A model generated the notes under the pieces. The model made no database searches and was not told the DNA's origin. It worked only from the letters and a program-made list of their open reading frames with translations. Shown here piece by piece: positions 1 through 63,055 of a stretch of 63,055 nt of DNA (the first letter of the stretch is position 1; the number at the start of each line of letters is the position of its first letter). The stretch comes from Oxalobacteraceae bacterium (GTDB lineage: Bacteria > Pseudomonadota > Gammaproteobacteria > Burkholderiales > Burkholderiaceae_D): positions 1-63,055 of the forward strand of contig JAIXQK010000092.1 in assembly GCA_027485795.1 (NCBI GenBank), read 5' to 3'. The translations under genes and the position numbers were made by a program.

Positions 1-119
1 AAGCGCTGCTTGACAAGTGCGGTATTTGGTACTGTATGCCTATTGGAACGGGCTTCGGTAGTTCAGGAGTCCCAGACTTCGTGTGCTGCTGGAACGGCAA
101 GTTTCTCGGCATCGAGACT
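1..119. repeat. Terminal direct repeat, copy 1 (assembly overlap of a circular genome)
   Basis: Bases 1-119 are identical to 62937-63055. Joining the ends restores a single uninterrupted VRR-NUC reading frame, so the true molecule is circular or circularly permuted and about 62,936 bp long. An exact overlap of 119 bases equals a k-mer size commonly used by short-read assemblers (119 is a default MEGAHIT step). I therefore read it as an assembly overlap rather than a physical terminal repeat. Confidence 0.95.
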
Positions 120-260
120 AAAGCCCACGGCAAAGTAAAAAACACCACCGAGTTGCAACGAATCCAGCAAGCGAAGATTCAGACCGCAGGTGGTATTTCA
201 ATTGTTATTGATGATGTAAGCACGTTAGAGGAGTTAATAAATGCCGACACCAGCAAGTAA
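1..260 (+). CDS. VRR-NUC domain nuclease, 3' part (gene crosses the window junction)
   Basis: This is the remainder of the gene that begins at 62897; the reading frame is open from base 3. The whole protein is about 99 residues, a stand-alone VRR-NUC domain of the PD-(D/E)XK superfamily. The conserved GVPDF (metal-binding Asp) and the IETK box (E-x-K) are visible, followed by a Q-rich helix. Such small nucleases are common in phage replication modules and cut branched or structured DNA in characterised relatives. It lies between a short coiled protein and an HNH nuclease, with a 20-base overlap with the latter. Its 3' end carries one copy of the genome-wide operator-like motif (216-227). Confidence 0.85.
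   Translation, partial: ALLDKCGIWYCMPIGTGFGSSGVPDFVCCWNGKFLGIETKAHGKVKNTTELQRIQQAKIQTAGGISIVIDDVSTLEELINADTSK
216..227 (+). promoter_or_regulatory. Operator-like motif copy inside VRR-NUC 3' end
   Basis: GTAAGCACGTTA matches the core (TAAG-CACGTTA) of the dispersed motif and lies 13 bases before the HNH start codon. It is coding sequence here and lacks convincing -35/-10 boxes, so it may be a chance or half-site copy. Confidence 0.4.
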
Positions 261-510
261 GCGCGACTACAAAGCGGAAGCAGCCCGAGAGACAGAAGGA
301 CGTAAGCAAGCTAGACGGGACAGGATGAATGCCCGCAATGCGTATGAGCGTGAGCATGGCGACCTGCCCACGAATAAGCACGTTGACCACAAGAAACCCA
401 TTTCTCAGGGTGGCACCAACGCACCTAGTAACCTGCGGGTTATTAGCAAGAAGCAGAACGAGTCATTCAACCGCGCCGGACCCGGCGGCAAGCAAGTAGG
501 AAAGGCATAA
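241..510 (+). CDS. HNH endonuclease
   Basis: The 89-residue protein has a basic, Arg/Lys-rich N-terminal half and a compact HNH motif near residues 47-75: VDH, then a GG turn, then N-L-R-V and a final N. The spacing fits the beta-beta-alpha-metal fold. It overlaps the VRR-NUC gene by 20 bases and ends just before the Xis-like gene, so the three are probably co-translated. HNH proteins of this size act as homing or nicking enzymes or assist packaging. Here the gene is far from the terminase, so a role in replication or recombination is more likely. That role is inference. Confidence 0.85.
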   Translation: MPTPASKRDYKAEAARETEGRKQARRDRMNARNAYEREHGDLPTNKHVDHKKPISQGGTNAPSNLRVISKKQNESFNRAGPGGKQVGKA

Positions 511-511
511 C

Positions 512-748
512 ATGGACAAAGAGCTTGTACCCCTAGAAGAAATCTGCCATTACTTTGGCATTAGTCCTAAGATCGCACGTAGAAAAGCGGCTATAGGCAC
601 GTTAGCAATACCTGCATTCAGGTTAAATGGTGCCCGAGGCCCCATGTTTGTACGCAAAGAGGACATCGACAAGTACATTGAGGATCGTTATGCCAAAGCA
701 GCGAAGCTCAATAACCAGATGAAGATGGTGGGGGCTGCACCTACTTGA
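512..748 (+). CDS. PrtN-like / excisionase-like DNA-binding protein
   Basis: The 78-residue protein resembles the pyocin-activator (PrtN-like) family and MerR-type excisionase folds. It has a helix-turn-helix with the pattern YFGISPKIARRKAA (residues 14-27), followed by a beta wing and a second helix beginning KEDIDKYIE. It lies directly upstream of the integrase, separated by 228 bases rich in repeated GTGTGACA boxes. This position and size suggest an excisionase or recombination-directionality factor that binds those boxes. Function is inferred from fold and context; a transcriptional activator is the alternative. Confidence 0.65.
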   Translation: MDKELVPLEEICHYFGISPKIARRKAAIGTLAIPAFRLNGARGPMFVRKEDIDKYIEDRYAKAAKLNNQMKMVGAAPT

Positions 749-750
749 GA

Positions 751-975
751 GTGTGACAAACGGTGTGACAGATGGGGTTTTCTCCAATGGAGTCGCCCCC
801 ATCCAGCATGGGTGCTACAGACATTTTGTGTACGGTACTTTTATTCATTTTTCTATACTTATCAATAGGTTAGAGACTTATCTAATTGTCACATTAAACA
901 CAATATTTCACTTAAATCACCCATTTGTCACTCCAAAGTGTGACAATGGTGTGCCAAAAATAAACCTTGTCACAC
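751..975 (+). promoter_or_regulatory. Candidate attP / integrase control region with repeated GTGTGACA boxes
   Basis: The gap between the Xis-like gene and int holds GTGTGACA at 751-758, 763-770 and 938-945, and the inverse TGTCACAC at 968-975. Shortened inverse copies (TGTCAC) lie near 887-893 and 926-931. The boxes at 926-945 form an imperfect hairpin, CCATTTGTCAC / GTGTGACAATGG (921-949). The last box abuts the int start codon at 977. Left-end copies point right and right-end copies point left, with an AT-rich middle (830-920). This is the arrangement expected of arm-type sites around an integration core, or of an operator controlling int. Confidence 0.6.
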
Positions 976-976
976 C

Positions 977-2038
977 ATGCCAACCATACGAAAACGCGGA
1001 ACCAGATACCAAGCACAAGTGAGATTGAAGTCTAAGGGGGCTATTGTCTATGAAGAAAGCGCCACCTTCGATACACAAGCTGCAGCAAAACATTGGGGCG
1101 TAGCTCTAGAGCGCCGCCTAAAAACTGAGGGGGTTGATAGTCATGTCAATCGAACGACGACTGTGAAAGACTTAGTTCTTAACTGGACAGAATTTAAGGA
1201 GAACATCAAGCCACTGTCAAAAGGTGTGCAGCACAGCCTTAAAGCCTTGATGACCGCGCCATTTGCTAGCAAGGCTATATCAGCCCTTACTGCACGAGAT
1301 ATCGTGACGTGGGGTGTAGAACTGTCTAAGCGTGGGTTGAACCATGCCACGGTGCTGCACCATGTTATGACATTGCGCTCGATCTATTCATCTGCTGCTG
1401 TGACGGCAGGAGTTGATGTGTCGATGGTAGAGATGGTGAAAGGTTGTGACAGCCTCAAGCGCTTGCGAATAATGGCAAAGTCCACTTCAAGAGAGCGACG
1501 AATTACAGACGACGAGATAGCGCTTCTAGTGGGGCATCTTTCAAACATGAATCTGTCAGTACCCACTGACGTCTATATCAAGCTGGCGGTTGCATTACCC
1601 CGCCGCAGAGAGGAAATATTGACAATGCGATGGAGCGATTACACAGGAAAGCAGATCGTGTTGCGAGACACGAAGAACCCTCAAAGAATACGGGACGAGA
1701 TTGTTCCGGTACCACCTGCTGCCCGAGCGATTATTGATGCCCTGCCCCGCTACGAAGGTGAGGATCGCATCATGCCCTATAAGCCAGAGTCAGTCAGTGC
1801 TGCGTTCCAACGGGCTGTAAAAGCCGTAGGGCTAGCAGATATACGACTGCATGACCTAAGACATGAAGGTATCAGCCGCCTATTCGAGCAAGGACTGCAG
1901 ATACAGGAAGTAGCGTTGATAAGCGGGCACACCAATTGGGCGATGCTCAAGCGGTACACCCACATTAAACCTAACGACGTCGTGGAGAAACTTAGTGCTA
2001 ATAGCAAAAGAACACAAAAAGATTCTGCTGAATCTTAA
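977..2038 (+). CDS. int: Tyrosine recombinase (phage integrase)
   Basis: The 353-residue protein has an N-terminal arm-binding-type domain that starts MPTIRKRGTRYQAQV, a SAM-like core-binding domain and a C-terminal catalytic domain. Catalytic residues are visible: Arg in LPRRREEIL (about 209-211), Lys in the DTKNP hairpin, HDLR (292-295), GH (317-318) and the nucleophile Tyr327 in KRYTH. It would integrate and excise the phage at a host att site. The int gene sits inside the replication arm rather than beside a lysis or repressor module, and it overlaps the downstream helicase gene by 44 bases, so int and helicase may be translated from one message. Confidence 0.95.
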   Translation: MPTIRKRGTRYQAQVRLKSKGAIVYEESATFDTQAAAKHWGVALERRLKTEGVDSHVNRTTTVKDLVLNWTEFKENIKPLSKGVQHSLKALMTAPFASKAISALTARDIVTWGVELSKRGLNHATVLHHVMTLRSIYSSAAVTAGVDVSMVEMVKGCDSLKRLRIMAKSTSRERRITDDEIALLVGHLSNMNLSVPTDVYIKLAVALPRRREEILTMRWSDYTGKQIVLRDTKNPQRIRDEIVPVPPAARAIIDALPRYEGEDRIMPYKPESVSAAFQRAVKAVGLADIRLHDLRHEGISRLFEQGLQIQEVALISGHTNWAMLKRYTHIKPNDVVEKLSANSKRTQKDSAES

Positions 2039-3560
2039 CGACCCTGAGCGGGTAACGGCAATCATGCCCGATGCCCGAACAGTTAACATGAAAGGTCGAG
2101 ATATAGTCTCGGTGCCGCATTGTCTTGACGCAGTACGTGTACTACGCAACATCGGCATCACAGCCCCCGGACCTATCGGCTATTACTATGACTGGCCGGG
2201 CAGGTTTAAGCCGTTCACACATCAGCTAGAGACCGCCGACTTCGCCACACTAAACCCACGGTCATTCATCTTGAATGATATGGGCAGCGGCAAGACGCTC
2301 AGTGTGTTGTGGGCGTTTGACTACTTACGAAAAGTTGGAGTAGTAGATTGGGCGTTGGTAGTATCTCCATTATCCACACTAGAGCGCACATGGGCTGACG
2401 AGATATTCCGCAACTTTCCAGACATGAGTTTTGCTGTGGTGCACGGAACCGCCGAACGTCGCATGAAGCTAGCTTCGGCAAAGCACGATGTTTACATTCT
2501 GAACCACGACGGTGTTAAAAACAAAACGCTGCTAGATACCTTTGCTAAAAAAGAAGGTAACGGGCTGCTAATCATTGACGAGCTGGCCAGCTTTCGCAAC
2601 GCCTCTACCGACCGCTGGAAGTGCCTCAACCTACTAGCCAACGGCAACGCCAAGCAAGGCATAGCGCCTAAAGAATGGGTGTGGGGTCTGACTGGTACGC
2701 CAATACCTAACGAGCCAACAGACGCATGGGCGCAGTGCAGGCTGATAGCCCCCGCAGCAGTGCCTAAGTTCTATGGGGCGTTTCGTGACCAGATGATGCG
2801 CCAGCTCACGCAGTACAAGTGGGTAGCTAGGGAAGGCTCACTGGAGCAGGTATACCGGCTCATGCAGCCTGCAATCCGCTTCAAGCGTGAGGACTGTATT
2901 GACCTGCCGCCCACTACGTTCATGAACCGTGAGGTGGAGTTAACCAAGGAACAGGCGGCACTCTACAACGACATGGTTACAAGGTTCTCAGCCGAGTACC
3001 AAGGCGGGCAGATCACGGCAGTTAACGAAGCTGTAAAGCTCGGCAAGCTGCTGCAGATTGTGTGCGGCACAGTGTATGGACCAGACGGCGAAATGACTGT
3101 ACCTGCCAAGCCGCGCATTGATGCTGTTGTAGAAGTGGTTGAGCAGTCCAGCGCCAAAGTGATTGTGTTTGTGCCGCTCACTGGTGCGCTCAACGCTCTG
3201 GCAGAATCGCTCAGCAAACACTACAAAGTATCTGTAGTTCACGGTGGTGTCAGTAAGACGCAGCGGGACGACATATTTGCCGACTTCATGCAGCCGCATG
3301 GAGCCAAGGTATTAGTTGCACAGCCCGGCACGATGGCTCACGGATTGAGCCTGACAGCCGCAGATACTATCTGCTGGTATGCACCTACCAACAGTTCAGA
3401 GATTTACCAGCAAGCCAACGCTCGCATCGTCAGACCGGGGCAGACCCGCAACACCCTGATCGTGCGCATCCAAGGTTCCAAGCTGGAAGACAAGATGTAT
3501 GAGCGGCTTGAACGCCGCGAATCCATGCAGGGTACGCTACTAGGAATGTTCAAAAAATAG
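1995..3560 (+). CDS. SNF2/superfamily 2 DNA helicase or translocase
   Basis: This 521-residue SF2 ATPase has a Walker A loop DMGSGKT (95-101), a DELA Walker B (195-198), motif III LTGTPIPN and motif VI QANARIVRPGQ near the C-terminus. These are typical of compact phage SNF2-like helicases used in replication or recombination. The chosen start is a GTG at 1995 with GGAG seven bases upstream, inside the 3' end of int. An ATG at 2064 is a possible alternative but has a poorer ribosome-binding site. Confidence 0.9.
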   Translation: MLIAKEHKKILLNLNDPERVTAIMPDARTVNMKGRDIVSVPHCLDAVRVLRNIGITAPGPIGYYYDWPGRFKPFTHQLETADFATLNPRSFILNDMGSGKTLSVLWAFDYLRKVGVVDWALVVSPLSTLERTWADEIFRNFPDMSFAVVHGTAERRMKLASAKHDVYILNHDGVKNKTLLDTFAKKEGNGLLIIDELASFRNASTDRWKCLNLLANGNAKQGIAPKEWVWGLTGTPIPNEPTDAWAQCRLIAPAAVPKFYGAFRDQMMRQLTQYKWVAREGSLEQVYRLMQPAIRFKREDCIDLPPTTFMNREVELTKEQAALYNDMVTRFSAEYQGGQITAVNEAVKLGKLLQIVCGTVYGPDGEMTVPAKPRIDAVVEVVEQSSAKVIVFVPLTGALNALAESLSKHYKVSVVHGGVSKTQRDDIFADFMQPHGAKVLVAQPGTMAHGLSLTAADTICWYAPTNSSEIYQQANARIVRPGQTRNTLIVRIQGSKLEDKMYERLERRESMQGTLLGMFKK

Positions 3561-3583
3561 TCCTGTAAGTAGCTTTTAATTTA

Positions 3584-3612
3584 TTGACAAACATGTAAGC
3601 ATGTAATATACT
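3584..3612 (+). promoter_or_regulatory. Sigma70-type promoter with operator motif in its spacer
   Basis: A consensus -35 TTGACA (3584-3589) and -10 TATACT (3607-3612) are separated by exactly 17 bp. The spacer contains ACATG-TAAG-CATGT, a copy of the dispersed dyad motif. A protein bound there would occlude RNA polymerase. The promoter reads into the 3633 gene and the ssDNA-binding/primase block. The leader then has GGAG seven bases before a run to the ATG at 3633. Confidence 0.8.
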
Positions 3613-3632
3613 TAACACAAAGGAGTGTAATA

Positions 3633-4037
3633 ATGTTAGACGATACCGCTGTAGATACGAAAGTGGAGTTGATTGTAGAAAAGTACATTCAGCTCCGCGA
3701 CAGAAAGGCTCAGCTCAAAAAAGAGTACGAGTCTTCTGTAAAGGACATTGATGACGCTATGGATAGGGTTGAAAACCACCTCCAGTCATTGATGAACCGC
3801 CTTGGCGTTGAGAGCCTTAGAACCTCCCACGGCACGGCATACCAGACCATCCGTACCAGTGCTACAGTTGCCGACTGGAGCATGACGCTGGACTGGATAA
3901 AGCAGAACGAGCATTGGGATATGCTTGAAAAACGTGTGAGCAAAACCTTTGTGGATGCTTACAGAACCGAACACGACGATCTGCCGCCCGGTGTGAACTG
4001 GTCGGAAGCCCGCACCGTGAATATCAAAAGGAGCTAA
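3633..4037 (+). CDS. Conserved phage protein, coiled-coil N-terminus
   Basis: The 134-residue protein begins with a charged helical region (about residues 8-55, heptad-like, rich in Lys, Glu and Arg). A GTAYQTIRTS beta segment and a C-terminal stretch containing DDLPPGVNWSE follow. The layout recalls small proteins near phage recombination genes, some annotated as Gam-like nuclease inhibitors, but I cannot assign a function. It is the first gene after a strong promoter and is followed two bases later by the next gene. Confidence 0.75.
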   Translation: MLDDTAVDTKVELIVEKYIQLRDRKAQLKKEYESSVKDIDDAMDRVENHLQSLMNRLGVESLRTSHGTAYQTIRTSATVADWSMTLDWIKQNEHWDMLEKRVSKTFVDAYRTEHDDLPPGVNWSEARTVNIKRS

Positions 4038-4038
4038 C

Positions 4039-4302
4039 TTGAAACGTATGAAGCTAGAAAGCCTCCCACCAGAGGAACAATCCCGATTCCGACGAATGTT
4101 GGAGAAGGAATTTACAGCGTTCCTAAACACTGCTCTGAATAGCCGTGATCGCGGCTGGCCGGAGATAACCATACAGACTGTTGCCGATGCACTGGCTGAC
4201 AGCCTTATCACCCTTGGAACCGCTAACGGAGTTGACGACTCCGCACTGCGGGTACTTATTTTAGAACTGCAAGATCGCCTCCCTGAACCAATCGAGAAAT
4301 AG
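4039..4302 (+). CDS. Small phage protein of unknown function
   Basis: The 87-residue, mostly helical protein has no recognised domain. The start is probably the TTG at 4039, because AAGGAG lies five to six bases upstream. The in-frame ATG at 4048 would be 15 bases from that site. It is sandwiched between the coiled-coil protein and the ssDNA-binding candidate with no spacing, so it belongs to the same transcription unit. Confidence 0.65.
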   Translation: MKRMKLESLPPEEQSRFRRMLEKEFTAFLNTALNSRDRGWPEITIQTVADALADSLITLGTANGVDDSALRVLILELQDRLPEPIEK

Positions 4303-4304
4303 CC

Positions 4305-5354
4305 ATGAACATTATCAAATTTGAAGACGCAAAACTACCCGCATACCTGACCTCGGGTGTATCCCTTGACATTAACAAAGAAGTGGTGCGCGGCTCTGCG
4401 TTCCCCACTATGTCTATCAAGGGCATGAAGTTCACGATCAACCGTGACGGTGTGAAAACAATCATCACCAAGCCGGATGATCCAGATGAAGTAGCGCAGA
4501 ACCTACAGGTGGTGTTTGTTCGTGCAAACCTCCACGCCAAGACCTTCTACATGAAGCGCTACAGCGAAGGTGAGTCCGACAACACTCGTCCCGACTGCTA
4601 CTCATTTGACGGTGTAGCCCCATCGCCCAACGCTGTGAATCCGCAGGCTAAGAAATGTGCACTGTGCCCTAACAACCAGTGGGGTTCACGTAGTGGCGAC
4701 GACGGCGAGTCTAAGGGCAAAGCCTGCCAAGACAATGCCCGTATCGCAGTAAGCGCACCAGACAAGGTTGACCCGATCTTGTTGCGTGTACCGCCTAAAT
4801 CGCTCAAGCCTCTGCGTGAGACATTGAAGCTCATTGCAGCCCGCAAACTGCCCTACAACTCGGCAGTAATCCGCATTGGTTTTGACCGTGAAGCACCCTC
4901 CCCTGTGCTGACATTTAAGCCAGTAGGCTTACTGGATGAACGTGGCTACAACGCAGTGCATGAGGCGTATGAGTCTGAGCTTGTACGTGCCATTGTTGGC
5001 TTGGACGACGAAGGCTATGGAGCCGTTGAGGTAGCCAAACCTACATCTACCATCGACACCAGCGAGATTGATGCTGCAATTACGGCTCGTGATGCTACCA
5101 AGAAAGCTGCTAGTCGTGTCAGTGCAGACGACCTCGACGACATGGCAGAGCTAGCTGATTTAGCGCCTAAACCAGCACCCAAGCCTGCGCCAGCAAAGCC
5201 TGTTAAGCACGTCACTGAGGACGACCTAGATGGGTTCGACGAGCCGCCAAAAGCTGCCAAGCCAGCCAAGGCAAAACCCGCAGAGAAGAAGCCTTCCTCG
5301 GGGTCTGATCTACTTTCGGGTCTTGAAGACCTGCTAGGTAGCACAGACGACTAA
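4305..5354 (+). CDS. Putative single-stranded DNA-binding protein with Cys motif and acidic tail
   Basis: The 349-residue protein has a beta-rich N-terminal half, a Cys-containing loop with CALCPNNQWGS (about residues 117-127) and a later Cys. The C-terminal third is low complexity (Pro/Ala/Lys alternating with acidic clusters) and ends in the strongly acidic LEDLLGSTDD. A flexible linker and acidic tip are hallmarks of ssDNA-binding proteins, which recruit replication partners through the tip. It sits beside the primase-helicase and is followed by a terminator. The assignment rests on architecture, not on a recognised family. Confidence 0.55.
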   Translation: MNIIKFEDAKLPAYLTSGVSLDINKEVVRGSAFPTMSIKGMKFTINRDGVKTIITKPDDPDEVAQNLQVVFVRANLHAKTFYMKRYSEGESDNTRPDCYSFDGVAPSPNAVNPQAKKCALCPNNQWGSRSGDDGESKGKACQDNARIAVSAPDKVDPILLRVPPKSLKPLRETLKLIAARKLPYNSAVIRIGFDREAPSPVLTFKPVGLLDERGYNAVHEAYESELVRAIVGLDDEGYGAVEVAKPTSTIDTSEIDAAITARDATKKAASRVSADDLDDMAELADLAPKPAPKPAPAKPVKHVTEDDLDGFDEPPKAAKPAKAKPAEKKPSSGSDLLSGLEDLLGSTDD

Positions 5355-5361
5355 CAGAACT

Positions 5362-5383
5362 ACCCCGCTTCGGCGGGGTTTGT
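5362..5383 (+). terminator. Rho-independent terminator
   Basis: The stem ACCCCGC / GCGGGGT (5362-5368 and 5373-5379) has a TTCG loop and is followed by TTTGT. It ends the 3633-5354 unit just before the HTH gene at 5396. The T tract is short, so some read-through into the HTH and primase genes is likely. Confidence 0.75.
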
Positions 5384-5395
5384 CATGGAGCAATT

Positions 5396-5782
5396 ATGAC
5401 CACACTCGTTGGAAAACCAACTCTAAGCGGATACCCGAAACTGCCGGTATTACTCCCGCAGCAAGTCGCAGTTATTATGAAGGCGGCGAACTTTAACCCG
5501 AGCATGATGGCTAAGTTCCTTGGATATAGCCGAACGGCAACCACTATGTGGGTGTCGGACAACCCCGGAAATATCTCAAGTGCTTCCCTAAATGCCATAA
5601 GCACGTTAGCATATAGGGTCTTGCGAGCACTAAAGGTAGGGTACTACCCCATACCCTACGAACGTGCCAGAAACAAAGACCCCTTCAAAGCCCTACTAGA
5701 CGAGACCTATGACCGCCCACTGAGCGACTACAGCCCGGAAGAACTGTTGCCCTCCAAGTGGTTTCACCTAATACCTCCTTAA
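5396..5782 (+). CDS. Putative helix-turn-helix DNA-binding protein
   Basis: The 128-residue protein contains an HTH-like pattern at about residues 22-45 (QQVAVIMKAANF, then MMAKFLGYSRTAT), followed by a helix-rich segment. It is an orphan gene between a terminator and the primase-helicase, with GGAG before the ATG. No CI or Cro homologue is visible elsewhere, so it is one of three candidates (with 512-748 and 56272-56955) for the regulator of the dispersed operator motif. Its own coding sequence contains one motif core (5598-5608). Confidence 0.5.
   Translation: MTTLVGKPTLSGYPKLPVLLPQQVAVIMKAANFNPSMMAKFLGYSRTATTMWVSDNPGNISSASLNAISTLAYRVLRALKVGYYPIPYERARNKDPFKALLDETYDRPLSDYSPEELLPSKWFHLIPP
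5598..5608 (+). promoter_or_regulatory. Operator-like motif core inside the HTH gene
   Basis: TAAGCACGTTA is followed by GCATATAG. The site lies within coding sequence and points with transcription. It could be a roadblock-type site or coincidence. Confidence 0.3.
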
Positions 5783-5791
5783 GAGACTCAG

Positions 5792-8700
5792 ATGAACCTA
5801 TTAGATTTTTACAAACTTGTGTTGCCACCTGTAGGAACATACGCCATATTCAGAACCAGCGTTCGTAGCCACTACTGGGCTGAGTCGCTGGAACAGTTAG
5901 TTGAGATAACCCAAGAGCACGACCACCACAGCGATGTTTATTTTGCTACCGCAACTTTCAAAGAAGACGGCAGCCGCACCCAAGCCAATGTAGAACACCT
6001 CAAAGCGTTTCGACTCGACCTTGATGCAGGTGCAGTGAAGCTCGCCAAGCATGGTCCTGAGAAAGTCTACGAAGACCAGCCAGCCGCTATCAGCGACTTT
6101 CTACGTTTCACTAAAGAGACAGGACTGATGCCCAGTCTGGTTCTATCCAGCGGAGAAGGACTGCACATATACTACGTTCTGGACGACGTAGTAACTGCTG
6201 CGGAGTGGACACCCGTTGCAAAGCACTTTAACAAGTTCGCACAGGCGAGAGAGCTGAAAGTTGACCCTGCCGTAACCTCAGACTCTGCGCGAATCCTGCG
6301 TCCTGTGGGCACACTGCACCCGAACGGTAAGACTGTGCGCGTGTTAAAAGCCACCGGCAAGACCTACACCTTGGAGAGCTTTGCGAACGCCATTAACTAC
6401 GAAGCAGAATTAGCCGCCCCCACCAAGGGATACGACTTAAGCATCAATGACGACCTGCTACGCCCAGAAGGTCCACCCAAGTCCCTGAAAAAAGTAGTGG
6501 AACACTGCTCTGCGGTGCGTTGGGCTGCAGCTAACCAGCCGCAAGTAGATGAACCCTACTGGAGAGCCATGATTGGCATCGCCAAGCACACCATCGAAGG
6601 GCGACGTGGGGCGCACATGATTAGCTGCAAGCACCCCGAGTACGACGAAGACGTGACAGATGCGAAGTATGACCGCTACGGAGCAGGACCCACCACCTGC
6701 GAGCGCTTTGCGGAGTTCAACCCCGAAGCCTGTGCCGGATGCAAGTTCCGTGGCAAGGTCAAATCACCCATACAACTTGGAGCACTAAATGTTGCAGAAG
6801 CAGAAAAACACGAGGAGTCCAACCCAACTCCTGAACGAGCACCCGTCAAAGCCACTGAACATCCTTGGGATGGGCACATCCCCAAAGACTTTGAAGTGGT
6901 GCCAACCAAAGGCGGTGGCTTCACCTTGGTCTATCAGATGCGTACAACCAAACACTCAGAGACAGGGGAAGAAATACCTGTCGTAGTGCCGGTTCCGTTT
7001 ACGCAAAGCATCTTCTGGTTCACCCATTGGGCAGAAGCAGATAACAGTACCGACACCGCCCAAGTAACCCTATATCTATGGACAGGTAGGACAACCCGCA
7101 GCTACTTGATGGACCAGAGCATCATCGCTAGCCATTCCAAACTTCTTGAATACCTTTCTGGTAAGGCTATTCACACCACCACCCACAAGAAAGCGAGCCA
7201 AGCTATGCAAGACTACTCCAAAGCCCTGCTGCAGCGCATCAAAGAAGCAGGCAAACGCCCCCGTGTATCCGACCACTTGGGGTTACGCATCCTTGAGAAC
7301 GGCGAACTCGTTGCCGCTCACGGTAAGTACGTCATCCACTCCAGCGGAGAAATCCAAGAAGGTATGCTGTCGCCTAACCTCACTTCCGTAGCAGCACAGT
7401 TCCCCCTACCCTTACCAGAAAGCGTTACCGGCTCATGGGGGGTTGAGGTGTGGGACGACCTGAACGCTCGTGCAAGTCAGCACATAGACTTCTTACGCAC
7501 GTACTACGGCGCTCAAGGTATGGAGCGTTTCCAGCTAGCCATTATGCTAGGACTAGCCAGCCCTTTAATGGCGTTTAGCACTGGTGAATTTCACACGGGT
7601 TCGCTCTTACCGCGTAACAGCTCGCTATCAGTGTCCCTTTATTCTAGGGAGTCTGCTCGTGGTAAGACCACTGCGGTTATGAGTTCTATCCTCGCCTACG
7701 GACAACCAGCGGCACTGGCTAATGACTCTGGACGTGCAGGTACAACGGACAATGCGCGTATCAGCCGATTGTCTATCCACGGCACCATGCCTAACATCAT
7801 GGACGAGATGGGTGGTGCATCGGCTATGAGCGTAGCCAGCGTGGTGAGCGCAGTGGCTAACGGTGCCTCAAAGGAGCGGGCTGCAAAGGACGGCAGTTTG
7901 ATTACTAGCCCGCCTTGGGCGCTTATCAACCTGATGACCACCAACACATCTCAGCGCGACATGATTAACGCCATACAGGATACCAGTGGTGCGATTCAGT
8001 ACCGCCTGCTGGAAATCAATGTGGAGGACATGCCAGAGTACGACCAGAAACTGCGCGAAAGGTTTACCAGTGACTGGTCTGCACTAAACCGAACCTGCAC
8101 TGGCGCATTGGGCGCTGTGATTCATAGAGCTATCTGTGAGATAGGTGCGGTAGAGATTAACGAGCTTGTGACGAAATGCTGTGTTAAAGCCAGTGAGCTG
8201 TTGAAGTCAGAATCGACTGGACGCTTTCAGTACCGTGGTCTTGGCGCCATGATCGCCATGCAACTGATATTGAAAAAGATCGGCATGGCTCCGTTTGAGC
8301 TGAACCCGTTAATCGAGACATTCAAGGTAGCGCACGATTCTGGTAACGAGTACGTGGCTGACCATGTGTTGCCAACAGACGGTTTAGAACTGCTGTCCCG
8401 TGCCCTGCAGGACTTGACTCCACATACGTTGATAACCCGCAACGAAACGCATATCAACCGCAACACCAAGACTTGGGACGAACCGCTCAATGCTCGTGTT
8501 CCAGACGTAGTTCATGCTCGGCACGTACAGCTATCCGGCATCACCCACGTATCTGTGCAGGCAATACGAGAGTGGTGTACCGAGAAGGGTGTAAGTGAGC
8601 GGGAGATTATCCGCGCTGCTAAAAGCGCTGGAGCATTACGGATGCACCAGACTAAACAACGTGGTGCGGTAGTACAGTTGACTACTAGCAGGTACAACCT

Positions 8701-8872
8701 GTTCAAAGGTGTGAAGACCGACATGGAACTAAGCTGCAAGGTTTACACCGTGTTTGTGCGCAAGCTAGACCGTCGTGCCGTGGACGTAACCAACGTCGCC
8801 AACCCATTCGGTGTAGCGATAGGCGAAACCGAGGAAGGTGAAGCTGCACCAGAAGCCGAAGCATCGCAGTAA
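5792..8872 (+). CDS. AEP primase fused to DUF927-type helicase
   Basis: The 1026-residue replication protein has an N-terminal archaeo-eukaryotic primase (PrimPol) domain. It shows RLDLD (74-78), SSGEGLHIYYV (the catalytic sGxGxH motif) and the later RPVGTLHPNGK. A Cys-rich segment follows (SCKHP, then TTCERF and CAGC), probably a zinc-binding linker. The C-terminal half is a DUF927-like ATPase with an ESARGKTTA P-loop (G624, K625, T626) and NIMDEMG as Walker B. It should prime and unwind the fork ahead of the phage PolA. It starts nine bases after the HTH gene and ends at a strong terminator. Confidence 0.9.
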   Translation: MNLLDFYKLVLPPVGTYAIFRTSVRSHYWAESLEQLVEITQEHDHHSDVYFATATFKEDGSRTQANVEHLKAFRLDLDAGAVKLAKHGPEKVYEDQPAAISDFLRFTKETGLMPSLVLSSGEGLHIYYVLDDVVTAAEWTPVAKHFNKFAQARELKVDPAVTSDSARILRPVGTLHPNGKTVRVLKATGKTYTLESFANAINYEAELAAPTKGYDLSINDDLLRPEGPPKSLKKVVEHCSAVRWAAANQPQVDEPYWRAMIGIAKHTIEGRRGAHMISCKHPEYDEDVTDAKYDRYGAGPTTCERFAEFNPEACAGCKFRGKVKSPIQLGALNVAEAEKHEESNPTPERAPVKATEHPWDGHIPKDFEVVPTKGGGFTLVYQMRTTKHSETGEEIPVVVPVPFTQSIFWFTHWAEADNSTDTAQVTLYLWTGRTTRSYLMDQSIIASHSKLLEYLSGKAIHTTTHKKASQAMQDYSKALLQRIKEAGKRPRVSDHLGLRILENGELVAAHGKYVIHSSGEIQEGMLSPNLTSVAAQFPLPLPESVTGSWGVEVWDDLNARASQHIDFLRTYYGAQGMERFQLAIMLGLASPLMAFSTGEFHTGSLLPRNSSLSVSLYSRESARGKTTAVMSSILAYGQPAALANDSGRAGTTDNARISRLSIHGTMPNIMDEMGGASAMSVASVVSAVANGASKERAAKDGSLITSPPWALINLMTTNTSQRDMINAIQDTSGAIQYRLLEINVEDMPEYDQKLRERFTSDWSALNRTCTGALGAVIHRAICEIGAVEINELVTKCCVKASELLKSESTGRFQYRGLGAMIAMQLILKKIGMAPFELNPLIETFKVAHDSGNEYVADHVLPTDGLELLSRALQDLTPHTLITRNETHINRNTKTWDEPLNARVPDVVHARHVQLSGITHVSVQAIREWCTEKGVSEREIIRAAKSAGALRMHQTKQRGAVVQLTTSRYNLFKGVKTDMELSCKVYTVFVRKLDRRAVDVTNVANPFGVAIGETEEGEAAPEAEASQ

Positions 8873-8875
8873 GCC

Positions 8876-8897
8876 AAGCCCCCTCGGGGGCTTTCTT
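8876..8897 (+). terminator. Terminator between the convergent arms
   Basis: A perfect stem AAGCCCCC / GGGGGCTT (8876-8883 and 8886-8893) is followed by TTTCTT. It closes the plus-strand arm exactly where the minus-strand late arm ends (stop codon at 8897-8899). The symmetric stem could partly serve both strands. Confidence 0.85.
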
Positions 8898-11800
8898 CAT
8901 TCTGCTGTTAAAGCCTCTACAGCGCCCTTGTTGCTGTCGCGGTACTGGACACCACCCGACGTCCTCGCCTCACGTTTGCGCTGCTCCTGTGGCGCTTTAA
9001 GCAGCTCTGAGAGGGGCTGCTTCTTATACCCGTTGCGTACACGAGCTTCCTGCAGCTTATTCCACTTATCACGCAACTCGGCAGTAGCCTCGGTATCACC
9101 TGAGCGTACCGCCTCGGTGTACCCCCGCTTGATTTCAGAAGTGCGGTTTTTGTAGAACGTGTCGGACTCAAACACCGATGCAGCATTAGCCATACGGTCT
9201 TTGATCGTGCTGGTTGGTGCACCTATTGCCTGACCAAAAATTGCCCCGCCGCTAAGGGCATCAGGTGCAATAAGCACATCCCCGTTACGGTTAGTAACAC
9301 CCTCATTAAAGAAGCGATACGCCTTCATAAAGTTTGCCACACCCGTGGGTAGCATCATCTCAGTGCCCTTCCATTGGTCGCCAGAAGCAAACAGCCCCAT
9401 ACCTTCCCACATCTTACCTACCACGCCACCAACTAGCGGTCCAGAAAGCCCGCGCAGAAGTCCGTTAAAGCCATCCTTCGTCAGTGACAGGTCTGTGTAC
9501 GGCAGCAACGAAAGCATCTGCCCCGCACCAAGACGCTCCCCGAGAGGAACGCCAACTGCTTGCGATACACCACCGTACAGCAGATCAGCCCACTCTTGAC
9601 CCACCTGCTTAATGAGGAACGCACGAGGATCGTTAGGCTCGTCGTCATCACCCACGACGGCTAAAGCGACTGTTGCAGCCAGCCCGATTGGTAGCGCAGA
9701 TGCCCCGCCTACAGCCGCCAATGTCATTGTGTTATACGCCAAAGCCCATTGTGCTGCTGTCTTTTCCGCTGGTGTTGCGCCCGAGAAAGCCTGCCGAATG
9801 AGGCGGGTGTATAAGCTGATTTGGATTAACTGGAACTTACGGAACTGAGTGACAATGCGCCCGAGGTCGGTACGCATAAACCGTGGGTAGTTAAACCCGT
9901 TGTAGTCTCCGTGAGTGTCGTTAATAACAGATGCTGCGTAGTCAGTAGCAGCTTTCTCTGCCATGCCGGAACCTTTGGCTAGACGGTACGCTGCAATTGC
10001 AGTGGTCAGTCGGTTGTAGGTTTCCACGAACTGGGCAGCACCGCGTACCTTTCCCAAAGCAAACTCAACAGCATCACCCACTTTACCCTTACCATCTGAC
10101 TCAAACTTGCCCAACTCATGCTCTAGCTCAATGCTGATAATGCCGCGCTCGGCTAAGTCAGTAACTGCAGCTTTTACATCGTCGGGAAGTTTAAACTCGC
10201 TGTCTAGATCGGCTGTGCCGTTTACGTCCTTGCGTACTTTCCACACTTCACCGTAGGCTTTAGCCATAGCCGATGCCGCTTTACCTAACCCGAACCTACC
10301 GCCCATTGTTGGTACAGACATCATCCACGGCTGCACTGCGTTAACAATGAAGTACGATGGGTTAGACAGCAGCATGTAGTACGAAGAAGTTGCCAGAGCC
10401 TTATCCACGAAGGGGCTTGGGTCGTACACCAGACCCATTGTGTGGCGCTTCATAATCTCGTTGAAGTACCGCTGACGCTCCTCGCGTCCGGGCTTATTAA
10501 CCTTCACTTCCTTCTGCATACTTGCAAGCGCATCGTCCACGCTGGAACCCATTTTCAGGTTAGCGATAAAGTGCGCTGTGCTGCGTCCGTTAGTGGCAAA
10601 GGCTCGCATCATGTCGGTATCTGCACCTACCACATTGCGGCGGTTCATCTCACCCTTACGTGCACTAGACTCAGCCAGCAACTGCAAGTAGAGCTGACGC
10701 ATGGCGTTATCAACGCCTTCACGCGCTTTAGCGCCCTCGCCTTCCATAGAGTCCGATGCCATATTACGCAAGCGACGGAACGCAGACAACATATCCCGAC
10801 CACCCATCATGCTATCGGCTTGGCTCAGACGCTCGAAGTTGTCGGCGTAACCACCATTGCTTGCTGCAAAGGCTGGTACAGCTTCCATCTGAGCCTTGAG
10901 TTGTGCAGCAGCAGCGCGGTTTTCGGCAAAGGCAACTTGGTAGTGGTTGCCGTCCTTCTCCAGCTCCTGCATACGTTTAGAGTCATTAGCGTCTTTAGCG
11001 GCAAGGTACTCTTTAGACATAGCCATGACCACATGATTACCAAAACGGCGCAGGGGTGCATACGGCCAAGCTGCACGTTGGTTCAGTAGTGTCTGGAAGT
11101 CCTGCAGTGACTTAGCCTTTTTAGCCTTCTCACGTTTTGCGCCTTCGGTGTCGCCATCGACTTCAAGCTGAGCAATTACAGCATCGTACTCAGAAGCTAC
11201 GTTCTTGTTCACTTCGGTCTGCATTGCAGTCATGGTTTCGTACCCATGCTTGAACACCTGCTTAATTACCTCTTGTGCCTTATCAGAAATCTTGCGAAAC
11301 TCCTTAGCCATATCTTCGTCGGCTTTAATGCTAGTTCCATCAGCGTTCTTCACCCAGTCCGGTGAGAACGCCCACTTCTTGCTCATAGTAGACTTCATCA
11401 GCAATGCGTTAACAGCAGCACGTTCCGAAGTTGAAAGTTTCTTGAAGTCGGTCACAACCACGCCCACATCACGCTCTGCCTTGGTGCGCTCTACGATAAT
11501 GTCGTTCATGGCTTTCAGGTACTTAGGTGCAGAGTCAAGTACCTTGGATGCAGCACCAATCAGGTCGGTGGTCAACATACCGCGCACCAGTGCCCAGTTG
11601 CCTGTAGCCTTGGCGTTGTCAATGAATGACTGCCAGCGTGGGGTTAGCGCAGCGGCAGCGGGGTTGCCTTTGATGGGTGCGGCTTTGGAGAACGACACCC
11701 TGTTACGGTCGGCAGCCGTCATGGAGCTAACCCGCTGAATGTTCTTGTCGTTGAAGACAACGCGGTTGAATGTTGCGGGTTTACTCAATTTGGCGCGAAT

Positions 11801-14800
11801 ATCCTCAGCCGCTTTTTCAAAGCCCGCTAGCCAATCCTCCCCACTGAGACTTGTACGGCGCATAGTTCCATTTTTTATGTTTTCTATAGACCGTTCTACG
11901 GAGCGCAGTTTTTGTTCAAGTGCCACACGGTCTCGACTGTTCGCGTCTAGGAACGCACTGCCCTTGATACCGATGGAGTCTAGGTACTCGCTGGCGGCTT
12001 TGTAGTATTCCCCGTCTGCTCCGAGGTCACCAAAAGAAACGCCTTCGTTGATGGCGTAGGGCAGAAGGCCCGGGCGCTCATACGTCCCGATAAGTTCTCT
12101 GCCGGTCAGTTCGTCCCAGTCGGCGTTCTTGCGCTCCAAGTAGTCCTCTAGAAATGTGGTGTCCGAGGCGTATTCCCCCACTTCCTTTCTATCTAATACC
12201 GCTCGCAGCTTCTCCAAGGCTTTCTGCACCTTCTCGCTCTGCTTGCCCAACGGTTTGTCCAAGTCCAGCCACTCGTCATCGGCGATGTTGAAGTCCACGC
12301 GCATGAGTGCGCCTTCCAAGGAGCCAGTTGCATCAACCTGATTTTTCTGAGCCACATCTTTAGTGAAGTACCCTTTGGCGATTCCCGGTGCCTGAGCGAA
12401 GTACGACCCCCATCCAAACGCTTGAGCGCCCTCACCGGACCCCATGTACTTGTGGTCAAACCTACGGAATTTAGCAGCAGTGCCGTGAAAAGCACCCGTG
12501 GACTCCAGCTTAGCTGCGCCGTAGGCCATATCTACCACGTTCTGGGCAGTTAGCTTGTCGGGGTTCACTCCGAGCTTGTGCATGGCGGTCTTGAATGCCG
12601 CCCATAGCGTGCGGAACCAGCGACCGAACTCGGTGTTAGACTTGGTAGCAGTGGGATCAACCCCGGCGGCTACGGCTTCCTCGACGAAGTATGCCAGCAG
12701 CTCGGTGTCGGACTGAGTGGCGTCGGTGCCTGCATCCGTCACACGCTGCTGTGCGGCTTGGGCCAGCTTGGACTCCTGAGAGCTGTCGTTATTAGCCGCC
12801 CACTGTTTGACCTTGGCGACTAGCGCTGCGTAGTTGGAATTGCCTAGTAAGTTCTCTAGCCCCAAATGGGACCCGACTTCGTGCATGAACACTGCACGCG
12901 CCTTGCCGGGGGCAATGTTGTCAGCCACCAAGTATGCCTTGCCTCCCACCACAAAACCTTGGACGTCAGCATCAGGGTTGACTGAGCGCTGGATGCCTGT
13001 GGGCAGATCAGATACCGACTGCACGATGACGACCTTGTTACCAAGAGACCCCAAGCGCATGAAGGCGCTTATTTCTTTTGTGATTGCGGCGGCATCAGAA
13101 CCCTCAGACTGTTTCGCTTTGGAATACTTGACTGCGGCTTTATCGGCTTTCTCTTTACCCTTAGCCTTAACTTCTGGTTCAGCTTTCGCACGGGCGTCCT
13201 GAACCCCCTCGGCGGCGGTCTGGAAAGCGTTGGATTCTTCGTAGTTGTCTTCCGCTATCTGGTCAGCCTGATACGCCTCAGCCAAGCTACCTTGCTCGGC
13301 TTCGGTCAGTTTGCTCCAAGGCAACCCCTCACTGTAGTCATTGTCCCACTTAGCCTCAGCAGCTTCCTGCACCTCGACAGGGAAGCTGGCCAGCTTGGTT
13401 TCAGCGTCAGATGCGCGTTCGCGGTTTTCTACTTTGGTGGGTTTCTCGGTAGGTCTGGATTCAGAAAGCTTGGGTCCGGTGCTATCATCCCCGCTTCGGA
13501 GGCCATGTGCAGTATCCTCCCCAGTTCTGCCCTTGACTCCTTGGGCATCGGTTTTCTGAGTGGGTGTCCCGGCGGGTAGTACGTGTATGGAGTCGCTTCC
13601 ACGCTCGAAACTTCGCTGGAGGTCTTTGATGGTTGACTGGTCATTTTGTTCGTGTTCCTCTAACTTGTAAACGGATAAGAGCCATTCTATCTTCGCCTGA
13701 GCCGGAAGGTTGTCAAATGAAGGGGTTGCCTCGCTCTTGTAAAAATCCCAGTCTGCCGCTGCGTTAGCACCTGCGGAAGTAGTTGCCCACTTTGCCAGCG
13801 CATTCATTGTCGCTTTCTGCGCCTCAGCTTTCCGCTTTTCCGCAAAAGCCGCATCGCGCTTAGCCTCGGCTTCATTACGTGCAGCTTCGGCTTTTTCCTC
13901 GTCTGCTTTACGCGCAGCTTCTTTCTCGCGGAGTTTATCAACCCCGGCTTGACCTCCAAGTTTTCGTGCGACACCCTCTTTTTGGATTGCATCTAGGATT
14001 TTTAAAGCGGGCAATATAGCTGCAGGATTGTCTCTAGAATCATCGGAGTCAGAATCTACGCCCCCCGTGCGGTTTCGTTTATCTACTTTACGCGCAACCG
14101 CAGCAAGCACCAGTTCTTGTTGCTTGGCAGAATAGGTAGTGCGCTTTAGTACCTCAGACAGTTTTTCTACCCAAGCGTCACGCGCTTTCACTGCTGCGTG
14201 TATTGATTCAGCGTCGTCTAAGCTCCGGTCTTTCCGAGGGTCGATGCCTGCAGATTTTTCCTTCTGCTCTACCGCAGAGATTACGGTGTCAAGTTCTCGT
14301 TGCGCCCAAACAACCCCCCACGCAGGTTGATTGAGGCCCTTAGCAGATTTCTCCGCACGTTCGTAGTCTTCTGCTTCGACGTCGGAGCGCAGAGTTGCAG
14401 CGCCGTATCCGGGGTCTGAAAGAATCTGCACGAGTGAGCCTACATTCACACCAGTTAGCTTTTCAGTCGCGGTTTTGGGGGTCAGCCCATCGTCGGAGGT
14501 GGAATCGAAGCTATCCGCACTGCCCGCCTCTGGAGCTGAACTCGGCTCGGCTTCGCTATCAACCTCCGCATCAGGAGCAACCACCTCAAAGGCACTATGT
14601 GCCGCTGCGGGTTTTTCTGCCATACTCGCATAGATGCGCCCCAGTGCGTAGTCACTAATGTTGAAGCGGTCAACTGATTGTTGTACCGCCTGTTTTGACA
14701 CCCCTTCCAACGCAGCAACTTCACCATAGCTCTTTGGGGTATGCGCCTGATACAGCCCGCCTTTATCGTCAAGGCCCATCCCAGTAATCGCCATAAAGCG

Positions 14801-16879
14801 GTTAAACATCATGGTATTCCGTGCCGACACCTTCCCCTGCTTATTTGGGCGTTTGAGGCCTGTCATCACATTTTTTAGGTGCTCATGCAGCTCTGCAGAA
14901 GCCGGAAGCGACTTGTTAACCTGCTGCTCCAGTTCAGCCTTTTCTGCTTCAAGCTTCTCGACCAATTTGCCCTTGACACCCTTGGCACCCTCGCCAAGTT
15001 TTTCCAACTGGTGGTCAATAATAGCCAGCCGCGCTCTGGTGCCCTTAGTTGCCTTATGGTTATCCTTAACTCGCGTTGCAACCTCATCGGCACGGTCGGC
15101 TGAAAGCTTAGCGAACCTAGCTTCATCCTCTTTGGTTCTGACTGGTTTGTTAGGCGCTGCCGGTACTACAGGGGCCGCAGTTTCTACTGTTGGCTGCACT
15201 GTGGCGGCATCTTGCTGCGGGCGTTCCAGCTTGCGTTTGTAAGTCACCGTAGGCGCTTTGGGTGCGGGGGGAGCCACAGGCTCGGCTGCTTTGTTTACCG
15301 TTCCTTCTACGGGCGCTACTGGTGCAGCTTGTTCTACCGCAGGTGCAGGAGCCTGTGTTCCGGGCACCTGTAAACCCGACTGGGGCTGCGTTGGTGTGGC
15401 AGGTTGTGCAGCTTGTTCTACCACAGGTGCAGGAGCCATCAGCTCCTCTATGCGGTTAAGCACGGCTTTAGTGGACGCGGCGGGTTTGGTGCCTGTAGCT
15501 CCATTCTCTGCAGCAAGCTTAAGCTCTCCGGCCATGTGAATAAACTGTGCGTCGTCTATCTTGCCGGACTTGTGTAACTCAACCAAGTTTTTGTAGGGTG
15601 CAACGTATTTATCTACTGACTTACGGGCAGACTCGTTTATAGGGTTTCCGTTGGCATCAAGCTCAACTCCGAAGGCTTCGTGAACCTCGCGGGTTTCTGC
15701 CCGTAAGCGCTCCGCTTCGGCTGCAATGGCTGCGGCTCGCTCTTTAGCTAAAGCCTGCTCCTGCGCTAATATTCCAGCGCGACGTTGTACGTCCTCGATA
15801 GCAGTTTCAGGGGTCTCAAAGTAAGTCTCTGGGTCCGGCACCATGTTGCCCGACGGTGCGGAGACAGCGGCTTCAAACTGTTTTTCATAGTCCTTACCGG
15901 CATAAGGAGTCCGGTTAAGCCCAAAATGCTCGTTGATAAAGTCTTTCGTTGGGACCCGTAACCCTAACGGCTCTTGACCGCCAAGCACGTCCACCGAGTT
16001 GTTAGGGTCTGCCAATGGCGCTGCGGAGGGTCGGGGCATACTCAAGCCAGTAACCCCACCAAACACACCACCTAATAGTGCACCGCCAATAGCGGATTCT
16101 CGGAACGCCTCGGCTGAGCGCTCGTTATAAAAGTCTTCACTAGGGTCAACCGACATACGCCCAAGCTGGTTCATGCCCTCTTGGAACGGCTCAGTGATAC
16201 CTTCGGTCAGCGCACCTTTGCCCATAGCCGCACCCGCACGAGCGGCTACGCCTTTCATGCCAACCATTTCGTCTAGGTACTTAGCACCCACATTATCTAA
16301 CGCGCTTACGCCAGTGCTACCAAAACCACGCAGCGATCTAGTTGCTGCCATGCGTCCTAAAGACCCACCAATACCCAGTAACGCATCAGCAGCGCCATAA
16401 GCCGCACCTAGAGGCGCAGCGGTAAGAAGATTAGTTTCACCCGCTTGTTCGCGCTGGTTCCCTAAAACGTCAGAGGTGCCGAGTACAGAACCCGCAGCTA
16501 AAGCGCCGGGGGCACCACCTACAAGACCTCCACCAATAATACCTAGCATATAAGGCGCAGAAGTTAGCGCCAGATTACCAGCGTAACGAGCAGCATCCAT
16601 CGCCCCGTCAACGTCTTTGTAGCTACGGATAGCGCCAGATTCATCAATCTTTCGGTCCATCACGTCGGCATCAAGCTGATTATCTAGCCGCGCATCACGG
16701 AAGTACCCACCTAAACTAGTTCTGCCCGCAACTGCCTCGCCCAGCCCGTATAGCCCACCCTGCATACGGTCTGTTGCAGCGGATAATTTATCTATTGCGC
16801 TGCCGGACTTCGTAGTGTCCCGCACCTGCAGTGGGTCAATCGACGCCAGAAAACCTTCCGGGTTATATTCGTATGGCAT
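8897..16879 (-). CDS. Giant polyvalent ejection protein (metallopeptidase, ADP-ribosyltransferase, LPD-type C-terminus)
   Basis: The 2660-residue protein starts with a Gly/Ala-rich hydrophobic region (about 85-280). Pro/Ala linkers with a repeated peptide lie around 480-560, and an HTH-like segment SYGEVAALEGVSKQAVQQSV is near 714-735. Highly charged helices then lead to a metallopeptidase-like HEVGSH (from 1333). At about 1465 an ART domain begins: FHGTAAKF, then GSGEGAQAFGWGSYF, the signature of ADP-ribosyltransferases of polyvalent proteins. The C-terminus (about 2300-2620) has QFRKFQLIQ and hydrophobic helices typical of large-polyvalent-protein-associated domains. Such proteins travel in the virion and enter the host with DNA. 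It is the last late gene, next to two other ejection-type proteins. Confidence 0.85.
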   Translation of the reverse strand: MPYEYNPEGFLASIDPLQVRDTTKSGSAIDKLSAATDRMQGGLYGLGEAVAGRTSLGGYFRDARLDNQLDADVMDRKIDESGAIRSYKDVDGAMDAARYAGNLALTSAPYMLGIIGGGLVGGAPGALAAGSVLGTSDVLGNQREQAGETNLLTAAPLGAAYGAADALLGIGGSLGRMAATRSLRGFGSTGVSALDNVGAKYLDEMVGMKGVAARAGAAMGKGALTEGITEPFQEGMNQLGRMSVDPSEDFYNERSAEAFRESAIGGALLGGVFGGVTGLSMPRPSAAPLADPNNSVDVLGGQEPLGLRVPTKDFINEHFGLNRTPYAGKDYEKQFEAAVSAPSGNMVPDPETYFETPETAIEDVQRRAGILAQEQALAKERAAAIAAEAERLRAETREVHEAFGVELDANGNPINESARKSVDKYVAPYKNLVELHKSGKIDDAQFIHMAGELKLAAENGATGTKPAASTKAVLNRIEELMAPAPVVEQAAQPATPTQPQSGLQVPGTQAPAPAVEQAAPVAPVEGTVNKAAEPVAPPAPKAPTVTYKRKLERPQQDAATVQPTVETAAPVVPAAPNKPVRTKEDEARFAKLSADRADEVATRVKDNHKATKGTRARLAIIDHQLEKLGEGAKGVKGKLVEKLEAEKAELEQQVNKSLPASAELHEHLKNVMTGLKRPNKQGKVSARNTMMFNRFMAITGMGLDDKGGLYQAHTPKSYGEVAALEGVSKQAVQQSVDRFNISDYALGRIYASMAEKPAAAHSAFEVVAPDAEVDSEAEPSSAPEAGSADSFDSTSDDGLTPKTATEKLTGVNVGSLVQILSDPGYGAATLRSDVEAEDYERAEKSAKGLNQPAWGVVWAQRELDTVISAVEQKEKSAGIDPRKDRSLDDAESIHAAVKARDAWVEKLSEVLKRTTYSAKQQELVLAAVARKVDKRNRTGGVDSDSDDSRDNPAAILPALKILDAIQKEGVARKLGGQAGVDKLREKEAARKADEEKAEAARNEAEAKRDAAFAEKRKAEAQKATMNALAKWATTSAGANAAADWDFYKSEATPSFDNLPAQAKIEWLLSVYKLEEHEQNDQSTIKDLQRSFERGSDSIHVLPAGTPTQKTDAQGVKGRTGEDTAHGLRSGDDSTGPKLSESRPTEKPTKVENRERASDAETKLASFPVEVQEAAEAKWDNDYSEGLPWSKLTEAEQGSLAEAYQADQIAEDNYEESNAFQTAAEGVQDARAKAEPEVKAKGKEKADKAAVKYSKAKQSEGSDAAAITKEISAFMRLGSLGNKVVIVQSVSDLPTGIQRSVNPDADVQGFVVGGKAYLVADNIAPGKARAVFMHEVGSHLGLENLLGNSNYAALVAKVKQWAANNDSSQESKLAQAAQQRVTDAGTDATQSDTELLAYFVEEAVAAGVDPTATKSNTEFGRWFRTLWAAFKTAMHKLGVNPDKLTAQNVVDMAYGAAKLESTGAFHGTAAKFRRFDHKYMGSGEGAQAFGWGSYFAQAPGIAKGYFTKDVAQKNQVDATGSLEGALMRVDFNIADDEWLDLDKPLGKQSEKVQKALEKLRAVLDRKEVGEYASDTTFLEDYLERKNADWDELTGRELIGTYERPGLLPYAINEGVSFGDLGADGEYYKAASEYLDSIGIKGSAFLDANSRDRVALEQKLRSVERSIENIKNGTMRRTSLSGEDWLAGFEKAAEDIRAKLSKPATFNRVVFNDKNIQRVSSMTAADRNRVSFSKAAPIKGNPAAAALTPRWQSFIDNAKATGNWALVRGMLTTDLIGAASKVLDSAPKYLKAMNDIIVERTKAERDVGVVVTDFKKLSTSERAAVNALLMKSTMSKKWAFSPDWVKNADGTSIKADEDMAKEFRKISDKAQEVIKQVFKHGYETMTAMQTEVNKNVASEYDAVIAQLEVDGDTEGAKREKAKKAKSLQDFQTLLNQRAAWPYAPLRRFGNHVVMAMSKEYLAAKDANDSKRMQELEKDGNHYQVAFAENRAAAAQLKAQMEAVPAFAASNGGYADNFERLSQADSMMGGRDMLSAFRRLRNMASDSMEGEGAKAREGVDNAMRQLYLQLLAESSARKGEMNRRNVVGADTDMMRAFATNGRSTAHFIANLKMGSSVDDALASMQKEVKVNKPGREERQRYFNEIMKRHTMGLVYDPSPFVDKALATSSYYMLLSNPSYFIVNAVQPWMMSVPTMGGRFGLGKAASAMAKAYGEVWKVRKDVNGTADLDSEFKLPDDVKAAVTDLAERGIISIELEHELGKFESDGKGKVGDAVEFALGKVRGAAQFVETYNRLTTAIAAYRLAKGSGMAEKAATDYAASVINDTHGDYNGFNYPRFMRTDLGRIVTQFRKFQLIQISLYTRLIRQAFSGATPAEKTAAQWALAYNTMTLAAVGGASALPIGLAATVALAVVGDDDEPNDPRAFLIKQVGQEWADLLYGGVSQAVGVPLGERLGAGQMLSLLPYTDLSLTKDGFNGLLRGLSGPLVGGVVGKMWEGMGLFASGDQWKGTEMMLPTGVANFMKAYRFFNEGVTNRNGDVLIAPDALSGGAIFGQAIGAPTSTIKDRMANAASVFESDTFYKNRTSEIKRGYTEAVRSGDTEATAELRDKWNKLQEARVRNGYKKQPLSELLKAPQEQRKREARTSGGVQYRDSNKGAVEALTAE
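15322..15437 (-). repeat. 32-bp direct repeat in linker of the polyvalent protein
   Basis: Bases 15322-15353 and 15406-15437 are identical except for one position. The offset is 84 bp, so the repeat is in frame and encodes two copies of an APAPVVEQAA-like Pro/Ala peptide. It reflects an internal duplication that changes linker length without a frameshift. Confidence 0.8.
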
Positions 16880-16897
16880 GTTTCTATCGTCCTTTAT

Positions 16898-18637
16898 TTA
16901 TCGTGAAGCGCCTGCTGTGTTGTATCGGTATGGGAGATTTAAACCTGCGTGCTGCTGCCCGTCTAACGGCGCTGCTGATATGGGCACCCCGCGCTGCGCC
17001 GCCTGTTCTCGCCGGTATTGCTCCCATGCAGCAGCGCCAGCGTATATGCTAGGGGGCTGCCCCATAGCGCGTGTGGTTGTACCAAAACCTGCATCTTCGT
17101 CGCCATTTTTGTACCGAGTAAGTCCTGTGTTTCTGGACGGTACAGCCCCGGACTTACTAAAGGCAAGTGCTTGTTCTTCCGCAGAAGCCGCACCTTTACT
17201 CTGGGTACGCAGCGAGTTATAAAGCTCTTTGAGGTCTTTGGGGTTCTTGTAGTCAAACGCAGTAACCCGCCCACCCATACGTTCGTAGTCCTCGGCTGTG
17301 CCGATAAATACTCCACGCCCATCGGGGGTAATGCTGAGCTTGTCCCCGAACTCTCGCACGAGGTTCGGGTGTTTAGCGGTTAAGGTAGCCATAGGGTCTG
17401 TATCTGCGTCAATGTGGTAAAACTTACCATCCACGCTCCACTTACCTCGTTGGTTGTTTATTGTCCCTGTAGTGCCGGGTTCAGGGTCTGGACGGAATTT
17501 ACCGTCACCGGCTCCAGCACCTCTACCCCCCTTTAATATCACGTTACCATCCCCGAACTTCTGGGTTCCATCGTACCTATTCATCAGCACAGGTTTACCA
17601 GTCTCCGGGTCAGTACCTATAACTTCCCAGCTCTCTCTATCTGCACGGTTTTCTTGTAGCTTCAACCCTCGCTCCGCATTAGCCAGAACTCCTTTACGAT
17701 ACTGGGCTGTCTCAGCAAGTGTGGCGTCTTGGTGCTGTGCTGTATGCCGTTTACCAGCCGCGTCGTTACCGGCATCAGCCAGAGTCTTGTAAATCCCGTT
17801 GTCCGATGCAATAGCGGCTGCGAGGTCTTTGTTCACCGACTGCATCACCGCCATAGCCTTGGTGGGGTTTGACTCCATCATCATGTGCGCTGCGTAGAGC
17901 TTGGCTTGGTCTTGTTTGGACAAACGTGCAAACATAGCCTTGCCGCCTGCGGTCGTGATTGCCAAGTCACGGAACCCTTTAGCGTCTGGGTCGCCCATCG
18001 TTATCTGCTTATTGTTGTCGTTGAGGTACCCTACCAGCGGGTCAAACAAAGCCGCCCGCTGCTTGTCGTCTGCACTAAGCGCAGTTTTCATGTGGCCGTT
18101 GAACCCGTCCTCGTAGTCGAAGTCTGCTGCAGTTTGCTTGTGTCGCGCAAAGCCTTCTGTATCGCCCTTGAGTATCGCCATTTCAGCCAGAATGTTGGAA
18201 GCTGCACCGCGCTCTGGAGTTTTGTTAGCTGTCAGCTTTTTAGCGGGTGCAAGACCCAACTGCTGCTTAGGTTGCATACCCTCACCACTCTGCACCTTCA
18301 TACCTTCGCCGCCTAGCTTGACCCCAGTAGTAAGTCCTAACTGTGGTACTTCCGGCAGTTTGTCATTGATGTTCATCGGCGCGTCAATCGCCGGAGCAAA
18401 CTCCGTAGCGCTATTGCCTAAGCTGTAGTTGTCAGCGTTAGGGTTGGTGAGCTGCTTCTGCAAGACCTGTAATTTGTTGTAGGTATCTTGCTCTTGGTCA
18501 AACTTGGTTTGGGTGCGAGCCTCTGCGGCTTGCTGCATCTTTAGCTGCGCGTCGGCTCGTTCGTTGGCCTGCCAGTCGTTTGAGGCTTTCATCCCAAGCG
18601 GGATGGCGTTTACAAAACTACGATTGAAGTTGCTCAT
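16898..18637 (-). CDS. Putative internal virion / DNA ejection protein
   Basis: The protein has about 579 residues. Residues 15-75 are strongly helical and Gln/Ala/Glu-rich, resembling the coiled segments of podovirus ejection proteins. The rest is mixed, with many Gly/Lys loops, and has no enzymatic signature. I start it at the ATG at 18637, which has GGGGTGG upstream; a GTG at 18646 is also in frame. It sits between the 310-residue ejection-type protein and the giant polyvalent protein, and the three probably form the ejected inner-core set. Confidence 0.65.
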   Translation of the reverse strand: MSNFNRSFVNAIPLGMKASNDWQANERADAQLKMQQAAEARTQTKFDQEQDTYNKLQVLQKQLTNPNADNYSLGNSATEFAPAIDAPMNINDKLPEVPQLGLTTGVKLGGEGMKVQSGEGMQPKQQLGLAPAKKLTANKTPERGAASNILAEMAILKGDTEGFARHKQTAADFDYEDGFNGHMKTALSADDKQRAALFDPLVGYLNDNNKQITMGDPDAKGFRDLAITTAGGKAMFARLSKQDQAKLYAAHMMMESNPTKAMAVMQSVNKDLAAAIASDNGIYKTLADAGNDAAGKRHTAQHQDATLAETAQYRKGVLANAERGLKLQENRADRESWEVIGTDPETGKPVLMNRYDGTQKFGDGNVILKGGRGAGAGDGKFRPDPEPGTTGTINNQRGKWSVDGKFYHIDADTDPMATLTAKHPNLVREFGDKLSITPDGRGVFIGTAEDYERMGGRVTAFDYKNPKDLKELYNSLRTQSKGAASAEEQALAFSKSGAVPSRNTGLTRYKNGDEDAGFGTTTRAMGQPPSIYAGAAAWEQYRREQAAQRGVPISAAPLDGQQHAGLNLPYRYNTAGASR

Positions 18638-18639
18638 TT

Positions 18640-19572
18640 TTACCACCCCATCTTTGAACCAAGGGCTTTACCAGCCATACCACCCAAGGGACCCATAACC
18701 GCTCCACCAGCGATACCGAGCATGGTGCCAAACAAATCGCCACCACCGGAGTTAGCAGCCTGATCTTGAGAGCTTTTGTAGTTAGCCTGTGCGTTCCACA
18801 TATTGGTAGCGTTATTACCCATCTGCCCTGCCATCGTTCCGGCTTGGTTCCAGCCGTTGGTCATGCCGCCAAACGACGAGTTAGCCAGACCGATACCTGC
18901 GGTGCCATAACCGAACCCACTGCCCGTGTTAGCCGACGCCATAGCTGGAAAGCCACTCAGCATATTCACTGCATTGGATTTAAGTGCCAACCCCTCAGCC
19001 TTAGCTGCTTGACTTACCTTAGCCCCTGCAGACGCTCTAGCAGTCGCTTGAGCGAGCGATGCTTGGTTATCTGCCATCAGCGCCTTCATGCTGTTAGGGT
19101 TGATGCCCCTACGTTCCAAGCCACGTTGCTGTTGCTGCTGTGCCGCATTAAACGCTGCAGTTACATCTGCGTTAGCCTCGTCCATCATCTGTCCACGTCG
19201 CGCACTTTCATTGAAGTTTTTAGCTTCTTCCAGCATTGGTGCTTGCAGCTCGTCGAGCTTGCCGCGCTTACCCAAACTCCACTCACGGTCTGCTTGTGCT
19301 TGTGAATACGCAGTTTTAGCAGTGTCAAGACCAAACTTCTGCTGCTCCATCATGGTCGGCATCATTTGATCCGTAATACGCATGATCTGCTCTACGGACT
19401 TGTCTTGGATGCCCAGTGACTTAATCTGTGCGGCAACTAACGCAGGGTCTGGAGGAGGTGCGCTACTACCGCCACCGCCGCCACCACCTTCAAGAGTCAT
19501 ACGCCCATCACCACGAGGTTTAAATGCGTGTTCAGGGTAGAAATCAAATTCGGTTTTATGGAACCTAGACAT
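18640..19572 (-). CDS. Putative internal virion / pilot protein
   Basis: This 310-residue protein has a Gly-rich and Pro-rich N-terminal segment (GGGGGGG, then PPPDP) and a long Gln/Ala helical middle (ADVTAAFNAAQQQQQRG). Its C-terminus is Gly/Ala/Met-rich and ends in a hydrophobic, membrane-active-like stretch GTMLGIAGGAVMGPLGG. This composition is usual for short-tailed phage pilot or ejection proteins that form a channel through the envelope. The start overlaps the GNAT gene by eight bases. Confidence 0.65.
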   Translation of the reverse strand: MSRFHKTEFDFYPEHAFKPRGDGRMTLEGGGGGGGSSAPPPDPALVAAQIKSLGIQDKSVEQIMRITDQMMPTMMEQQKFGLDTAKTAYSQAQADREWSLGKRGKLDELQAPMLEEAKNFNESARRGQMMDEANADVTAAFNAAQQQQQRGLERRGINPNSMKALMADNQASLAQATARASAGAKVSQAAKAEGLALKSNAVNMLSGFPAMASANTGSGFGYGTAGIGLANSSFGGMTNGWNQAGTMAGQMGNNATNMWNAQANYKSSQDQAANSGGGDLFGTMLGIAGGAVMGPLGGMAGKALGSKMGW

Positions 19573-19972
19573 AGCGGCAGTCCTCTCGGTGCATCACATA
19601 GATCAAAATATCACCGCCGTCGTGCGCTGCACCTTGCAGTACGGCTTCTTGCTTAAACCCTAGATGCTCGTCCAGTGTGCGGGCGGCTGTGTTCTTAGCT
19701 TCAACATACCCGCTCAGTCTCTTAAGCTTGAGCTGCAGAAACGGGTACGCAAAGCAGGCTCGTAGAAATTCACGGGAGCCGTGCAGCCACCCGTCCTCAA
19801 GCGCGATGTGCACCCATGCGTTACAAGCGTTAATGCGCTCAAAGACAACACCAGCAACCATCTCACCATCGTTCTCCAAACCAATACCCTGCATAGACGC
19901 TGTAGCCACTATAGGCTCTCTAGCGTTGACGAATGAGAACACCCGTGCGGGGTTAATTACGATTTGATGCAC
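19565..19972 (-). CDS. GNAT-like acetyltransferase (virion-region type)
   Basis: The 135-residue protein has the GNAT fold pattern. A central segment ends in RACFAYPFLQLKLKRLSGYV, then EAKNTAARTLDEHLGFKQEA, the characteristic N-acetyltransferase helix in which the substrate/CoA-site Asn and the H-LGF turn are conserved. Similar short acetyltransferase-like proteins sit beside internal virion genes in many podoviruses. Substrate unknown. Confidence 0.7.
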   Translation of the reverse strand: MHQIVINPARVFSFVNAREPIVATASMQGIGLENDGEMVAGVVFERINACNAWVHIALEDGWLHGSREFLRACFAYPFLQLKLKRLSGYVEAKNTAARTLDEHLGFKQEAVLQGAAHDGGDILIYVMHREDCRYV

Positions 19973-19974
19973 GA

Positions 19975-20247
19975 TTACTTAATATCAGCCAGAAGGTTGT
20001 CTAAGTCGGCACCAAGCACAGGCGTAAGAGAATCTGTAGCCGAAGCCTTTACTACACGCTGTTTCTTCGCTGTAGCTTGCTTAGGCTCTACGTCAACAAT
20101 GTTCTCCAACCGGGCAAGGATTTTTTCACCCTCGTCCAGTAAAACCAATCCGCTAGAACTTAGAACACCAACGTCTTGGTTGCGGTATATGAGGCGCATA
20201 CCAAAATAAGCAGCACCTTCACTTAAAAAGCGTTCTTCTGGAGTCAT
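19975..20247 (-). CDS. Small late protein of unknown function
   Basis: The 90-residue protein has a hydrophobic/beta N-terminus (GMRLIYRNQDVGVLSSSGLVLL) and a Lys/Ala-rich C-terminus (KQATAKKQRVVKASA). It is the first gene behind the promoter-operator at 20274-20302, so it and the ejection genes can be transcribed independently of the upstream tail genes. No family recognised. Confidence 0.6.
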   Translation of the reverse strand: MTPEERFLSEGAAYFGMRLIYRNQDVGVLSSSGLVLLDEGEKILARLENIVDVEPKQATAKKQRVVKASATDSLTPVLGADLDNLLADIK

Positions 20248-20273
20248 ATAGTCACCCTAATAAGAAATGCCAT

Positions 20274-20302
20274 ATTATGCGCTAACATGCTTACACATTC
20301 AA
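20274..20302 (-). promoter_or_regulatory. Promoter with operator motif in spacer (ejection-protein block)
   Basis: Read on the minus strand: -35 TTGAAT (20297-20302), a 17-bp spacer holding GTGTAAGCATGTTA, and -10 CATAAT (20274-20279). The spacer overlaps the stop codon of the upstream GNAT gene. The organisation copies the promoters at 3584 and 36256. Confidence 0.7.
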
Positions 20303-20743
20303 GAGCATGGCAAAGTTACTGCCTGTGTAACTCATACCAAATCGCTTATAAACGCTCTCTGCGGCACCTCCAACTGATGAAGTTACGCCAGCGGAAACAT
20401 GATTGCACTGCCCTTTAGCCCATTCAAGGAAGTTCTCGAACAGAGTAAAAGCCACACCGCTGCCCCTATGCTCCTGCTTAACAAACAACAACTGCTCCAT
20501 AGCTTTTTTGTCGTCGCTAAACCAAGGCGTGAATACGGAGCCTGCAACAACACCTATTAGCTCACCATTTTCTTCTGCCACAAAGATAACTGCATCGTCT
20601 TGAGTAACCCACCGACGCAGTGCATAACGAGCCTTGGTTTCGTTCACCTTAAAAAACTTGTATTCCGTTTCGTCGTGCATGTCGTACAAAAGGGCAATAA
20701 GTGCCTTAACGTCTCCTTCAACCGCTTTTCTAATCTCAGCCAT
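20291..20743 (-). CDS. GNAT family N-acetyltransferase
   Basis: The 150-residue protein is a full GNAT domain. MAEIRKAVEGDVKALIALL is beta1-alpha1, and EENGELIGVVAGSVF supplies beta2-beta4. KQEHRGSGVAFTLFENFLEWA is motif A, where R-G-x-G contacts acetyl-CoA, and AESVYKRFGM is the C-terminal motif. It lies among late structural genes, directly before the ejection block. Phage GNATs here may acetylate a virion or host protein; the substrate cannot be read from sequence. Confidence 0.85.
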   Translation of the reverse strand: MAEIRKAVEGDVKALIALLYDMHDETEYKFFKVNETKARYALRRWVTQDDAVIFVAEENGELIGVVAGSVFTPWFSDDKKAMEQLLFVKQEHRGSGVAFTLFENFLEWAKGQCNHVSAGVTSSVGGAAESVYKRFGMSYTGSNFAMLLNV

Positions 20744-20744
20744 A

Positions 20745-20957
20745 TCAATCTCCTATGTGTTCAGTCCAAGTTAAATCTTTTATGTGGTCGCGGATAGCCG
20801 CATCAATATTGAACCCATCGGGTACAAATATGTAGAAACGAACCTCGTCAAACCGTGGGTCGTCACCATCCATATAGCGCTTAAATACGCTACAAGTAAT
20901 ACCCCTGCCATCGTGGTACGTGCACAATTTTAAAAGCCTGTAGTCAATTGCTTGCAT
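20745..20957 (-). CDS. Small conserved late protein
   Basis: The 70-residue protein is taken from the ATG at 20957, which has AAGGTAG upstream. A longer frame to 21014 would overlap the preceding gene. Mixed alpha/beta composition with the pattern DEVRFYIFVPDGFNIDAAI. No function recognised. It is tightly packed between the tail protein and the GNAT gene. Confidence 0.6.
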   Translation of the reverse strand: MQAIDYRLLKLCTYHDGRGITCSVFKRYMDGDDPRFDEVRFYIFVPDGFNIDAAIRDHIKDLTWTEHIGD

Positions 20958-20961
20958 AGCT

Positions 20962-22599
20962 CTACCTTGTCGGTGTCGGTGGGAACACCATGCCATCAGG
21001 GAATATGCCATCAATCGGCAACTTAGAAACTTGCGTAACTACGCCGTTGATACGAATTTTGTAGCTGCCAAAATATTTACCGTACAGCGGTGGGGAATTA
21101 GGGTCCTCGCTGATGTACGCTGGCGTAATCCGAACATCCCATAAATCTGTGCAATCCCCCACTGCGTACCGTGCATCGCAATGGTTAGCAAGTGCTGCTA
21201 CGTTAGTGTCGCCTATTATGGGAGCGCCACCGTCTACGCTCGGAGCAGTGAATCTAACTTGCTCACCAAAGAAAGTGCATGGACTCAATTGAACGTCTAA
21301 AGTTCTACGCAGCTCACTTGTTGGTGGTTCCGTGGGAAGTTCCTCCGTGTAAAAAACCCACGTCGATACCGTAAAGTCACCCTCATACTGCAAAGCATCT
21401 AACATATTTGGACGTGTTAAGACTCCCACATTTCTAATGTTAGCTGTATCAGGGTCGAAGGAAAAAACGCTTACAGGGTCATTAGGGAACTCTGGTGGTC
21501 TTGGTTGCGCTGCTGCGTGTGTGTTCTGGTCAATCACAAAAGCTCTAAGTAAGGACTCAGGTTGAGAGAACGAGTACGTTCCCTCTATAGTGTAGATGTA
21601 GAACGGTGTGCCTGTCATACTCTCCCATGAGCCTGAACCGCCTTCTTGACTTATACCACCGCCCCCTTCGTTTGGCGGCTGTAATCCAGCGTCGTACAGA
21701 TTGGCATCTGAGATCATCATTAGCGTAGGCTGTAGGTTCAGCGTTTCATTCTGGAACGGCCATCGCCCTCCGGCTGATGTGCCTCCACCACCAACTCCAA
21801 TGCCGAAAAACGAGCGCCCACTTTCGTAACGTCGCTGGTGGCACCCTGCATCGACTGGAACCCACCCGCATTCGGCTATGGTATACCCAAGAGGAGTCGT
21901 TCTGATTCTAAGCCCCGCACGGTAAAATGCCCAGTAGGTACTCCACAACTCGTATTCACGTTTATCGGCTTTACCGCCCTCAGACCACCTACCTGTTGTG
22001 AACTCTTGTTCGCGTTCTGCCTGCGCTATTGACGCATAGTGGTAAATAATTTTCACTCCTTCGGCAAAAGGGGTTAAGTAGTAGTCGTAAGCCGTGTCGG
22101 GAGTTAGGGAACTGTTAGGCATAGAACGACACTCCCAAGGACTACCACTAATAGCCGCACTCCTTGGGTTTGTAGACGGCTGCACCATCTTTGTTTCTAG
22201 TAACGATAATGGTCCACCACGGCTATCAAACGACAAGCTGCCGTCATTTCTAAAAACCTGAACCCCGTAGTCGCCTGTGAAAGTTGCGCTTCTGGCTGGC
22301 GCGAAAACGTAAACCTCTGGGATTGTGGGTGAAGTAGAAATGATTTCGATCTTCCAACCAATATCGCTAGACCTCACTGCGGTAACCCCTGTGTACCCCC
22401 CGTTAACCGTCATAAAAGGCGTAGGGTAATCTATGCAGTTAATCAAAAACTCCCAACGGTACATGCCTCCACAGTTACTAGAACTTACTATAGTTCTATA
22501 TAAAACTGCTTTACCAATAAAGTGCAGGGTTTTAGTATCGCTGGATACTAGAACTTTCCCAAATTGATTGGAAGCTGTAAATCCATAAGCCTCACTCAT
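20962..22599 (-). CDS. Putative tail surface/receptor-binding protein
   Basis: The 545-residue protein is predicted to be largely beta, with many aromatic and Gly/Ser-rich segments. Its start, YGFTASNQFGKVLVSSDT, resembles phage tail accessory proteins of the DUF6453 type. A Gly-rich loop (IGVGGGGTSAGG) lies in the middle. It overlaps the preceding gene by four bases (ATGA). Its position behind the tail-tip protein suggests a distal fibre, which is inferred from context. Confidence 0.55.
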   Translation of the reverse strand: MSEAYGFTASNQFGKVLVSSDTKTLHFIGKAVLYRTIVSSSNCGGMYRWEFLINCIDYPTPFMTVNGGYTGVTAVRSSDIGWKIEIISTSPTIPEVYVFAPARSATFTGDYGVQVFRNDGSLSFDSRGGPLSLLETKMVQPSTNPRSAAISGSPWECRSMPNSSLTPDTAYDYYLTPFAEGVKIIYHYASIAQAEREQEFTTGRWSEGGKADKREYELWSTYWAFYRAGLRIRTTPLGYTIAECGWVPVDAGCHQRRYESGRSFFGIGVGGGGTSAGGRWPFQNETLNLQPTLMMISDANLYDAGLQPPNEGGGGISQEGGSGSWESMTGTPFYIYTIEGTYSFSQPESLLRAFVIDQNTHAAAQPRPPEFPNDPVSVFSFDPDTANIRNVGVLTRPNMLDALQYEGDFTVSTWVFYTEELPTEPPTSELRRTLDVQLSPCTFFGEQVRFTAPSVDGGAPIIGDTNVAALANHCDARYAVGDCTDLWDVRITPAYISEDPNSPPLYGKYFGSYKIRINGVVTQVSKLPIDGIFPDGMVFPPTPTR

Positions 22600-23270
22600 T
22601 GCATCACCACCATAACGTAAGTATCACGATTGCCACCAGAGACAGTGACGTTAGTCCCGCTAATTTCTAATAAGGGCGCAAGGGCTTTACCCGCTTCACC
22701 AGTTCCATCTTGCGGGTGCGTATTAACAAACATCTGCGTAGCCCTCAATGTTCGTCCTGCTAAGTAAGGGTACGAGCGATTTGTTGCTAATCCAGCAGGC
22801 ACCAAGAACATATCGACCTGATTCCACGCAATAGTTCGACTATCGTAGATGGTGCAATAGGCGTTCTTAATTCTCCCTTCGAGCGCTTCTATGTTTATTA
22901 GATGGTCGTTGAGCGCTTTAACCGCATCCCTGTAGTAAGACGGAACGTAGTTTCGGTCTAAATGCAATTTGTTTAACGGGTCTTGTATGGTCGGGGGGTA
23001 TGGTTCAGTGCTAATAAAATCACCAGTCCAATTTGTCGCATACCTTCCGTCACGACGTGCAAAGTAGGGCGCAAACCAACCGCCCCACCAGAAAACTGCT
23101 GGCGTAAGAAAATACGTTGCTGCAACCGCTAGTACAACATCTAGCTCCATAAATATGTTGTTAAGCAAAAGCGGCTGCTGCTGTTTAGCGGCAGCCAACT
23201 CTGACCCCAAAGCGTCTAAATTGACGTTAGGTTTTAGGTTCGTCCCGTAGAGTTTAAAACCGAATGTCAT
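22596..23270 (-). CDS. Tail-associated protein of unknown function
   Basis: The 224-residue protein includes a hydrophobic stretch with Trp pairs (LAVAATYFLTPAVFWWGGWF, near residues 48-67) and otherwise soluble sequence. It starts one base after the stop of the 1042-residue protein and overlaps the following tail gene by four bases. It is therefore probably part of the same tail-tip assembly. No domain recognised. Confidence 0.55.
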   Translation of the reverse strand: MTFGFKLYGTNLKPNVNLDALGSELAAAKQQQPLLLNNIFMELDVVLAVAATYFLTPAVFWWGGWFAPYFARRDGRYATNWTGDFISTEPYPPTIQDPLNKLHLDRNYVPSYYRDAVKALNDHLINIEALEGRIKNAYCTIYDSRTIAWNQVDMFLVPAGLATNRSYPYLAGRTLRATQMFVNTHPQDGTGEAGKALAPLLEISGTNVTVSGGNRDTYVMVVMQ

Positions 23271-26200
23271 TAGTCACCTAAGTATCCAATGCGAACCCGT
23301 AGCTGCCCATTCTCAAACACCTTGATGCAAGTGTCAGTAATCTCCATGCGAGAGGCATTGGGGTTAAGCGAACTCTTAACATCTATAGAACCTCTGTAGG
23401 TCATCTTGCCGTTGGTAAACATCAAGCGCTCTGCGTTTACGTCACCAAACATAAATGAGCCATCGGACTTAAGGTTAAAACCCCTGCCTGTAAACGGATC
23501 GTCTGGGCTATCTACATAGCTGGTAGTAGTGAACTGCGTCACTGCGCGAGTAATAAACACGTAGGGCACTACCCCGTCATTAGGAGCGCTGTCGTTACCC
23601 AATTGGCTGTCACGGTTATCACCGCAAGCCGCCACGCCACCGTTTTTCATTACCATTGCGGATACACGCTTACCCATGCCGCCTACGGATATTTTTGCCC
23701 CGTAAGAGGAGGCGTTAAAGTTAGATAGCTCCTCCGGCAAAATAACTCTATTGCCGCCAATAACCACCGCGCTAAACGTATCTGCCCTGTTGGAGTATCC
23801 GGTGTCCGTATCAGGCAGCAAGTCAATAACACGTACTTGACGATTGCCGAATACCTTGCCATCTACATAAACCAACTCCGCAGGCGAGAAGTAATCCAGT
23901 GGAAACTTCGACGCATAAACAATAGGATCAGTGAACACCCCTTGTGGGTTTGGCGGGTCAATAACTCGGCTCAGTGGGTAAGGATTTTCATCTGTGGAAG
24001 GTAAGTACCCATCCGGTATAACTTCAATACTATTGATGGGGAACTGATCTGAAATGCCGTATACCGAATGATCTTCCTTGGTAAACCACGTAGAGTTGTA
24101 TCCAGCAGCTATGTTGACAACATGCTCAGCAACACGGTTTGGCAAGCGCCAAGAATCTTTAAGGCGCACATTGCCTGTCACATAAGCGTGAACGGGAACG
24201 CCCCGCGCCTGCCTGCCGCCACCACAAGCCCATAGCGTGTTATCTTCGTCAAGAAGTAATACGTGATCCCATCCAGCGGATACACGAACCACTCGGTCAA
24301 CCTCAATTCTGGCTAAACCAAACACAGTCGGAGAGTTCGGGCAAATAAGTTCTCGATCTGCGCCGTAGTGGTAAACGTAGCCGTCAGTATCACGCATAAC
24401 AACAAACGATTTACCAGCAGAAATCTCTACGATCTGCGAAGAAATAGCGGGTGAAAACAGCGCCACATCAGGACCCGTAGTGAAGGGACCCGTAATCCAG
24501 ACCTTGCCGTTTGCATCCAAAAAGGCTGAGAACAACAGTCCAACAGACATACTCACAATGTTGCTCAAGCCACGCAGTTTTACAGGCGTTGATACGTTAC
24601 CTTTATGGTCAACGGCAATACTTCCTACTAGCGCACCAGCCGCATATACTGAGCCATCAGTGCCAAGGTACAAGGTATGACTTGCACCCACGCATACATC
24701 TTTGAACGTAGGTGCTGGCAGCGTAGTAACCGTATTAACCGCTGTTTGCGGTGTGGGCGAACCCGGACTATGGATAGAGCCATTAGTGAGCGTCAGCCCG
24801 CCTATAGTGCCCGCATTGGCGTACACCGTGCCGCGCACTGTAGCGTTATTAAAAGTAGCATTACCAGTACGCTCAATCTGCCAACCCGATGTATTGGTGT
24901 AGTTGATACTCTTTAAGTTGCCACCTACAACACCATCACCAACAGAAAGTTTACTTGCGCTTAAATTTGCAATCTTGGCATCGTCAATTGCAGCAGTGCC
25001 GATCTTGGCATTTGTGATCTGCCCGTTTTTGATAAACGCATCTTTAATGTAAACACCTACAGGCACGTTCTGCCCGTTAAGAATCTTTGGTGTAGTCTGA
25101 ACGATAAACGGGGTTGACGGCTCAACGCCCGGACCCGATGGGCTGGCAATGGCAAACCTATCAGCCCGAACTTCAAACTGGCTTGTAGTGGGTCCACCGT
25201 ACACAGACTCACTAGCCAGACCAAAGCCGCTTACATACCCGTTCTGGTCAATTTTGACGCTGTACTGAGCGAACAATTCACCATCTTTTTCAGCCCTAAC
25301 CGTAGCTTCCTCTTGCAGAGAATTTGACAGCCCAAGCACATCAGTCTGCATGGTCGTTACACGGGTGCTAAGGGCAGAATCAGCGTTTGCGCGTACAGTC
25401 TGCTCGGTAAGCATCGCTGCTTCTAAGTCACCCTCTGTCTTTGCTCCCAATGCAGTAATGCGTTGTGCAAGGACTTCATCAGCACTGGCAATCGTAGTGG
25501 ATACATCCACAATGGCTGCGTTAGCCTGCTGCAACCCATTACCAAACTGAGCAGCGAGTGACTGTCGAAGCATAGCCTCAGTCTTAATCGCATTCGTCCT
25601 AACTTCTCTTTCTTCTACTATGGCAGCAGCATTTTGGTCTGTGGATGCGCTAATCTGAGCAACCAACCTAGAAATGTCATCGTCCTTGTTTTTACGGGCA
25701 ACAGCCTCGGCAAGAATCTGAGCAGCCAAAGAACCCGCTAACGTGGCTGGTCCGTCAATCTTGTCAATCCGCTTGCTAAGAGACTGATGTAACTGCGATG
25801 AAGTAATTTGACCATCCAAAAGTTCCAGCAGCTTACCTACATCCTGCCCTGTAGTTGCCACCAGCCCATTAGTGCCGCCTGCTGGAGAGGATGATAAAAC
25901 GCCATCGTTAGTCTGCCAACGAACCCACAAATGCCATGTGGTAGCCGAATCTGCGGGAAAGGCGTACACCGTGCCAGTAAACTCAGCAACCTTTACAGCA
26001 GACGCAAATACAGGCTCCGGTGCACCAGCTTCACGAACCCGCCCATATAAAACCGTGCGTAAGTAGCCGTGACCTTGAGTAAACAGCGGGTCGTCATGCT
26101 CGATAAAAATGTTATTCATTCCCGCAGTGACCTTAAACCCTGTAGGAGTAGGAGGCGGGCTTAAATCAGGAACGGTAGAAACTGGGTTAGTTGATTTAAT

Positions 26201-26398
26201 GGGCAGTGCCCCTCTGCCTGTAGTGAGCTTTGCACCATTTAATAACTCAACAACACCAGACTCCAGCAGGTCGCGTAGCGTCACCCCTCTATCCATCGGA
26301 TCACCCTGCCGACCCATGTAGGTCATCAAGGTTTCTCTAACCCGCTGGTCAAAGTTAGAGGTTGAAGGGCTTGGTAAGTCGTTGCGTAAATCGCTCAT
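23270..26398 (-). CDS. Tail-tip / host-specificity protein with RCC1-like repeats
   Basis: The 1042-residue protein has a lambda J-like middle, with Ala-rich coiled coils, KNGQITNAKIGTAAIDDAKI and GTVYANAGTIGGLTL typical of J/DUF1983 C-terminal regions. At about residues 565-935 there is an inserted set of RCC1-type blades: VGASHTLYLGTDGSVYAAG, SAGKSFVVMRDTDGYVYHYG, SAGWDHVLLLDEDNTLWACG and a last blade with CGDNRDSQLGND. These form a beta-propeller in known families. It then returns to a J-like C-terminus. The propeller probably serves receptor binding. Confidence 0.75.
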   Translation of the reverse strand: MSDLRNDLPSPSTSNFDQRVRETLMTYMGRQGDPMDRGVTLRDLLESGVVELLNGAKLTTGRGALPIKSTNPVSTVPDLSPPPTPTGFKVTAGMNNIFIEHDDPLFTQGHGYLRTVLYGRVREAGAPEPVFASAVKVAEFTGTVYAFPADSATTWHLWVRWQTNDGVLSSSPAGGTNGLVATTGQDVGKLLELLDGQITSSQLHQSLSKRIDKIDGPATLAGSLAAQILAEAVARKNKDDDISRLVAQISASTDQNAAAIVEEREVRTNAIKTEAMLRQSLAAQFGNGLQQANAAIVDVSTTIASADEVLAQRITALGAKTEGDLEAAMLTEQTVRANADSALSTRVTTMQTDVLGLSNSLQEEATVRAEKDGELFAQYSVKIDQNGYVSGFGLASESVYGGPTTSQFEVRADRFAIASPSGPGVEPSTPFIVQTTPKILNGQNVPVGVYIKDAFIKNGQITNAKIGTAAIDDAKIANLSASKLSVGDGVVGGNLKSINYTNTSGWQIERTGNATFNNATVRGTVYANAGTIGGLTLTNGSIHSPGSPTPQTAVNTVTTLPAPTFKDVCVGASHTLYLGTDGSVYAAGALVGSIAVDHKGNVSTPVKLRGLSNIVSMSVGLLFSAFLDANGKVWITGPFTTGPDVALFSPAISSQIVEISAGKSFVVMRDTDGYVYHYGADRELICPNSPTVFGLARIEVDRVVRVSAGWDHVLLLDEDNTLWACGGGRQARGVPVHAYVTGNVRLKDSWRLPNRVAEHVVNIAAGYNSTWFTKEDHSVYGISDQFPINSIEVIPDGYLPSTDENPYPLSRVIDPPNPQGVFTDPIVYASKFPLDYFSPAELVYVDGKVFGNRQVRVIDLLPDTDTGYSNRADTFSAVVIGGNRVILPEELSNFNASSYGAKISVGGMGKRVSAMVMKNGGVAACGDNRDSQLGNDSAPNDGVVPYVFITRAVTQFTTTSYVDSPDDPFTGRGFNLKSDGSFMFGDVNAERLMFTNGKMTYRGSIDVKSSLNPNASRMEITDTCIKVFENGQLRVRIGYLGD

Positions 26399-28017
26399 GC
26401 TTCCCTCAATTCGCTCATGTTGTTAGCTAAAACCACACCCTGCACTGCATTGCTAGTAGTAACCTGCACATGCCAGTCACACGCCATAAAGCCAGAAGGC
26501 AGACGGAACGGGAGCCTGCTTTCAACGCCCTGCTCATGTACCAAAGCGCCATCAGCAAACACTTTCATACTGACTGGATAAGCATCTGCAATTAGCTCGC
26601 CACATGCAAAGTTTGTGGGGTATGGGGTGCGAAACACTTTGCTTTTAAAGGTAGCTGTCATGGGCGCACCAGCGTCCCACCGCTGCACATTGGTTCCTGC
26701 GGCAACGTATAACTGGTCTTGCAGTTCATCAAAGTGCATCGCCTCAAACCCAACGTCCAAAAAGTAAATCCCCTGTGGGTTACTAGGGTCCATTAAAAAA
26801 CCCTTGCGCCCTGATCCAGTGTCGTAGCTAGCAAAGTACAAACCTTCGTACATGCAGCCCACAATCGAGGAAGGGCGAATTGATTGCCAATCCTCGCGGG
26901 TCATAATGCCAGCGGTCAGCACTCGCGCACCTCCAGCACCGTACCAGCACAAGCCATCGTTGCTAGCCCAAGCCACACCCGCCCCCATACTCACTACGGA
27001 ACGAGCTGATACACACGCCTGCGGAATTTCTAGCGGCTGCTGATCCATTGACTCGGGCGAAGAACCAGAAAGCAATAGCGGTCTACCAGTTGTCAAAACG
27101 AGTAGGCTTTGACCAAACACCCCAAGCGCAACGGGCGTTCCATCGGGCGGTATTGCGTCGTAAGCAATCGGCCAAGCGTAAGGTATATACGACTCACAAA
27201 AACGCACTGACGAGCCGCTAATGCCCGCTAACATGCCATTCCACAGGGAAATCAAACCCTTCAAATCAGCGGGGGGCATTGTCCATGTAGAGGTAGCCAT
27301 CACCTCCCCCAAATCTCGCCCATCATCAGTGAATGTCTGAGCACCTAAAGGCAGCTCTGCAAGGAAGAAAAAGTTAGCATCCCCGTTGGAGCCAGACTGG
27401 GTGCGGTAAATGCGAACAGTCTCAATCCCGTAGTTACCCGCTGGAGGGGCGGCAAATCCTGTAAGGGTTACTTGGTCAATGCGCTTCTTTTCTATTTGGG
27501 CGCTGACAGGGCTTGGAGCGCCCTCAGAACCCCAATTCGATACATAGGTGTAAACGTAAAACACCGTTTCCATCAGCGCGTCAGCAGAGCCAGCGGTTGC
27601 ACTGATAGCCGATACGCTGCCAATCAGTTTAGCTGCTGGCGCGGGTACGCCTAAATCCCTAGCTGACATTGGGTATGGTGTAGAAGCCAAAGCAAGGGTT
27701 GTGTCCGTAACTTTGGGCGCACCGTCGCCTGTGTAGTACGTGCGTTCTGTTGTGTCGTCAGACTCAAAGCCCTGTGATATGTGAACCTCTTTATTCCAGC
27801 TAAGCCAGTAAAGCGTATCGGAAGCTACATCACTACCCATGCGGTGAATAGTCTTTGCACCCGTTGGAATTGTTGCCACCGTAACGGGTGACTTCCACGG
27901 ACGTAAATCACCACGCCCCGGCTTTTGGTTTAGCGAATCGACACCTACATTTTCAGGAATTAGCTTCGGATGCAAGGCGCGATTAGCACCATTAAAGCCA
28001 GAGATTGTTAGCTTCAT
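26395..28017 (-). CDS. Tail hub / DNA-stabilisation-like protein
   Basis: The 540-residue beta-rich protein has recurring segments of a beta-propeller hub: WLSWNKEVHISQG, VRIYRTQSG, AWASNDGLCWYGAGG. Proteins with this layout (P22 gp10-like hub or nozzle) join the portal-adaptor stack to the distal tail in podoviruses. It overlaps the tail-tip gene by four bases. The assignment comes from composition and place, so an adhesin role is not excluded. Confidence 0.55.
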   Translation of the reverse strand: MKLTISGFNGANRALHPKLIPENVGVDSLNQKPGRGDLRPWKSPVTVATIPTGAKTIHRMGSDVASDTLYWLSWNKEVHISQGFESDDTTERTYYTGDGAPKVTDTTLALASTPYPMSARDLGVPAPAAKLIGSVSAISATAGSADALMETVFYVYTYVSNWGSEGAPSPVSAQIEKKRIDQVTLTGFAAPPAGNYGIETVRIYRTQSGSNGDANFFFLAELPLGAQTFTDDGRDLGEVMATSTWTMPPADLKGLISLWNGMLAGISGSSVRFCESYIPYAWPIAYDAIPPDGTPVALGVFGQSLLVLTTGRPLLLSGSSPESMDQQPLEIPQACVSARSVVSMGAGVAWASNDGLCWYGAGGARVLTAGIMTREDWQSIRPSSIVGCMYEGLYFASYDTGSGRKGFLMDPSNPQGIYFLDVGFEAMHFDELQDQLYVAAGTNVQRWDAGAPMTATFKSKVFRTPYPTNFACGELIADAYPVSMKVFADGALVHEQGVESRLPFRLPSGFMACDWHVQVTTSNAVQGVVLANNMSELREA

Positions 28018-28020
28018 AGT

Positions 28021-28494
28021 TCAATCTTTCGGTGAATGACGATATTCCCAAGGCGCTACTGCATTAGCATCAGCCCATAGCCCACGTTTACCACCCTCAG
28101 CCTCAGCTTGCAAGGCTTTCAATGGCGTTCCCTTGGGCGCATAGCGAAGGTAAGCCCACGCCATACCGCGCTTTACTTGCATGGCGTTAATGTCCTCAGA
28201 ACCTACTAGCAAGGTACATATTAATCTGCCATAGCGATCTTTGCCGATGCAGGTAGCATCTATGGGCTTATCCCTTGTTAGTTGCTCTAACGAGTGTTTT
28301 GACTCGATGCCATACATTTGGTGAAGTTCAGGCGCATCAATGTACGCAAGCCGAATCTTGTGGGTGTCGTTTCCAGCTTTGAGCTTTAACGTATCCCCAT
28401 CATAGACACTGTGCACAGAGCCACGCAGTTGCGTGACTTCTGCTTGTACGTTTACAAAAAACGCGAGTGGTAACAGTAATGCAAATAGCTTCAT
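28021..28494 (-). CDS. Secreted thermonuclease (SNase family)
   Basis: The 157-residue protein has an N-terminal signal peptide (about residues 1-18, cleavage after NVQA) and a staphylococcal-nuclease fold. It shows VYDGDTLKL, IRLAYIDAPEL (catalytic Arg, Asp and Glu), KDRYGR (second catalytic Arg) and MAWAYLRYAPKG. It should degrade DNA in the periplasm or outside the cell. It follows the holin/lysozyme cassette. Plausible roles are destruction of superinfecting DNA during passage through the periplasm, or of host DNA in lysates. It is unusual for a phage SNase to carry a signal peptide. Confidence 0.9.
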   Translation of the reverse strand: MKLFALLLPLAFFVNVQAEVTQLRGSVHSVYDGDTLKLKAGNDTHKIRLAYIDAPELHQMYGIESKHSLEQLTRDKPIDATCIGKDRYGRLICTLLVGSEDINAMQVKRGMAWAYLRYAPKGTPLKALQAEAEGGKRGLWADANAVAPWEYRHSPKD

Positions 28495-28505
28495 ATACCC
28501 TCAAT

Positions 28506-28889
28506 TCAGGAATCAGCGGGTATAGAGGATTTTTGAACCGCAACTCTGTGGAGAGTCCCTAGCTTGTCTTTGAACTCAACGTAGCCAGCGCTAGATGAAT
28601 AATCTCCCACAAGTGTCAGTGGAGGAACTACACCAGCGACTACAACAGTAGTTCCATCCTGTAATGTGTAGGCAACTGATTTAGGTTGATCTACTGGCTC
28701 AACTGGCTCAACTGGCTTTACAGCTTCCTTGATAAAGTTCTGCCATTGTTCTAGTGTTAAATTCTGCAGTTCTTTTGGCAGTAGGACAGTTATCCTTGCA
28801 TCCAAAATTGCTTGTGCAGCAACGCAGTCAGCTACCGTAGGTCTTTTAGGGGCTTTGGGCTTGATAATAGTTTGGATAATTTTTAACAT
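28506..28889 (-). CDS. Small protein of unknown function in the lysis region
   Basis: The 127-residue protein has a basic N-terminus (IIKPKAPKRP), a helical section, a short repeat VEPVEPV and a beta-rich C-terminal half (SVAYTLQDGTTVVVAGVV). GAGAGGCG precedes the ATG. It lies between the holin and the secreted nuclease. No family recognised. Confidence 0.6.
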   Translation of the reverse strand: MLKIIQTIIKPKAPKRPTVADCVAAQAILDARITVLLPKELQNLTLEQWQNFIKEAVKPVEPVEPVDQPKSVAYTLQDGTTVVVAGVVPPLTLVGDYSSSAGYVEFKDKLGTLHRVAVQKSSIPADS

Positions 28890-28900
28890 GATCGCCTCTC

Positions 28901-29422
28901 TTAAAGTTCTTTCTTGTTACTGCGAAGCGCAGCAATTTTCTCGAATGATCTGCCGCCAAAGTAGAACGACATAATGAGCATCCCCCACTGCCCTAGCAGT
29001 TCTACATATGCTGTCTTGGTGTCTATATCAAATGCACTCATTAACGCGAATGCAGAGTACGCAAACAAGATAAAAATGAGCGTCATCGGGCGTATATTTT
29101 TTGACAGCTTAGAGTCGCTAGTCATATCGAACTCGTGCCGCTTAGACAAGTTTTCCTGCTCGGACTTGTCTGCCTCAGCTTGAATCTTCACCATATCAAT
29201 TTTGTTTTGCTCAAGGAACTTTTTAAATTCAATCTCAGCCATTTTGATACCCGAAAGTTGTTCAGGTGTCATTGGGGCATTAAGAGACTCCATAATTGCC
29301 TCGACAGTCTTTTCTTTAGCACCTAACTTATCTGCTAAGAACACCGCAGCAGCTCCTCCCAGTGGACCTGCTAGTGCAGTGCCAAGTAACGGTGCAATAC
29401 CTTTTAACCATCCTGTATCCAT
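28901..29422 (-). CDS. Holin of the GTA-type 3-TM family
   Basis: The 173-residue protein has an N-terminal hydrophobic segment (PLLGTALAGPLGGAAAVFLA), a charged helical middle and two C-terminal membrane segments (MTLIFILFAYSAFALMSAF and LLGQWGMLIMSFYFGG). This is the arrangement of the 3-TM holins of gene transfer agents and podoviruses. It would permeabilise the inner membrane to release or activate the GH108 enzyme. GAGGAG overlapping the stop of the upstream gene provides its ribosome-binding site. Confidence 0.85.
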   Translation of the reverse strand: MDTGWLKGIAPLLGTALAGPLGGAAAVFLADKLGAKEKTVEAIMESLNAPMTPEQLSGIKMAEIEFKKFLEQNKIDMVKIQAEADKSEQENLSKRHEFDMTSDSKLSKNIRPMTLIFILFAYSAFALMSAFDIDTKTAYVELLGQWGMLIMSFYFGGRSFEKIAALRSNKKEL

Positions 29423-29425
29423 GAC

Positions 29426-29602
29426 TTACTCCTCTTTTTGACCCAAGTTAAAACCCGCTTTTTTCAGCGGAGCATTTTTGTCTTTGGTTAGTGCATCGCA
29501 CAACCAAATCAATGCGCGACTCACAGCAACAACTTGATGCGGAGCTTCTATTTCAAACTCCAGTTTTGCGTCAATAACAATCGTGTGCTTCTCAGTTTTC
29601 AT
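29426..29602 (-). CDS. Small protein upstream of holin
   Basis: The 58-residue frame starts with ATG at 29602 and ends at TAA 29426-29428. It begins MKTEKHTIVIDAKLEFEIEA and includes a helix with RALIWLCDALTKD. It fits perfectly in the gap between the 152-residue protein and the holin, and its 3' end carries the holin ribosome-binding site, so translational coupling is likely. No homology recognised. Confidence 0.6.
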   Translation of the reverse strand: MKTEKHTIVIDAKLEFEIEAPHQVVAVSRALIWLCDALTKDKNAPLKKAGFNLGQKEE

Positions 29603-29605
29603 TTG

Positions 29606-30064
29606 TCACCACTCCAGATGCTTAACCCGCAGGTTGTCGAGGTACTTGCCAGAAAAACCGTATTTACCCCATACGTCACCCCCACTACGGTTTCGGTCAT
29701 CAATCAAAATCTTGTCGTACCCAAGGCTCTTAATCGTGTCAAATACACGCTGTGATGCCTTGTAAAACTGCCCTTTTGGGAAATCAACGAGGTGGAAATA
29801 GATAGCCTTGTCGTGCAGGTCTATGTCCATCATTTCCTTAGCCAGCAAATCACGGCAATAGTGCCGCTTAGTCATTTCACCAACGTATTCATCAAAACTC
29901 ACCAGCTTGCAGTTCAGTGCGCTTTTGCCCACCTCGAATACAAACTCAAGCACTTTGGTTTCAATGACACCGCCAAACTCAACACAAATAGGTAACAAAG
30001 TTGCATCAGCAACCGCAGCTTTGTCTTTGTTAAATATTGGTCGTGCGTTTGAGTAGGCGCTCAT
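29606..30064 (-). CDS. Conserved protein of the lysis cassette
   Basis: The 152-residue protein is taken from the ATG at 30064, which overlaps the stop of the GH108 gene by one base and has AGGG upstream. Its C-terminal half reads like a GNAT-type fold (QRVFDTIKSLGYDKILIDDR, then WGKYGFSGKYLDNLRVKHLEW), but the CoA loop is not evident. Function unknown; a diverged acetyltransferase is possible. Confidence 0.6.
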   Translation of the reverse strand: MSAYSNARPIFNKDKAAVADATLLPICVEFGGVIETKVLEFVFEVGKSALNCKLVSFDEYVGEMTKRHYCRDLLAKEMMDIDLHDKAIYFHLVDFPKGQFYKASQRVFDTIKSLGYDKILIDDRNRSGGDVWGKYGFSGKYLDNLRVKHLEW

Positions 30065-30621
30065 TACATACCCTGCAAGTTGCTTGCAATACGCCGCGCC
30101 CAACCCTTGCCAAAAGTAGGCCAGTTAGGTTGATTGGTCATAAACAGCAAACGAAAACCACTAATGCGTGTCGCTGTATTGCTTGGGATGCTTTGGCGTA
30201 CTGCTCTAAGCGTCATGGGGCCGATTACCCCATCTTGCGTTTCATTGACTGCTTGTTGCAGCCAGCGGATTGAGCGATTTACACCGCTATTAACCGCAGC
30301 GTCAAACACAGGGAAACGCACCTCGGCGGGTAATTCCTCGCACCGGCAAGCATCCCAGTACAGTTGCTTGTATAGCAAACGGGCATAGTCCAGCGTCATC
30401 ACTTCCATCGGGGCTTTGTAGCCGTTTTGTCGTGCCACTTGCTCAGTAATGCCCCACATGGTTGCACCACCTGTATCATGGGGGTGGTTACTAAAACCCC
30501 CCTCATGTTCAATCAGTTTGGCAAATGCTTGTTCGTAGTTCATAGGGTTCTCCGTTGGTTCACCGCAAAGTTCAAATAAAAGGTCTTGAATTTCTTTTGT
30601 TGAAAGAGGTATCACGCTCAT
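30064..30621 (-). CDS. GH108-type endolysin (N-acetylmuramidase)
   Basis: The 185-residue protein contains the glycosyl hydrolase 108 motif IEHEGGFSNHPHDTGGATMWG with the catalytic Glu in EHEGG (near residue 38). A peptidoglycan-binding type C-terminal domain includes DAAVNSGVNRSIRWLQQA and DGVIGPMTLRAV. It cleaves the glycan backbone of murein. About 27 residues precede the usual GH108 start and no signal peptide is visible, so export depends on the holin. The start overlaps the preceding gene as ATGA. Confidence 0.92.
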   Translation of the reverse strand: MSVIPLSTKEIQDLLFELCGEPTENPMNYEQAFAKLIEHEGGFSNHPHDTGGATMWGITEQVARQNGYKAPMEVMTLDYARLLYKQLYWDACRCEELPAEVRFPVFDAAVNSGVNRSIRWLQQAVNETQDGVIGPMTLRAVRQSIPSNTATRISGFRLLFMTNQPNWPTFGKGWARRIASNLQGM

Positions 30622-31382
30622 GGGATTGCTGCTGCCTTTAATCCATAGAAGCGCAGCGTATCTAGCACCTCACCTCTCATTTGCATCCTGCGTAAGCCAT
30701 AGACAAGGCGCGGATAAATATCATCCCGCTTGGCTTTTCTGCTAACTCCAAAGCCGTAGGTAATCTGTTTAATATCGCCAGCTAACTTAGGTCCTACTAT
30801 TGAATGTTTCTTGAGTAGAGCAAGTCCAACGTCCTTATTTACAACAACTGCACCGTTAGAGCCATACTTGCCGATAATGAGTTGGTGAAAGCTCTCCACA
30901 ATGGAAGGCTCAATGATTAACGTAGTAGGCTCAAATCCTGCAACTGCTCTCTTACTTACTACTTCTTGAGCTACGATGGATGTACCGCTAGGGCCATAAG
31001 CGCCAATAATCATGTTGTCCAGACTAGCCAAGTCTGTATATTTCCAAGGATTGCGGCTTGTTACAAAAAAGCTGTAGTTTGTGGTGACGATGCTTGGCGA
31101 TAAGTAAAACAACTCTCTACGTTCGGGTACTTCCAGCAAAATGCTAAAAACCACATCTGCGTCACCATCCACCGCTTGTTTGTAAGCGTCTTTCCAAGGT
31201 AGCAGGTCGAACTTGCACTGGAAATTAGCTTCCTCGCAAATGCGTCGCATGATGGAGTACATCGGCCCCATAATGTTTCCATTGGTTAATGTCTGAAACG
31301 GGGGGAAATCCTCGGTAACGATACGGATTGTTTGCGCTTGAACGGGCAAGACAAGACACAAAGCAAGCAGGTACTTAATCAT
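30618..31382 (-). CDS. Periplasmic solute-binding protein, family 3-like
   Basis: The 254-residue protein has a signal peptide (about residues 1-16, ending PVQAQ). The rest matches the two-lobed type-3 extracellular solute-binding fold: IRIVTEDFPPFQTLTNGNIM, then GDADVVFSILLEVPERRELF, LDNMIIGAYGPSGT and the hinge returning at VVVNKDVGLALLKK. Host proteins of this class bind amino acids or feed ABC transporters and sensors. No transporter subunits are encoded here. It is embedded in the lysis cassette, overlapping genes on both sides. Its role (uptake, sensing, exclusion or murein-fragment binding) is unknown. Confidence 0.8.
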   Translation of the reverse strand: MIKYLLALCLVLPVQAQTIRIVTEDFPPFQTLTNGNIMGPMYSIMRRICEEANFQCKFDLLPWKDAYKQAVDGDADVVFSILLEVPERRELFYLSPSIVTTNYSFFVTSRNPWKYTDLASLDNMIIGAYGPSGTSIVAQEVVSKRAVAGFEPTTLIIEPSIVESFHQLIIGKYGSNGAVVVNKDVGLALLKKHSIVGPKLAGDIKQITYGFGVSRKAKRDDIYPRLVYGLRRMQMRGEVLDTLRFYGLKAAAIP

Positions 31383-31815
31383 GGGGAACCTCGAAACAAA
31401 GATCAGGAAGGCTTCGGCTGTGGTGCTTTAGCGATAGCATGGGTCGCCAGTAAACGACTGCCTTGCTGCACCATGCACCTCTAATGTGCGGAGGTAGGAT
31501 TACCGACCTCAAAATTACATAGTCATCAGGGCGATTAACAACAACACCTCCCTCGATAGCTACTGCATGGTCATCAGCACCTTGTCTGTATAAAGTTCTA
31601 TAAATCGTTAGTTCGCTGTTGTCAGAACCAACAAACCCACGGCTCTCTGTCAGCACATAAACACCGCTTTGTTTGTTAACGGTGGTCACTGAATCACTTA
31701 CTTGAAAATTTGGAGTGCCGTCTAATGTGACGTACATCACCACGCCAAAGATCAGAGTGCAAAGGAAGCTCAACCAGCCACCAATGCGGATAATCCAGTG
31801 GGCGCGGGTACTCAT
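31375..31815 (-). CDS. Membrane-anchored small protein
   Basis: The 146-residue protein has one N-terminal membrane segment (WLSFLCTLIFGVVMYVTL, about residues 14-31) and a mostly beta periplasmic-type domain. It overlaps the solute-binding gene by eight bases and the preceding gene by four. The topology would place the C-terminal domain in the periplasm, alongside the secreted solute-binding protein. No family recognised; it does not look like a standard spanin. Confidence 0.6.
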   Translation of the reverse strand: MSTRAHWIIRIGGWLSFLCTLIFGVVMYVTLDGTPNFQVSDSVTTVNKQSGVYVLTESRGFVGSDNSELTIYRTLYRQGADDHAVAIEGGVVVNRPDDYVILRSVILPPHIRGAWCSKAVVYWRPMLSLKHHSRSLPDLCFEVPHD

Positions 31816-32249
31816 TTCTTCACCTCTGTTTGTGTACTACTACCAACCGCCCAAAGAACCATCTGTTTAAACTGGGCTTGAAACCCAAGAACCAACAGAC
31901 CGATGATGAAAATAGCAACTCCTTTGAGCGCATTTTTGGTAATGTCTTGCCATACACCAGACCAAAAAAGTCGCTTTTCTTCTCGTAGTTTTGCTTGCAA
32001 ACTTTCTGCTACGCGCCTTTCTTCCTCGCGCTGCTCAATCAGTAGGTGAGCTTCATGGTGTCTCGTAGGGTCGCCATCAGGTACGGCTTTCACAAAGGTT
32101 TGGTATAACTCACCCACTTGCCCGCTAAGCCTGTCGATCTTGTCGGTTTGCTCGTTAAGTGCCTTACGCACCCATTGGCTTGCAGCGCGGTTGTCCCCGC
32201 GCCTATCGAAAATATCGGGCACAGCTTCCTGTGTTTTTTCTTCGCTCAT
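31812..32249 (-). CDS. Coiled-coil protein with C-terminal membrane anchor
   Basis: The 145-residue protein has long charged helices, including IEQREEERRVAESLQAKLRE (about residues 71-90), and one membrane segment near the C-terminus (GVAIFIIGLLVLGFQA). It belongs to the chain of overlapping genes between the hydrolase and the endolysin. It may be a lysis accessory protein (membrane-tethered regulator or spanin-like), inferred only from topology and place. Confidence 0.6.
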   Translation of the reverse strand: MSEEKTQEAVPDIFDRRGDNRAASQWVRKALNEQTDKIDRLSGQVGELYQTFVKAVPDGDPTRHHEAHLLIEQREEERRVAESLQAKLREEKRLFWSGVWQDITKNALKGVAIFIIGLLVLGFQAQFKQMVLWAVGSSTQTEVKK

Positions 32250-32353
32250 AGTAGTGCCCTCACAAAAGCCTCAATCAGAAACCCGCAGCACATCAACCCA
32301 AAAGCCAAAGCGCCACACAAAAATGCCTTAACAACATAGAGTTCTTGCTTCAT
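32246..32353 (-). CDS. 35-residue single-TM protein, translationally coupled on both sides
   Basis: An ATG at 32353 overlaps the upstream hydrolase stop as ATGA, and its own TGA (32246-32248) overlaps the next gene's ATG. The peptide starts MKQELYVVKAFLCGALAFG and is almost entirely one membrane helix with two adjacent cysteines. The double ATGA overlap is strong evidence that it is a real gene. It could be a small holin, antiholin or spanin subunit. Confidence 0.65.
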   Translation of the reverse strand: MKQELYVVKAFLCGALAFGLMCCGFLIEAFVRALL

Positions 32354-33159
32354 GCTGACCTCTGCGCTAAGTGGTAAAGCCTGCTGGTTTTTCCGCAGAA
32401 GTAACCACTAGCAAAATGCTCTAAGTAGTCACGGTTGAGTAAGTGACCTACGCTATCGCGCACGTACACATCGCCAACTTGCGGGAAGCTCAATACGCCA
32501 ATGCGGGAAACAAAATCATCCGTGTTTGCAAAGTGTTCTTGCTTTACACCCTTCACAGCTACCGCTTCATCAGCGCCACTGCCGAAGGTGTAAATCTCAA
32601 TGTTTTTGAATATGCCAAGCTCCATGTGCTTAAGCTGTTTCAGCACTCGCTCTACAATAATTCCACCTTGTGAATGACCTATCAGCTTGACCCGTTTACC
32701 TTTAAAAAGTTCATCCACTACCTCGCGGTAAACAGTGCGGGAAACATTACAGAACGCATCTAACGTGCGCTCAAAGGCACACTCCACCAAATCGGAAACA
32801 ATCCCATGTGTCGCGTTATGGGTGACGGTTATCGTGCGCTCAAAAAGCTCACTCAAACACCTAGCATTGAAAATTGCCAGATTGCGGTCAGTGCAGATGC
32901 CATTGACAAAAATCCACACTTCGTCCTTGTTGTCGTAGTTGCCAACCGTGAATAACTCAGCACCTAACCTTGTACCGCAGCCCTCGCCCATAGCCACCGC
33001 TTTGAGAAGTCTTGCAGCGTTAATTGGCTTATCTTTGATGTAGGATTCTTCGGAAAACGTGCGCCTAAAGGTGTAGTCTGTGACTTCCGAAGGCGCAAGC
33101 ACCGAAGCTACCCAACGGGCGTTTTTAGCTACGGTAATCAGGTCTTTGAGTAGCATCAC
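32350..33159 (-). CDS. Alpha/beta hydrolase (lipase-like)
   Basis: The 269-residue protein has the nucleophile elbow LIGHSQGG (GxSxG) near residue 161, a likely acid residue in NTDDFVSRIG and a His in SVGHLLN. Together these give a complete Ser-Asp-His triad order. An oxyanion segment VWIFVNGICTDRN precedes it. No signal peptide is visible. It overlaps the fibre-region gene and the 35-residue gene. A lipase/esterase could act on envelope lipids at lysis or, if carried on the virion, on host surface polymers. Confidence 0.8.
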   Translation of the reverse strand: MMLLKDLITVAKNARWVASVLAPSEVTDYTFRRTFSEESYIKDKPINAARLLKAVAMGEGCGTRLGAELFTVGNYDNKDEVWIFVNGICTDRNLAIFNARCLSELFERTITVTHNATHGIVSDLVECAFERTLDAFCNVSRTVYREVVDELFKGKRVKLIGHSQGGIIVERVLKQLKHMELGIFKNIEIYTFGSGADEAVAVKGVKQEHFANTDDFVSRIGVLSFPQVGDVYVRDSVGHLLNRDYLEHFASGYFCGKTSRLYHLAQRSA

Positions 33160-33950
33160 AACCCCAAGCGGTAAGCTACGTTGATGCGCCAGATCACACC
33201 CGTATAAGCAGCGCAGACAATTGTTGTCGCTGTGTTTGCTGCCGTAGCAGCCATACCACTAGCGCCAAAGTCAAGGCTCTGCATCTTGTCAACGCCAACA
33301 CCGCCAGTATCCTGCCCAAAGGTTAGTTGTGGCGCACCGTTAATATTTGTTGTTGTAACTACTACAGGCGTAGCGGCAGCGGTTAATGCCGCAGTAGCAG
33401 AGCGCACCACATCAATGCGATCAATATAGTGGCGCAAACCACCTACAGCGGGTAATGTAGCTGTCACCGCAGTTGATACCGCAGCGGTAGCACTAACCAT
33501 CAAAGTAGCTGTTTTTGTGTCGTTCGCGTAGGGGTTAATACTTTGGCAATCATCGGAGTTGATAGTTACAGCGCATGAGCCACTGGCGTATGCAGTCAAA
33601 CGAACCCGAACCTTTTGCAAGCCAGCAACGGATGCACATAGCGCCCGTTGCACCGTAGCAGCATTTACTACTTCGGTAACTAAAGGTTGTGCAGCTTGTG
33701 GCAACGTACCGCCCACAGATGCCGTAGCGTAGGGGTAACAGAGCAACGGAAAGAAATTAACACCATCAGCACTACCATCTACCGCATAAGTGGCGTTCAA
33801 CGTGCCAGTGCCGTTTATATAAATAAGCGCAGAAGCATCGCCATTCAAGTCATGCACAACCTCGGCATTGATAGCTGCCAGTGTTGCAGTAGTGCGTCTT
33901 GCCTCAAAGTGAGGCATGAAGTTACCTAATAGGTTACGCAGTAGGGACAT
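33156..33950 (-). CDS. Putative structural/decoration protein
   Basis: The 264-residue protein is rich in Ala, Thr and Val with alternating beta segments, giving a low-complexity beta fold like phage head or tail decoration proteins. N-terminal MSLLRNLLGNFMPHFEARR is amphipathic. It overlaps the hydrolase gene by four bases. No enzymatic motif seen. Confidence 0.55.
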   Translation of the reverse strand: MSLLRNLLGNFMPHFEARRTTATLAAINAEVVHDLNGDASALIYINGTGTLNATYAVDGSADGVNFFPLLCYPYATASVGGTLPQAAQPLVTEVVNAATVQRALCASVAGLQKVRVRLTAYASGSCAVTINSDDCQSINPYANDTKTATLMVSATAAVSTAVTATLPAVGGLRHYIDRIDVVRSATAALTAAATPVVVTTTNINGAPQLTFGQDTGGVGVDKMQSLDFGASGMAATAANTATTIVCAAYTGVIWRINVAYRLGL

Positions 33951-33953
33951 GGT

Positions 33954-34388
33954 TTAGCTCCAGAAATAGTAAATATCGAACTTGCCCACCAGTGGGGCAA
34001 TGCCAGAGATGCAGAAGTCAATCGACCCCGTTTTAGGCACAGCCGTGACCGAATAACCCACCAAATCGTCAGCATCCCAATCGGTATTAGGGGCAAGCCA
34101 AGCATTGATTCGGGATACAGTAGTTACAGCAGGTTCAACCACGTTGACGGTAGCGTGTGCGTAGTTGGCAACGGGGAAATTAACGGTTGCAGCCTTGATA
34201 GCTAACGGTGTGCCACCACCGCCTGTACTCCCCGCAGTCCAGCTAGTACCCGTCCAGTACATCGGCTTGAGCAAGGTGTCACTCCACGCCCACGCACCTT
34301 TAGCGTTTGCTCCAAGATCAGGAGATGTAGCACCCTCACTGATAGGCAGTGAGGGGAGCGACTTGAAGGTAAGTTGCTGTGTAGTCAC
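33954..34388 (-). CDS. Small tail-fibre-region protein
   Basis: The 144-residue protein has a Gly-rich linker (TAGSTGGGGTPLA) joining an N-terminal fibre-type segment (KGAWAWSDTLLKPMYWTGTS) to a beta domain with NVVEPAVTTVSRINAWL. The linker-head design suggests a fibre tip or head-binding decoration. It lies directly after the main fibre gene. Confidence 0.55.
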   Translation of the reverse strand: MTTQQLTFKSLPSLPISEGATSPDLGANAKGAWAWSDTLLKPMYWTGTSWTAGSTGGGGTPLAIKAATVNFPVANYAHATVNVVEPAVTTVSRINAWLAPNTDWDADDLVGYSVTAVPKTGSIDFCISGIAPLVGKFDIYYFWS

Positions 34389-34390
34389 GA

Positions 34391-35368
34391 TTAACCCTGT
34401 ATCGCTACTCGGATAGAGTTAGCCGCAGGAGCTACAGCAAAACCAAAGGTCACTTGCGTTGTGGAGGTACGCACAATGTCACACTCTATCAACTCGTTGG
34501 TAGCTAACAAGTAGGCTTGGCACATAACATCAGTTGTATTCAAACCATGAGTAACTGCAATTGAAGTAGCACCACCAATGGTTGCTGCGAACTTGCGAAC
34601 AACTACACCTGTGTCTATCGCCACTACGTTGCCAGCGATAGAGATGCCTGTACCCGCTGTGTAGCTTGTACCTGCGCCAATTTGTGCAAAGGTAAGTGCG
34701 GTAGTGCCGAGGGTAATAGCGCCATCTGTGGTTAAGCGCCATTGACTATCTGCTTGAGTAGTGCCTTCCTCAACCATCACGGTTAAGCCAGCGGTAACTT
34801 CTACAGAGTTATCAGCATCCGTAGTGCGTGACCACGCGCCCGAAGCCACGTTATAAATACCGTTTTCGGAAGCAGTTGTTTGATTCTTAACCAGTACGCG
34901 CTCTGCGGCAACTAAGCTAATACCATCAATGGTTTGAATTCCAGACAATGTGATGTTTGCGGTAGTTGCTGCACGAACTGACTGCTTCCAGTCTGTGCCA
35001 TTTACAGCGGCGTCCACATAGCCCTTGGTAGCAGCGTCTTGTGCGCCCGTAGGGTCTGCAAGGTTGGTAATCCGCTGGCTATTCATCGAAACCGCAGCGG
35101 TAGGTGCAGCGTGTTGGTCTAAGCGAATCGCCTGTACCGCTGTATTAAAGTCGCTAATGGTGGACGCGGTTTGTGTGCCTGTATGGTTAGCTCTAGCGGT
35201 TGGGTCAATGTTCGCAGAAGCTCCACGATAAACCAACTTGCCCGTAGTTGTGTTGTACCAAACTTGACCAACTACAGGTGTAGAAGGGTCAGCAGCCAAG
35301 TTTTGTATCTTGGCGTTTTGGATTTCGTTTTGGGAAAAGTCGTAGTGGACTAGGATTTTCTTGGTCAT
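34391..35368 (-). CDS. Tail fibre protein
   Basis: The 325-residue protein carries classical fibre repeats: VGQVWYNTTTGKLVYRGAS, NSQRITNLADPTGAQDAATK (the common ATKGYVD element follows) and QTIDGISLVAAERVLVKNQT, with a beta C-terminal tip. It would bind the host surface. It forms a unit with the collagen-like gene upstream. Confidence 0.8.
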   Translation of the reverse strand: MTKKILVHYDFSQNEIQNAKIQNLAADPSTPVVGQVWYNTTTGKLVYRGASANIDPTARANHTGTQTASTISDFNTAVQAIRLDQHAAPTAAVSMNSQRITNLADPTGAQDAATKGYVDAAVNGTDWKQSVRAATTANITLSGIQTIDGISLVAAERVLVKNQTTASENGIYNVASGAWSRTTDADNSVEVTAGLTVMVEEGTTQADSQWRLTTDGAITLGTTALTFAQIGAGTSYTAGTGISIAGNVVAIDTGVVVRKFAATIGGATSIAVTHGLNTTDVMCQAYLLATNELIECDIVRTSTTQVTFGFAVAPAANSIRVAIQG

Positions 35369-35379
35369 GTTGACTCCAG

Positions 35380-36225
35380 TTAATTAAGGTAAGCCTTACC
35401 CGCAAATGGGGCAGAGAATTTGAGGGTTAGAGAGTTAAGACCGTTGTAGCGAACCTCACCCTCGACTTCATCACCCGCGCTATCCGTGATGGTCACACTG
35501 GGGTACTTATTCAGGCTATGGGTTATGTCCCACACAGCATCTGCAATAGATTGCTCATGCGCGTGATGCTTATCTCCATCTATGCCAGCCGCACCCGTAT
35601 CGCCCGTATCGCCCTTTGGTCCTTGCGGTCCTGTCTCGCCTATCGGTCCTTGTGGACCTATTGCGCCTGTAGCACCTACAGGTCCTTGTACGCCTGTTTC
35701 GCCTACTGGTCCTTGGGGTCCCGTAGCGCCTGTGTCACCTTTATCGCCTTTTTTGTTTGCTGAATCCACAGCGCTTCTTAGCTCAGCCGCTGCAGTTTGC
35801 GAAGCCGCAATAGTCACTTCTAAGGCAGTTTTAGCGGTCTGGGCTTTTGCTTCTACGGCAACACCAGCATTAACAACTGACTCAAGTAACACTCTTGATT
35901 GCGTCTTACCTTCAAATGGCGGCAACTCAGATATGAGGTGGAGCTGCGCTGTTGGAGCGTCAGGTACTACCGCAGTGGTGCGTAGCGTTTGTCCAGTAGG
36001 CGCAACAATCTTTATTTTGTAAAAAGACGCTAGTGCGCCCGACTGATTGGGCCAGAGGTTGAGCACCGCTCTGCCCAAATCATCGGTCTTTACCTCAACG
36101 GTTTTAGGAGCTACATATCCTTCGTCTACTTCAAAAGAATTGAGCGTAGCAAACACCGCCGCGCCCGCGAGGGGCTGGCCTTTCTGATCGTTAATCTGAC
36201 ATGAAACCGCGCAGATAGCAGGCAT
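35380..36225 (-). CDS. Collagen-like fibre protein B
   Basis: The 281-residue protein has an N-terminal beta domain ([20 protein letters not shown]) followed by a helical segment. A Gly-X-Y tract occupies about residues 159-212 ([20 protein letters not shown] and onward), and a C-terminal head with [20 protein letters not shown] follows. The collagen tract should trimerise as a rigid fibre shaft. The N-terminal domain is clearly paralogous to that of the 39449-40369 protein. It is the first gene behind a strong promoter-operator. Confidence 0.85.
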
Positions 36226-36238
36226 GGGTGTGCTGAGG

Positions 36239-36246
36239 TGCTTACA
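36239..36246 (-). promoter_or_regulatory. Additional half operator motif in the 36225 leader
   Basis: TGTAAGCA (minus strand) repeats the motif core between the promoter at 36256-36283 and the ATG at 36225. It could be an auxiliary site. Confidence 0.35.
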
Positions 36247-36255
36247 AGATGCACA

Positions 36256-36283
36256 ATTATAAGCTAACGTGCTTACACGTCAA
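36256..36283 (-). promoter_or_regulatory. Promoter with operator motif in spacer (collagen-like fibre B)
   Basis: Minus strand: -35 TTGACG (36278-36283), a 16-bp spacer TGTAAGCACGTTAGCT that is almost entirely operator motif, and a perfect -10 TATAAT (36256-36261). It drives the fibre and lysis block. It is one of the clearest cases of the motif lying inside a sigma70-type promoter. Confidence 0.8.
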
Positions 36284-36549
36284 GGCTTAATCTCAAGAGT
36301 TGTCCTATCAAGAACATCTGCATAGTCAGCAAAAGTCTCGCCTGTCAGGTCAATGCCTAACCCCTCTATCGCAGCTTTAATATCCAGCTTCACCGCAAGC
36401 ATTTGGGCGAGTATCGCATTGGTGGATGCAACCAGTGGTGTAGGGTCAGAGTACAACTGACCAAACACCATATTTTTATCCGCATCCGTAGCGGTTGCGT
36501 AAAAAATGAAGTCTCTAACGGACATTTGGCAGTTGGCGCAATACGCCAT
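36280..36549 (-). CDS. Small fibre-associated protein with I-K-A-A-I motif
   Basis: The 89-residue protein has CANC near the N-terminus and a C-terminal half reading KLDIKAAIEGLGIDLTGETF and then DYADVL. This pattern is common in short phage proteins linked to collagen-like fibres. It overlaps the preceding gene by 35 bases, and an internal ATG at 36525 would shorten the overlap. It is paralogous in pattern to the 50-residue protein at 39294. Confidence 0.6.
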   Translation of the reverse strand: MAYCANCQMSVRDFIFYATATDADKNMVFGQLYSDPTPLVASTNAILAQMLAVKLDIKAAIEGLGIDLTGETFADYADVLDRTTLEIKP

Positions 36550-36796
36550 TTGCTCGCATCAGTAAGCTCACACCGTCTTTATCCTTTTCTGCGGGGTCAT
36601 TACCCAACATAACCGCCTGAACCATCTCATTTAAAAGCTGGTGAAGTTGTGGGGCAAGCAAAATCAATTCTGCTGCGTTAGGGACTAGAGGATCAATCAT
36701 CCTGCAAACAGGCATCCCTTCGGCTGTAAAAACAGCGTCAGAGTTCACTATTGCAGTGGTGTTTCCCTTTGACCAAGGTTTAAATAGTTCAGCCAT
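36515..36796 (-). CDS. Small late protein of unknown function
   Basis: The 93-residue protein has an N-terminal beta part (AIVNSDAVFTAEGMPVCRMI) and an amphipathic helix (ELILLAPQLHQLLNEMVQAV). It lies between the LamG protein and the I-K-A-A-I protein in the same transcription unit. No family recognised. Confidence 0.55.
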   Translation of the reverse strand: MAELFKPWSKGNTTAIVNSDAVFTAEGMPVCRMIDPLVPNAAELILLAPQLHQLLNEMVQAVMLGNDPAEKDKDGVSLLMRANGVLRQLPNVR

Positions 36797-36807
36797 TTCA
36801 TACTCCT

Positions 36808-38007
36808 TTAATCGTAAGTTGCTTTTTGCCCAGTGGCTATCAATGCACGGTAAACACCCATGTAATCCAATGCGATGATGGTGTACGTGAATTTGGTACT
36901 CAGGTTTGGAAACTCGTATGCGCCAGTAGCTGCGTCACTCTTAGTTTCGTAAATGATGGTTCTGGAATCATCAGCCATCAGGCGCAGAGTCCTAGATATA
37001 GGTGTTGGTGGCGCTCCACGCACTTGCAGTGTCCCTTTAAGTGAAGCCGCACCGCCATACACCGTATCTCGTCTACCAAGCGTCAAACCTGTATCACGGA
37101 TTGGAGCAGGGAGATGTGACAGTAATTGCGCTATTGGGAATCTAAAGTACGCCACGTTGTTGTACGGAACCTTAGTATTAAGGTTTAAATACTGCGGTAC
37201 ACCGTGCCGTAAAAACCCAACAGGCTTCTCAACGCTTCTTCCTGTTTTATCGTTATAGTAATACTCAGGCACAGGCGCAGATAGCCGCCCAGTAGTCATC
37301 TCCGCTATACGTGCCGACAGTGGTGGTTTAACCGGATATGCAGCGGGATTCGTGAATGGCTGGTCAGGAGGCAGAAAATCCTTGTAGTACCTACACTGAC
37401 CTTTGCTGATACGGAACTCGTCAATATATCCAATAAACTCAGCTTGGCTTGAAAACGAAGCGCTCATTACCCCAAGCGTCGCCGGAGCAGTGTTTTTCAT
37501 GTACGTTGAATCTGACCATACATGCTTTAGAACCCCGTTCACAAACAACCTAACAACACCGGACATTCTGGCTAATGCGATGTGCTGCCAAGCCCCAACA
37601 GCTATATCTTCTGCGTTTCCAGCAAAACTACTACCGCTGCTACTGCAAGTTGCAAACAGCGACCCATTAGCCATAAACCCCACTGCAAAACCAGCACGGT
37701 TAGTATCGGTCTGCTTGGCGAAAATAAATGACCCGTCCCTAAGCTCTAAAGGGTAGACCCACGCTTCTACCGTGAAGTCGTAACCCTCCATGTTCAAGTC
37801 GGCTGAATCAGGTGTACTAAAGTAGTAATGCCCTGCCTGCTGTTTGTAGAATGAGTTACCACCAAAACGTGATACCTCAGTGCTTAAATCAGTGTAACCA
37901 ACACCAACCCAAGCTGCCCCTGTCGCAGCGTCGATGCAGGAGGTAGCCCCCTCAGTCAACTCAAAGTGGACGAGGGATACAACCGAGTCGATGTACTCGT
38001 CAGCCAT
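36808..38007 (-). CDS. LamG-domain (concanavalin A-like) tail protein
   Basis: The 399-residue protein has a laminin-G-type jelly roll in the first 210 residues. Markers are SVVSLVHFELTEGATSCIDA, GYDFTVEAWVYP, GAWQHIALARMSGVVRLFVN and FIGYIDEFRISKGQCRY. The C-terminal half is a separate beta domain. LamG modules bind glycans, so this is a good candidate for host-glycan recognition on the virion. Confidence 0.85.
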   Translation of the reverse strand: MADEYIDSVVSLVHFELTEGATSCIDAATGAAWVGVGYTDLSTEVSRFGGNSFYKQQAGHYYFSTPDSADLNMEGYDFTVEAWVYPLELRDGSFIFAKQTDTNRAGFAVGFMANGSLFATCSSSGSSFAGNAEDIAVGAWQHIALARMSGVVRLFVNGVLKHVWSDSTYMKNTAPATLGVMSASFSSQAEFIGYIDEFRISKGQCRYYKDFLPPDQPFTNPAAYPVKPPLSARIAEMTTGRLSAPVPEYYYNDKTGRSVEKPVGFLRHGVPQYLNLNTKVPYNNVAYFRFPIAQLLSHLPAPIRDTGLTLGRRDTVYGGAASLKGTLQVRGAPPTPISRTLRLMADDSRTIIYETKSDAATGAYEFPNLSTKFTYTIIALDYMGVYRALIATGQKATYD

Positions 38008-38010
38008 GTA

Positions 38011-39282
38011 TTACCACCAAGGACCTGTAATGTCCATAGCCATTACCGAACACGCCCCTTCGTTGTTATAGTTCATGCGAACCATTAAGAACTTACGCCC
38101 CGGATAGCCAACCACGTTAGACACCACCTCCAAGTCTTGTAGTGGATTGTCGTTATGCACCCACATCAAGCCCGGCATTTTTCCACGCAAACCTTTTGCA
38201 CTCGCCTGCATCAAATGAACAGGGTGCAGAATTAGTGAGTAATCCACTGGGTTAGGGAACGGTATACCTGTTGCTCTGCCGCTGATAGTCTGACCATTAT
38301 TGGTATTGAGTGGAGCAAAGCCTACTGATTGATTGCCACCTAGTAAGGTATGGTCGCGCAACAAAATCTTGCCAGTATAGTCCAGCGAACGGTTAAACCA
38401 GTTGTTGACGTCTGAACCCCAACCCCAAGCGGTCGAAGCTGGAGAATACCAAGTTGTTGCAGCCAGCATTGTGTTATAGGGGTCTGACTGGCGGTAGCTT
38501 TCAAAATCAGTAAAACAATAGCCAATCCTGCCAGCGTGTCCATTGTCGTTCTGGATTTCATTAAACAAGTAAAACCCCCTGTCGTCCCCTACCAACACCC
38601 AAGGTCTGTTGTACTCTTGTGGCCCCGATGTATCACCCTCCCAAGGGTTTCCTTTTTTAGCGTAATACCACTTGTACCACCCATCATATATACCTCCACC
38701 AGAGCCAGTAGGGACCCAGTTCTGGTAGGGGTTCAGCGGATCAAATGGCGCTTCAATCCCCTCAACCGTGTTAATGTCGGTCATCCCTTGCGCCATACCT
38801 ACTTTGGCTTTCTTTGCATAAACAGGGTCATATCCGGGGGCTAGACCATCATCTACACGCAAAAATATGCCTTTGCTCAGTGGGTTGACGCTGCGGTACG
38901 CTCTTTTGCTACCTTCTGAAAACCGACGCTCAAACCCTAATGGCGCAACTTTGACTGTGATTGTTCCAAGAGCAGGGCTAGTCGGATTACCAGTTACAAC
39001 ATAGGTAAACGTGTTGGTAGTGACAGACCGCACCTGTATTTCACCCTCGTATTCAGGCTGCTCAACACCCTCAACCAAAAGCCACTGCCCTACTTTGTAC
39101 TGATGCCCGCCAACTACTGTGCAAGTAGCAACTCCGTCTGCGTAAGTTAAAGTCTGCACTTGCCGTAAGTTAAACCCATCTACCAGACAAGCATCTAGTA
39201 ACTTTGTCATACATCCAAAGTCGTTATAAAGTTGTGGCGCACCTTGCATTACGTTGGTGAAATACTTAACAGTTGAGGTCAT
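38011..39282 (-). CDS. Tail fibre-associated protein
   Basis: The 423-residue protein is dominated by beta segments and Trp/Tyr/Gly-rich loops (GGGIYDGWYKWYYAKKGNPW). An early Ig-like section reads YADGVATCTVVGGHQYKVGQ. No catalytic motif is obvious. It is located between the collagen-like fibre A cassette and the LamG protein, consistent with a fibre or baseplate-like component. Confidence 0.55.
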   Translation of the reverse strand: MTSTVKYFTNVMQGAPQLYNDFGCMTKLLDACLVDGFNLRQVQTLTYADGVATCTVVGGHQYKVGQWLLVEGVEQPEYEGEIQVRSVTTNTFTYVVTGNPTSPALGTITVKVAPLGFERRFSEGSKRAYRSVNPLSKGIFLRVDDGLAPGYDPVYAKKAKVGMAQGMTDINTVEGIEAPFDPLNPYQNWVPTGSGGGIYDGWYKWYYAKKGNPWEGDTSGPQEYNRPWVLVGDDRGFYLFNEIQNDNGHAGRIGYCFTDFESYRQSDPYNTMLAATTWYSPASTAWGWGSDVNNWFNRSLDYTGKILLRDHTLLGGNQSVGFAPLNTNNGQTISGRATGIPFPNPVDYSLILHPVHLMQASAKGLRGKMPGLMWVHNDNPLQDLEVVSNVVGYPGRKFLMVRMNYNNEGACSVMAMDITGPWW

Positions 39283-39293
39283 AGTCGCTCCAG

Positions 39294-39446
39294 TTATTGC
39301 GGTTTACGTAACAGTCGAATCATGTTGGCGTACTCGGTAAATGGAACGCCCTTCATGTTCAACCCTTTAGCTGTAAGGACGGCTTTCAATGCCGCCTTAA
39401 TCTGATTGATCTTCAATAGAGATTCGGTAACTTCTGTGATTTGCAT
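39294..39446 (-). CDS. 50-residue fibre-associated protein
   Basis: This short frame (ATG at 39446, TAA at 39294-39296) encodes MQITEVTESLLKINQIKAAL and, near the end, GVPFTEYANMIRLL. It shares the I-K-A-A-[IL] ... F-x-[DE]-Y-A pattern with the 36280-36549 protein. It lies immediately after collagen-like fibre A, as its relative lies immediately before fibre B. The repeated pairing supports it being a real gene. Confidence 0.6.
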   Translation of the reverse strand: MQITEVTESLLKINQIKAALKAVLTAKGLNMKGVPFTEYANMIRLLRKPQ

Positions 39447-39448
39447 GG

Positions 39449-40369
39449 TCAACTCAGGATGGCTTTTAGCGCTGTTGATACCGAAGTCAAGAGAAAGCCT
39501 TGGTCAGAGTAGCAAGACTCCAGTGCAAGTTGTGTATCGGGTCCCGGAGGTCCATCTACGCCCTTTGCTCCTTGCAAGCCTCTATCACCCGTATAGCCCC
39601 TTGGACCCATCGGACCTGTAAGCCCCATCGGACCTGTCAACGTCACGCCATCAACAGTTATTACTTCGCCTCTTGGTCCTTGTGGACCCATTGGACCCGG
39701 AGGACCCATCGGACCCTCTGGGCCTTGTGTACCATTGATACCGTCTGAACCATCGTCCCCTCTTGGACCGGGCGCACCATTTATACCCGCTTCGCCTCTA
39801 TCGCCTTTCGGTCCTTGTGCGCCAGCAGCCCCAGTAAGCCCTTGTAAGCCACGTAGCCCCTGCGGTCCGGGCAGTCCTTGCGCCCCAGTCTCGCCTTTTT
39901 CTCCGCGCTCACCCTGTTCTCCACGATCACCTTTATCGCCTTTAGGACCCTGTAAGCCCTGCTCACCTTTAGGACCCTGCGCTCCGGTGTCGCCCTTGTC
40001 GCCTCGCAGCCCTTTTGGACCCTCTACAACTGTGGGGTTAGGCATAGGTACGCCCGACCTATTTAGCGAGGTAATAGCGTGTAGTTCAACAGTCGCTACA
40101 TCTGGAACATACGCATTAGCAAAGGTTGTACGGTAGTTTGGAACGTCTATCCGTACACGGTAGTACGTCGCCTCAGAACTCAGCGCATTCGGCCATAGGT
40201 GCAGTATTGCAGTGCCATCAGCACCTGTTACCGCCACCACCTCGTCCGAGAGTACAAACCCTTGGTAAATGACTGACTTGTTGAGGATGGCAGTAACCGT
40301 AGCCCCCGCCACTGGCAAGCCATCAGGATCAAACGCCCTGCATATAACCGCACAGGTCTTAATAGGCAC
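39449..40369 (-). CDS. Collagen-like fibre protein A
   Basis: The 306-residue protein has an N-terminal beta domain (MPIKTCAVICRAFDPDGLPV) paralogous to fibre B. A long Gly-X-Y region at about residues 118-290 follows, interrupted once by EVITVDGVTLT, and then a short C-terminal tip. The tract should form a triple-helical shaft about three times longer than that of fibre B. It follows the head-tail adaptor genes, so it may attach near the neck or tail. Confidence 0.85.
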   Translation of the reverse strand: MPIKTCAVICRAFDPDGLPVAGATVTAILNKSVIYQGFVLSDEVVAVTGADGTAILHLWPNALSSEATYYRVRIDVPNYRTTFANAYVPDVATVELHAITSLNRSGVPMPNPTVVEGPKGLRGDKGDTGAQGPKGEQGLQGPKGDKGDRGEQGERGEKGETGAQGLPGPQGLRGLQGLTGAAGAQGPKGDRGEAGINGAPGPRGDDGSDGINGTQGPEGPMGPPGPMGPQGPRGEVITVDGVTLTGPMGLTGPMGPRGYTGDRGLQGAKGVDGPPGPDTQLALESCYSDQGFLLTSVSTALKAILS

Positions 40370-40381
40370 AGCCCGCCCCTA

Positions 40382-41071
40382 CTACGCTGATGGAGCTACG
40401 GGGGTCGCAGCGGTGGTTGGAGACACGGCAATGGTCGATTTAATCTCAATGCCAAGAGCAGCAGAGAACGCAGCGTAATGGGCTTGTGCCCTTGCGCCAT
40501 TACCAGCGTACTCACTATCTTTGGTATATGCACGGTACAGAATGTAATCTTGCAAGATGTTGCCGTAAATGTCAGGCACACTAATGTTGCCTGTTACTGC
40601 GGTGTATAGCGCACCATCTACGGGTTCTTGAACATCAGTGGGGTATGTGGAATACACTAACTCCACACTACTGTTATTGCCAGCAGGTGGGTAAACATAA
40701 AATGTCTTTGGGTCGCGTGGGTCGAACATATAGTGATGAATTTCATCGTTCGTATTCACCAATGAGTGCCACTCTGGAGATTGCGCGTCTAGTATCTGTC
40801 GGGTAGTCAAGCGAATAGCCCGTTTTGTGCCGTCTGTGTTGCGGATCACATCAATCAGCTTGGAGCCGTTATTGGGTATGCTCTGCTTAGAATTGAGTGG
40901 GTCTAAGTCAACTGTAGCGCTTGTCACCATCGAGTCTGGACGGTACAAAACAATCTCACGCTGTCCATCATTTAAGTAGCGCACCAGCTCAGATACAGGC
41001 CAGCGGATAGAGGTTTTATCTTGCAGCGTTTCGACAACGCGACGAATTACAGATTGAGCAGAAACTGGCAT
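40382..41071 (-). CDS. Head-tail connector / DUF6682-like protein
   Basis: The 229-residue protein begins with a pattern typical of the DUF6682 family in short-tailed phages: QSVIRRVVETLQDKTSIRWP, then ELVRYLNDGQREIVLYRPD. The remainder is beta-rich with a helical C-terminus. In known genomes this family sits between adaptor and fibre genes, as here. It is likely a connector or tail-completion component. Confidence 0.7.
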   Translation of the reverse strand: MPVSAQSVIRRVVETLQDKTSIRWPVSELVRYLNDGQREIVLYRPDSMVTSATVDLDPLNSKQSIPNNGSKLIDVIRNTDGTKRAIRLTTRQILDAQSPEWHSLVNTNDEIHHYMFDPRDPKTFYVYPPAGNNSSVELVYSTYPTDVQEPVDGALYTAVTGNISVPDIYGNILQDYILYRAYTKDSEYAGNGARAQAHYAAFSAALGIEIKSTIAVSPTTAATPVAPSA

Positions 41072-41080
41072 AAAAGCTCC

Positions 41081-41707
41081 TTATGCGAACCGGATAGGGG
41101 ATACTTTCATCCCACCAAAAATTCGACCATAGCTGCCGTCCACACGGGCTTTTTGGGTCAAAGTAAATGCGTTTCTAGCGGCTAACGCTGCGCCCGCTGG
41201 ATTAGAAAAGGGTTGATCTGGAATAGCCATCAAACGTGCCTTAGCGCCCTCTAAAACGGGTTCTAACCAAATATCAAACAACCCATCGTCTAACTGCAGT
41301 GTCTCTCTTGCAGGGCGTAAAACAGCTTCCACCTGCAGTGAGTATTCAGCATCAGGAGTAGGTACAAGATTCAGTAAAACGTCGGTGCCTTCTCGGGTAA
41401 CGTAGAACCCTCTTGGTATTTGCTGCGTATCAGGGGTAATCCCAACTGCCTGTGCAACAACAGGTTGAAGCTCACGCCCGTCAACCCAAACCTTAGTAAT
41501 GCGGGAAACTCGGTGAAACGCTAGAGTGCTAGGGTCGTAAAGCGAAGCCCCTGCCACAGTTTTAGACTCCTCTAGGCGCTCCCGCAACACCATCGAGGTA
41601 TTACAAAAGTCAATAGCGGAATCAACCAGCGCTTGAGATGCAAGCACGTCAGAACACCCCGGTAAGTGGGGCATTAGTCTGGGGAGGAAGTCGCTTACAG
41701 GTCTCAT
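41081..41707 (-). CDS. Putative head-tail adaptor protein
   Basis: The 208-residue protein has an N-terminal helix bundle typical of adaptor proteins (DFLPRLMPHLPGCSDVLASQ, DSAIDFCNTSMVLRE). A beta section follows, then a C-terminal helix with EPVLEGAKARLMAIPDQPF and FTLTQKARVDGSYG, a common ending in podovirus adaptors. It is the first gene downstream of the capsid gene and has its own promoter. Role inferred from architecture and gene order. Confidence 0.65.
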   Translation of the reverse strand: MRPVSDFLPRLMPHLPGCSDVLASQALVDSAIDFCNTSMVLRERLEESKTVAGASLYDPSTLAFHRVSRITKVWVDGRELQPVVAQAVGITPDTQQIPRGFYVTREGTDVLLNLVPTPDAEYSLQVEAVLRPARETLQLDDGLFDIWLEPVLEGAKARLMAIPDQPFSNPAGAALAARNAFTLTQKARVDGSYGRIFGGMKVSPIRFA

Positions 41708-41713
41708 GGCAAA

Positions 41714-41742
41714 AATAAGCCCGATGTTGAGTCGGGCTTATT
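41714..41742 (-). terminator. Strong terminator after the capsid gene
   Basis: On the minus strand, a perfect 11-bp stem (41732-41742 pairs with 41714-41724; arm AATAAGCCCGA on the plus strand) has a 7-base loop and is followed by TTTTT (41711-41715). It should end capsid-gene transcription and allow high capsid expression. The local promoter's -10 overlaps its first arm. Confidence 0.85.
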
Positions 41743-41768
41743 CTAACGCACTAACGTGCTTACATCAA
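41740..41768 (-). promoter_or_regulatory. Promoter with operator motif, overlapping the capsid terminator
   Basis: Minus strand: -35 TTGATG (41763-41768), a 17-bp spacer starting TAAGCACGTTAG, and -10 TAGAAT (41740-41745). Predicted transcription starts near 41733, inside the first arm of the terminator. Transcripts from this promoter would therefore lack most of that arm and escape termination. The promoter would restart transcription for the adaptor and fibre genes. Confidence 0.65.
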
Positions 41769-41771
41769 GCG

Positions 41772-42791
41772 TTACGCAACAATAGCTACAGCCAGTGCGT
41801 CAGGTTTCACCACACGGAAACCATACACATTCAACGAGCGGATAAAGTCACCGAAGTCGTTGGGGTTGCGTACTGTTTCCATCTTGGTGATTTGCGATGC
41901 AAAGGTGATGGCTGACTTGTGACCAGCTACGATCACGCGGCGTTTAGCAGCGTTGGTAGCAGCAGCGATGGAGGTTTCATCACCGTAACCAGAAATCCAA
42001 TTTGTACCACCTGCGTTGGCAAATGGGAGTTGGTTAGTTACATAAGTGGTGAAGCGGTCAATCGTACCGATTTTGCCGTTACGAACCATAGAGCTGGAGT
42101 CACCCATGAATTGGGCTTGTGCCAGATTGGTGTTCATTAACAGCGCACGAGTAGCAGGGTCCAACAACAAGAAACGCTCGTTTTCTGGAATGTTTTGTTC
42201 ATCCAAAACAGAAGCCATTTGCAGGATTTTGGTCAGTACGTTGTTTGCATCGCCGCTGGTAGCGTTGATAGCAATAGGAGCAGCGGCTGTACCTAAGTTG
42301 TAAGCACCAGACTTCACACCTGCACCTGTACCTTGGTTGGCTGCTGCAGCTTGGAAGATGGTGTTATACAACACGTTGGAGTCGATAGTGATCTTCATCT
42401 GCTCACCAGCGTCTGCGCTGAACATATCCAACAGGTTAGGCTTGGCTTGGTATTCCAAAACATCATTGATCTGGAAAGCAAACGCTTTAGCCTTATCAAT
42501 CACCATTTCCAAGGTGTTTGGAGTAGGTACTTGGTATGTCAAGCTACCGCCTGCAACGTAGTTGCTAACGGTAATGGTTGGTGCGGTGTGAATAATCACT
42601 TTATCGCCCATGCCGGAAATGTCACCTTGCCAGTTGGTGTTGGAAATCTCGCTGAAAACGGTCGAAGCGTAAAACTTCGCGTTCAGTTTGGCAGACCAAA
42701 CGGTAGGGATAAAGTTGCCAGAGGCGGGAGGGGTGGTAGCAAAAGCACCAGTTACGGGAAAAACTGCTGCATTGTCGCGTGTTACGGCCAT
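41772..42791 (-). CDS. Major capsid protein
   Basis: The 339-residue protein matches HK97-fold coat proteins of short-tailed phages in length and pattern. The N-terminal extension ends FIPTVWSAKLNAKFYASTVF, and TVSNYVAGGSLTYQVPTP lies in the E-loop region. A spine helix, RFLLLDPATRALLMNTNLA, and the ending FRVVKPDALAVAIVA complete the fold. It is followed by a strong terminator and preceded by the scaffold gene. Confidence 0.88.
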   Translation of the reverse strand: MAVTRDNAAVFPVTGAFATTPPASGNFIPTVWSAKLNAKFYASTVFSEISNTNWQGDISGMGDKVIIHTAPTITVSNYVAGGSLTYQVPTPNTLEMVIDKAKAFAFQINDVLEYQAKPNLLDMFSADAGEQMKITIDSNVLYNTIFQAAAANQGTGAGVKSGAYNLGTAAAPIAINATSGDANNVLTKILQMASVLDEQNIPENERFLLLDPATRALLMNTNLAQAQFMGDSSSMVRNGKIGTIDRFTTYVTNQLPFANAGGTNWISGYGDETSIAAATNAAKRRVIVAGHKSAITFASQITKMETVRNPNDFGDFIRSLNVYGFRVVKPDALAVAIVA

Positions 42792-42827
42792 GATAAAACT
42801 CCAAACTATCAGCCCGCCTCAAGGGGT

Positions 42828-43781
42828 CTATCGAACCCGACCTTCGGCTAAGGCACTGTTGATTAACTGCTCAAGCCGCGCTGCCTCTGCCTCATTGCCG
42901 TGGTACTTACCTTTGCGCACTTCGGTGTAGAACTGCGTTATTTGGGCCTGTGTAATTACAGGCTTACTAGTAGGTGCCGGGGCGACAGTTGCCGCGCTTT
43001 TTGGGCTTACGTGTTTATCCAGAGGGTCCGTCTTGGGAGCTTGTTCCTTGCGAGGTCCGATGTACGCATTAAAAACTGCCGCTACACGCTCAACATTGAG
43101 CTGCTGCTGCGCCAGTTGCAGAGCGTTTTGACGTGGTACTCCGTACACTGGGTCTTCCTCTGCCAACCAAGCCAAAAAGCCTTTGTCAGCATTGATTTGT
43201 TCCCACTCCGGCACTACACGAGTTAGACGGTCAAAGAAAGTCTGCTCTGCACTTACAGCCACTGTCTGGGATGTACCCTTTAGTTGGTCTGATAGCGCAG
43301 CAATCTTCGAGTCAATCTCGGCTACCTTTGCATCAATCGCCTGAGCCGCACGAGCAAGAGTTGCCTGTGAGACCCGTACTACCATATTCACAAGATCAGC
43401 CCCAAAGTCTTCAACATCTCTGGGTTCTGCCGCAATCTTTAGCTCTGGTGCTCGCTCTTTCTCAGCAGAAGCCTTATTCAGACGCTCTACAGCGGCTGAC
43501 AAATTAGCTTCCAAGGTCTTGACCTGTTCATGCAAACGAGGAACCTCATTCGAGTATTTCCCTTGCAAAACCCGATACTTATGCTCGAAGTCCTCAGCGG
43601 GCTTCTGTGCTACCTGAACCTGCGGTTGCGGCTCAGCCTGCTTCACTGGCTCAGGTGCTTCCGTAATAACCTGCTCTACTTGCTCTGGCGCACCTTGTGG
43701 TGCGTTAATAGTGGCAAGCGTTGCCTCGGCTGCGGCTAACTGGTCCTGAACTTGTTTTGGCAAACTGCTACTCATACTCAA
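42828..43781 (-). CDS. Capsid scaffold protein
   Basis: The 317-residue protein is highly charged and helical with Gln/Pro/Glu-rich ends. A coiled coil lies at about residues 68-110 (HKYRVLQGKYSNEVPRLHEQ and onward), and a basic C-terminal helix ends GRVR. Its place directly before the major capsid gene and the basic C-terminus fit a procapsid scaffold. No protease motif is seen. Confidence 0.8.
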   Translation of the reverse strand: MSMSSSLPKQVQDQLAAAEATLATINAPQGAPEQVEQVITEAPEPVKQAEPQPQVQVAQKPAEDFEHKYRVLQGKYSNEVPRLHEQVKTLEANLSAAVERLNKASAEKERAPELKIAAEPRDVEDFGADLVNMVVRVSQATLARAAQAIDAKVAEIDSKIAALSDQLKGTSQTVAVSAEQTFFDRLTRVVPEWEQINADKGFLAWLAEEDPVYGVPRQNALQLAQQQLNVERVAAVFNAYIGPRKEQAPKTDPLDKHVSPKSAATVAPAPTSKPVITQAQITQFYTEVRKGKYHGNEAEAARLEQLINSALAEGRVR

Positions 43782-43820
43782 ACTCCTAAGCCCTATTGGG
43801 GTTTTTAGGTTAATAAATGC

Positions 43821-43838
43821 TAACGTGCTTACACGTTA
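43821..43838 (-). promoter_or_regulatory. Complete 18-bp operator palindrome before the scaffold gene
   Basis: TAACGTG-CTTA-CACGTTA on the plus strand is a perfect 7-bp inverted repeat around CTTA (TAAG in the direction of transcription). It overlaps the stop codon of the 76-residue gene and lies 40 bases before the scaffold ATG. A -10-like TTTATT follows, but no good -35 is visible, so a promoter here would need help or is weak. Confidence 0.7.
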
Positions 43839-44066
43839 GCGGTGAAAACTATTTTCCCGGCGCATCAAGGCAGCAGGGGCATCGTCCAGCAACTTGAGCA
43901 TTTTCTGCAGTATTCCTACACGCCCTTGGGCGCGTCTGATCTGCTCGATATCCAACGCTTGGGACAACACGGCAAAGTCATCAGCGATTTCGTGCTCTAC
44001 CCACTCCCGGAACGCAGAATTCCGTGAGAGCGTAGTGAACAGTTCAACCTCGTCGATTTTTGCCAT
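43836..44066 (-). CDS. Small head-region protein
   Basis: The 76-residue, mostly helical protein starts MAKIDEVELFTTLSRNSAFR and has DIEQIRRAQGRVGILQKMLK. Short helical proteins at this place between portal and scaffold are widespread in podoviruses. Function unknown. The start codon lies only a few bases from an operator variant, so it may be translated from a very short leader or from portal read-through. Confidence 0.65.
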   Translation of the reverse strand: MAKIDEVELFTTLSRNSAFREWVEHEIADDFAVLSQALDIEQIRRAQGRVGILQKMLKLLDDAPAALMRRENSFHR

Positions 44067-44068
44067 GC

Positions 44069-44086
44069 TTACATGCTAACACGTAA
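44069..44086 (-). promoter_or_regulatory. Variant operator dyad upstream of the 76-residue gene
   Basis: TTACATG-CTAA-CACGTAA keeps the dyad geometry, with TTAC arms and a TTAG centre in the direction of transcription. TTGACA lies at 44097-44102 (minus strand), but the -10 (TTAGCA) is poor. It is probably part of the motif family, although a divergent member. Confidence 0.5.
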
Positions 44087-44104
44087 TTTGACGTTTTGTC
44101 AACA

Positions 44105-46249
44105 TTATTGCGGTTGCGGCGAGAAATTGTCAGTTATTGGCGCTCCATCTGCGAGCTGTTGTCCACTCTGGGGACCTGTGAGCGCCTGTTGACCCTGTGG
44201 CTGACCCGCAGGGGGCTGCCCTTGCATCATGCCCTGCTGCGCCATCGCTGCCATCTGTGCTTTGAGTTTCATGACAGACAGTGGAGGTACCACAGTGTCG
44301 GGGTCCATGTTCAGGTTCTTAGCGGCTTCGCGCAGAATAGCTGCCCTACCCTCAATACCCACAATCTGAGCGTCCATCGGGTTAGCCGTCATCTGGAGGA
44401 ACTGCAGACGCGCTTGGTTAGCTGCTTCTTTGACCTGCAAACTCAGAGCGCCTCTAGGCACAATACTCAGGTCGCCTTGGAACTCTACCTCTGGGTCGTA
44501 CTGCATCTTCCAATCAAAAAGGCGCTTCAAAACCTTCTCAGTTACGTGTATGTCTATGCTAGACACCAAAGACTTAATCACCTTGCTAGCATTGCCCACC
44601 ATCATGGACAACCCCGAGGCGGTACGCCCTGCCCCCGGAGTCCCCTCGGTGCCTGTCATGTAGCGAGGAATGCCGCTGTACTCGTCGGCCATCAAACTGA
44701 ACTTCTCATACACACCCATCAGCTCGTTGGCGTTGCTCGTTGGCTGGAAGAAGCTAATAGGCGCGGAATTAGACCCCATCGGGTCGTTCACAAACTGCCA
44801 GAGCTTCCACGGATACATCTCCGTAATCTCCTCACCCGTGGGCAAGCGGTCAATGTTTATGGCTACCTGTGGACCTGACGAAATACCCAAGTTGTTAGCC
44901 AGCGCCCGTGCAGCCGCGTTACACATCGACTGACAGTCCTGAATCAAGTCATACAGACTGTTATGCCAGAACGCCCCCGGAACACGGCTATAGCCGTCAG
45001 CATAGTACGGGCGACGTGCCAGAGGGTCAGGGTTAATAACTGCTTTGATGACGTGCCCGCCAATCAGCCAAGCCTCAACCTCGTATTCCTTAGAGTCGTC
45101 CTCTACGTCCTCCATGCCCCATTCACGCAACATCTTGCCGGAGACAGAACCCCAGTATTGCAGTGCGTCAATCAGGTCAGTGTGGGTAGCCCCGATAGCA
45201 GGAATCCGACCCTCCGCTTGGTCTTTCTGAACGTCAATAGACAACCATTCCTTCAAGCCGCCGTTGCCATGCTGGTCCAAAACCGAGCGTATAGCGTCCT
45301 CGTTGTAACCATCTACGCCAATCATGGCGCTCAGATCAGCGCGGCTCAGGCGGTGGCGTTCAATCAGATACGCATCATCCACTGACTTACTGTGCGGAGC
45401 AGGGTAAATCATGAAGGGATCAACACGCTCCCAGAGCAATTTCTTCAACACCTTCACAGTGGCTTTAGAGCCACCTTGTGGTTGTGGCTCCCATTTGAGC
45501 TGAGGCACGTTACGCACCACCGGACCCTTAATAAAGGCTGTTTTGAACACCGTCAGGTCGTCCAAAAACTCGTTCATAGCGTCTACATACCCGCCCTCAA
45601 CCAGACAGTCTTCCAGCATGATTTCGGCCTGCTTAGCCTCTCTGCGGGCAGACTCCATAATCTGAGACTCCATGCGGTCACGCGCATCAGCCATCAACTG
45701 GCGAATATCATCCACCGACATGGGCACACCGCTCATTTCTGCTTGTGTCGCAATCTCATGTATGCCCTGAACAATCTGACCAACAGCTTCCTGTGGTAAG
45801 TCCGGCTTGGGGCTAGGATTAACCGTCCACGGCTTCTCCATACCTGAGCCAATCAACACGTCGGTCAACAGCGCCTTAGCCTGACGTGCCTTGGTCGCAA
45901 ACAACATCATGTAAATCTGAGAACCACCCTGTGCTCGCAGCTTAGCTTCCATGTCGGGAGAATACCGTCCAGCACGGGCATTTACAGCCTCCAGCATGTC
46001 GCGTTCTACCGCTTGTTTGGCTGTCTTAGCATCTGCCCAGTGGCGTTGTATCAGCGCTGCAAGCTCTTGGACTACCGGCTGCGCTTGGTTCTCTGCTGCC
46101 CGCTGGATAGCTGCAGCCGTCGCCTCCTCAGCCAGCGTAACGCTCAAGGGTTTGACCGACATAATGCCGCCAATATTGATCTGCTTAGGAGCTGGACCTT
46201 GCGGCGCAGTGCCTACTGATGGGGGAATGGATAAGCCAAGAGGTTGCAT
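44105..46249 (-). CDS. Portal protein
   Basis: The 714-residue protein has the size and segments of P22/T7-class portals. SGAPF-like loops are replaced by RVPGAFWHNSLYDLIQDCQS, and PRYMTGTEGTPGAGRTASGL is a hallmark of podovirus portals. A C-terminal Gln/Pro/Met-rich barrel region (MAAMAQQGMMQGQPPAGQPQ) follows. Lying after TerL and before the scaffold, it forms the DNA channel and packaging motor dock. Confidence 0.9.
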   Translation of the reverse strand: MQPLGLSIPPSVGTAPQGPAPKQINIGGIMSVKPLSVTLAEEATAAAIQRAAENQAQPVVQELAALIQRHWADAKTAKQAVERDMLEAVNARAGRYSPDMEAKLRAQGGSQIYMMLFATKARQAKALLTDVLIGSGMEKPWTVNPSPKPDLPQEAVGQIVQGIHEIATQAEMSGVPMSVDDIRQLMADARDRMESQIMESARREAKQAEIMLEDCLVEGGYVDAMNEFLDDLTVFKTAFIKGPVVRNVPQLKWEPQPQGGSKATVKVLKKLLWERVDPFMIYPAPHSKSVDDAYLIERHRLSRADLSAMIGVDGYNEDAIRSVLDQHGNGGLKEWLSIDVQKDQAEGRIPAIGATHTDLIDALQYWGSVSGKMLREWGMEDVEDDSKEYEVEAWLIGGHVIKAVINPDPLARRPYYADGYSRVPGAFWHNSLYDLIQDCQSMCNAAARALANNLGISSGPQVAINIDRLPTGEEITEMYPWKLWQFVNDPMGSNSAPISFFQPTSNANELMGVYEKFSLMADEYSGIPRYMTGTEGTPGAGRTASGLSMMVGNASKVIKSLVSSIDIHVTEKVLKRLFDWKMQYDPEVEFQGDLSIVPRGALSLQVKEAANQARLQFLQMTANPMDAQIVGIEGRAAILREAAKNLNMDPDTVVPPLSVMKLKAQMAAMAQQGMMQGQPPAGQPQGQQALTGPQSGQQLADGAPITDNFSPQPQ

Positions 46250-46267
46250 AGCTGCGCCTAAAGTTAA

Positions 46268-46284
46268 ATGTCGCTGCGCGACAT
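46268..46284 (-). other. Perfect 5'-leader hairpin before the portal gene
   Basis: ATGTCGC-TGC-GCGACAT is a perfect 7-bp stem with a 3-base loop. It lies just downstream of the operator's -10-like TATCAT, so a transcript starting there would begin with this hairpin, which could protect the message 5' end. There is no T tract, so a terminator is unlikely. Confidence 0.5.
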
Positions 46285-46286
46285 GA

Positions 46287-46304
46287 TAACATGCTTACAC
46301 GTAA
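46287..46304 (-). promoter_or_regulatory. Operator dyad between TerL and portal
   Basis: On the minus strand it reads TTACGTG-TAAG-CATGTTA, followed by TATCAT with an upstream TG (extended -10-like). It overlaps the TerL stop codon (46295-46297). No good -35 is visible. Confidence 0.6.
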
Positions 46305-47746
46305 GCATACGAGGGTTTTGTTATAGCCCGTGCTGAGGACCTCTGCAAATACGCCCCTGTGCCATTGATGACAGCGTTGTAGTGCAGTGAAAAATACTGG
46401 GCAGCGTCAGCAAGGTGGCTAAAGTGGTTCTTCTCCGGCACCATTGACCCAGAACCTGACGCTGTTTTGCGGTACCTGTACCCCCACTCGAATCCGTTAA
46501 TGAGGTGTTTACAGCGCGGATCAATCAAAAACCCCGGTCCACCGTCAATTTGGCGGGCTAAAAGACCCTCAACCGCCCCAATTCGGGTCTCTGGGTTGTT
46601 CGTAGACCCCTTTATGACCTTAAAACCACGCCTTTGAACCACCTGTGCAATGGTCTGTTCATCGACCTGAGAGCGCTGAAAACAGGCTGGATCGAGCACA
46701 AAAAGCACATTTTCGGGTCTAAACATGGGGAAAACGTTGCGTAATTTAGGCACTAGCAGCCTATCTAGGAAGGTTTCCACCCCCATTGTGTCGTCCTCGG
46801 GCACAAAACACTCGTCAAACACGTTCACCCGCCCTCTAGCGTCCTGCTGACCAATCACTGCAGCCGCCTGCAAGCCGTTATCCATCCCCACAATCAGCGG
46901 ATTCAAGCTCTGACTGATGGGTTTCAGCTCGTCCTTAGCCACATGAAAGCTGCTTTTGAAGGTACTGCGGTACACGGGGTTGCCATACTCGCCCGGACCG
47001 TACATGTTCTTGATATAAACATCAATCCACGACGGCTGTTTACCCTGCACCAGATTCTCGTAGTAGTCGGGAGCTAAGTGCTCCACGTTCTCCGCGTCAG
47101 GATTCCAGCTACCGTCGTCCAGCATGGCTGGTGGCTGCATAAAAATCTCTGCTGTAGCAGGTGCGTTGGTCATGAACCCATGCCAGAACCCGCCTAGTGG
47201 GGGAGGGTTGGTAGAGCAGATCACTCCGGGGTAAGCGACACCCCCTGCAGCACGGCTAGGAAAACGAGCCACACGACCCTGCAAGCCGTTGAACACCGTT
47301 TCCTCGACCTCACGGGCTTCTTCCACCCACGCAGCCGAGCACTCGACCGACAGCAGGCGGCGCACGTCATCTGGGGTATCTGCAGCCATCATCATGAACT
47401 CACTGTGCACGATGGACTGGTCAGACAGCCTGAACTTAATCTCAAACGTATTGTCCGTGAGCCTCCAGTGACCCAACGGATACCCGCCTAGCTTGGTGGG
47501 CAGTTCTACAAACCACGTATCGAGCAACGGCTTGATCGTCGTCTTGAGCTGCTGCATCGTGTTACGCAGGATGATGAATTTGGTACGCCTCTCACCACCA
47601 AAGTTGGTCTGGTTGATAGCCCGGTTGAGCATATCAATGAGCGCTACAGTGGACTTACCGCCACCTACGGGACCGCAGATTAGCTTGAGGTACTTGCGTG
47701 ACTGGAGGAACCTTTCCCCTGTGGGACCCGGTTTGTAGTTAAGCAT
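46295..47746 (-). CDS. terL: Terminase large subunit
   Basis: The 483-residue protein has Walker A GPVGGGKST (25-33), a Walker B ending AAWVEEAREV and a C-terminal RNase H-like nuclease. The nuclease shows IVGMDNGLQAAAVIGQ, VLFVLDPACF and HLADAAQYFS with the expected acidic residues. It packages DNA and cuts it at start and end. The start overlaps the TerS gene by eight bases. Confidence 0.95.
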   Translation of the reverse strand: MLNYKPGPTGERFLQSRKYLKLICGPVGGGKSTVALIDMLNRAINQTNFGGERRTKFIILRNTMQQLKTTIKPLLDTWFVELPTKLGGYPLGHWRLTDNTFEIKFRLSDQSIVHSEFMMMAADTPDDVRRLLSVECSAAWVEEAREVEETVFNGLQGRVARFPSRAAGGVAYPGVICSTNPPPLGGFWHGFMTNAPATAEIFMQPPAMLDDGSWNPDAENVEHLAPDYYENLVQGKQPSWIDVYIKNMYGPGEYGNPVYRSTFKSSFHVAKDELKPISQSLNPLIVGMDNGLQAAAVIGQQDARGRVNVFDECFVPEDDTMGVETFLDRLLVPKLRNVFPMFRPENVLFVLDPACFQRSQVDEQTIAQVVQRRGFKVIKGSTNNPETRIGAVEGLLARQIDGGPGFLIDPRCKHLINGFEWGYRYRKTASGSGSMVPEKNHFSHLADAAQYFSLHYNAVINGTGAYLQRSSARAITKPSYAYV

Positions 47747-48101
47747 CGGGTTCCTCTAGATCGGCATTGATCGCCATTAGCTGGCTTGGGGATAGCACAG
47801 GTAGGTTCTCTACGGCATCAATAGTGACCGGAGCTTTGACGGACTCGACCTGTACGGCACCACCATTGATGATGAAGTTAAACACCGGCAGGTTATCTGC
47901 TGCGTCTTTTTTGTTGTCCACCTTCCACCCGAGAGCATCGACACCGAATGCCACCATTTTGCGGAGTTGCTCGGGGTCACGGCTACCGTGGATTACATCT
48001 TGAAGGTCGCTTAACGCTCTAAACGTGACGAGCTTTAGCGACTCAAGGAACGCTTCCTTTTCGGTATCGGTCTGCTGTGTTGTGGCGGGAAGTGTAGTCA
48101 T
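47739..48101 (-). CDS. Putative terminase small subunit
   Basis: The 120-residue protein is mostly helical, with AFLESLKLVTFRALSDLQDV and a C-terminal beta/acidic segment ending LEEPDA. It is the first late gene, overlaps terL by eight bases and has its own promoter. Size and position fit TerS; no specific HTH family is recognised. Confidence 0.65.
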   Translation of the reverse strand: MTTLPATTQQTDTEKEAFLESLKLVTFRALSDLQDVIHGSRDPEQLRKMVAFGVDALGWKVDNKKDAADNLPVFNFIINGGAVQVESVKAPVTIDAVENLPVLSPSQLMAINADLEEPDA

Positions 48102-48108
48102 GGGGCGT

Positions 48109-48137
48109 ATTTTATGCTTACGTGCTTACTTATGCAA
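48109..48137 (-). promoter_or_regulatory. Late-arm promoter with operator motif (terminase)
   Basis: Minus strand: -35 TTGCAT (48132-48137), a 17-bp spacer AAGTAAGCACGTAAGCA carrying the motif, and -10 TAAAAT (48109-48114). The start point falls only a few bases before the TerS ATG (48101), implying a short or near-leaderless message. It would launch the whole minus-strand arm. Confidence 0.72.
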
Positions 48138-48208
48138 GCTGAGGGGGACGGTGTTAGCTCAGTTGACGTTAAGTTTTGAAAATTGGGTTCCACTCAGAGC
48201 GGGACTTA

Positions 48209-48270
48209 AGGCCCCACCCCCCGCCGCCACTGCGCTTGTCCCACCCCCCCTACCCCCCTGCCAGCCCAAA
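48209..48270 (-). other. G-quadruplex-type tract in the inter-arm region
   Basis: The minus strand has runs of 6, 7, 3, 6 and 4 guanines within about 60 bases, enough for at least one G3+ quadruplex. It lies 70 bp upstream of the terminase promoter in the gene-free region between the two transcription arms. A role in origin firing, packaging-site recognition or polymerase pausing is possible. No gene is seen in 48138-48926. Confidence 0.6.
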
Positions 48271-48307
48271 AGTGCCTATTTTTTAAGCAGATTAAGGTCA
48301 AATGGTT

Positions 48308-48430
48308 GACGCTATCCATAGGGTGAAGGAAGGCTCATCGTAGCGTCCTGACTAGGCTCGGTAACGGGTCAAAGCCTAGCGGCTTGCCACAGCGTGTAGT
48401 TTGTGGCATTGAGTAACGTGTAGTCTACTC
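48308..48430 (+). ncRNA. Chain of stem-loops in gene-free region (candidate structured RNA or origin)
   Basis: Consecutive inverted repeats are GACGCTA/TAGCGTC (48308-48314, 48341-48347), CTAGGCT/AGCCTAG (48352-48358, 48373-48379), GCCACA/TGTGGC (48386-48391, 48402-48407) and GAGTA/TACTC (48411-48415, 48426-48430). More weak stems follow to about 48610. None overlaps a credible reading frame. Four adjacent stems in 123 bases suggest a folded RNA or a protein-binding DNA region. The strand, promoter and function are not known. The TAACGTGTAG stretch at 48413-48422 resembles half an operator. Confidence 0.4.
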
Positions 48431-48763
48431 ACCGCATATAGGGGCTGTAGTCGTTCATTAACAACATATTAAAGCCTCTTGCATTGTGTGCAAACACCTT
48501 GCAGGACGTAGCAGACGATTGTTACCCAGTCAAGATGCAATCATTTGGTCTTATAGGGGCTGGCAAGCCACACACATTCAATGCTGGACATTGCGTGTAT
48601 GTGGGACACCTTGGCGGCTGGAATTGAAATCCGAATGTAATAAATGCACTTGAATGACGGGACATAGACTGCGAGGGTAAACCGACATGAAGGAACCCTA
48701 GACACGATACCAACGATATGGGTCGTATATTTTCCTAGCGGGTAACTGCTGGAATAGTTTTGA

Positions 48764-48785
48764 CACGGTTTGTAGAGTAACCGTG
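48764..48785 (+). promoter_or_regulatory. Inverted repeat with TTGACA in the early leader
   Basis: CACGGTT/AACCGTG (48764-48770, 48779-48785) overlaps a TTGACA at 48760-48765. No good -10 lies 17 bp downstream. It could be an operator for early transcription of the 48927 gene. Confidence 0.35.
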
Positions 48786-48833
48786 TGCCGATAACCCTCG
48801 GTGCAAATAAGGCGCCCTCCTTGGGGCGATAGA

Positions 48834-48856
48834 AAACCCTCTATTCGAGGGGGTTT
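48834..48856 (+). other. Leader hairpin before the 48927 gene
   Basis: AAACCCTCT pairs with the following GAGGGGGTTT side, about nine pairs including one G-T, with a five-base loop and a short T run. It could be a weak terminator or leader structure 70 bases upstream of the first plus-strand gene. Confidence 0.45.
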
Positions 48857-48926
48857 GAATGTAGGCATTGCTTCCAGTGTCTACACCAAAGCCTATTTAC
48901 TTACTTACTTATTTTTGGAGTTCACT

Positions 48927-49343
48927 ATGACCGAAGTTACCAACTTTTTTACAACCTTACAACCCGTTTCTTACTCGACAAAGGCGGGTAAGCAAAAAAC
49001 CGCCCATAACGAAATTTCGCAGGCACTTATGCCAGCGGCAATCAGGAAAGCGCAGGCTTCCAGCCAAGCGCTGGAATCTCTAAAGCGGGGCGTGTATCGC
49101 CCCACACTGGCGGCTATTGCCGGGCTAATGACCAAAGGGGACATTAAGTCCCTCAAATCATTCGGCGTTATGCCGAGCGACAACCCTACCAAGAAAGAGG
49201 TGGTTCACTTTCTGAACTGCATCGCCACGAACTGGAGTGAAGCCAAAGGCGAGAAAGCCGCACAAGCGGCATTGTGCCGCGAATTTGTTAAGTGGACTGA
49301 GGCTAAGCCAGTACAGCAGGCTGAGGCTGCAATAGCGGCATAA
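48927..49343 (+). CDS. First gene of the early arm, unknown function
   Basis: The 138-residue protein is taken from the ATG at 48927 with GGAG seven bases upstream; the frame is open further upstream but without a start signal. It is helical and basic (YSTKAGKQKTAHNEISQALM, then AIRKAQASSQALESLKRGVY). It ends in an Ala-rich helix. It has its own TTACTTACTT-type leader and a terminator directly behind it, so it is expressed as a single unit. Its placement next to the CTAG array makes it a candidate array-binding protein, which is speculative. Confidence 0.65.
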   Translation: MTEVTNFFTTLQPVSYSTKAGKQKTAHNEISQALMPAAIRKAQASSQALESLKRGVYRPTLAAIAGLMTKGDIKSLKSFGVMPSDNPTKKEVVHFLNCIATNWSEAKGEKAAQAALCREFVKWTEAKPVQQAEAAIAA

Positions 49344-49350
49344 GGGTATG

Positions 49351-49374
49351 GGCACTCGCTAGAGTGCCTAAAAA
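49351..49374 (+). terminator. Terminator after the 48927 gene
   Basis: A perfect stem GGCACTC-GCTA-GAGTGCC (49351-49368) is followed by TAAAAA on this strand. The T tract is absent on the plus strand, so it is better regarded as a strong hairpin or an incomplete terminator. It lies eight bases behind the stop codon. Confidence 0.5.
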
Positions 49375-49384
49375 CGCACGATTT

Positions 49385-49750
49385 CTAGATAATCTAGGTA
49401 GAAAAATTACTAGCTTTTCTAGAACGTGTCTTTTTGGGCACTATTGTGCACTATTGTGGAAACAATAGTCACTTTAGTTAAGTAAGATAATCTAGTAAAT
49501 CTAGTAATACTAGTAAATATAGGCATTTTAAGATAAGCAGAAATATTAGATTTCATAAAACCTAGGGTAAACCCTAGGTAGGCTCTAAAATACGTTTCTA
49601 ATATTCTTGCTTATCGTTTGAAACCTAGGATTACTAGCTTAACTAGGATTTCTAAGGGTAAACCCTTATGGTTTTAGCCCACTTAGTGTCATCTGGGTGT
49701 CCAACTACTAGATTAACTAGAATTCTAGAAAATCTAGGTGCCGACCCTAG
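49385..49750. repeat. CTAG array, mostly 9-bp periodic (candidate origin or partition/operator array)
   Basis: Seventeen CTAG tetramers start at 49385, 49394, 49410, 49419, 49492, 49501, 49510, 49562, 49574, 49625, 49634, 49643, 49708, 49717, 49725, 49734 and 49747. Most neighbours are exactly nine bases apart, giving CTAG-N5 units with AT-rich spacers arranged in clusters of two to four. The region is gene-free and AT-rich and carries palindromes ACTATTGT-GGAA-ACAATAGT (49450-49469), ACCTAGGGT-AA-ACCCTAGGT (49560-49579) and TAAGGGT-AA-ACCCTTA (49653-49668). Tandem tetramer half-sites of this kind are bound cooperatively by small repressors or initiators. No reading frame of note exists in 49344-49868. 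Confidence 0.8.
49532..49615. repeat. Nested long inverted repeat within the CTAG array
   Basis: A 19-bp arm, 49532-49550 (starting GATAAGCAGAAATATTAGA), pairs with 49597-49615 with two adjacent mismatches. It encloses the perfect 9-bp palindrome at 49560-49579. The two-tier structure could extrude as a cruciform or fold as an RNA. Confidence 0.75.
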
Positions 49751-49764
49751 CAACCCCGTTCCCC

Positions 49765-49797
49765 AAGCCACTGCCTAAACCTCGGTGGCTTTTTCGT
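49765..49797 (+). terminator. Terminator at the right edge of the CTAG array
   Basis: The stem AAGCCAC/GTGGCTT (49765-49771, 49785-49791) is followed by TTTTCG. No protein gene ends upstream within 400 bases. If it is used, it must end a non-coding transcript that starts inside the array or reads through from 49343. Confidence 0.7.
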
Positions 49798-49868
49798 TTC
49801 CGTATCAAAAACTGATGCGGTAATTCCTGTGCCGTAACAGGCACCACTTAATCACTTAGGAAGTCAAA

Positions 49869-50459
49869 ATGAAAATCGTTTTCAAACTTAACCGTGAGCA
49901 GGCGGCTCGTGCCGCTGCGCTCGTATCGAGAGTAGCGGCTGAGATAGCCGCATCTGTAGAGTGGGTTGAGGAGTACAACAGTTCTTGGCACTTGGTGGAG
50001 GCTGGCAACCTCCACGCCATCTACCTGCAGCAAAACAACAGCAACCAGCACTTAGCTCTGGATAAGTGGAATTACCTCACCTACCGAGGTGAGCGTTGCC
50101 CCTTTGTGTGTGACGGTGCGCGGTGCAACCTGATGGAAATCCTGTCAGGTGACAGGACGAGCACAGAGTACGAAAGATTCGTACCCGCTGAGTACGAAAC
50201 ATCCGACACCCGCCTCATGTGGTGGGAAACACTGAGCGACTATATGCTCACACGTGCCACGCTGCCTGAACGGGCAGCACACATGCTGGCAACGGCAGAC
50301 CGCCACGGTCTGCCTTGCATCCCAACGCTGGAGAACATGCTGGGCGTAAAGCTCAGCAAAAATGTGAGGGCGCTATATGCGTCTTATGACAGCAGCCTAG
50401 CAACACTGTTGGCGGCGCTCGTAGAGCGCTCAGTAAAAGACAACGGAGCGCTAGCATGA
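49869..50459 (+). CDS. Early protein of unknown function
   Basis: The 196-residue protein has a helical N-terminus (LNREQAARAAALVSRVAAEI) and a beta/aromatic middle with two Cys (ERCPFVCDGARCNLMEIL, three Cys in all). A helical C-terminal half follows. Leader hairpins CCTGT/ACAGG and CCG-ATC/GAT-CGG lie before its start. It is followed by two genes joined through ATGA overlaps. No family recognised. Confidence 0.65.
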   Translation: MKIVFKLNREQAARAAALVSRVAAEIAASVEWVEEYNSSWHLVEAGNLHAIYLQQNNSNQHLALDKWNYLTYRGERCPFVCDGARCNLMEILSGDRTSTEYERFVPAEYETSDTRLMWWETLSDYMLTRATLPERAAHMLATADRHGLPCIPTLENMLGVKLSKNVRALYASYDSSLATLLAALVERSVKDNGALA

Positions 50460-50755
50460 AAGTAATCCCTTTCAAAGATGCGACCTTCACGGTCGCCGAC
50501 GCCGTAAAGGCAAACGCTCTACGCGATTGCGTAGAGCTGATGTACCTGTGGTGTGCTGATTACAGGGCGCACTATGAACTGTATGGGGAGGCACACCCCA
50601 TACTTCGCCGGGTCTGGGGGGGCGACATTGATGCCATGGTGGCATCCACCCACGGGCTGGAGGATGAGATTGCGTCGATGCATGCGGGTACCATGTACTC
50701 GCACTACGACAGCGAGACAAAGCAATTTAATTGCTGGTGGGAGGTACACCAATGA
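50456..50755 (+). CDS. Early protein of unknown function
   Basis: The 99-residue protein overlaps the previous stop as ATGA. It is helical with many His, Tyr and Trp residues (LMYLWCADYRAHYELYGEAH). No recognised domain. It is translationally coupled to both neighbours. Confidence 0.6.
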   Translation: MKVIPFKDATFTVADAVKANALRDCVELMYLWCADYRAHYELYGEAHPILRRVWGGDIDAMVASTHGLEDEIASMHAGTMYSHYDSETKQFNCWWEVHQ

Positions 50756-50916
50756 CCTCATTTATTAACATACAGCAGGGACAATCGTTCCGCTGGAATG
50801 GCGGCACCTTCACAAAAGTGGGCGGTGCCGTGGCGATGCACAATGCGAGCGCTCGTCAGTGGCGCTTCACACCCACCGACAGAGTTCAACCGCTTCCTCC
50901 AAAAAAGGAACGGTAA
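50752..50916 (+). CDS. Small early protein
   Basis: The 54-residue frame starts with an ATG overlapping the previous stop (ATGA) and GGGAGG upstream. It begins MTSFINIQQGQSFRWNGGTF and ends in a basic tail PLPPKKER. No family recognised. It closes the unit before the promoter at 50931. Confidence 0.55.
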   Translation: MTSFINIQQGQSFRWNGGTFTKVGGAVAMHNASARQWRFTPTDRVQPLPPKKER

Positions 50917-50930
50917 AAACTCCGCTCATG

Positions 50931-50952
50931 TAACGTGTAAGCACGTTATACT
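50931..50952 (+). promoter_or_regulatory. Operator palindrome with -10 (amidoligase operon)
   Basis: TAACGTG-TAAG-CACGTTA (50931-50948) is a perfect 18-bp palindrome whose right arm merges with TATACT (50947-50952). The hexamer 17 bp upstream is a poor -35. The site precedes a 150-base leader and the amidoligase gene. Confidence 0.7.
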
Positions 50953-51022
50953 ACGACACCCTGAAAGCTCTCGCTAACGGGGTTGAAAGCCACTGCCCTA
51001 ACATCTAGGTGCAGTAAAACGT

Positions 51023-51040
51023 GCCGCATACCCATGCGGC
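51023..51040 (+). other. Leader hairpin before the amidoligase gene
   Basis: A perfect stem GCCGCAT-ACCC-ATGCGGC is followed by TTCGTCATTG. An ACTGC/GCAGT stem (50992-51015) lies just before it. The two hairpins in the 150-base leader suggest an attenuator or leader regulator. The AAGCCACTGCC element at 50987-50997 also occurs at 49765-49775. Confidence 0.5.
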
Positions 51041-51061
51041 TTCGTCATTGCTTCATGCCAA

Positions 51062-51073
51062 GTAAGCATGTAA
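51062..51073 (+). promoter_or_regulatory. Second operator motif in the amidoligase leader
   Basis: GTAAGCATGTAA matches the motif core and is followed by the AT-rich stretch AACTTATTTATATATTTAC. With the palindrome at 50931 it gives a two-site arrangement in front of one gene. Confidence 0.5.
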
Positions 51074-51104
51074 GCAACTTATTTATATATTTACAGGAAA
51101 CACC

Positions 51105-52562
51105 ATGTTCTCCACAAACAACTCGGTGCAGGCGCAAGAGCGCCGCAGCAGAATAAACTCCATTCTGAGGCACACACCCCGTGCCGCCCGCCTCCCATAC
51201 CTCAACCAACCAATCCCCCTCGACCGATGGGCAACCAGCGCATCAAAGCAGAACTCCCAGCGCGAGTTCTACGCTGAATTTGCGCAGATGGTGCGGCAAC
51301 GCATCAAGGGTGAGGTTTATGGTCAGGACTTCGTGGAGTTATTTAACAAGTGGGGGTCGTACCCCTACAACATAAACGGATACATAAAGTTGGCGTTAAA
51401 AAGCGCCAACAGCGACCTCTCGTACTCCGACGAAATCGAAGTAACTCTCTGTGACTGCGGGCACTGGGAAGAAGACTCCGAAGTGGTCGAAGACCACGAC
51501 GGCGACAGCTACTGCATGGCATGCGCAGAAGACCTCGTTTGGGCGTACACCGAACGCGGTAATGAGGTGCGTATGCACCCCAATGACGCCTATTATTGGG
51601 ATTCAGACGACGCGTATCACACATACGCAGAGCCAGAGGAAGACGAGGACGAAGACGAGGACGAAGACGAGGACTGCGAAGCGGAAGGTGCCCACCGCCT
51701 CCGTTCATGGGGTTCCAGCACCGGCAGCCTGAACCACGATACAAACACCCCAATCCCCATGGGGGTTGAGCTTGAAGTAGCGTGCAATCCAAATTACTTG
51801 GACGACTGCATATCTAACGCAGAACGTACATTCTGCAGAAACAACAATGGTATGCTGAAAAGGGATGGCAGCTTGCCAGAGGACTACGAATTCTGGGGAT
51901 TTGAAATCGTGACTGCAGCCAAGTCGCTGCAGCATCACATCAAGGTCTTCGGTGAGTGGGAACCCGACTCCGCACTCCGAGCATGGCAAGTGCCGGACGC
52001 ATGCTGCGGCATGCACATACACGTTGACAGTAAAGCATTTACTGCAATGAGTCTTGGTAAATTTATCGCGTTCATCAATAACGACTACAACACGCAGTTC
52101 ATTAAAGGAATTGCGGGTCGCCACGCTCGGACAGACTCCAAAGCGTCCACCTATGCAGCAACGTCCCACACAGGGGATGCGCTGCCTGCCAAGGCACTAA
52201 AGGGTAGCCACCACAGCCGCTATCGTGCGGTGAACCTCGTTAACCTATCCTACCAAGAGATGCGTAGGTTAAAAATCGAGAACGTCAGCCGCGACTGCAA
52301 GGGCAACTATTCAACGGTGGAACTGCGGATATTCCGCGCCACCTTGAAGAAGGAGCGCTTGTTAGCGCAGATTGAATTTACCCACGCATTAGTTACCTAC
52401 TGCAAAGTGGGTGCCTATCATGCCCTAGGGCATGAGCATTTCACGGCTTGGCTACGCACCGGAGATGGTGCACCCTACAAGCATCTCCGCAAATGGTTAG
52501 GCATAACAGTGCCTAAACAACGTGCAGGAACTACTGCACCCAGACCAACGGCAGAGGTCTAA
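51105..52562 (+). CDS. Amidoligase-like enzyme (glutamine-synthetase-fold COOH-NH2 ligase)
   Basis: The 485-residue protein has an N-terminal helical domain and a zinc-binding-like part (CDCGHWEED and later CMACAE). An acidic tract follows, then a C-terminal catalytic domain with the motif order of phage amidoligases: GVELE (220-224), GFEIVTAAKSL, CGMHIHVD (H304, H306), RAVNLVNL and ELRIFRAT (E406, R408, R411). Such ligases use ATP to join a carboxylate to an amine on a peptide, protein or small molecule. It sits directly before a class II glutamine amidotransferase, suggesting a two-step pathway. Substrate unknown. Confidence 0.8.
   Translation: MFSTNNSVQAQERRSRINSILRHTPRAARLPYLNQPIPLDRWATSASKQNSQREFYAEFAQMVRQRIKGEVYGQDFVELFNKWGSYPYNINGYIKLALKSANSDLSYSDEIEVTLCDCGHWEEDSEVVEDHDGDSYCMACAEDLVWAYTERGNEVRMHPNDAYYWDSDDAYHTYAEPEEDEDEDEDEDEDCEAEGAHRLRSWGSSTGSLNHDTNTPIPMGVELEVACNPNYLDDCISNAERTFCRNNNGMLKRDGSLPEDYEFWGFEIVTAAKSLQHHIKVFGEWEPDSALRAWQVPDACCGMHIHVDSKAFTAMSLGKFIAFINNDYNTQFIKGIAGRHARTDSKASTYAATSHTGDALPAKALKGSHHSRYRAVNLVNLSYQEMRRLKIENVSRDCKGNYSTVELRIFRATLKKERLLAQIEFTHALVTYCKVGAYHALGHEHFTAWLRTGDGAPYKHLRKWLGITVPKQRAGTTAPRPTAEV
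51639..51674 (+). repeat. Triplicated 12-bp repeat encoding an acidic tract
   Basis: Three tandem copies of GAAGACGAGGAC encode alternating Glu/Asp in the linker of the amidoligase. Because the unit is 12 bp, copy-number changes alter the linker length without breaking the frame. Confidence 0.85.
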
Positions 52563-52565
52563 CCC

Positions 52566-52606
52566 TTGCCGACTACTATGTGAGCACGTTACACTCAGTG
52601 CTCACA
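52566..52606 (+). promoter_or_regulatory. Promoter with operator motif and overlapping dyad (amidotransferase)
   Basis: -35 TTGCCG (52566-52571), an 18-bp spacer ending in the motif variant TGTGAGCACGT, and -10 TACACT (52590-52595). A 9-bp inverted repeat TGTGAGCAC/GTGCTCACA (52579-52587, 52598-52606) straddles the -10 and start site, so the region can bind a dimer or form a 5' hairpin. The leader then has AACTTACTTATTTATAG before the ATG at 52643. Confidence 0.7.
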
Positions 52607-52642
52607 CTTACAAACTTACTTATTTATAGAAAGAACACTAAC

Positions 52643-53692
52643 ATGTGTATGCTTATCACTGGCACAAGCCAAAAAATCAAATCCGTTCTCACAACAACCC
52701 CTCTCCTGCTGGAATCGCTTTACGAGCACAACAGCGATGGTCTCGGCATCATGTATGCCACAAGCAAGGGGCTAAAGGTAATCAAGAAGCTACCTAAAAC
52801 GGTAGCCGAAGCCCGCTCTTTAATCAGCGCAATGCCGAGCGATGACCGCCAGTTAGCCATGCATTGGAGAATGCGTACTCATGGTCACATCGACCTGAGT
52901 AACTGTCACCCATACGAAGTCAGTGCAACAACACAACTGATGCACAACGGCGTTCTCCATACGGGGAACGGTAAAGACACCAGCCGCAGCGACACCTACC
53001 ACTTCATTCAGGACTATCTCCGAACCATTCCCGACGACACGTTACACAACGAACAGTTCCAACTAATTCTCGGGGACATGATAGGCAACAACCGATTTGC
53101 CATCATGAGCGAAGACGGGCGCTTATCGGTGGTAAACAAGCAGCAAGGTATTGAGTTTGAGGGCGTATGGTTTAGCAACACCTATGCGATGGATGCAAGC
53201 ATCCTGTTTCCCGAACGCAAAAAGAAACCAGTAACCACGACCAGTCACTGGTCTTCTGGCTGGTACAACGACTGGACGAAAGGCACCAACGCAAGTGCCG
53301 CAAGCGGTAACTGGTACAGCAATGTACCAAAGTCCTATGAGTTGATGGACGAGTATGAGGATGCATACGAAGGCTACACAGCAGACCCAATCCTGTCCGA
53401 TGTAGAGCAAGGTGTGCTCGAAGGACTGGAATACCTCGACAACGAAGCACTAGCGCATTGTTTCTTCACCTACCCAGAGGAGGCAGTAGCCGCAGTCCTC
53501 GACAACGTGGTTCTGGAGTTCGCTCCAGACACAGTGCATAGCGATCCATACGTTCAAGCGTGGGTGGGGTATCACGAACGCCCATTGGTGCACGCAGCCA
53601 AATCAAAAGACCCAATCGTATTGGCAGAGCTTGTTAACGCTCTGCTGAGCTTGGACTGCCAAATTGACCTCAGCATGAAAGGTTACGCATGA
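52643..53692 (+). CDS. Class II glutamine amidotransferase
   Basis: The 349-residue protein starts MCMLITG, which leaves Cys2 as the N-terminal nucleophile after Met removal. This is why I choose 52643 rather than the open frame to 52580. NSDGLG (30-35), HWRMRTHG (R78 and T79 region), SNCHPY, HNGVL (101-105) and SDTYHF (Asp117) follow the order of class II glutaminases. The enzyme releases ammonia from glutamine for a partner synthetase. No synthetase domain is attached, and the neighbouring amidoligase is the obvious partner. Its C-terminal 170 residues are acidic and of unknown role. Confidence 0.85.
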   Translation: MCMLITGTSQKIKSVLTTTPLLLESLYEHNSDGLGIMYATSKGLKVIKKLPKTVAEARSLISAMPSDDRQLAMHWRMRTHGHIDLSNCHPYEVSATTQLMHNGVLHTGNGKDTSRSDTYHFIQDYLRTIPDDTLHNEQFQLILGDMIGNNRFAIMSEDGRLSVVNKQQGIEFEGVWFSNTYAMDASILFPERKKKPVTTTSHWSSGWYNDWTKGTNASAASGNWYSNVPKSYELMDEYEDAYEGYTADPILSDVEQGVLEGLEYLDNEALAHCFFTYPEEAVAAVLDNVVLEFAPDTVHSDPYVQAWVGYHERPLVHAAKSKDPIVLAELVNALLSLDCQIDLSMKGYA

Positions 53693-53886
53693 CAACCCGA
53701 CAGCACTACTCAGTAAGCCTCGGCTTACGAAAAAACCCTCCACGTCCAAAAGCCCCGCAAGGGGCTACGTTGGACGAACTGCACTATCTATTGCAGGACA
53801 TGCACCAGAGGATTGTGCGGATTGAAACCCGCCAAGCTAAACAACTTTTAGAGCAGGGATTATCCCTGCAGAAAGATCAACCGTGA
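53689..53886 (+). CDS. Small early protein
   Basis: The 65-residue protein overlaps the previous stop as ATGA. It starts basic and Pro-rich (LGLRKNPPRPKAPQG) and continues in a coiled helix DELHYLLQDMHQRIVRIETR. Possibly a DNA-binding or adaptor helix; no family recognised. Confidence 0.6.
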   Translation: MTTRQHYSVSLGLRKNPPRPKAPQGATLDELHYLLQDMHQRIVRIETRQAKQLLEQGLSLQKDQP

Positions 53887-54332
53887 ACGCAATGACCTTG
53901 GCATTTAAGGCTTCGGGAGTGCCCGTGCCTTCCCTCAAAACGAGGATATGGACGCTGATTAAAGATAGCCCCGATCAGTCCTACGCACAAGTAGCTACAC
54001 GGCTTGGTGAGCCGGGCAAAAACGTTTCTTCCTTGCTAGGAACACTTGTCAATGAAGGGCGTGCAACCAACACGCCAACGTTCGATAAGCGCACAGGGCG
54101 CAACGTAGCTAGGTATTCAGCAGTGGTGGAAAAGGACGGCTCCATGCCGCCCAAAAGGAACGGTAAAAGAGCTGTCAAGCCCTCCCCTCCCCCACCACAG
54201 CAACCACAGGCAGCTAAACCAGCGCCTGTACCACAACAGCCGCAACGCATTGACGTTGCAACCCTGCCACTCGCAGAAGCCAAGCGAGTTTATGAAGAAC
54301 TACGAACCTTTTTTGGAGGTGTATATGGTTAA
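53883..54332 (+). CDS. Winged-helix-like DNA-binding protein with Pro-rich linker
   Basis: About 149 residues from a GTG at 53883 (ATG at 53892 is the alternative). Residues 19-65 read like a winged helix: LKTRIWTLIKDSPDQSYAQV, then KNVSSLLGTLVNEGRATNTP, with the wing in FDKRTGRNVARY. A Lys/Pro/Gln-rich linker and a C-terminal helix EAKRVYEELRTFF follow. It is a probable transcription or replication accessory factor. Confidence 0.6.
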   Translation: MNAMTLAFKASGVPVPSLKTRIWTLIKDSPDQSYAQVATRLGEPGKNVSSLLGTLVNEGRATNTPTFDKRTGRNVARYSAVVEKDGSMPPKRNGKRAVKPSPPPPQQPQAAKPAPVPQQPQRIDVATLPLAEAKRVYEELRTFFGGVYG

Positions 54333-54570
54333 GTCCAAGTGGAAACGCATGTCAGTCGAGCTTCACTTCTCCTCGTATGAGGGCGAAGCTGAGGCGCTAT
54401 TTAACACGCTGTGTATATGCGGAAGCCTAGCAACATTCAACAGCGAAATAGCGAAAGCAAATGCCGTCCTCTGGTATCCATTCGAGGACATGAACTGGGT
54501 CGAGTTGGTGGACTCCATCAACCACACGGCAAAAACTGCCAGTCTCTACGACGAGGTAACAAATGACTAA
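54325..54570 (+). CDS. Small early protein
   Basis: The 81-residue protein is taken from the ATG at 54325 with GGAGG seven bases upstream; the open frame to 54250 lacks a start signal. It begins MVKSKWKRMSVELHFSSYEG. No recognised family. It overlaps the neighbours on both sides by eight bases. Confidence 0.6.
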   Translation: MVKSKWKRMSVELHFSSYEGEAEALFNTLCICGSLATFNSEIAKANAVLWYPFEDMNWVELVDSINHTAKTASLYDEVTND

Positions 54571-54724
54571 ACGCCAATGGAGAGCATTTATGGACGGAAT
54601 GTCCGACTACGGTCTGCTGTACCCACGGCAGTACATATCTTACAAAGAACAGCGAGCCTACATGCGGGGTCGCAGATTTATTGCACTGCTGAAAGACGCC
54701 GTGACATTAAGGAGATTGTCATGA
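54563..54724 (+). CDS. 53-residue basic protein
   Basis: An ATG at 54563 overlaps the preceding stop by eight bases, and its TGA overlaps the next ATG at 54721. It starts MTKRQWRAFMDGMSDYGLLY and is rich in Arg and Tyr. The double overlap supports it being real. Function unknown. Confidence 0.6.
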   Translation: MTKRQWRAFMDGMSDYGLLYPRQYISYKEQRAYMRGRRFIALLKDAVTLRRLS

Positions 54725-54861
54725 TTGACGAATACGAAATCGAGCTGGCTACTGCCAGCGACAACGAGCTGAAACGAATATTTGCCCGTGAAGCAGCGGC
54801 TGGCAACGAGGAGCGTGCGCTGTTAGCGCACGTAGAAATAGTAAGGCGGGGGTTGCTATGA
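54721..54861 (+). CDS. 46-residue acidic helical protein
   Basis: ATG at 54721 with AAGGAG upstream, coupled by ATGA on both sides. It begins MIDEYEIELATASDNELKRI. No family recognised. Confidence 0.6.
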   Translation: MIDEYEIELATASDNELKRIFAREAAAGNEERALLAHVEIVRRGLL

Positions 54862-55205
54862 AAGACAAAGAACTAGCATTGCGGCTTCGTGCTGCACTGC
54901 GTTACATCCAGTCAATCAGCAGTAACGACAACTTCTACGACGACGTTGCCAAGGTGTCGTTCCATTTAGCAAGCACCCTTGAGGAGTTAGAACAGCGCTT
55001 TCCCGAGTTCACAGTATATGAGCAAGCGTTCATGGAAGTTGTGAGTGGGGCTACGGGTCACGCCGGTATCGAGGCGTATGTCATTGCTATGCGCGACGCT
55101 GACTTCGATTACACGAAGTTAGAAAACGGCTGTGCACTGCGCGATTGTGAAATAGTGTTCGACGAGGCGTACAAGCTCGGTCTTGACCGAGCGCTAGAGG
55201 GTTGA
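54858..55205 (+). CDS. Early protein of unknown function
   Basis: The 115-residue, mainly helical, acidic protein begins MKDKELALRLRAALRYIQSI. It overlaps the previous gene as ATGA. No catalytic motif recognised. Confidence 0.6.
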   Translation: MKDKELALRLRAALRYIQSISSNDNFYDDVAKVSFHLASTLEELEQRFPEFTVYEQAFMEVVSGATGHAGIEAYVIAMRDADFDYTKLENGCALRDCEIVFDEAYKLGLDRALEG

Positions 55206-55207
55206 GC

Positions 55208-55399
55208 ATGAACTGCCCCAACTGTGGTGCCCACGGTCTTCGGACTGTGGAGACCTTCCAGACCACCGACAAGACACTACGCACAAAGAAATGCGTAGTC
55301 TGCAAATGGCTTTTCACTTCGGTGGAAGCCATTCCCGATGACCCTGTGGTTATCCCACAATCTGTAAGAAAGCCTGCGAGACAGCGGGCACAACACTAA
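55208..55399 (+). CDS. NrdR-like zinc-ribbon protein
   Basis: The 63-residue protein is taken from the ATG at 55208. It has CPNCGAHG and CVVC spaced as in the N-terminal zinc ribbon of NrdR regulators, with RTVETFQTTDKTLRTKKC between them and FTSVEAI after. It lacks the NrdR ATP-cone. It may bind nucleic acid or act as a truncated regulator, close to nucleotide-metabolism genes. Confidence 0.65.
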   Translation: MNCPNCGAHGLRTVETFQTTDKTLRTKKCVVCKWLFTSVEAIPDDPVVIPQSVRKPARQRAQH

Positions 55400-55426
55400 A
55401 CCGGAGACATTAAACCGGAAATTCGC

Positions 55427-55576
55427 ATGACTCAGCTTGACTTTTTAGCTGTTCAGGAGGTGATTCGCCTCCTCCCCTTATACGCCCGTCAATTGGACTT
55501 CGACATTGTTCAGTTGGCATACCAGAACGTCCTCGAAAGGCTACGCCTAGAGGCTTTAGAGAAGGAACCATCATGA
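55427..55576 (+). CDS. 49-residue helical protein
   Basis: ATG at 55427; TGA overlaps the next ATG at 55573. It begins MTQLDFLAVQEVIRLLPLYA and consists of two amphipathic helices. No family recognised. It fills an otherwise empty gap in the operon. Confidence 0.55.
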   Translation: MTQLDFLAVQEVIRLLPLYARQLDFDIVQLAYQNVLERLRLEALEKEPS

Positions 55577-55767
55577 CAGAAGTGAACGAACTGTTCTACT
55601 GCACTATCCAGTGGAACGACACCAAAGAAATAGTCTATGGAGTGTGCATCTCCACAGGCGAATGGAACGGTAAAGAAGATTATCGGGACGAACGCATCTT
55701 CTATTACACCGACGGGCAGCCCATCATCGGCGACCACGGGGACTTTACTGTACTTGAAGCGGAGTAG
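55573..55767 (+). CDS. Small early protein
   Basis: The 64-residue, acidic and aromatic protein begins MTEVNELFYCTIQWNDTKEI. It is beta-rich by appearance. Coupled by ATGA to the previous gene. Function unknown. Confidence 0.6.
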   Translation: MTEVNELFYCTIQWNDTKEIVYGVCISTGEWNGKEDYRDERIFYYTDGQPIIGDHGDFTVLEAE

Positions 55768-55769
55768 TT

Positions 55770-55859
55770 ATGAACATAGACCACATCATCAAGCTGCTGC
55801 GAGTCAGCGGCTACCTAAAAGAAGCTAAATACTTAGAGACAATGAAGGAGCGCACATGA
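55770..55859 (+). CDS. 29-residue micro-protein
   Basis: ATG at 55770; TGA overlaps the following ATG (55856). Its helix begins MNIDHIIKLLRVSGYLKEAK. The overlap and tight packing support translation, but a coincidence is possible. Confidence 0.45.
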   Translation: MNIDHIIKLLRVSGYLKEAKYLETMKERT

Positions 55860-56263
55860 ACCCGAAGTTCAACAATTGGTGGAATGATGACAACCTGACT
55901 ACAGACAACCCTTTCAAAAAAGACACCCCTATTTTTTGGGCGTGGGAAGGATGGGTAGCTGGTGTTACAGCAGAGCGGGAAGTACCCGCAGTAAACCCCA
56001 AAAAGCTGGATATATACAGCTACACAATCAAACTTCACCCTTGGGGGGATGCCCCTGAGATGGGGGTAGTGGAGATTGATCCCGTCGAACTCTATGGCTA
56101 CTACGAGGCTCGCAACGGAGCCGAGGGTGGTGGATTGTGGTTTGAGCGCAGCAAAGATGGGGCACTCGAACTCGTCGATTACGACGGTCAAGTGGTTTTA
56201 CCCAAAGAAGTGATAGCTGCTCTAAGGCAGAGTGGGGTCATTGTTGATGAATCATTTGAGTAG
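55856..56263 (+). CDS. Early protein of unknown function
   Basis: The 135-residue protein has an N-terminal Trp-rich segment (FNNWWNDDNL and FWAWEGWVAGV) resembling small phage proteins that start with an N-x-W-W motif, and an alpha/beta C-terminal part. No reliable family. Confidence 0.6.
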   Translation: MNPKFNNWWNDDNLTTDNPFKKDTPIFWAWEGWVAGVTAEREVPAVNPKKLDIYSYTIKLHPWGDAPEMGVVEIDPVELYGYYEARNGAEGGGLWFERSKDGALELVDYDGQVVLPKEVIAALRQSGVIVDESFE

Positions 56264-56271
56264 GAGTAAAC

Positions 56272-56955
56272 ATGATATGTAACATTTGCGGGGGCGAATA
56301 TGTATCGCTTGGAGTACACCTCCGACATAAACACAAGATTTCCCCGTCAGACTACAAGGAGGAGTATGGACTGTTATTAGGTACTCCGCTTGTTGATGAC
56401 TGGTTATCAGAGCGACTGCGTGTGAGTCAACAATCACGGTTAAAAGACTCGGAATACAAAGCCGAAGTTATCGAAAAGTGCCGGTCAAATGCCATGAAAA
56501 AAGTAGGCAAACCCGGTGCTGGTATGACACGGGCAGGCAAGGAGTCCATAGCCAAGAGAAACACCGCTCAAAATGATATGTATTTGGCTGAGCAAACCGC
56601 CGCTGTTGCTAGTGTTTTGCGTGAAAAAGGAACGCTGCAGGATGTTAGAAAAGCACTAGGCACTGGCGCACCAGCAGCAAAGAAGATAGCGAAACTCGCA
56701 GGCGTTGACTACACAGCGGAGTCGGCAAAGGCTGAACGGGACAAACGCGCAGCCGCCACTATCAGAGCAAAAGCAGCAGCGCGGGTAGCCAAAGTAATGC
56801 CTTACTACGACACCACAAAAAGCGCAGCAGAAATGTGTAGACGTGCCGGTATCAGCGTCAAGACTTACAAAAACTGGCTTGCTGCTGGCTTAATTCCAAG
56901 GCACCCAAACGGGCGGTACATGCGCCCCATTAAAACCAAGGAGAAAAACACATGA
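56272..56955 (+). CDS. MucR/Ros-type zinc-finger regulator with C-terminal HTH
   Basis: The 227-residue protein starts with a Ros/MucR-like finger: CNICGGEYVSLGVHLRHKHK, then SPSDYKEEYGL. Its C-terminal HTH is SAAEMCRRAGISVKTYKNWL (about residues 181-200), with a long Ala/Lys-rich helix between. Ros/MucR proteins bind AT-rich promoters. It is the best candidate in the early arm for a global regulator of the dispersed operator motif; this is inference. Confidence 0.7.
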   Translation: MICNICGGEYVSLGVHLRHKHKISPSDYKEEYGLLLGTPLVDDWLSERLRVSQQSRLKDSEYKAEVIEKCRSNAMKKVGKPGAGMTRAGKESIAKRNTAQNDMYLAEQTAAVASVLREKGTLQDVRKALGTGAPAAKKIAKLAGVDYTAESAKAERDKRAAATIRAKAAARVAKVMPYYDTTKSAAEMCRRAGISVKTYKNWLAAGLIPRHPNGRYMRPIKTKEKNT

Positions 56956-57152
56956 AACCCGAAAGAATGACGCTCGACCAGCTTGAGCACGTAAACGACA
57001 TAGCCTTTTTAGGGCTTGTCAAACGGCTCAGAGAGTACGCAGCAATCATGGCTCAACGCCCTGATGAACTCAGCAAGGATATGTGGTGCGACTTAACCAC
57101 CGCAGCCAACATTATTGACTTCGTTGCGCGAACCCGCGACGACCACAAATGA
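56952..57152 (+). CDS. Small early protein
   Basis: The 66-residue helical protein begins MKPERMTLDQLEHVNDIAFL and overlaps the previous stop as ATGA. No family recognised. Confidence 0.6.
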   Translation: MKPERMTLDQLEHVNDIAFLGLVKRLREYAAIMAQRPDELSKDMWCDLTTAANIIDFVARTRDDHK

Positions 57153-57162
57153 AAGGAACGGT

Positions 57163-57819
57163 ATGAAAACTGCCGACATAAGTGTAAGCTTGTTAGACTC
57201 GATGGGCACAGACGTGTCCATAGTGAACGCAGCAAGAGTCTCGTTTGCGAAGGAGCAGAGCGGGGTGTACCCAGATGAAGCGGATAAGAAACTGATTAAG
57301 TATCTTGCGAAGCATGACCACTGGTCGCCCTTTGCGCACACAAGTGTGCAATTCAGGATAAAGGCTCCAATCTTCGTTGCACGGCAATTGGCGAAGCACC
57401 AAGTTGGAGGTGTGTGGAATGAAGTTTCTAGGCGCTACGTCGATGATGAACCGGAGTTCTACTTTCCCGAAACTTGGCGGGTTAAGCCCGTCAATGCAAA
57501 GCAGGGTAGTGGTGGGGAACACGCAGCATCAGGCGCTTGGACACTTGCTGCGGGAATAAACGTCGGACAGCTTCTCAACCTATACAGCGAAATGATTAAA
57601 GACGGAGTTGCACCTGAGCAGGCTCGCATGGTACTGCCGCAGAATACTATGACAGAGTGGATATGGACAGGTTCACTCGTGTTCTTCGCTCGGGTCTGCG
57701 ACCTGCGGCTTGACCCTCACGCTCAATCTGAAACGGCAGAAGTTGCACGACAGATTGACACCCACATCAGACCCATATTCCCCCATGCGTGGGCAGCACT
57801 CAGGGGGCAGAGTGAATAA
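57163..57819 (+). CDS. thyX: Flavin-dependent thymidylate synthase ThyX
   Basis: The 218-residue protein is taken from the ATG at 57163 with AAAGGAA upstream. HWSPFAHTSVQFRIKAPIFV and VRQLAKHQVGGVWNEVSRRY-type sequence (actual start A-R-Q-L) carry the ThyX flavin/substrate motif. The usual RHR is KHQ here, as in other phage-type ThyX. The C-terminus has EQARMVLPQNTMTEWIWTGS. It makes dTMP from dUMP for phage DNA synthesis. Confidence 0.93.
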   Translation: MKTADISVSLLDSMGTDVSIVNAARVSFAKEQSGVYPDEADKKLIKYLAKHDHWSPFAHTSVQFRIKAPIFVARQLAKHQVGGVWNEVSRRYVDDEPEFYFPETWRVKPVNAKQGSGGEHAASGAWTLAAGINVGQLLNLYSEMIKDGVAPEQARMVLPQNTMTEWIWTGSLVFFARVCDLRLDPHAQSETAEVARQIDTHIRPIFPHAWAALRGQSE

Positions 57820-57928
57820 GTTAAGACTGTGTGGCGACTGCCGCAAAGAACGCATCCCCGAAGGGGGTACAGAAATAAGCCGCACCCGTTGGGTGTGTGC
57901 ATCTTGTTGGCTAAGGAGAATCAGATGA
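57812..57928 (+). CDS. 38-residue zinc-ribbon micro-protein
   Basis: GTG start at 57812 with CAGGGGG upstream, overlapping the thyX stop. It has CGDC and CASC in a 38-residue protein, a plausible single zinc ribbon. Its TGA overlaps the next ATG. Both neighbours are translationally coupled. Confidence 0.6.
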   Translation: MNKLRLCGDCRKERIPEGGTEISRTRWVCASCWLRRIR

Positions 57929-58371
57929 ACAACTATGAAAGAACCGCTGCATGGCTCAAAGCCTGTGGCAAACAACCCAGTGCTGAGGACCTGTCGTTGC
58001 AGATAGGTTGCATGGTGGAGGAATTCTGTGAGTTCCTTAAAGCGCTCCGCTGCGACAGCGAGGGCTACGCCAAGCTCTTGGAACGTACACGCCTAGACCT
58101 TGAGTGGTACGCATCAAAACTCAAACGAAAAGAGCAGGAAGTTTATATCCCCATCTACATGCGCACTGACGCACTAGATGCCCTGTGCGACGTAAAGGTA
58201 ACTTGTGATGGAGTCGCATACCTTGCCGGGTTCGATATGAACGGAGCAGATGAAGTGGTACTAAACAGCAACGATGCCAAGCTAGTAGATGGCAAGCCCG
58301 TCATCCTCGAAGGAGGCAAGATCGGCAAGCCCGAAGGTTGGCAAGCACCAAACTTACGGGGGTTCGCATGA
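57925..58371 (+). CDS. MazG-like nucleotide pyrophosphohydrolase
   Basis: The 148-residue all-alpha NTP pyrophosphohydrolase has GCMVEEFCEFLKAL (EExxE) and DALCDVKVTCDGVAYLAG (the downstream Asp metal ligands). The phage-typical tail is DGKPVILEGGKIGKPEGW. It hydrolyses non-canonical or regulatory nucleotides. Together with ThyX it points to adjustment of the nucleotide pool. Confidence 0.85.
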   Translation: MNNYERTAAWLKACGKQPSAEDLSLQIGCMVEEFCEFLKALRCDSEGYAKLLERTRLDLEWYASKLKRKEQEVYIPIYMRTDALDALCDVKVTCDGVAYLAGFDMNGADEVVLNSNDAKLVDGKPVILEGGKIGKPEGWQAPNLRGFA

Positions 58372-58499
58372 TTGAAGACGACGATGCAGATTGGGTTTAC
58401 TCATACACGATGATGGACATAATCGTGGACATACTAGCGTGGGTAGGTCTTTTGTCCACCATGTTTTTCATTGCCTTTTTCTTAGGGTACTACTCATGA
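58368..58499 (+). CDS. 43-residue single-TM protein
   Basis: ATG at 58368 overlaps the preceding stop, and TGA overlaps the next ATG. It starts MIEDDDADWVYSYTMMDIIV and continues in one membrane helix (AWVGLLSTMFFIAFFLGYY). An early-arm membrane micro-protein could act in exclusion or host takeover; unknown. Confidence 0.6.
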   Translation: MIEDDDADWVYSYTMMDIIVDILAWVGLLSTMFFIAFFLGYYS

Positions 58500-58975
58500 G
58501 TAAAAGCAAACCTATGAGGGCGTTCTACGCCTACTCCCTGCTGGACGAGATGACAGCATCTCCGACCCAAACCATACCCGCAGACAAGCTCAACGCTTAT
58601 CTGGCGGTGGTAAACAGGGCGCTCCACGCTCTGGAGACTGCGGAGAACCCCACGGTATACGACTGGAAGGTAGCGTATGACATAGTGCAGATGGTTCACA
58701 CCCTTGTGCATGACCTCAAGGTTTGCGAAGACGACGGAGCGTTAATCGCCGACGCCGCTACAGGCTTAGACCAAGCGTATGACAGATATATGCAAGGTAA
58801 AAAGCTACGCCTTGACGGTAAAGGACTGCACTCAGTTCGCTCAGTAGTTGAAGACTACGTGAGCATAGCAACGCAGGTACCGCACCGCACGATGGTGCGC
58901 TGCCATCGGCTCACCGAGCAGCGTATTTACAAAAAGTTTAATTTAAGGAGTAAGTATGCAGCTAGTCACAATTGA
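58496..58975 (+). CDS. Early protein of unknown function
   Basis: The 159-residue protein is taken from the ATG at 58496, coupled as ATGA. It is mostly helical (KLNAYLAVVNRALHALETAE, then WKVAYDIVQMVHTLVHDLKV). Its 3' end overlaps the polymerase start by 20 bases and carries the polymerase ribosome-binding site (AAGGAG). No family recognised. Confidence 0.6.
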   Translation: MSKSKPMRAFYAYSLLDEMTASPTQTIPADKLNAYLAVVNRALHALETAENPTVYDWKVAYDIVQMVHTLVHDLKVCEDDGALIADAATGLDQAYDRYMQGKKLRLDGKGLHSVRSVVEDYVSIATQVPHRTMVRCHRLTEQRIYKKFNLRSKYAASHN

Positions 58976-60887
58976 CTTTGAGACGTTCTGGTCTAAGGAA
59001 CATTCGGTGTCCAAGATGACGCCAATGGCATACGTGATGCACCCTGAGACAGAGATAATCTCGTGTGCTATCAAGGTAGACCACTACCCTACTGATGTGT
59101 TCTTCGGTGAGAAGAATATAGCCAAAGCGCTGAACTGCTTAGACTGGAGCACAAAGATGGCAGTGGCGCATAACATGAGCGGCTTTGACTGCTTCATACT
59201 AGGGTGGCGCTTTGGCATCAAGCCCCGCATGTGGGGCTGCACACTAGCTATGGCTAAGCCTATTCATAACATCACAATAGGCAATTCACTAAAGAAGTTA
59301 GTCGAGCATTACAAGCTCGGCGTGAAGGACAACTCAGCGCTGCTCAATACACAAGGGCGGCACCTGAAAGACTTCACCGAAGCTGAGATTGATGCCATGC
59401 GGAATTACAACCGCGCAGACACCGACCAGTGCTACGGGTTATTCCAAAAGCTCAGACCGCACTACACACCGCAGGAGCTATGGCAGATTGATGCCACTAT
59501 CCGCATGGTGGTGGAGCCTAAGCTAGAGGTCAACGTACCTATGCTAGAAGCTGCTGCAGCAATGGAGCGTGACCAGAAACGCAAGAGCGTACTTCAACTG
59601 GCGAGGCACCTGATTAAGTCAGGGCACCTTTCCAGCGAAGCAGTTGCGGAGGTTGATATAGACGGGTTGGAAGAACTGATGCGCGTGGAGCTTGCCAGTG
59701 CGTCTAAGTTTTCCACGCTGCTTGAATCTCTCGGAGTGGATACGCCCATGAAGCCAAGCCCATCGAACCCTGAGAAGGAAGTACCTGCGCTGGCTAAGAC
59801 AGACGATGCATTCACTGCGCTCACCGAGCACGATAACCCGCTGGTTGCCTGTGCAGCACGGGCACGACTGTCAGTCAAGTCCACCATACTTGAGTCCCGG
59901 CTGGCTGCTTTCATGGATGTAGCGCAGACAAGGAACGGTAAATTCCCCTTCACCTTGAACTACTGTGGAGCGTCTACCACAGGGCGCTGGTCGGGGTGGG
60001 CGTACAACCCTCAGAACCTTCCCAGAGTGGGCAAAACTCCGAAGGCAAGCGATGCCCTGCGTAACTGCTTAAAAGCCCCTGCAGGGCACTCAGTCGTCGT
60101 TGCTGACCTGTCAGGTATCGAGCTTCGGGTAAACCACTTCTTATGGAAAGTGCCCGAGTCGATGGAGCTATACGCTACAGACGCAGAAGCCGACCTGTAC
60201 AGAGCATTTGCTGCAGCACGCTACAGCATACCGCCAGAGCAAGTAACTAAAGACCAGCGCCAGCTAGCGAAGGTAGCGCAGTTGGGTCTTGGTTTCGGTG
60301 CAGGTTGGGCAACATTCATGCGGGTAGCTAAGCTCATGGGCGGCTTGATTCTGGACGAGGATGAATCACGCGGTATCGTGGATGCTTGGCGTACTCAGTA
60401 CGCCGAGATAGTAAAAGGATGGCGAACCTGCCACGCACGTCTAGTAGACATACACCACGGTAACGAGGCGGCTATTGACCCTTGGGAGATGTGCATCACT
60501 TGTGAGGAGGGTGTACGGCTGCCTAGTGGTAGGTTAATCCGCTATCCAGCGCTACGCAAAGAGATCGCTGACGACGGACGTGAGGAGTGGTTCTATGGCG
60601 AAGGACGACACAAAGCCCGCATCTATGCGGGGAAGATTGACGAGAACCTCGTGCAAGCGCTGGCTCGTGACGTACTTGCAGACATTACCTTGGAGGTGTT
60701 CAAGCGCACAAAACTACGACCTGTAGGCATGGTGCACGATGAACTGATCTATGTAGTTCCGAGCGTCGAAGCGCAATCCACGTTGGATTCTGTGCAGAGC
60801 GTCATGAGAACTCCCCCGAAATGGTGGCCGGAACTAATAACATGGTCGGAAGGTGACATTGCTGACACTTATGGTCAAGCAAAGTAA
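58956..60887 (+). CDS. DNA polymerase A family (3'-5' exonuclease + polymerase)
   Basis: The 643-residue protein has an exonuclease domain with DFETFW (D7, E9), AHNMSGFD and NRADTD. The polymerase domain has motif A VADLSGIELRV (D384), O-helix RQLAKVAQLGLGFGAG, and motif C VHDEL (H594, D595, E596). The O-helix position equivalent to E. coli Phe762 is Leu443, and Tyr766 is replaced by Phe447. Leu at 762 has been linked in viral-metagenome studies with temperate or slow-replicating phages, which agrees with the integrase here. Confidence 0.95.
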   Translation: MQLVTIDFETFWSKEHSVSKMTPMAYVMHPETEIISCAIKVDHYPTDVFFGEKNIAKALNCLDWSTKMAVAHNMSGFDCFILGWRFGIKPRMWGCTLAMAKPIHNITIGNSLKKLVEHYKLGVKDNSALLNTQGRHLKDFTEAEIDAMRNYNRADTDQCYGLFQKLRPHYTPQELWQIDATIRMVVEPKLEVNVPMLEAAAAMERDQKRKSVLQLARHLIKSGHLSSEAVAEVDIDGLEELMRVELASASKFSTLLESLGVDTPMKPSPSNPEKEVPALAKTDDAFTALTEHDNPLVACAARARLSVKSTILESRLAAFMDVAQTRNGKFPFTLNYCGASTTGRWSGWAYNPQNLPRVGKTPKASDALRNCLKAPAGHSVVVADLSGIELRVNHFLWKVPESMELYATDAEADLYRAFAAARYSIPPEQVTKDQRQLAKVAQLGLGFGAGWATFMRVAKLMGGLILDEDESRGIVDAWRTQYAEIVKGWRTCHARLVDIHHGNEAAIDPWEMCITCEEGVRLPSGRLIRYPALRKEIADDGREEWFYGEGRHKARIYAGKIDENLVQALARDVLADITLEVFKRTKLRPVGMVHDELIYVVPSVEAQSTLDSVQSVMRTPPKWWPELITWSEGDIADTYGQAK

Positions 60888-60888
60888 T

Positions 60889-60904
60889 GTAAGCATGTTA
60901 TACT
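60889..60904 (+). promoter_or_regulatory. Operator motif with extended -10 after the polymerase gene
   Basis: TGTAAGCATG is followed directly by TTATACT, with TG one base before TATACT (60899-60904), an extended -10 arrangement. The -35 is weak. An additional 8-bp inverted repeat ACTTATGT/ACATAAGT spans 60908-60933. The gap 60888-61080 contains no gene. Confidence 0.65.
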
Positions 60905-60986
60905 TCACTTATGTGAGCTTAAGCAAACATAAGTGTATTACGGTGTAACTATGTTAAGTTTTTGGTATAAAATTCGCAACAGAAAC

Positions 60987-61010
60987 TTATGATAATTGCC
61001 ATTATCATAA
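60987..61010 (+). promoter_or_regulatory. Perfect 10-bp inverted repeat (operator-like)
   Basis: TTATGATAAT-TGCC-ATTATCATAA is a perfect palindrome 70 bases before the 61081 gene. It resembles the half-sites of Fur boxes (GATAAT/ATTATC) but with a 4-bp rather than a 1-bp centre. It is unrelated to the dispersed TAAG motif, so a second regulator may act here. Confidence 0.6.
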
Positions 61011-61080
61011 AAAACCTGCCCAAAACACACGTTTGTGTACGTTATTGGTGCATTTTCTGCAATTTACCAGAGGATTAAAC

Positions 61081-61725
61081 ATGGAAGACCCTAGCCGCAT
61101 CGAGTTAGCAGAAGCCGCTAACCAGCTTATAGATAGCGAAGACGCTCAAGACCTCTATAAGAAGCTTCGTTGGGTGTATGAAGTAGCAAGCAAAGGTCTG
61201 CCAGTTCGTTTAGTTGGTCGTGCTGCCGTGATTAACCCGCTGCTGGTTCTGATGCTGCGTGATAAAGATGCTGGTGAGCGTGTGCTGCAACTTGTAGAGC
61301 GCAAGCGGGAAGAAAGTGAACTGCCCTCACTAGAGGGTGACGAAGGTTTTGACCGCAAAGCCTATATGCGGGAGCTTATGGCACGTAAGCGGGAACGTCA
61401 GCGCCGGTTAGTGCATTTGCACAACCAGCTACGCTCAGAACTTGACAAACTAAAAGGTGCAGACCGCATAGAGTTTGAACGAGTACATGCCAACAGATGG
61501 TTAACAGTACGTCAAGAAAGAGAGGATGAACTTAGATTAAATAGTGGGCGTAGACTGACAGAGGAAGAACGCAAAGCCATCATTGCCCAACTGTGGGTTG
61601 ATGTAGATGCGGAGTTAGACGCATACGAGAAGTGGATTAACAGTGAGTTAAAGAAGCCAGTTCTTAATAGAACTAGCGAGTTTAAGTTTCATTTACAACC
61701 AAAAAAGGAAGTCACCAATGACTGA
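61081..61725 (+). CDS. Early coiled-coil protein of unknown function
   Basis: The 214-residue protein is taken from the ATG at 61081 with AGAGGA upstream. It is strongly helical and charged, with YMRELMARKRERQRRLVHLH and later coiled segments. A nucleic-acid-binding or scaffold role is possible. It overlaps the next gene by eight bases. Confidence 0.6.
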   Translation: MEDPSRIELAEAANQLIDSEDAQDLYKKLRWVYEVASKGLPVRLVGRAAVINPLLVLMLRDKDAGERVLQLVERKREESELPSLEGDEGFDRKAYMRELMARKRERQRRLVHLHNQLRSELDKLKGADRIEFERVHANRWLTVRQEREDELRLNSGRRLTEEERKAIIAQLWVDVDAELDAYEKWINSELKKPVLNRTSEFKFHLQPKKEVTND

Positions 61726-61990
61726 CATAAACGAGGTATTACATGAGCGGGGCACCCGCTATGGAAAATTCACAGGTCACGCTGCCGTGACACAGGGTAT
61801 CAAGTCCATCATGTTCAATACAAGGGAAGACCTTGTACTCACAGCAGACCAGCGAGAGGCACTAGAAATGATAGCGCACAAGATCGGGCGCATCATCAAT
61901 GGCGACCCTAACTATGCCGATTCGTGGACTGATATTGCGGGATACGCAACATTAGTGGCGACTCGTTTACTAACGGGCAAAGAAGTGTAA
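61718..61990 (+). CDS. DUF6378-like protein
   Basis: The 90-residue protein has the family pattern LHERGTRYGKFTGHAAVTQG at the start and DSWTDIAGYATLVATRLL at the end. The metal-binding-like Asp/Glu and the helical layout recall small all-alpha NTP pyrophosphohydrolases, but the activity is unproven. Confidence 0.75.
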   Translation: MTDINEVLHERGTRYGKFTGHAAVTQGIKSIMFNTREDLVLTADQREALEMIAHKIGRIINGDPNYADSWTDIAGYATLVATRLLTGKEV

Positions 61991-62003
61991 CATCGTTACA
62001 CTT
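61983..62003 (+). promoter_or_regulatory. Perfect 9-bp inverted repeat between early genes
   Basis: AAGTGTAAC-ATC-GTTACACTT overlaps the stop codon of the DUF6378-like gene and lies 23 bases before the nuclease gene. TACACT within it can act as a -10. It has partial resemblance to the operator motif's right arm (GTTACACT, as at 52589). Confidence 0.55.
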
Positions 62004-62025
62004 TAATTCACATAAACGAGCTAAT

Positions 62026-62703
62026 ATGAACAAAATGTATGCTAACATATTGCCGTGGTCTTATTCAAGTCTCGATTCGTATGCGACTTGTCCTCGGCGT
62101 TACTACTTAACTAAGGTAGTTAAGTTAGTAAAAGAGCCGCAGACAGAGGCGACGATCAGCGGGAATGAAGTCCACAAGGCTCTCGAAAATTATGTTGGAG
62201 GCACTGCCCCCCTGCCCTCTAAGTACGAATCGTACAGAGAGGTCGCAACAAAGGTGAAGCAGACCGCAGGCAAGAAGTTAGTTGAGTACAAATTCGGCTT
62301 GACTAAAGGCTTGAAACCATCAGAGTTTTTTGGTTCGGACACTTGGGTGCGTGGTGTCCTTGACGTCTGCATCATCAGACCTGAGGAAGTCATTGTGCTT
62401 GATTGGAAGACCGGCAAACGCAAAGTAGATGGAGATCAACTCCGACTATTCGCAGGAGCCGCTATGAGTTTGTGGCCTTTTGCCAAGAAGGTAAAGACTG
62501 GATATATCTGGTTGAAAACTGGGGAACTCGATACCAAAGAGTTCACTCCCAATGACAAGCCAGAAATATTCCAAGACTTTGCTGCTCGGGTGCATCGCCT
62601 AGAGGCTTCGGGTAAGAACGATGATTGGCCTGCCAGACCCTCCGGTTTGTGTAGGAATTGGTGCCCTGTGGGGCGTAACAACTGTGAACACTGTGGAGTT
62701 TAG
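62026..62703 (+). CDS. Cas4/RecB-like PD-(D/E)XK exonuclease
   Basis: The 225-residue protein starts with WSYSSLDSYATCPRRYYL, a typical RecB-family entry with one Cys. The nuclease core is GVLDVCI, then VIVLDWKTGKRK (D-x-K, catalytic Asp and Lys). Three to four C-terminal cysteines follow (GLCRNWCPVGRNNCEHC). One N-terminal plus three C-terminal cysteines is the arrangement of 4Fe-4S-stabilised Cas4/AddB nucleases. It probably works in phage recombination or DNA processing. Confidence 0.88.
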   Translation: MNKMYANILPWSYSSLDSYATCPRRYYLTKVVKLVKEPQTEATISGNEVHKALENYVGGTAPLPSKYESYREVATKVKQTAGKKLVEYKFGLTKGLKPSEFFGSDTWVRGVLDVCIIRPEEVIVLDWKTGKRKVDGDQLRLFAGAAMSLWPFAKKVKTGYIWLKTGELDTKEFTPNDKPEIFQDFAARVHRLEASGKNDDWPARPSGLCRNWCPVGRNNCEHCGV

Positions 62704-62715
62704 CTAGGAGACTAA

Positions 62716-62904
62716 ATGAAAGACTCGTGGATGACAGACGAAGAAATCATAAAACAGATACTTCTTGATAAGAACGCAACTGAGCGGGAAATAGAGCTAT
62801 CTGGGCGTATGCAATCGCTCCTCGACAACATTGAGGACTCCGACAAGTACGTTGATGACCTGCTGAAAAAGATTGAAGAACTAGCGAGGCACTGCCGTGG
62901 CTAG
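62716..62904 (+). CDS. Small acidic helical protein
   Basis: The 62-residue protein begins MKDSWMTDEEIIKQILLDKN and is a likely coiled coil. It overlaps the GTG start of the VRR-NUC gene by eight bases. Function unknown. Confidence 0.65.
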   Translation: MKDSWMTDEEIIKQILLDKNATEREIELSGRMQSLLDNIEDSDKYVDDLLKKIEELARHCRG

Positions 62905-63055
62905 GACTCCAGAAGGAAAAGTAAAAGCCGCTGTCAAAGCGCTGCTTGACAAGTGCGGTATTTGGTACTGTATGCCTATTGGAACGGGCTTCGGTAGTTC
63001 AGGAGTCCCAGACTTCGTGTGCTGCTGGAACGGCAAGTTTCTCGGCATCGAGACT
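62897..63055 (+). CDS. VRR-NUC nuclease, 5' part (continues at position 1)
   Basis: A GTG at 62897, inside the previous gene's end, opens a frame (V-A-R-T-P-E-G-K) that runs off the window and continues in frame at base 3 of the window start. The part from 62937 onward is the duplicated end. No better ATG lies upstream of the conserved core. Confidence 0.75.
   Translation, partial: MARTPEGKVKAAVKALLDKCGIWYCMPIGTGFGSSGVPDFVCCWNGKFLGIET
62937..63055. repeat. Terminal direct repeat, copy 2
   Basis: Identical to 1-119; see copy 1. It marks closure of the circular genome map. Confidence 0.95.

Follow-up and report, generated by a model that had tools for sequence, protein, structure and literature searches.

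What is the function of a run of CTAG tetramers, many of them exactly 9 bp apart, in a gene-free part of a phage genome? The array lies in the window, by which we mean the whole stretch of DNA analysed (63,055 bp), and a sequence-only reading had offered three candidates for it: a replication origin, a partition-like site or a repressor-loading array. Here we explore the array and the matching locus in related phages. We consider it probable, at roughly 0.6, that the stretch 49344-49868 is the replication origin of the phage, made up of phased iteron arms and a melting core, with a primase-DUF927 helicase as its most likely binder. The origin candidate gained from the recurrence of the phase in relatives, from the position of the least stable DNA and from a helicase of the SaPI Rep kind, whereas the partition and repressor candidates lost ground, since no ribbon-helix-helix (RHH) gene was found in the window contig.

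The phage genome and its relatives

The ends of the contig form an exact repeat of 119 bp, hence the contig probably is the complete circular map of a phage of ~62.9 kb. Near 48.1-48.9 kb two gene arms diverge. The late arm, with TerL and portal, is on the minus strand; the plus strand holds the early and replication genes, which include a weak amidoligase match, ThyX, a MazG-like protein, DNA polymerase, exonuclease, a tyrosine recombinase, an SNF2 helicase and a primase-helicase of 1026 aa. The array stretch measures 525 bp (49344-49868) and sits 3' of the first early gene and before the second. It adjoins the place where the two arms diverge and precedes the replication genes; the array is 1.3 kb from the gene before TerL. 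Two plus-strand genes are required for the argument:

48927-49343, plus strand: first early gene, 138 aa, with homologs in L013, L014, L087 and L088; no PHROG or Pfam match
5792-8872, plus strand: 1026-aa primase and DUF927 helicase, proposed initiator (Pfam, PHROG, PDB and a C-terminal model)

Cumulative GC skew, suggested earlier as a check on origin function, has its minimum near 54 kb and its maximum near 4 kb, close to each other on the circle, and shows no clean two-turn pattern. No tRNA was found in the window, and Rfam gave nothing at gathering score (three sub-threshold hits at E <= 1). The tyrosine recombinase (977-2038) is ~40% conserved in three relatives and lies inside the replication module; it could serve genome resolution rather than lysogeny.

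Portal relatives were found in 36 of 50,697 named phage records, all of them distant: Rhizobium phage RHph_TM3_14A is 38.7% identical, and Roseobacter, Pelagibacter and HMO-2011 phages are ~24-30% identical. The DNA of 48300-51100 shows no similarity to named phages. Viral contigs yielded 351 portal relatives, of which the best 80 were used, the top one being 75% identical. The relatives compared below bear L numbers. Among genomes of the host family, TerL at E 1e-20 was found in the phage's own genome only (1/392) and portal in its own and one other at 26% identity (2/97). An alignment search of genome contigs with TerL gave one relative (29%).

The array and its phase

All 17 CTAG sites claimed for 49385-49750 were recovered when their positions were recounted (49385, 49394, 49410, 49419, 49492, 49501, 49510, 49562, 49574, 49625, 49634, 49643, 49708, 49717, 49725, 49734 and 49747), and an 18th lies at 49359, just outside. 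The description of the region as gene-free and palindrome-rich also holds, as 49344-49868 is without an ORF of at least 70 aa (ATG or GTG start) and contains numerous inverted repeats. Its parts are:

49344-49868, no strand: gene-free AT-rich stretch, GC 0.38, lag-9 z 4.3, proposed replication origin region
49385-49397, minus strand: cluster A1, 2 CTAG at 9 bp, orientation by eye from the flanks
49410-49422, plus strand: cluster A2, 2 CTAG at 9 bp, orientation by eye
49461-49560, no strand: least stable 100 bp of the whole 63-kb window (nearest-neighbour energy scan, 10-bp steps), proposed melting region (DUE)
49492-49513, minus strand: cluster B, inner arm, 3 CTAG at 9 bp, forming inverted repeat I2 with cluster C (79% over 29 nt), orientation by eye
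49560-49579, no strand: central palindrome ACCTAGGGT-AA-ACCCTAGGT, from the sequence, 2 CTAG at 12 bp, array centre at 49569.5
49625-49646, plus strand: cluster C, inner arm opposite B, 3 CTAG at 9 bp, orientation by eye
49708-49720, plus strand: cluster D1, 2 CTAG at 9 bp, orientation by eye
49725-49737, minus strand: cluster D2, 2 CTAG at 9 bp, 8 bp past the last D1 box, orientation by eye
49747: single extra box beyond D2, from the list of CTAG positions

Exact 9-bp steps make up eight of the 16 successive intervals, the others being 8, 12, 13, 16, 51, 52, 65 and 73 bp; the 9-bp phasing that had been reported is thus real, but it concerns half of the sites' intervals and not most of them. 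In simulations of 49344-49868 (5000 for each Markov order) at most 1, 2 and 3 CTAG pairs at 9 bp were obtained with orders 0, 1 and 2, respectively, and 100,000 random placements of 18 sites gave at most five, against the eight observed. Self-match of the stretch at lag 9 ranks first among lags 5-15 (shuffle p 0.002). CTAG-N5-CTAG occurs at eight sites in the window, every one inside the array; CTAG-N5-CTAG-N5-CTAG occurs at two sites in the 3.24-Mb assembly that contains the window, both in the array, versus one site for the reversed control pattern.

The number of sites is less extreme than their spacing. At least 17 CTAG were reached in 4.3% of the order-2 simulations, none of which matched the phase, so phasing rather than CTAG number is the strong signal. 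The earlier emphasis on CTAG scarcity was not confirmed, the word being only mildly depleted in the window (169 versus 234 expected from dinucleotide shuffles). That the array is a product of chance, or an AT-rich spacer without function, would fit the raw count, but a phase that no simulation reached and that recurs in relatives makes this hardly credible.

The flanks of the boxes suggest a unit TTACTAGATT, read on the minus strand in A1, B and D2 and on the plus strand in A2, C and D1 (14 boxes, by eye). With 49569.5, the midpoint of the central palindrome, as axis, 12 of the 17 boxes have a mirror partner to within 1 bp; this symmetry is suggestive only, because 4.4% of trials in which the places of intact clusters were shuffled equalled it (conditional P 0.044).

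Tandem CTAG half-sites at an 8-bp step are known from trp operators, to which the array had been likened. Tandem CTAG is a shared trait, but the step in the array is 9 bp (eight such steps versus one of 8 bp) and the units of relatives mostly do not contain CTAG, so that the likeness does not carry far.

The gene-free stretch between the arms of the window (48307-48800) has lag 11 on top, weakly (1.7), as have L012, L013 (3.7), L014 and L099; perhaps this signal corresponds to bent promoter DNA. Terminator-like hairpins number 12 in 48000-51200, versus 3.7 expected.

The 9-bp step at the matching locus

In 14 loci the 9.5 kb upstream of TerL were scanned for gene-free stretches of 280 bp or more; three loci (L007, L021 and L094) yielded none. 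The second such stretch from TerL was taken as the array stretch (in the window there are three), except in L009, where it was the last of three; its distance from TerL is 1.6 to 6.8 kb. Only for L013, L014, L087 and L088 was a homolog of the first early gene confirmed in the flank. L013/L087 and L014/L088 are near copies, hence only L013 and L014 were counted, and the relatives share ancestry. The stretch of L014 was trimmed to 2626-3290 and that of L007 was chosen by hand, since masking of ORFs concealed it.

Of lags 5-15, lag 9 gave the strongest signal in nine of 11 loci, versus none of 11 for the stretch nearer to TerL. When L007 and RHph_TM3_14A were added, lag 9 came first in 9/13 stretches and shuffle p was at most 0.05 in 11/13, the exceptions being L007 (p 0.057) and RHph_TM3_14A (p 0.69). 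Mean z across the 13 stretches reached 2.59 at lag 9 and did not exceed 1.08 at any of the others, with individually weak values (1.4-1.9) in L007, L009, L091 and L098. In an earlier blind test, directed at the GC minimum upstream of the g51105 homolog in 25 loci including near copies, lag 9 was on top in eight.

The repeated unit differs from phage to phage. By eye or by marking of lag-9 matches, the units at the 9-bp step are CTTGCTTCA in L012, AATAACGCG in L013, TTTACTATA in L014, GAATCAAGA in L007, TGCGTAATC/T in L170 and L092, AAAACCGAT/AAAACCAAT in L096 and AGCGGGGCT in L022. Only L007 and L012 have a nearly equal unit (GAATCAAGA and GAAGCAAGA, by eye). The sequence-only reading had named related phages without phased CTAG as evidence against it, and conserved spacing despite divergent sequence as a check: the outcome is divided, as the CTAG word is for the most part absent from the units of the relatives, but the 9-bp phase is kept. 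The step is thus conserved at the matching locus and the word is not; spacing rather than word seems to matter.

L013 and L087 are instructive in this respect. Up to and including the first early gene (6292 bp) they are 99.5% identical, and past the array ~85%. Each 9-bp unit of the two arrays is made of an AAT-containing 5-mer common to both and a 4-mer that differs between them; the arms of L087 are nearly complementary save for one extra 9-bp unit, whereas those of L013 pair poorly with the phase kept (by eye). This favours phased protein binding over a required hairpin. The fall in identity from 99.5% to ~85% occurs at the array (L087 6292-6596), and likely marks a recombination boundary between late-arm and early-arm modules. 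In L014 (1-800) and L088 (2906-3520) many GTGTAAC/GTTACAC words occur besides the 9-bp units, GTTACA being present 11 times in 600 bp of L014.

The 9-bp step is not universal: more distant relatives contributed 117 gene-free stretches, of which 25 had lag 8 on top, 19 lag 12 and 17 lag 9. Some of the strongest are arms that repeat every 8 bp, for example CAATTAGA in L042 and ATTGGATA in L024, and this step is found in other branches of the phage group (L042, L024, L032 and L064). L042 (4050-4900) also shows several copies of a palindrome like CACACTACCCGCTAGTGTG among its 8-bp-step arms; these are perhaps a second kind of site, a repressor operator. The cultured and more distant RHph_TM3_14A resembles the window in gene order and carries, at the corresponding position, a 1027-aa gene that is 17% identical to the primase-helicase of the window (residues 1-900); its AT-rich stretch is present but the 9-bp phase is absent (z9 -0.5). 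Four gene-free stretches of HMO-2011 showed no 9-bp phase (z9 0.1-1.3).

Proposed melting core and folding

Repeats next to the most easily melted DNA of a region are the classical anatomy of an iteron origin. As in the window, the least stable 100-bp window of the locus (12-22 kb each) falls in the array stretch in ten of 11 relatives; in L096 the best window of the array stretch ranks second of 1155 for low stability. For RHph_TM3_14A the scan covered 44.4 of 60.9 kb, and its minimum of stability falls in the gene-free stretch at the matching place.

Single-strand folding of 49344-49868 is far stronger than that of shuffles (z -7.35 as DNA, -8.8 as RNA), and the RNA values of 11 relatives' stretches range from -3.5 to -12.5. 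Such values would suit an origin of the structure type, in which a stem-loop extruded from the long inverted repeat is recognised rather than boxes. Such recognition has been proposed for pRN1, a plasmid, and for phages whose proteins are of the primase-helicase-winged-helix type; excerpts of PMC4234260 describe for such proteins a stem-loop that is conserved although its sequence is little conserved. However, L007, L012, L013, L166, L167 and L169 (-3.5 to -5.5) are little beyond two coding controls (-3.8 and -4.2), and the arms of L013 differ in their 4-mers and stay in phase although they pair poorly. We therefore regard recognition of structure as quite unlikely, and prefer boxes that are bound in phase.

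Regulator, partition and packaging

Arrays of short boxes are coated by the RHH proteins MetJ, CopG and ParG, at a step of about 7-9 bp, and the CopG operator consists of short boxes with AT-rich spacers, repeated at less than one helical turn. A small phage regulator, for instance of the RHH type, could in a similar way coat the boxes and control the early genes downstream, which would be in line with the 8-9 bp step, with the position of the array between the first and second early genes and with RHH-like genes that immediately follow the array in L012 and L091, although both score below the Pfam cut-off. A search of viral contigs for relatives of the L012 RHH protein gave its own record only.

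The distribution of RHH genes argues against such a regulator. Three profiles detected none in the window contig: PF01402 at E 0.1, whose two hits in the assembly fall on other contigs, PF03869, and an HMM made from seven relatives (best E 0.79). This weakens both the repressor and the partition reading, although a very divergent RHH protein may have escaped these profiles. PF01402 hits (E 0.1) were present in 4/12 and 7/18 virus records and, apart from L012 and L091, lie away from the array: slightly before TerL in L024, L026, L032, L042, L043 and L078, and before a gene that by eye resembles a GIY-YIG endonuclease in L013, L087 and L167. Furthermore, the RHH proteins of L013 and L087 differ by one residue although the arrays differ, no sigma-70-like promoter was found in 48000-51200 (3.1 expected), and a regulator leaves the coincidence of the window's least stable 100 bp with the array unexplained. 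Control of early genes by such a protein is unlikely on these grounds. The small RHH proteins near TerL and those near the GIY-YIG-like gene are of similar look.

Packaging sites are usually located in or beside the TerS gene. The array is close enough to the gene before TerL for a pac or cos site to be considered, but an early gene intervenes. As a partition centromere the array would resemble parH, the centromere of ParG, which in excerpts of PMC7308502 likewise has short boxes, AT-rich spacers and a step below one helical turn. ParG and CopG systems have an RHH protein, however, and no such gene was found in the window contig. Nor was a ParA-like match obtained among the 30 window proteins scanned with Pfam, nearly all of them from the early arm and few from the late arm. 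We judge a partition or packaging site to be very improbable.

A candidate initiator

The origin reading requires a binder, for which the protein encoded by 5792-8872 is the most likely candidate. It has PHROG primase/helicase matches and matches PDB 5dgk, the SCCmec helicase Cch, by sequence (E 5.2e-7); its Pfam match to DUF927 is exactly at cut-off, and in homologs the domain was found in 4/4 (best E 8.1e-10). Homologs of the primase-helicase were detected in 6/14 records and 3/15 others, many of the remaining records being fragments. The last 286 residues were modelled with AlphaFold2 from four sequences (mean pLDDT 63.9; in the helix-helix-sheet part, block means of 72-92 for model residues 161-230 and 59 for 231-240). 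A fold search with this model ranked 8tch, the SaPIbov1 initiator, first (E 7.7e-4; TM-scores 0.26 and 0.16; 12.3 A rmsd) and 5dgk second (E 6.7e-3), the next chain having E 0.2. Since the modelled segment includes part of the helicase, the 8tch match speaks for family more than for DNA binding. The element encodes a helicase of the SaPIbov1 Rep / Cch family.

Identity to homologs is lowest in block 961-1020. The homolog of L012 is 25% identical to the window protein in residues 925-995 and 46% in residues 1-900. Over the C-terminal block L007 and L012, the pair with nearly equal units, are 48% identical, versus 16-25% in the five other pairs among the window, L007, L012 and L022; co-variation of unit and C-terminal block is weak evidence, because it concerns one pair that is itself the closest overall (55% versus 32-46% over residues 1-900).

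The first early gene was considered as binder and rejected: its product differs by one residue between L013 and L087 although the arrays differ, and its model is weak (best of five 67.7, others 38-54) with no fold match at E <= 0.001.

On the origin reading, the following course of events can be proposed. Early expression would provide the primase-helicase. The clusters of CTAG boxes, which point in opposite directions and keep the 9-bp step, would act as iterons around the AT-rich core, and C-terminal domains, predicted to be winged-helix-like, would seat on boxes 9 bp apart, with several subunits per arm. By analogy with SaPI Rep, two rings would then load at either side of the core, open the duplex and depart, upon which the fused primase may start strands for the phage DNA polymerase. 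The array, its phase, the low stability of its core, the recurrence of the step with other units in relatives and the family of the helicase are observations; origin function, binding by this protein and the loading of two rings are inferences.

A more general proposal is tentative, and we lean towards doubting it: the phages may share a class of origin in which mainly geometry is selected, with one subunit per 9 bp, opposed arms and a melting core, a word that drifts with the C-terminal domain and an 8-bp step in other branches. If so, step length would be a lineage-specific property of the initiator ring. Should the origin reading itself be right, an origin is located and an initiator named for a broad phage group, the one represented by the portal relatives in viral contigs; a phage primase-helicase is linked to initiators of staphylococcal islands; and a simple test becomes available of whether an origin is specified by spacing rather than by word identity.

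Comparison with known origins

SaPI origins combine an AT-rich melting region with element-specific units. In excerpts of PMC7581432 the DUF927 protein Cch is related to SaPIbov1 Rep, and SaPI Rep recognises an iteron origin, which lies directly downstream of rep, via its C-terminal domain. The array resembles these origins in being a series of short repeats and in having an easily melted AT-rich region along with them, and the helicase of the phage is by fold of the family of SaPIbov1 Rep (8tch). It differs in that the helicase gene starts ~19 kb away around the circle; because of this position the element is not classed as a SaPI-type origin and is set apart as a variant of iteron origins, a known kind. 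Moreover, SaPIs are satellite islands, and here a phage has its primase fused to the helicase. SCCmec Cch (5dgk) is of the same DUF927 helicase family as the window protein.

Cch2 belongs to another helicase family. Its binding, as given in the same excerpts, needs a 23-bp direct-repeat region with three 5-nt iterons; a 9-bp step would fit this length (5+9+9=23). The putative Cch2 origin thus has three iterons in one block, versus 17 boxes and opposed arms in the array.

The stem-loop origin of pRN1 and the stem-loop of phage BIP-1, described together in excerpts of PMC4234260, involve a protein of the primase-helicase-winged-helix type, to which the candidate initiator would correspond, and share with the array an inverted repeat that is kept by place and not by sequence. 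Their helicase is of SF3 and the origin is directly downstream of the gene, whereas the phage has a DUF927 helicase and phased boxes. Searches of open-licence papers on origins of HMO-2011-type phages or DUF927 phages, with PMC9038755 and PMC5862659 among them, gave no description of the element.

Two further proteins of the genome may be mentioned. The product of 56272-56955 has a Ros/MucR-type match together with weak C-terminal MerR/helix-turn-helix matches, and at the end of the late arm the minus strand carries an ORF of 2660 aa (8897-16879).
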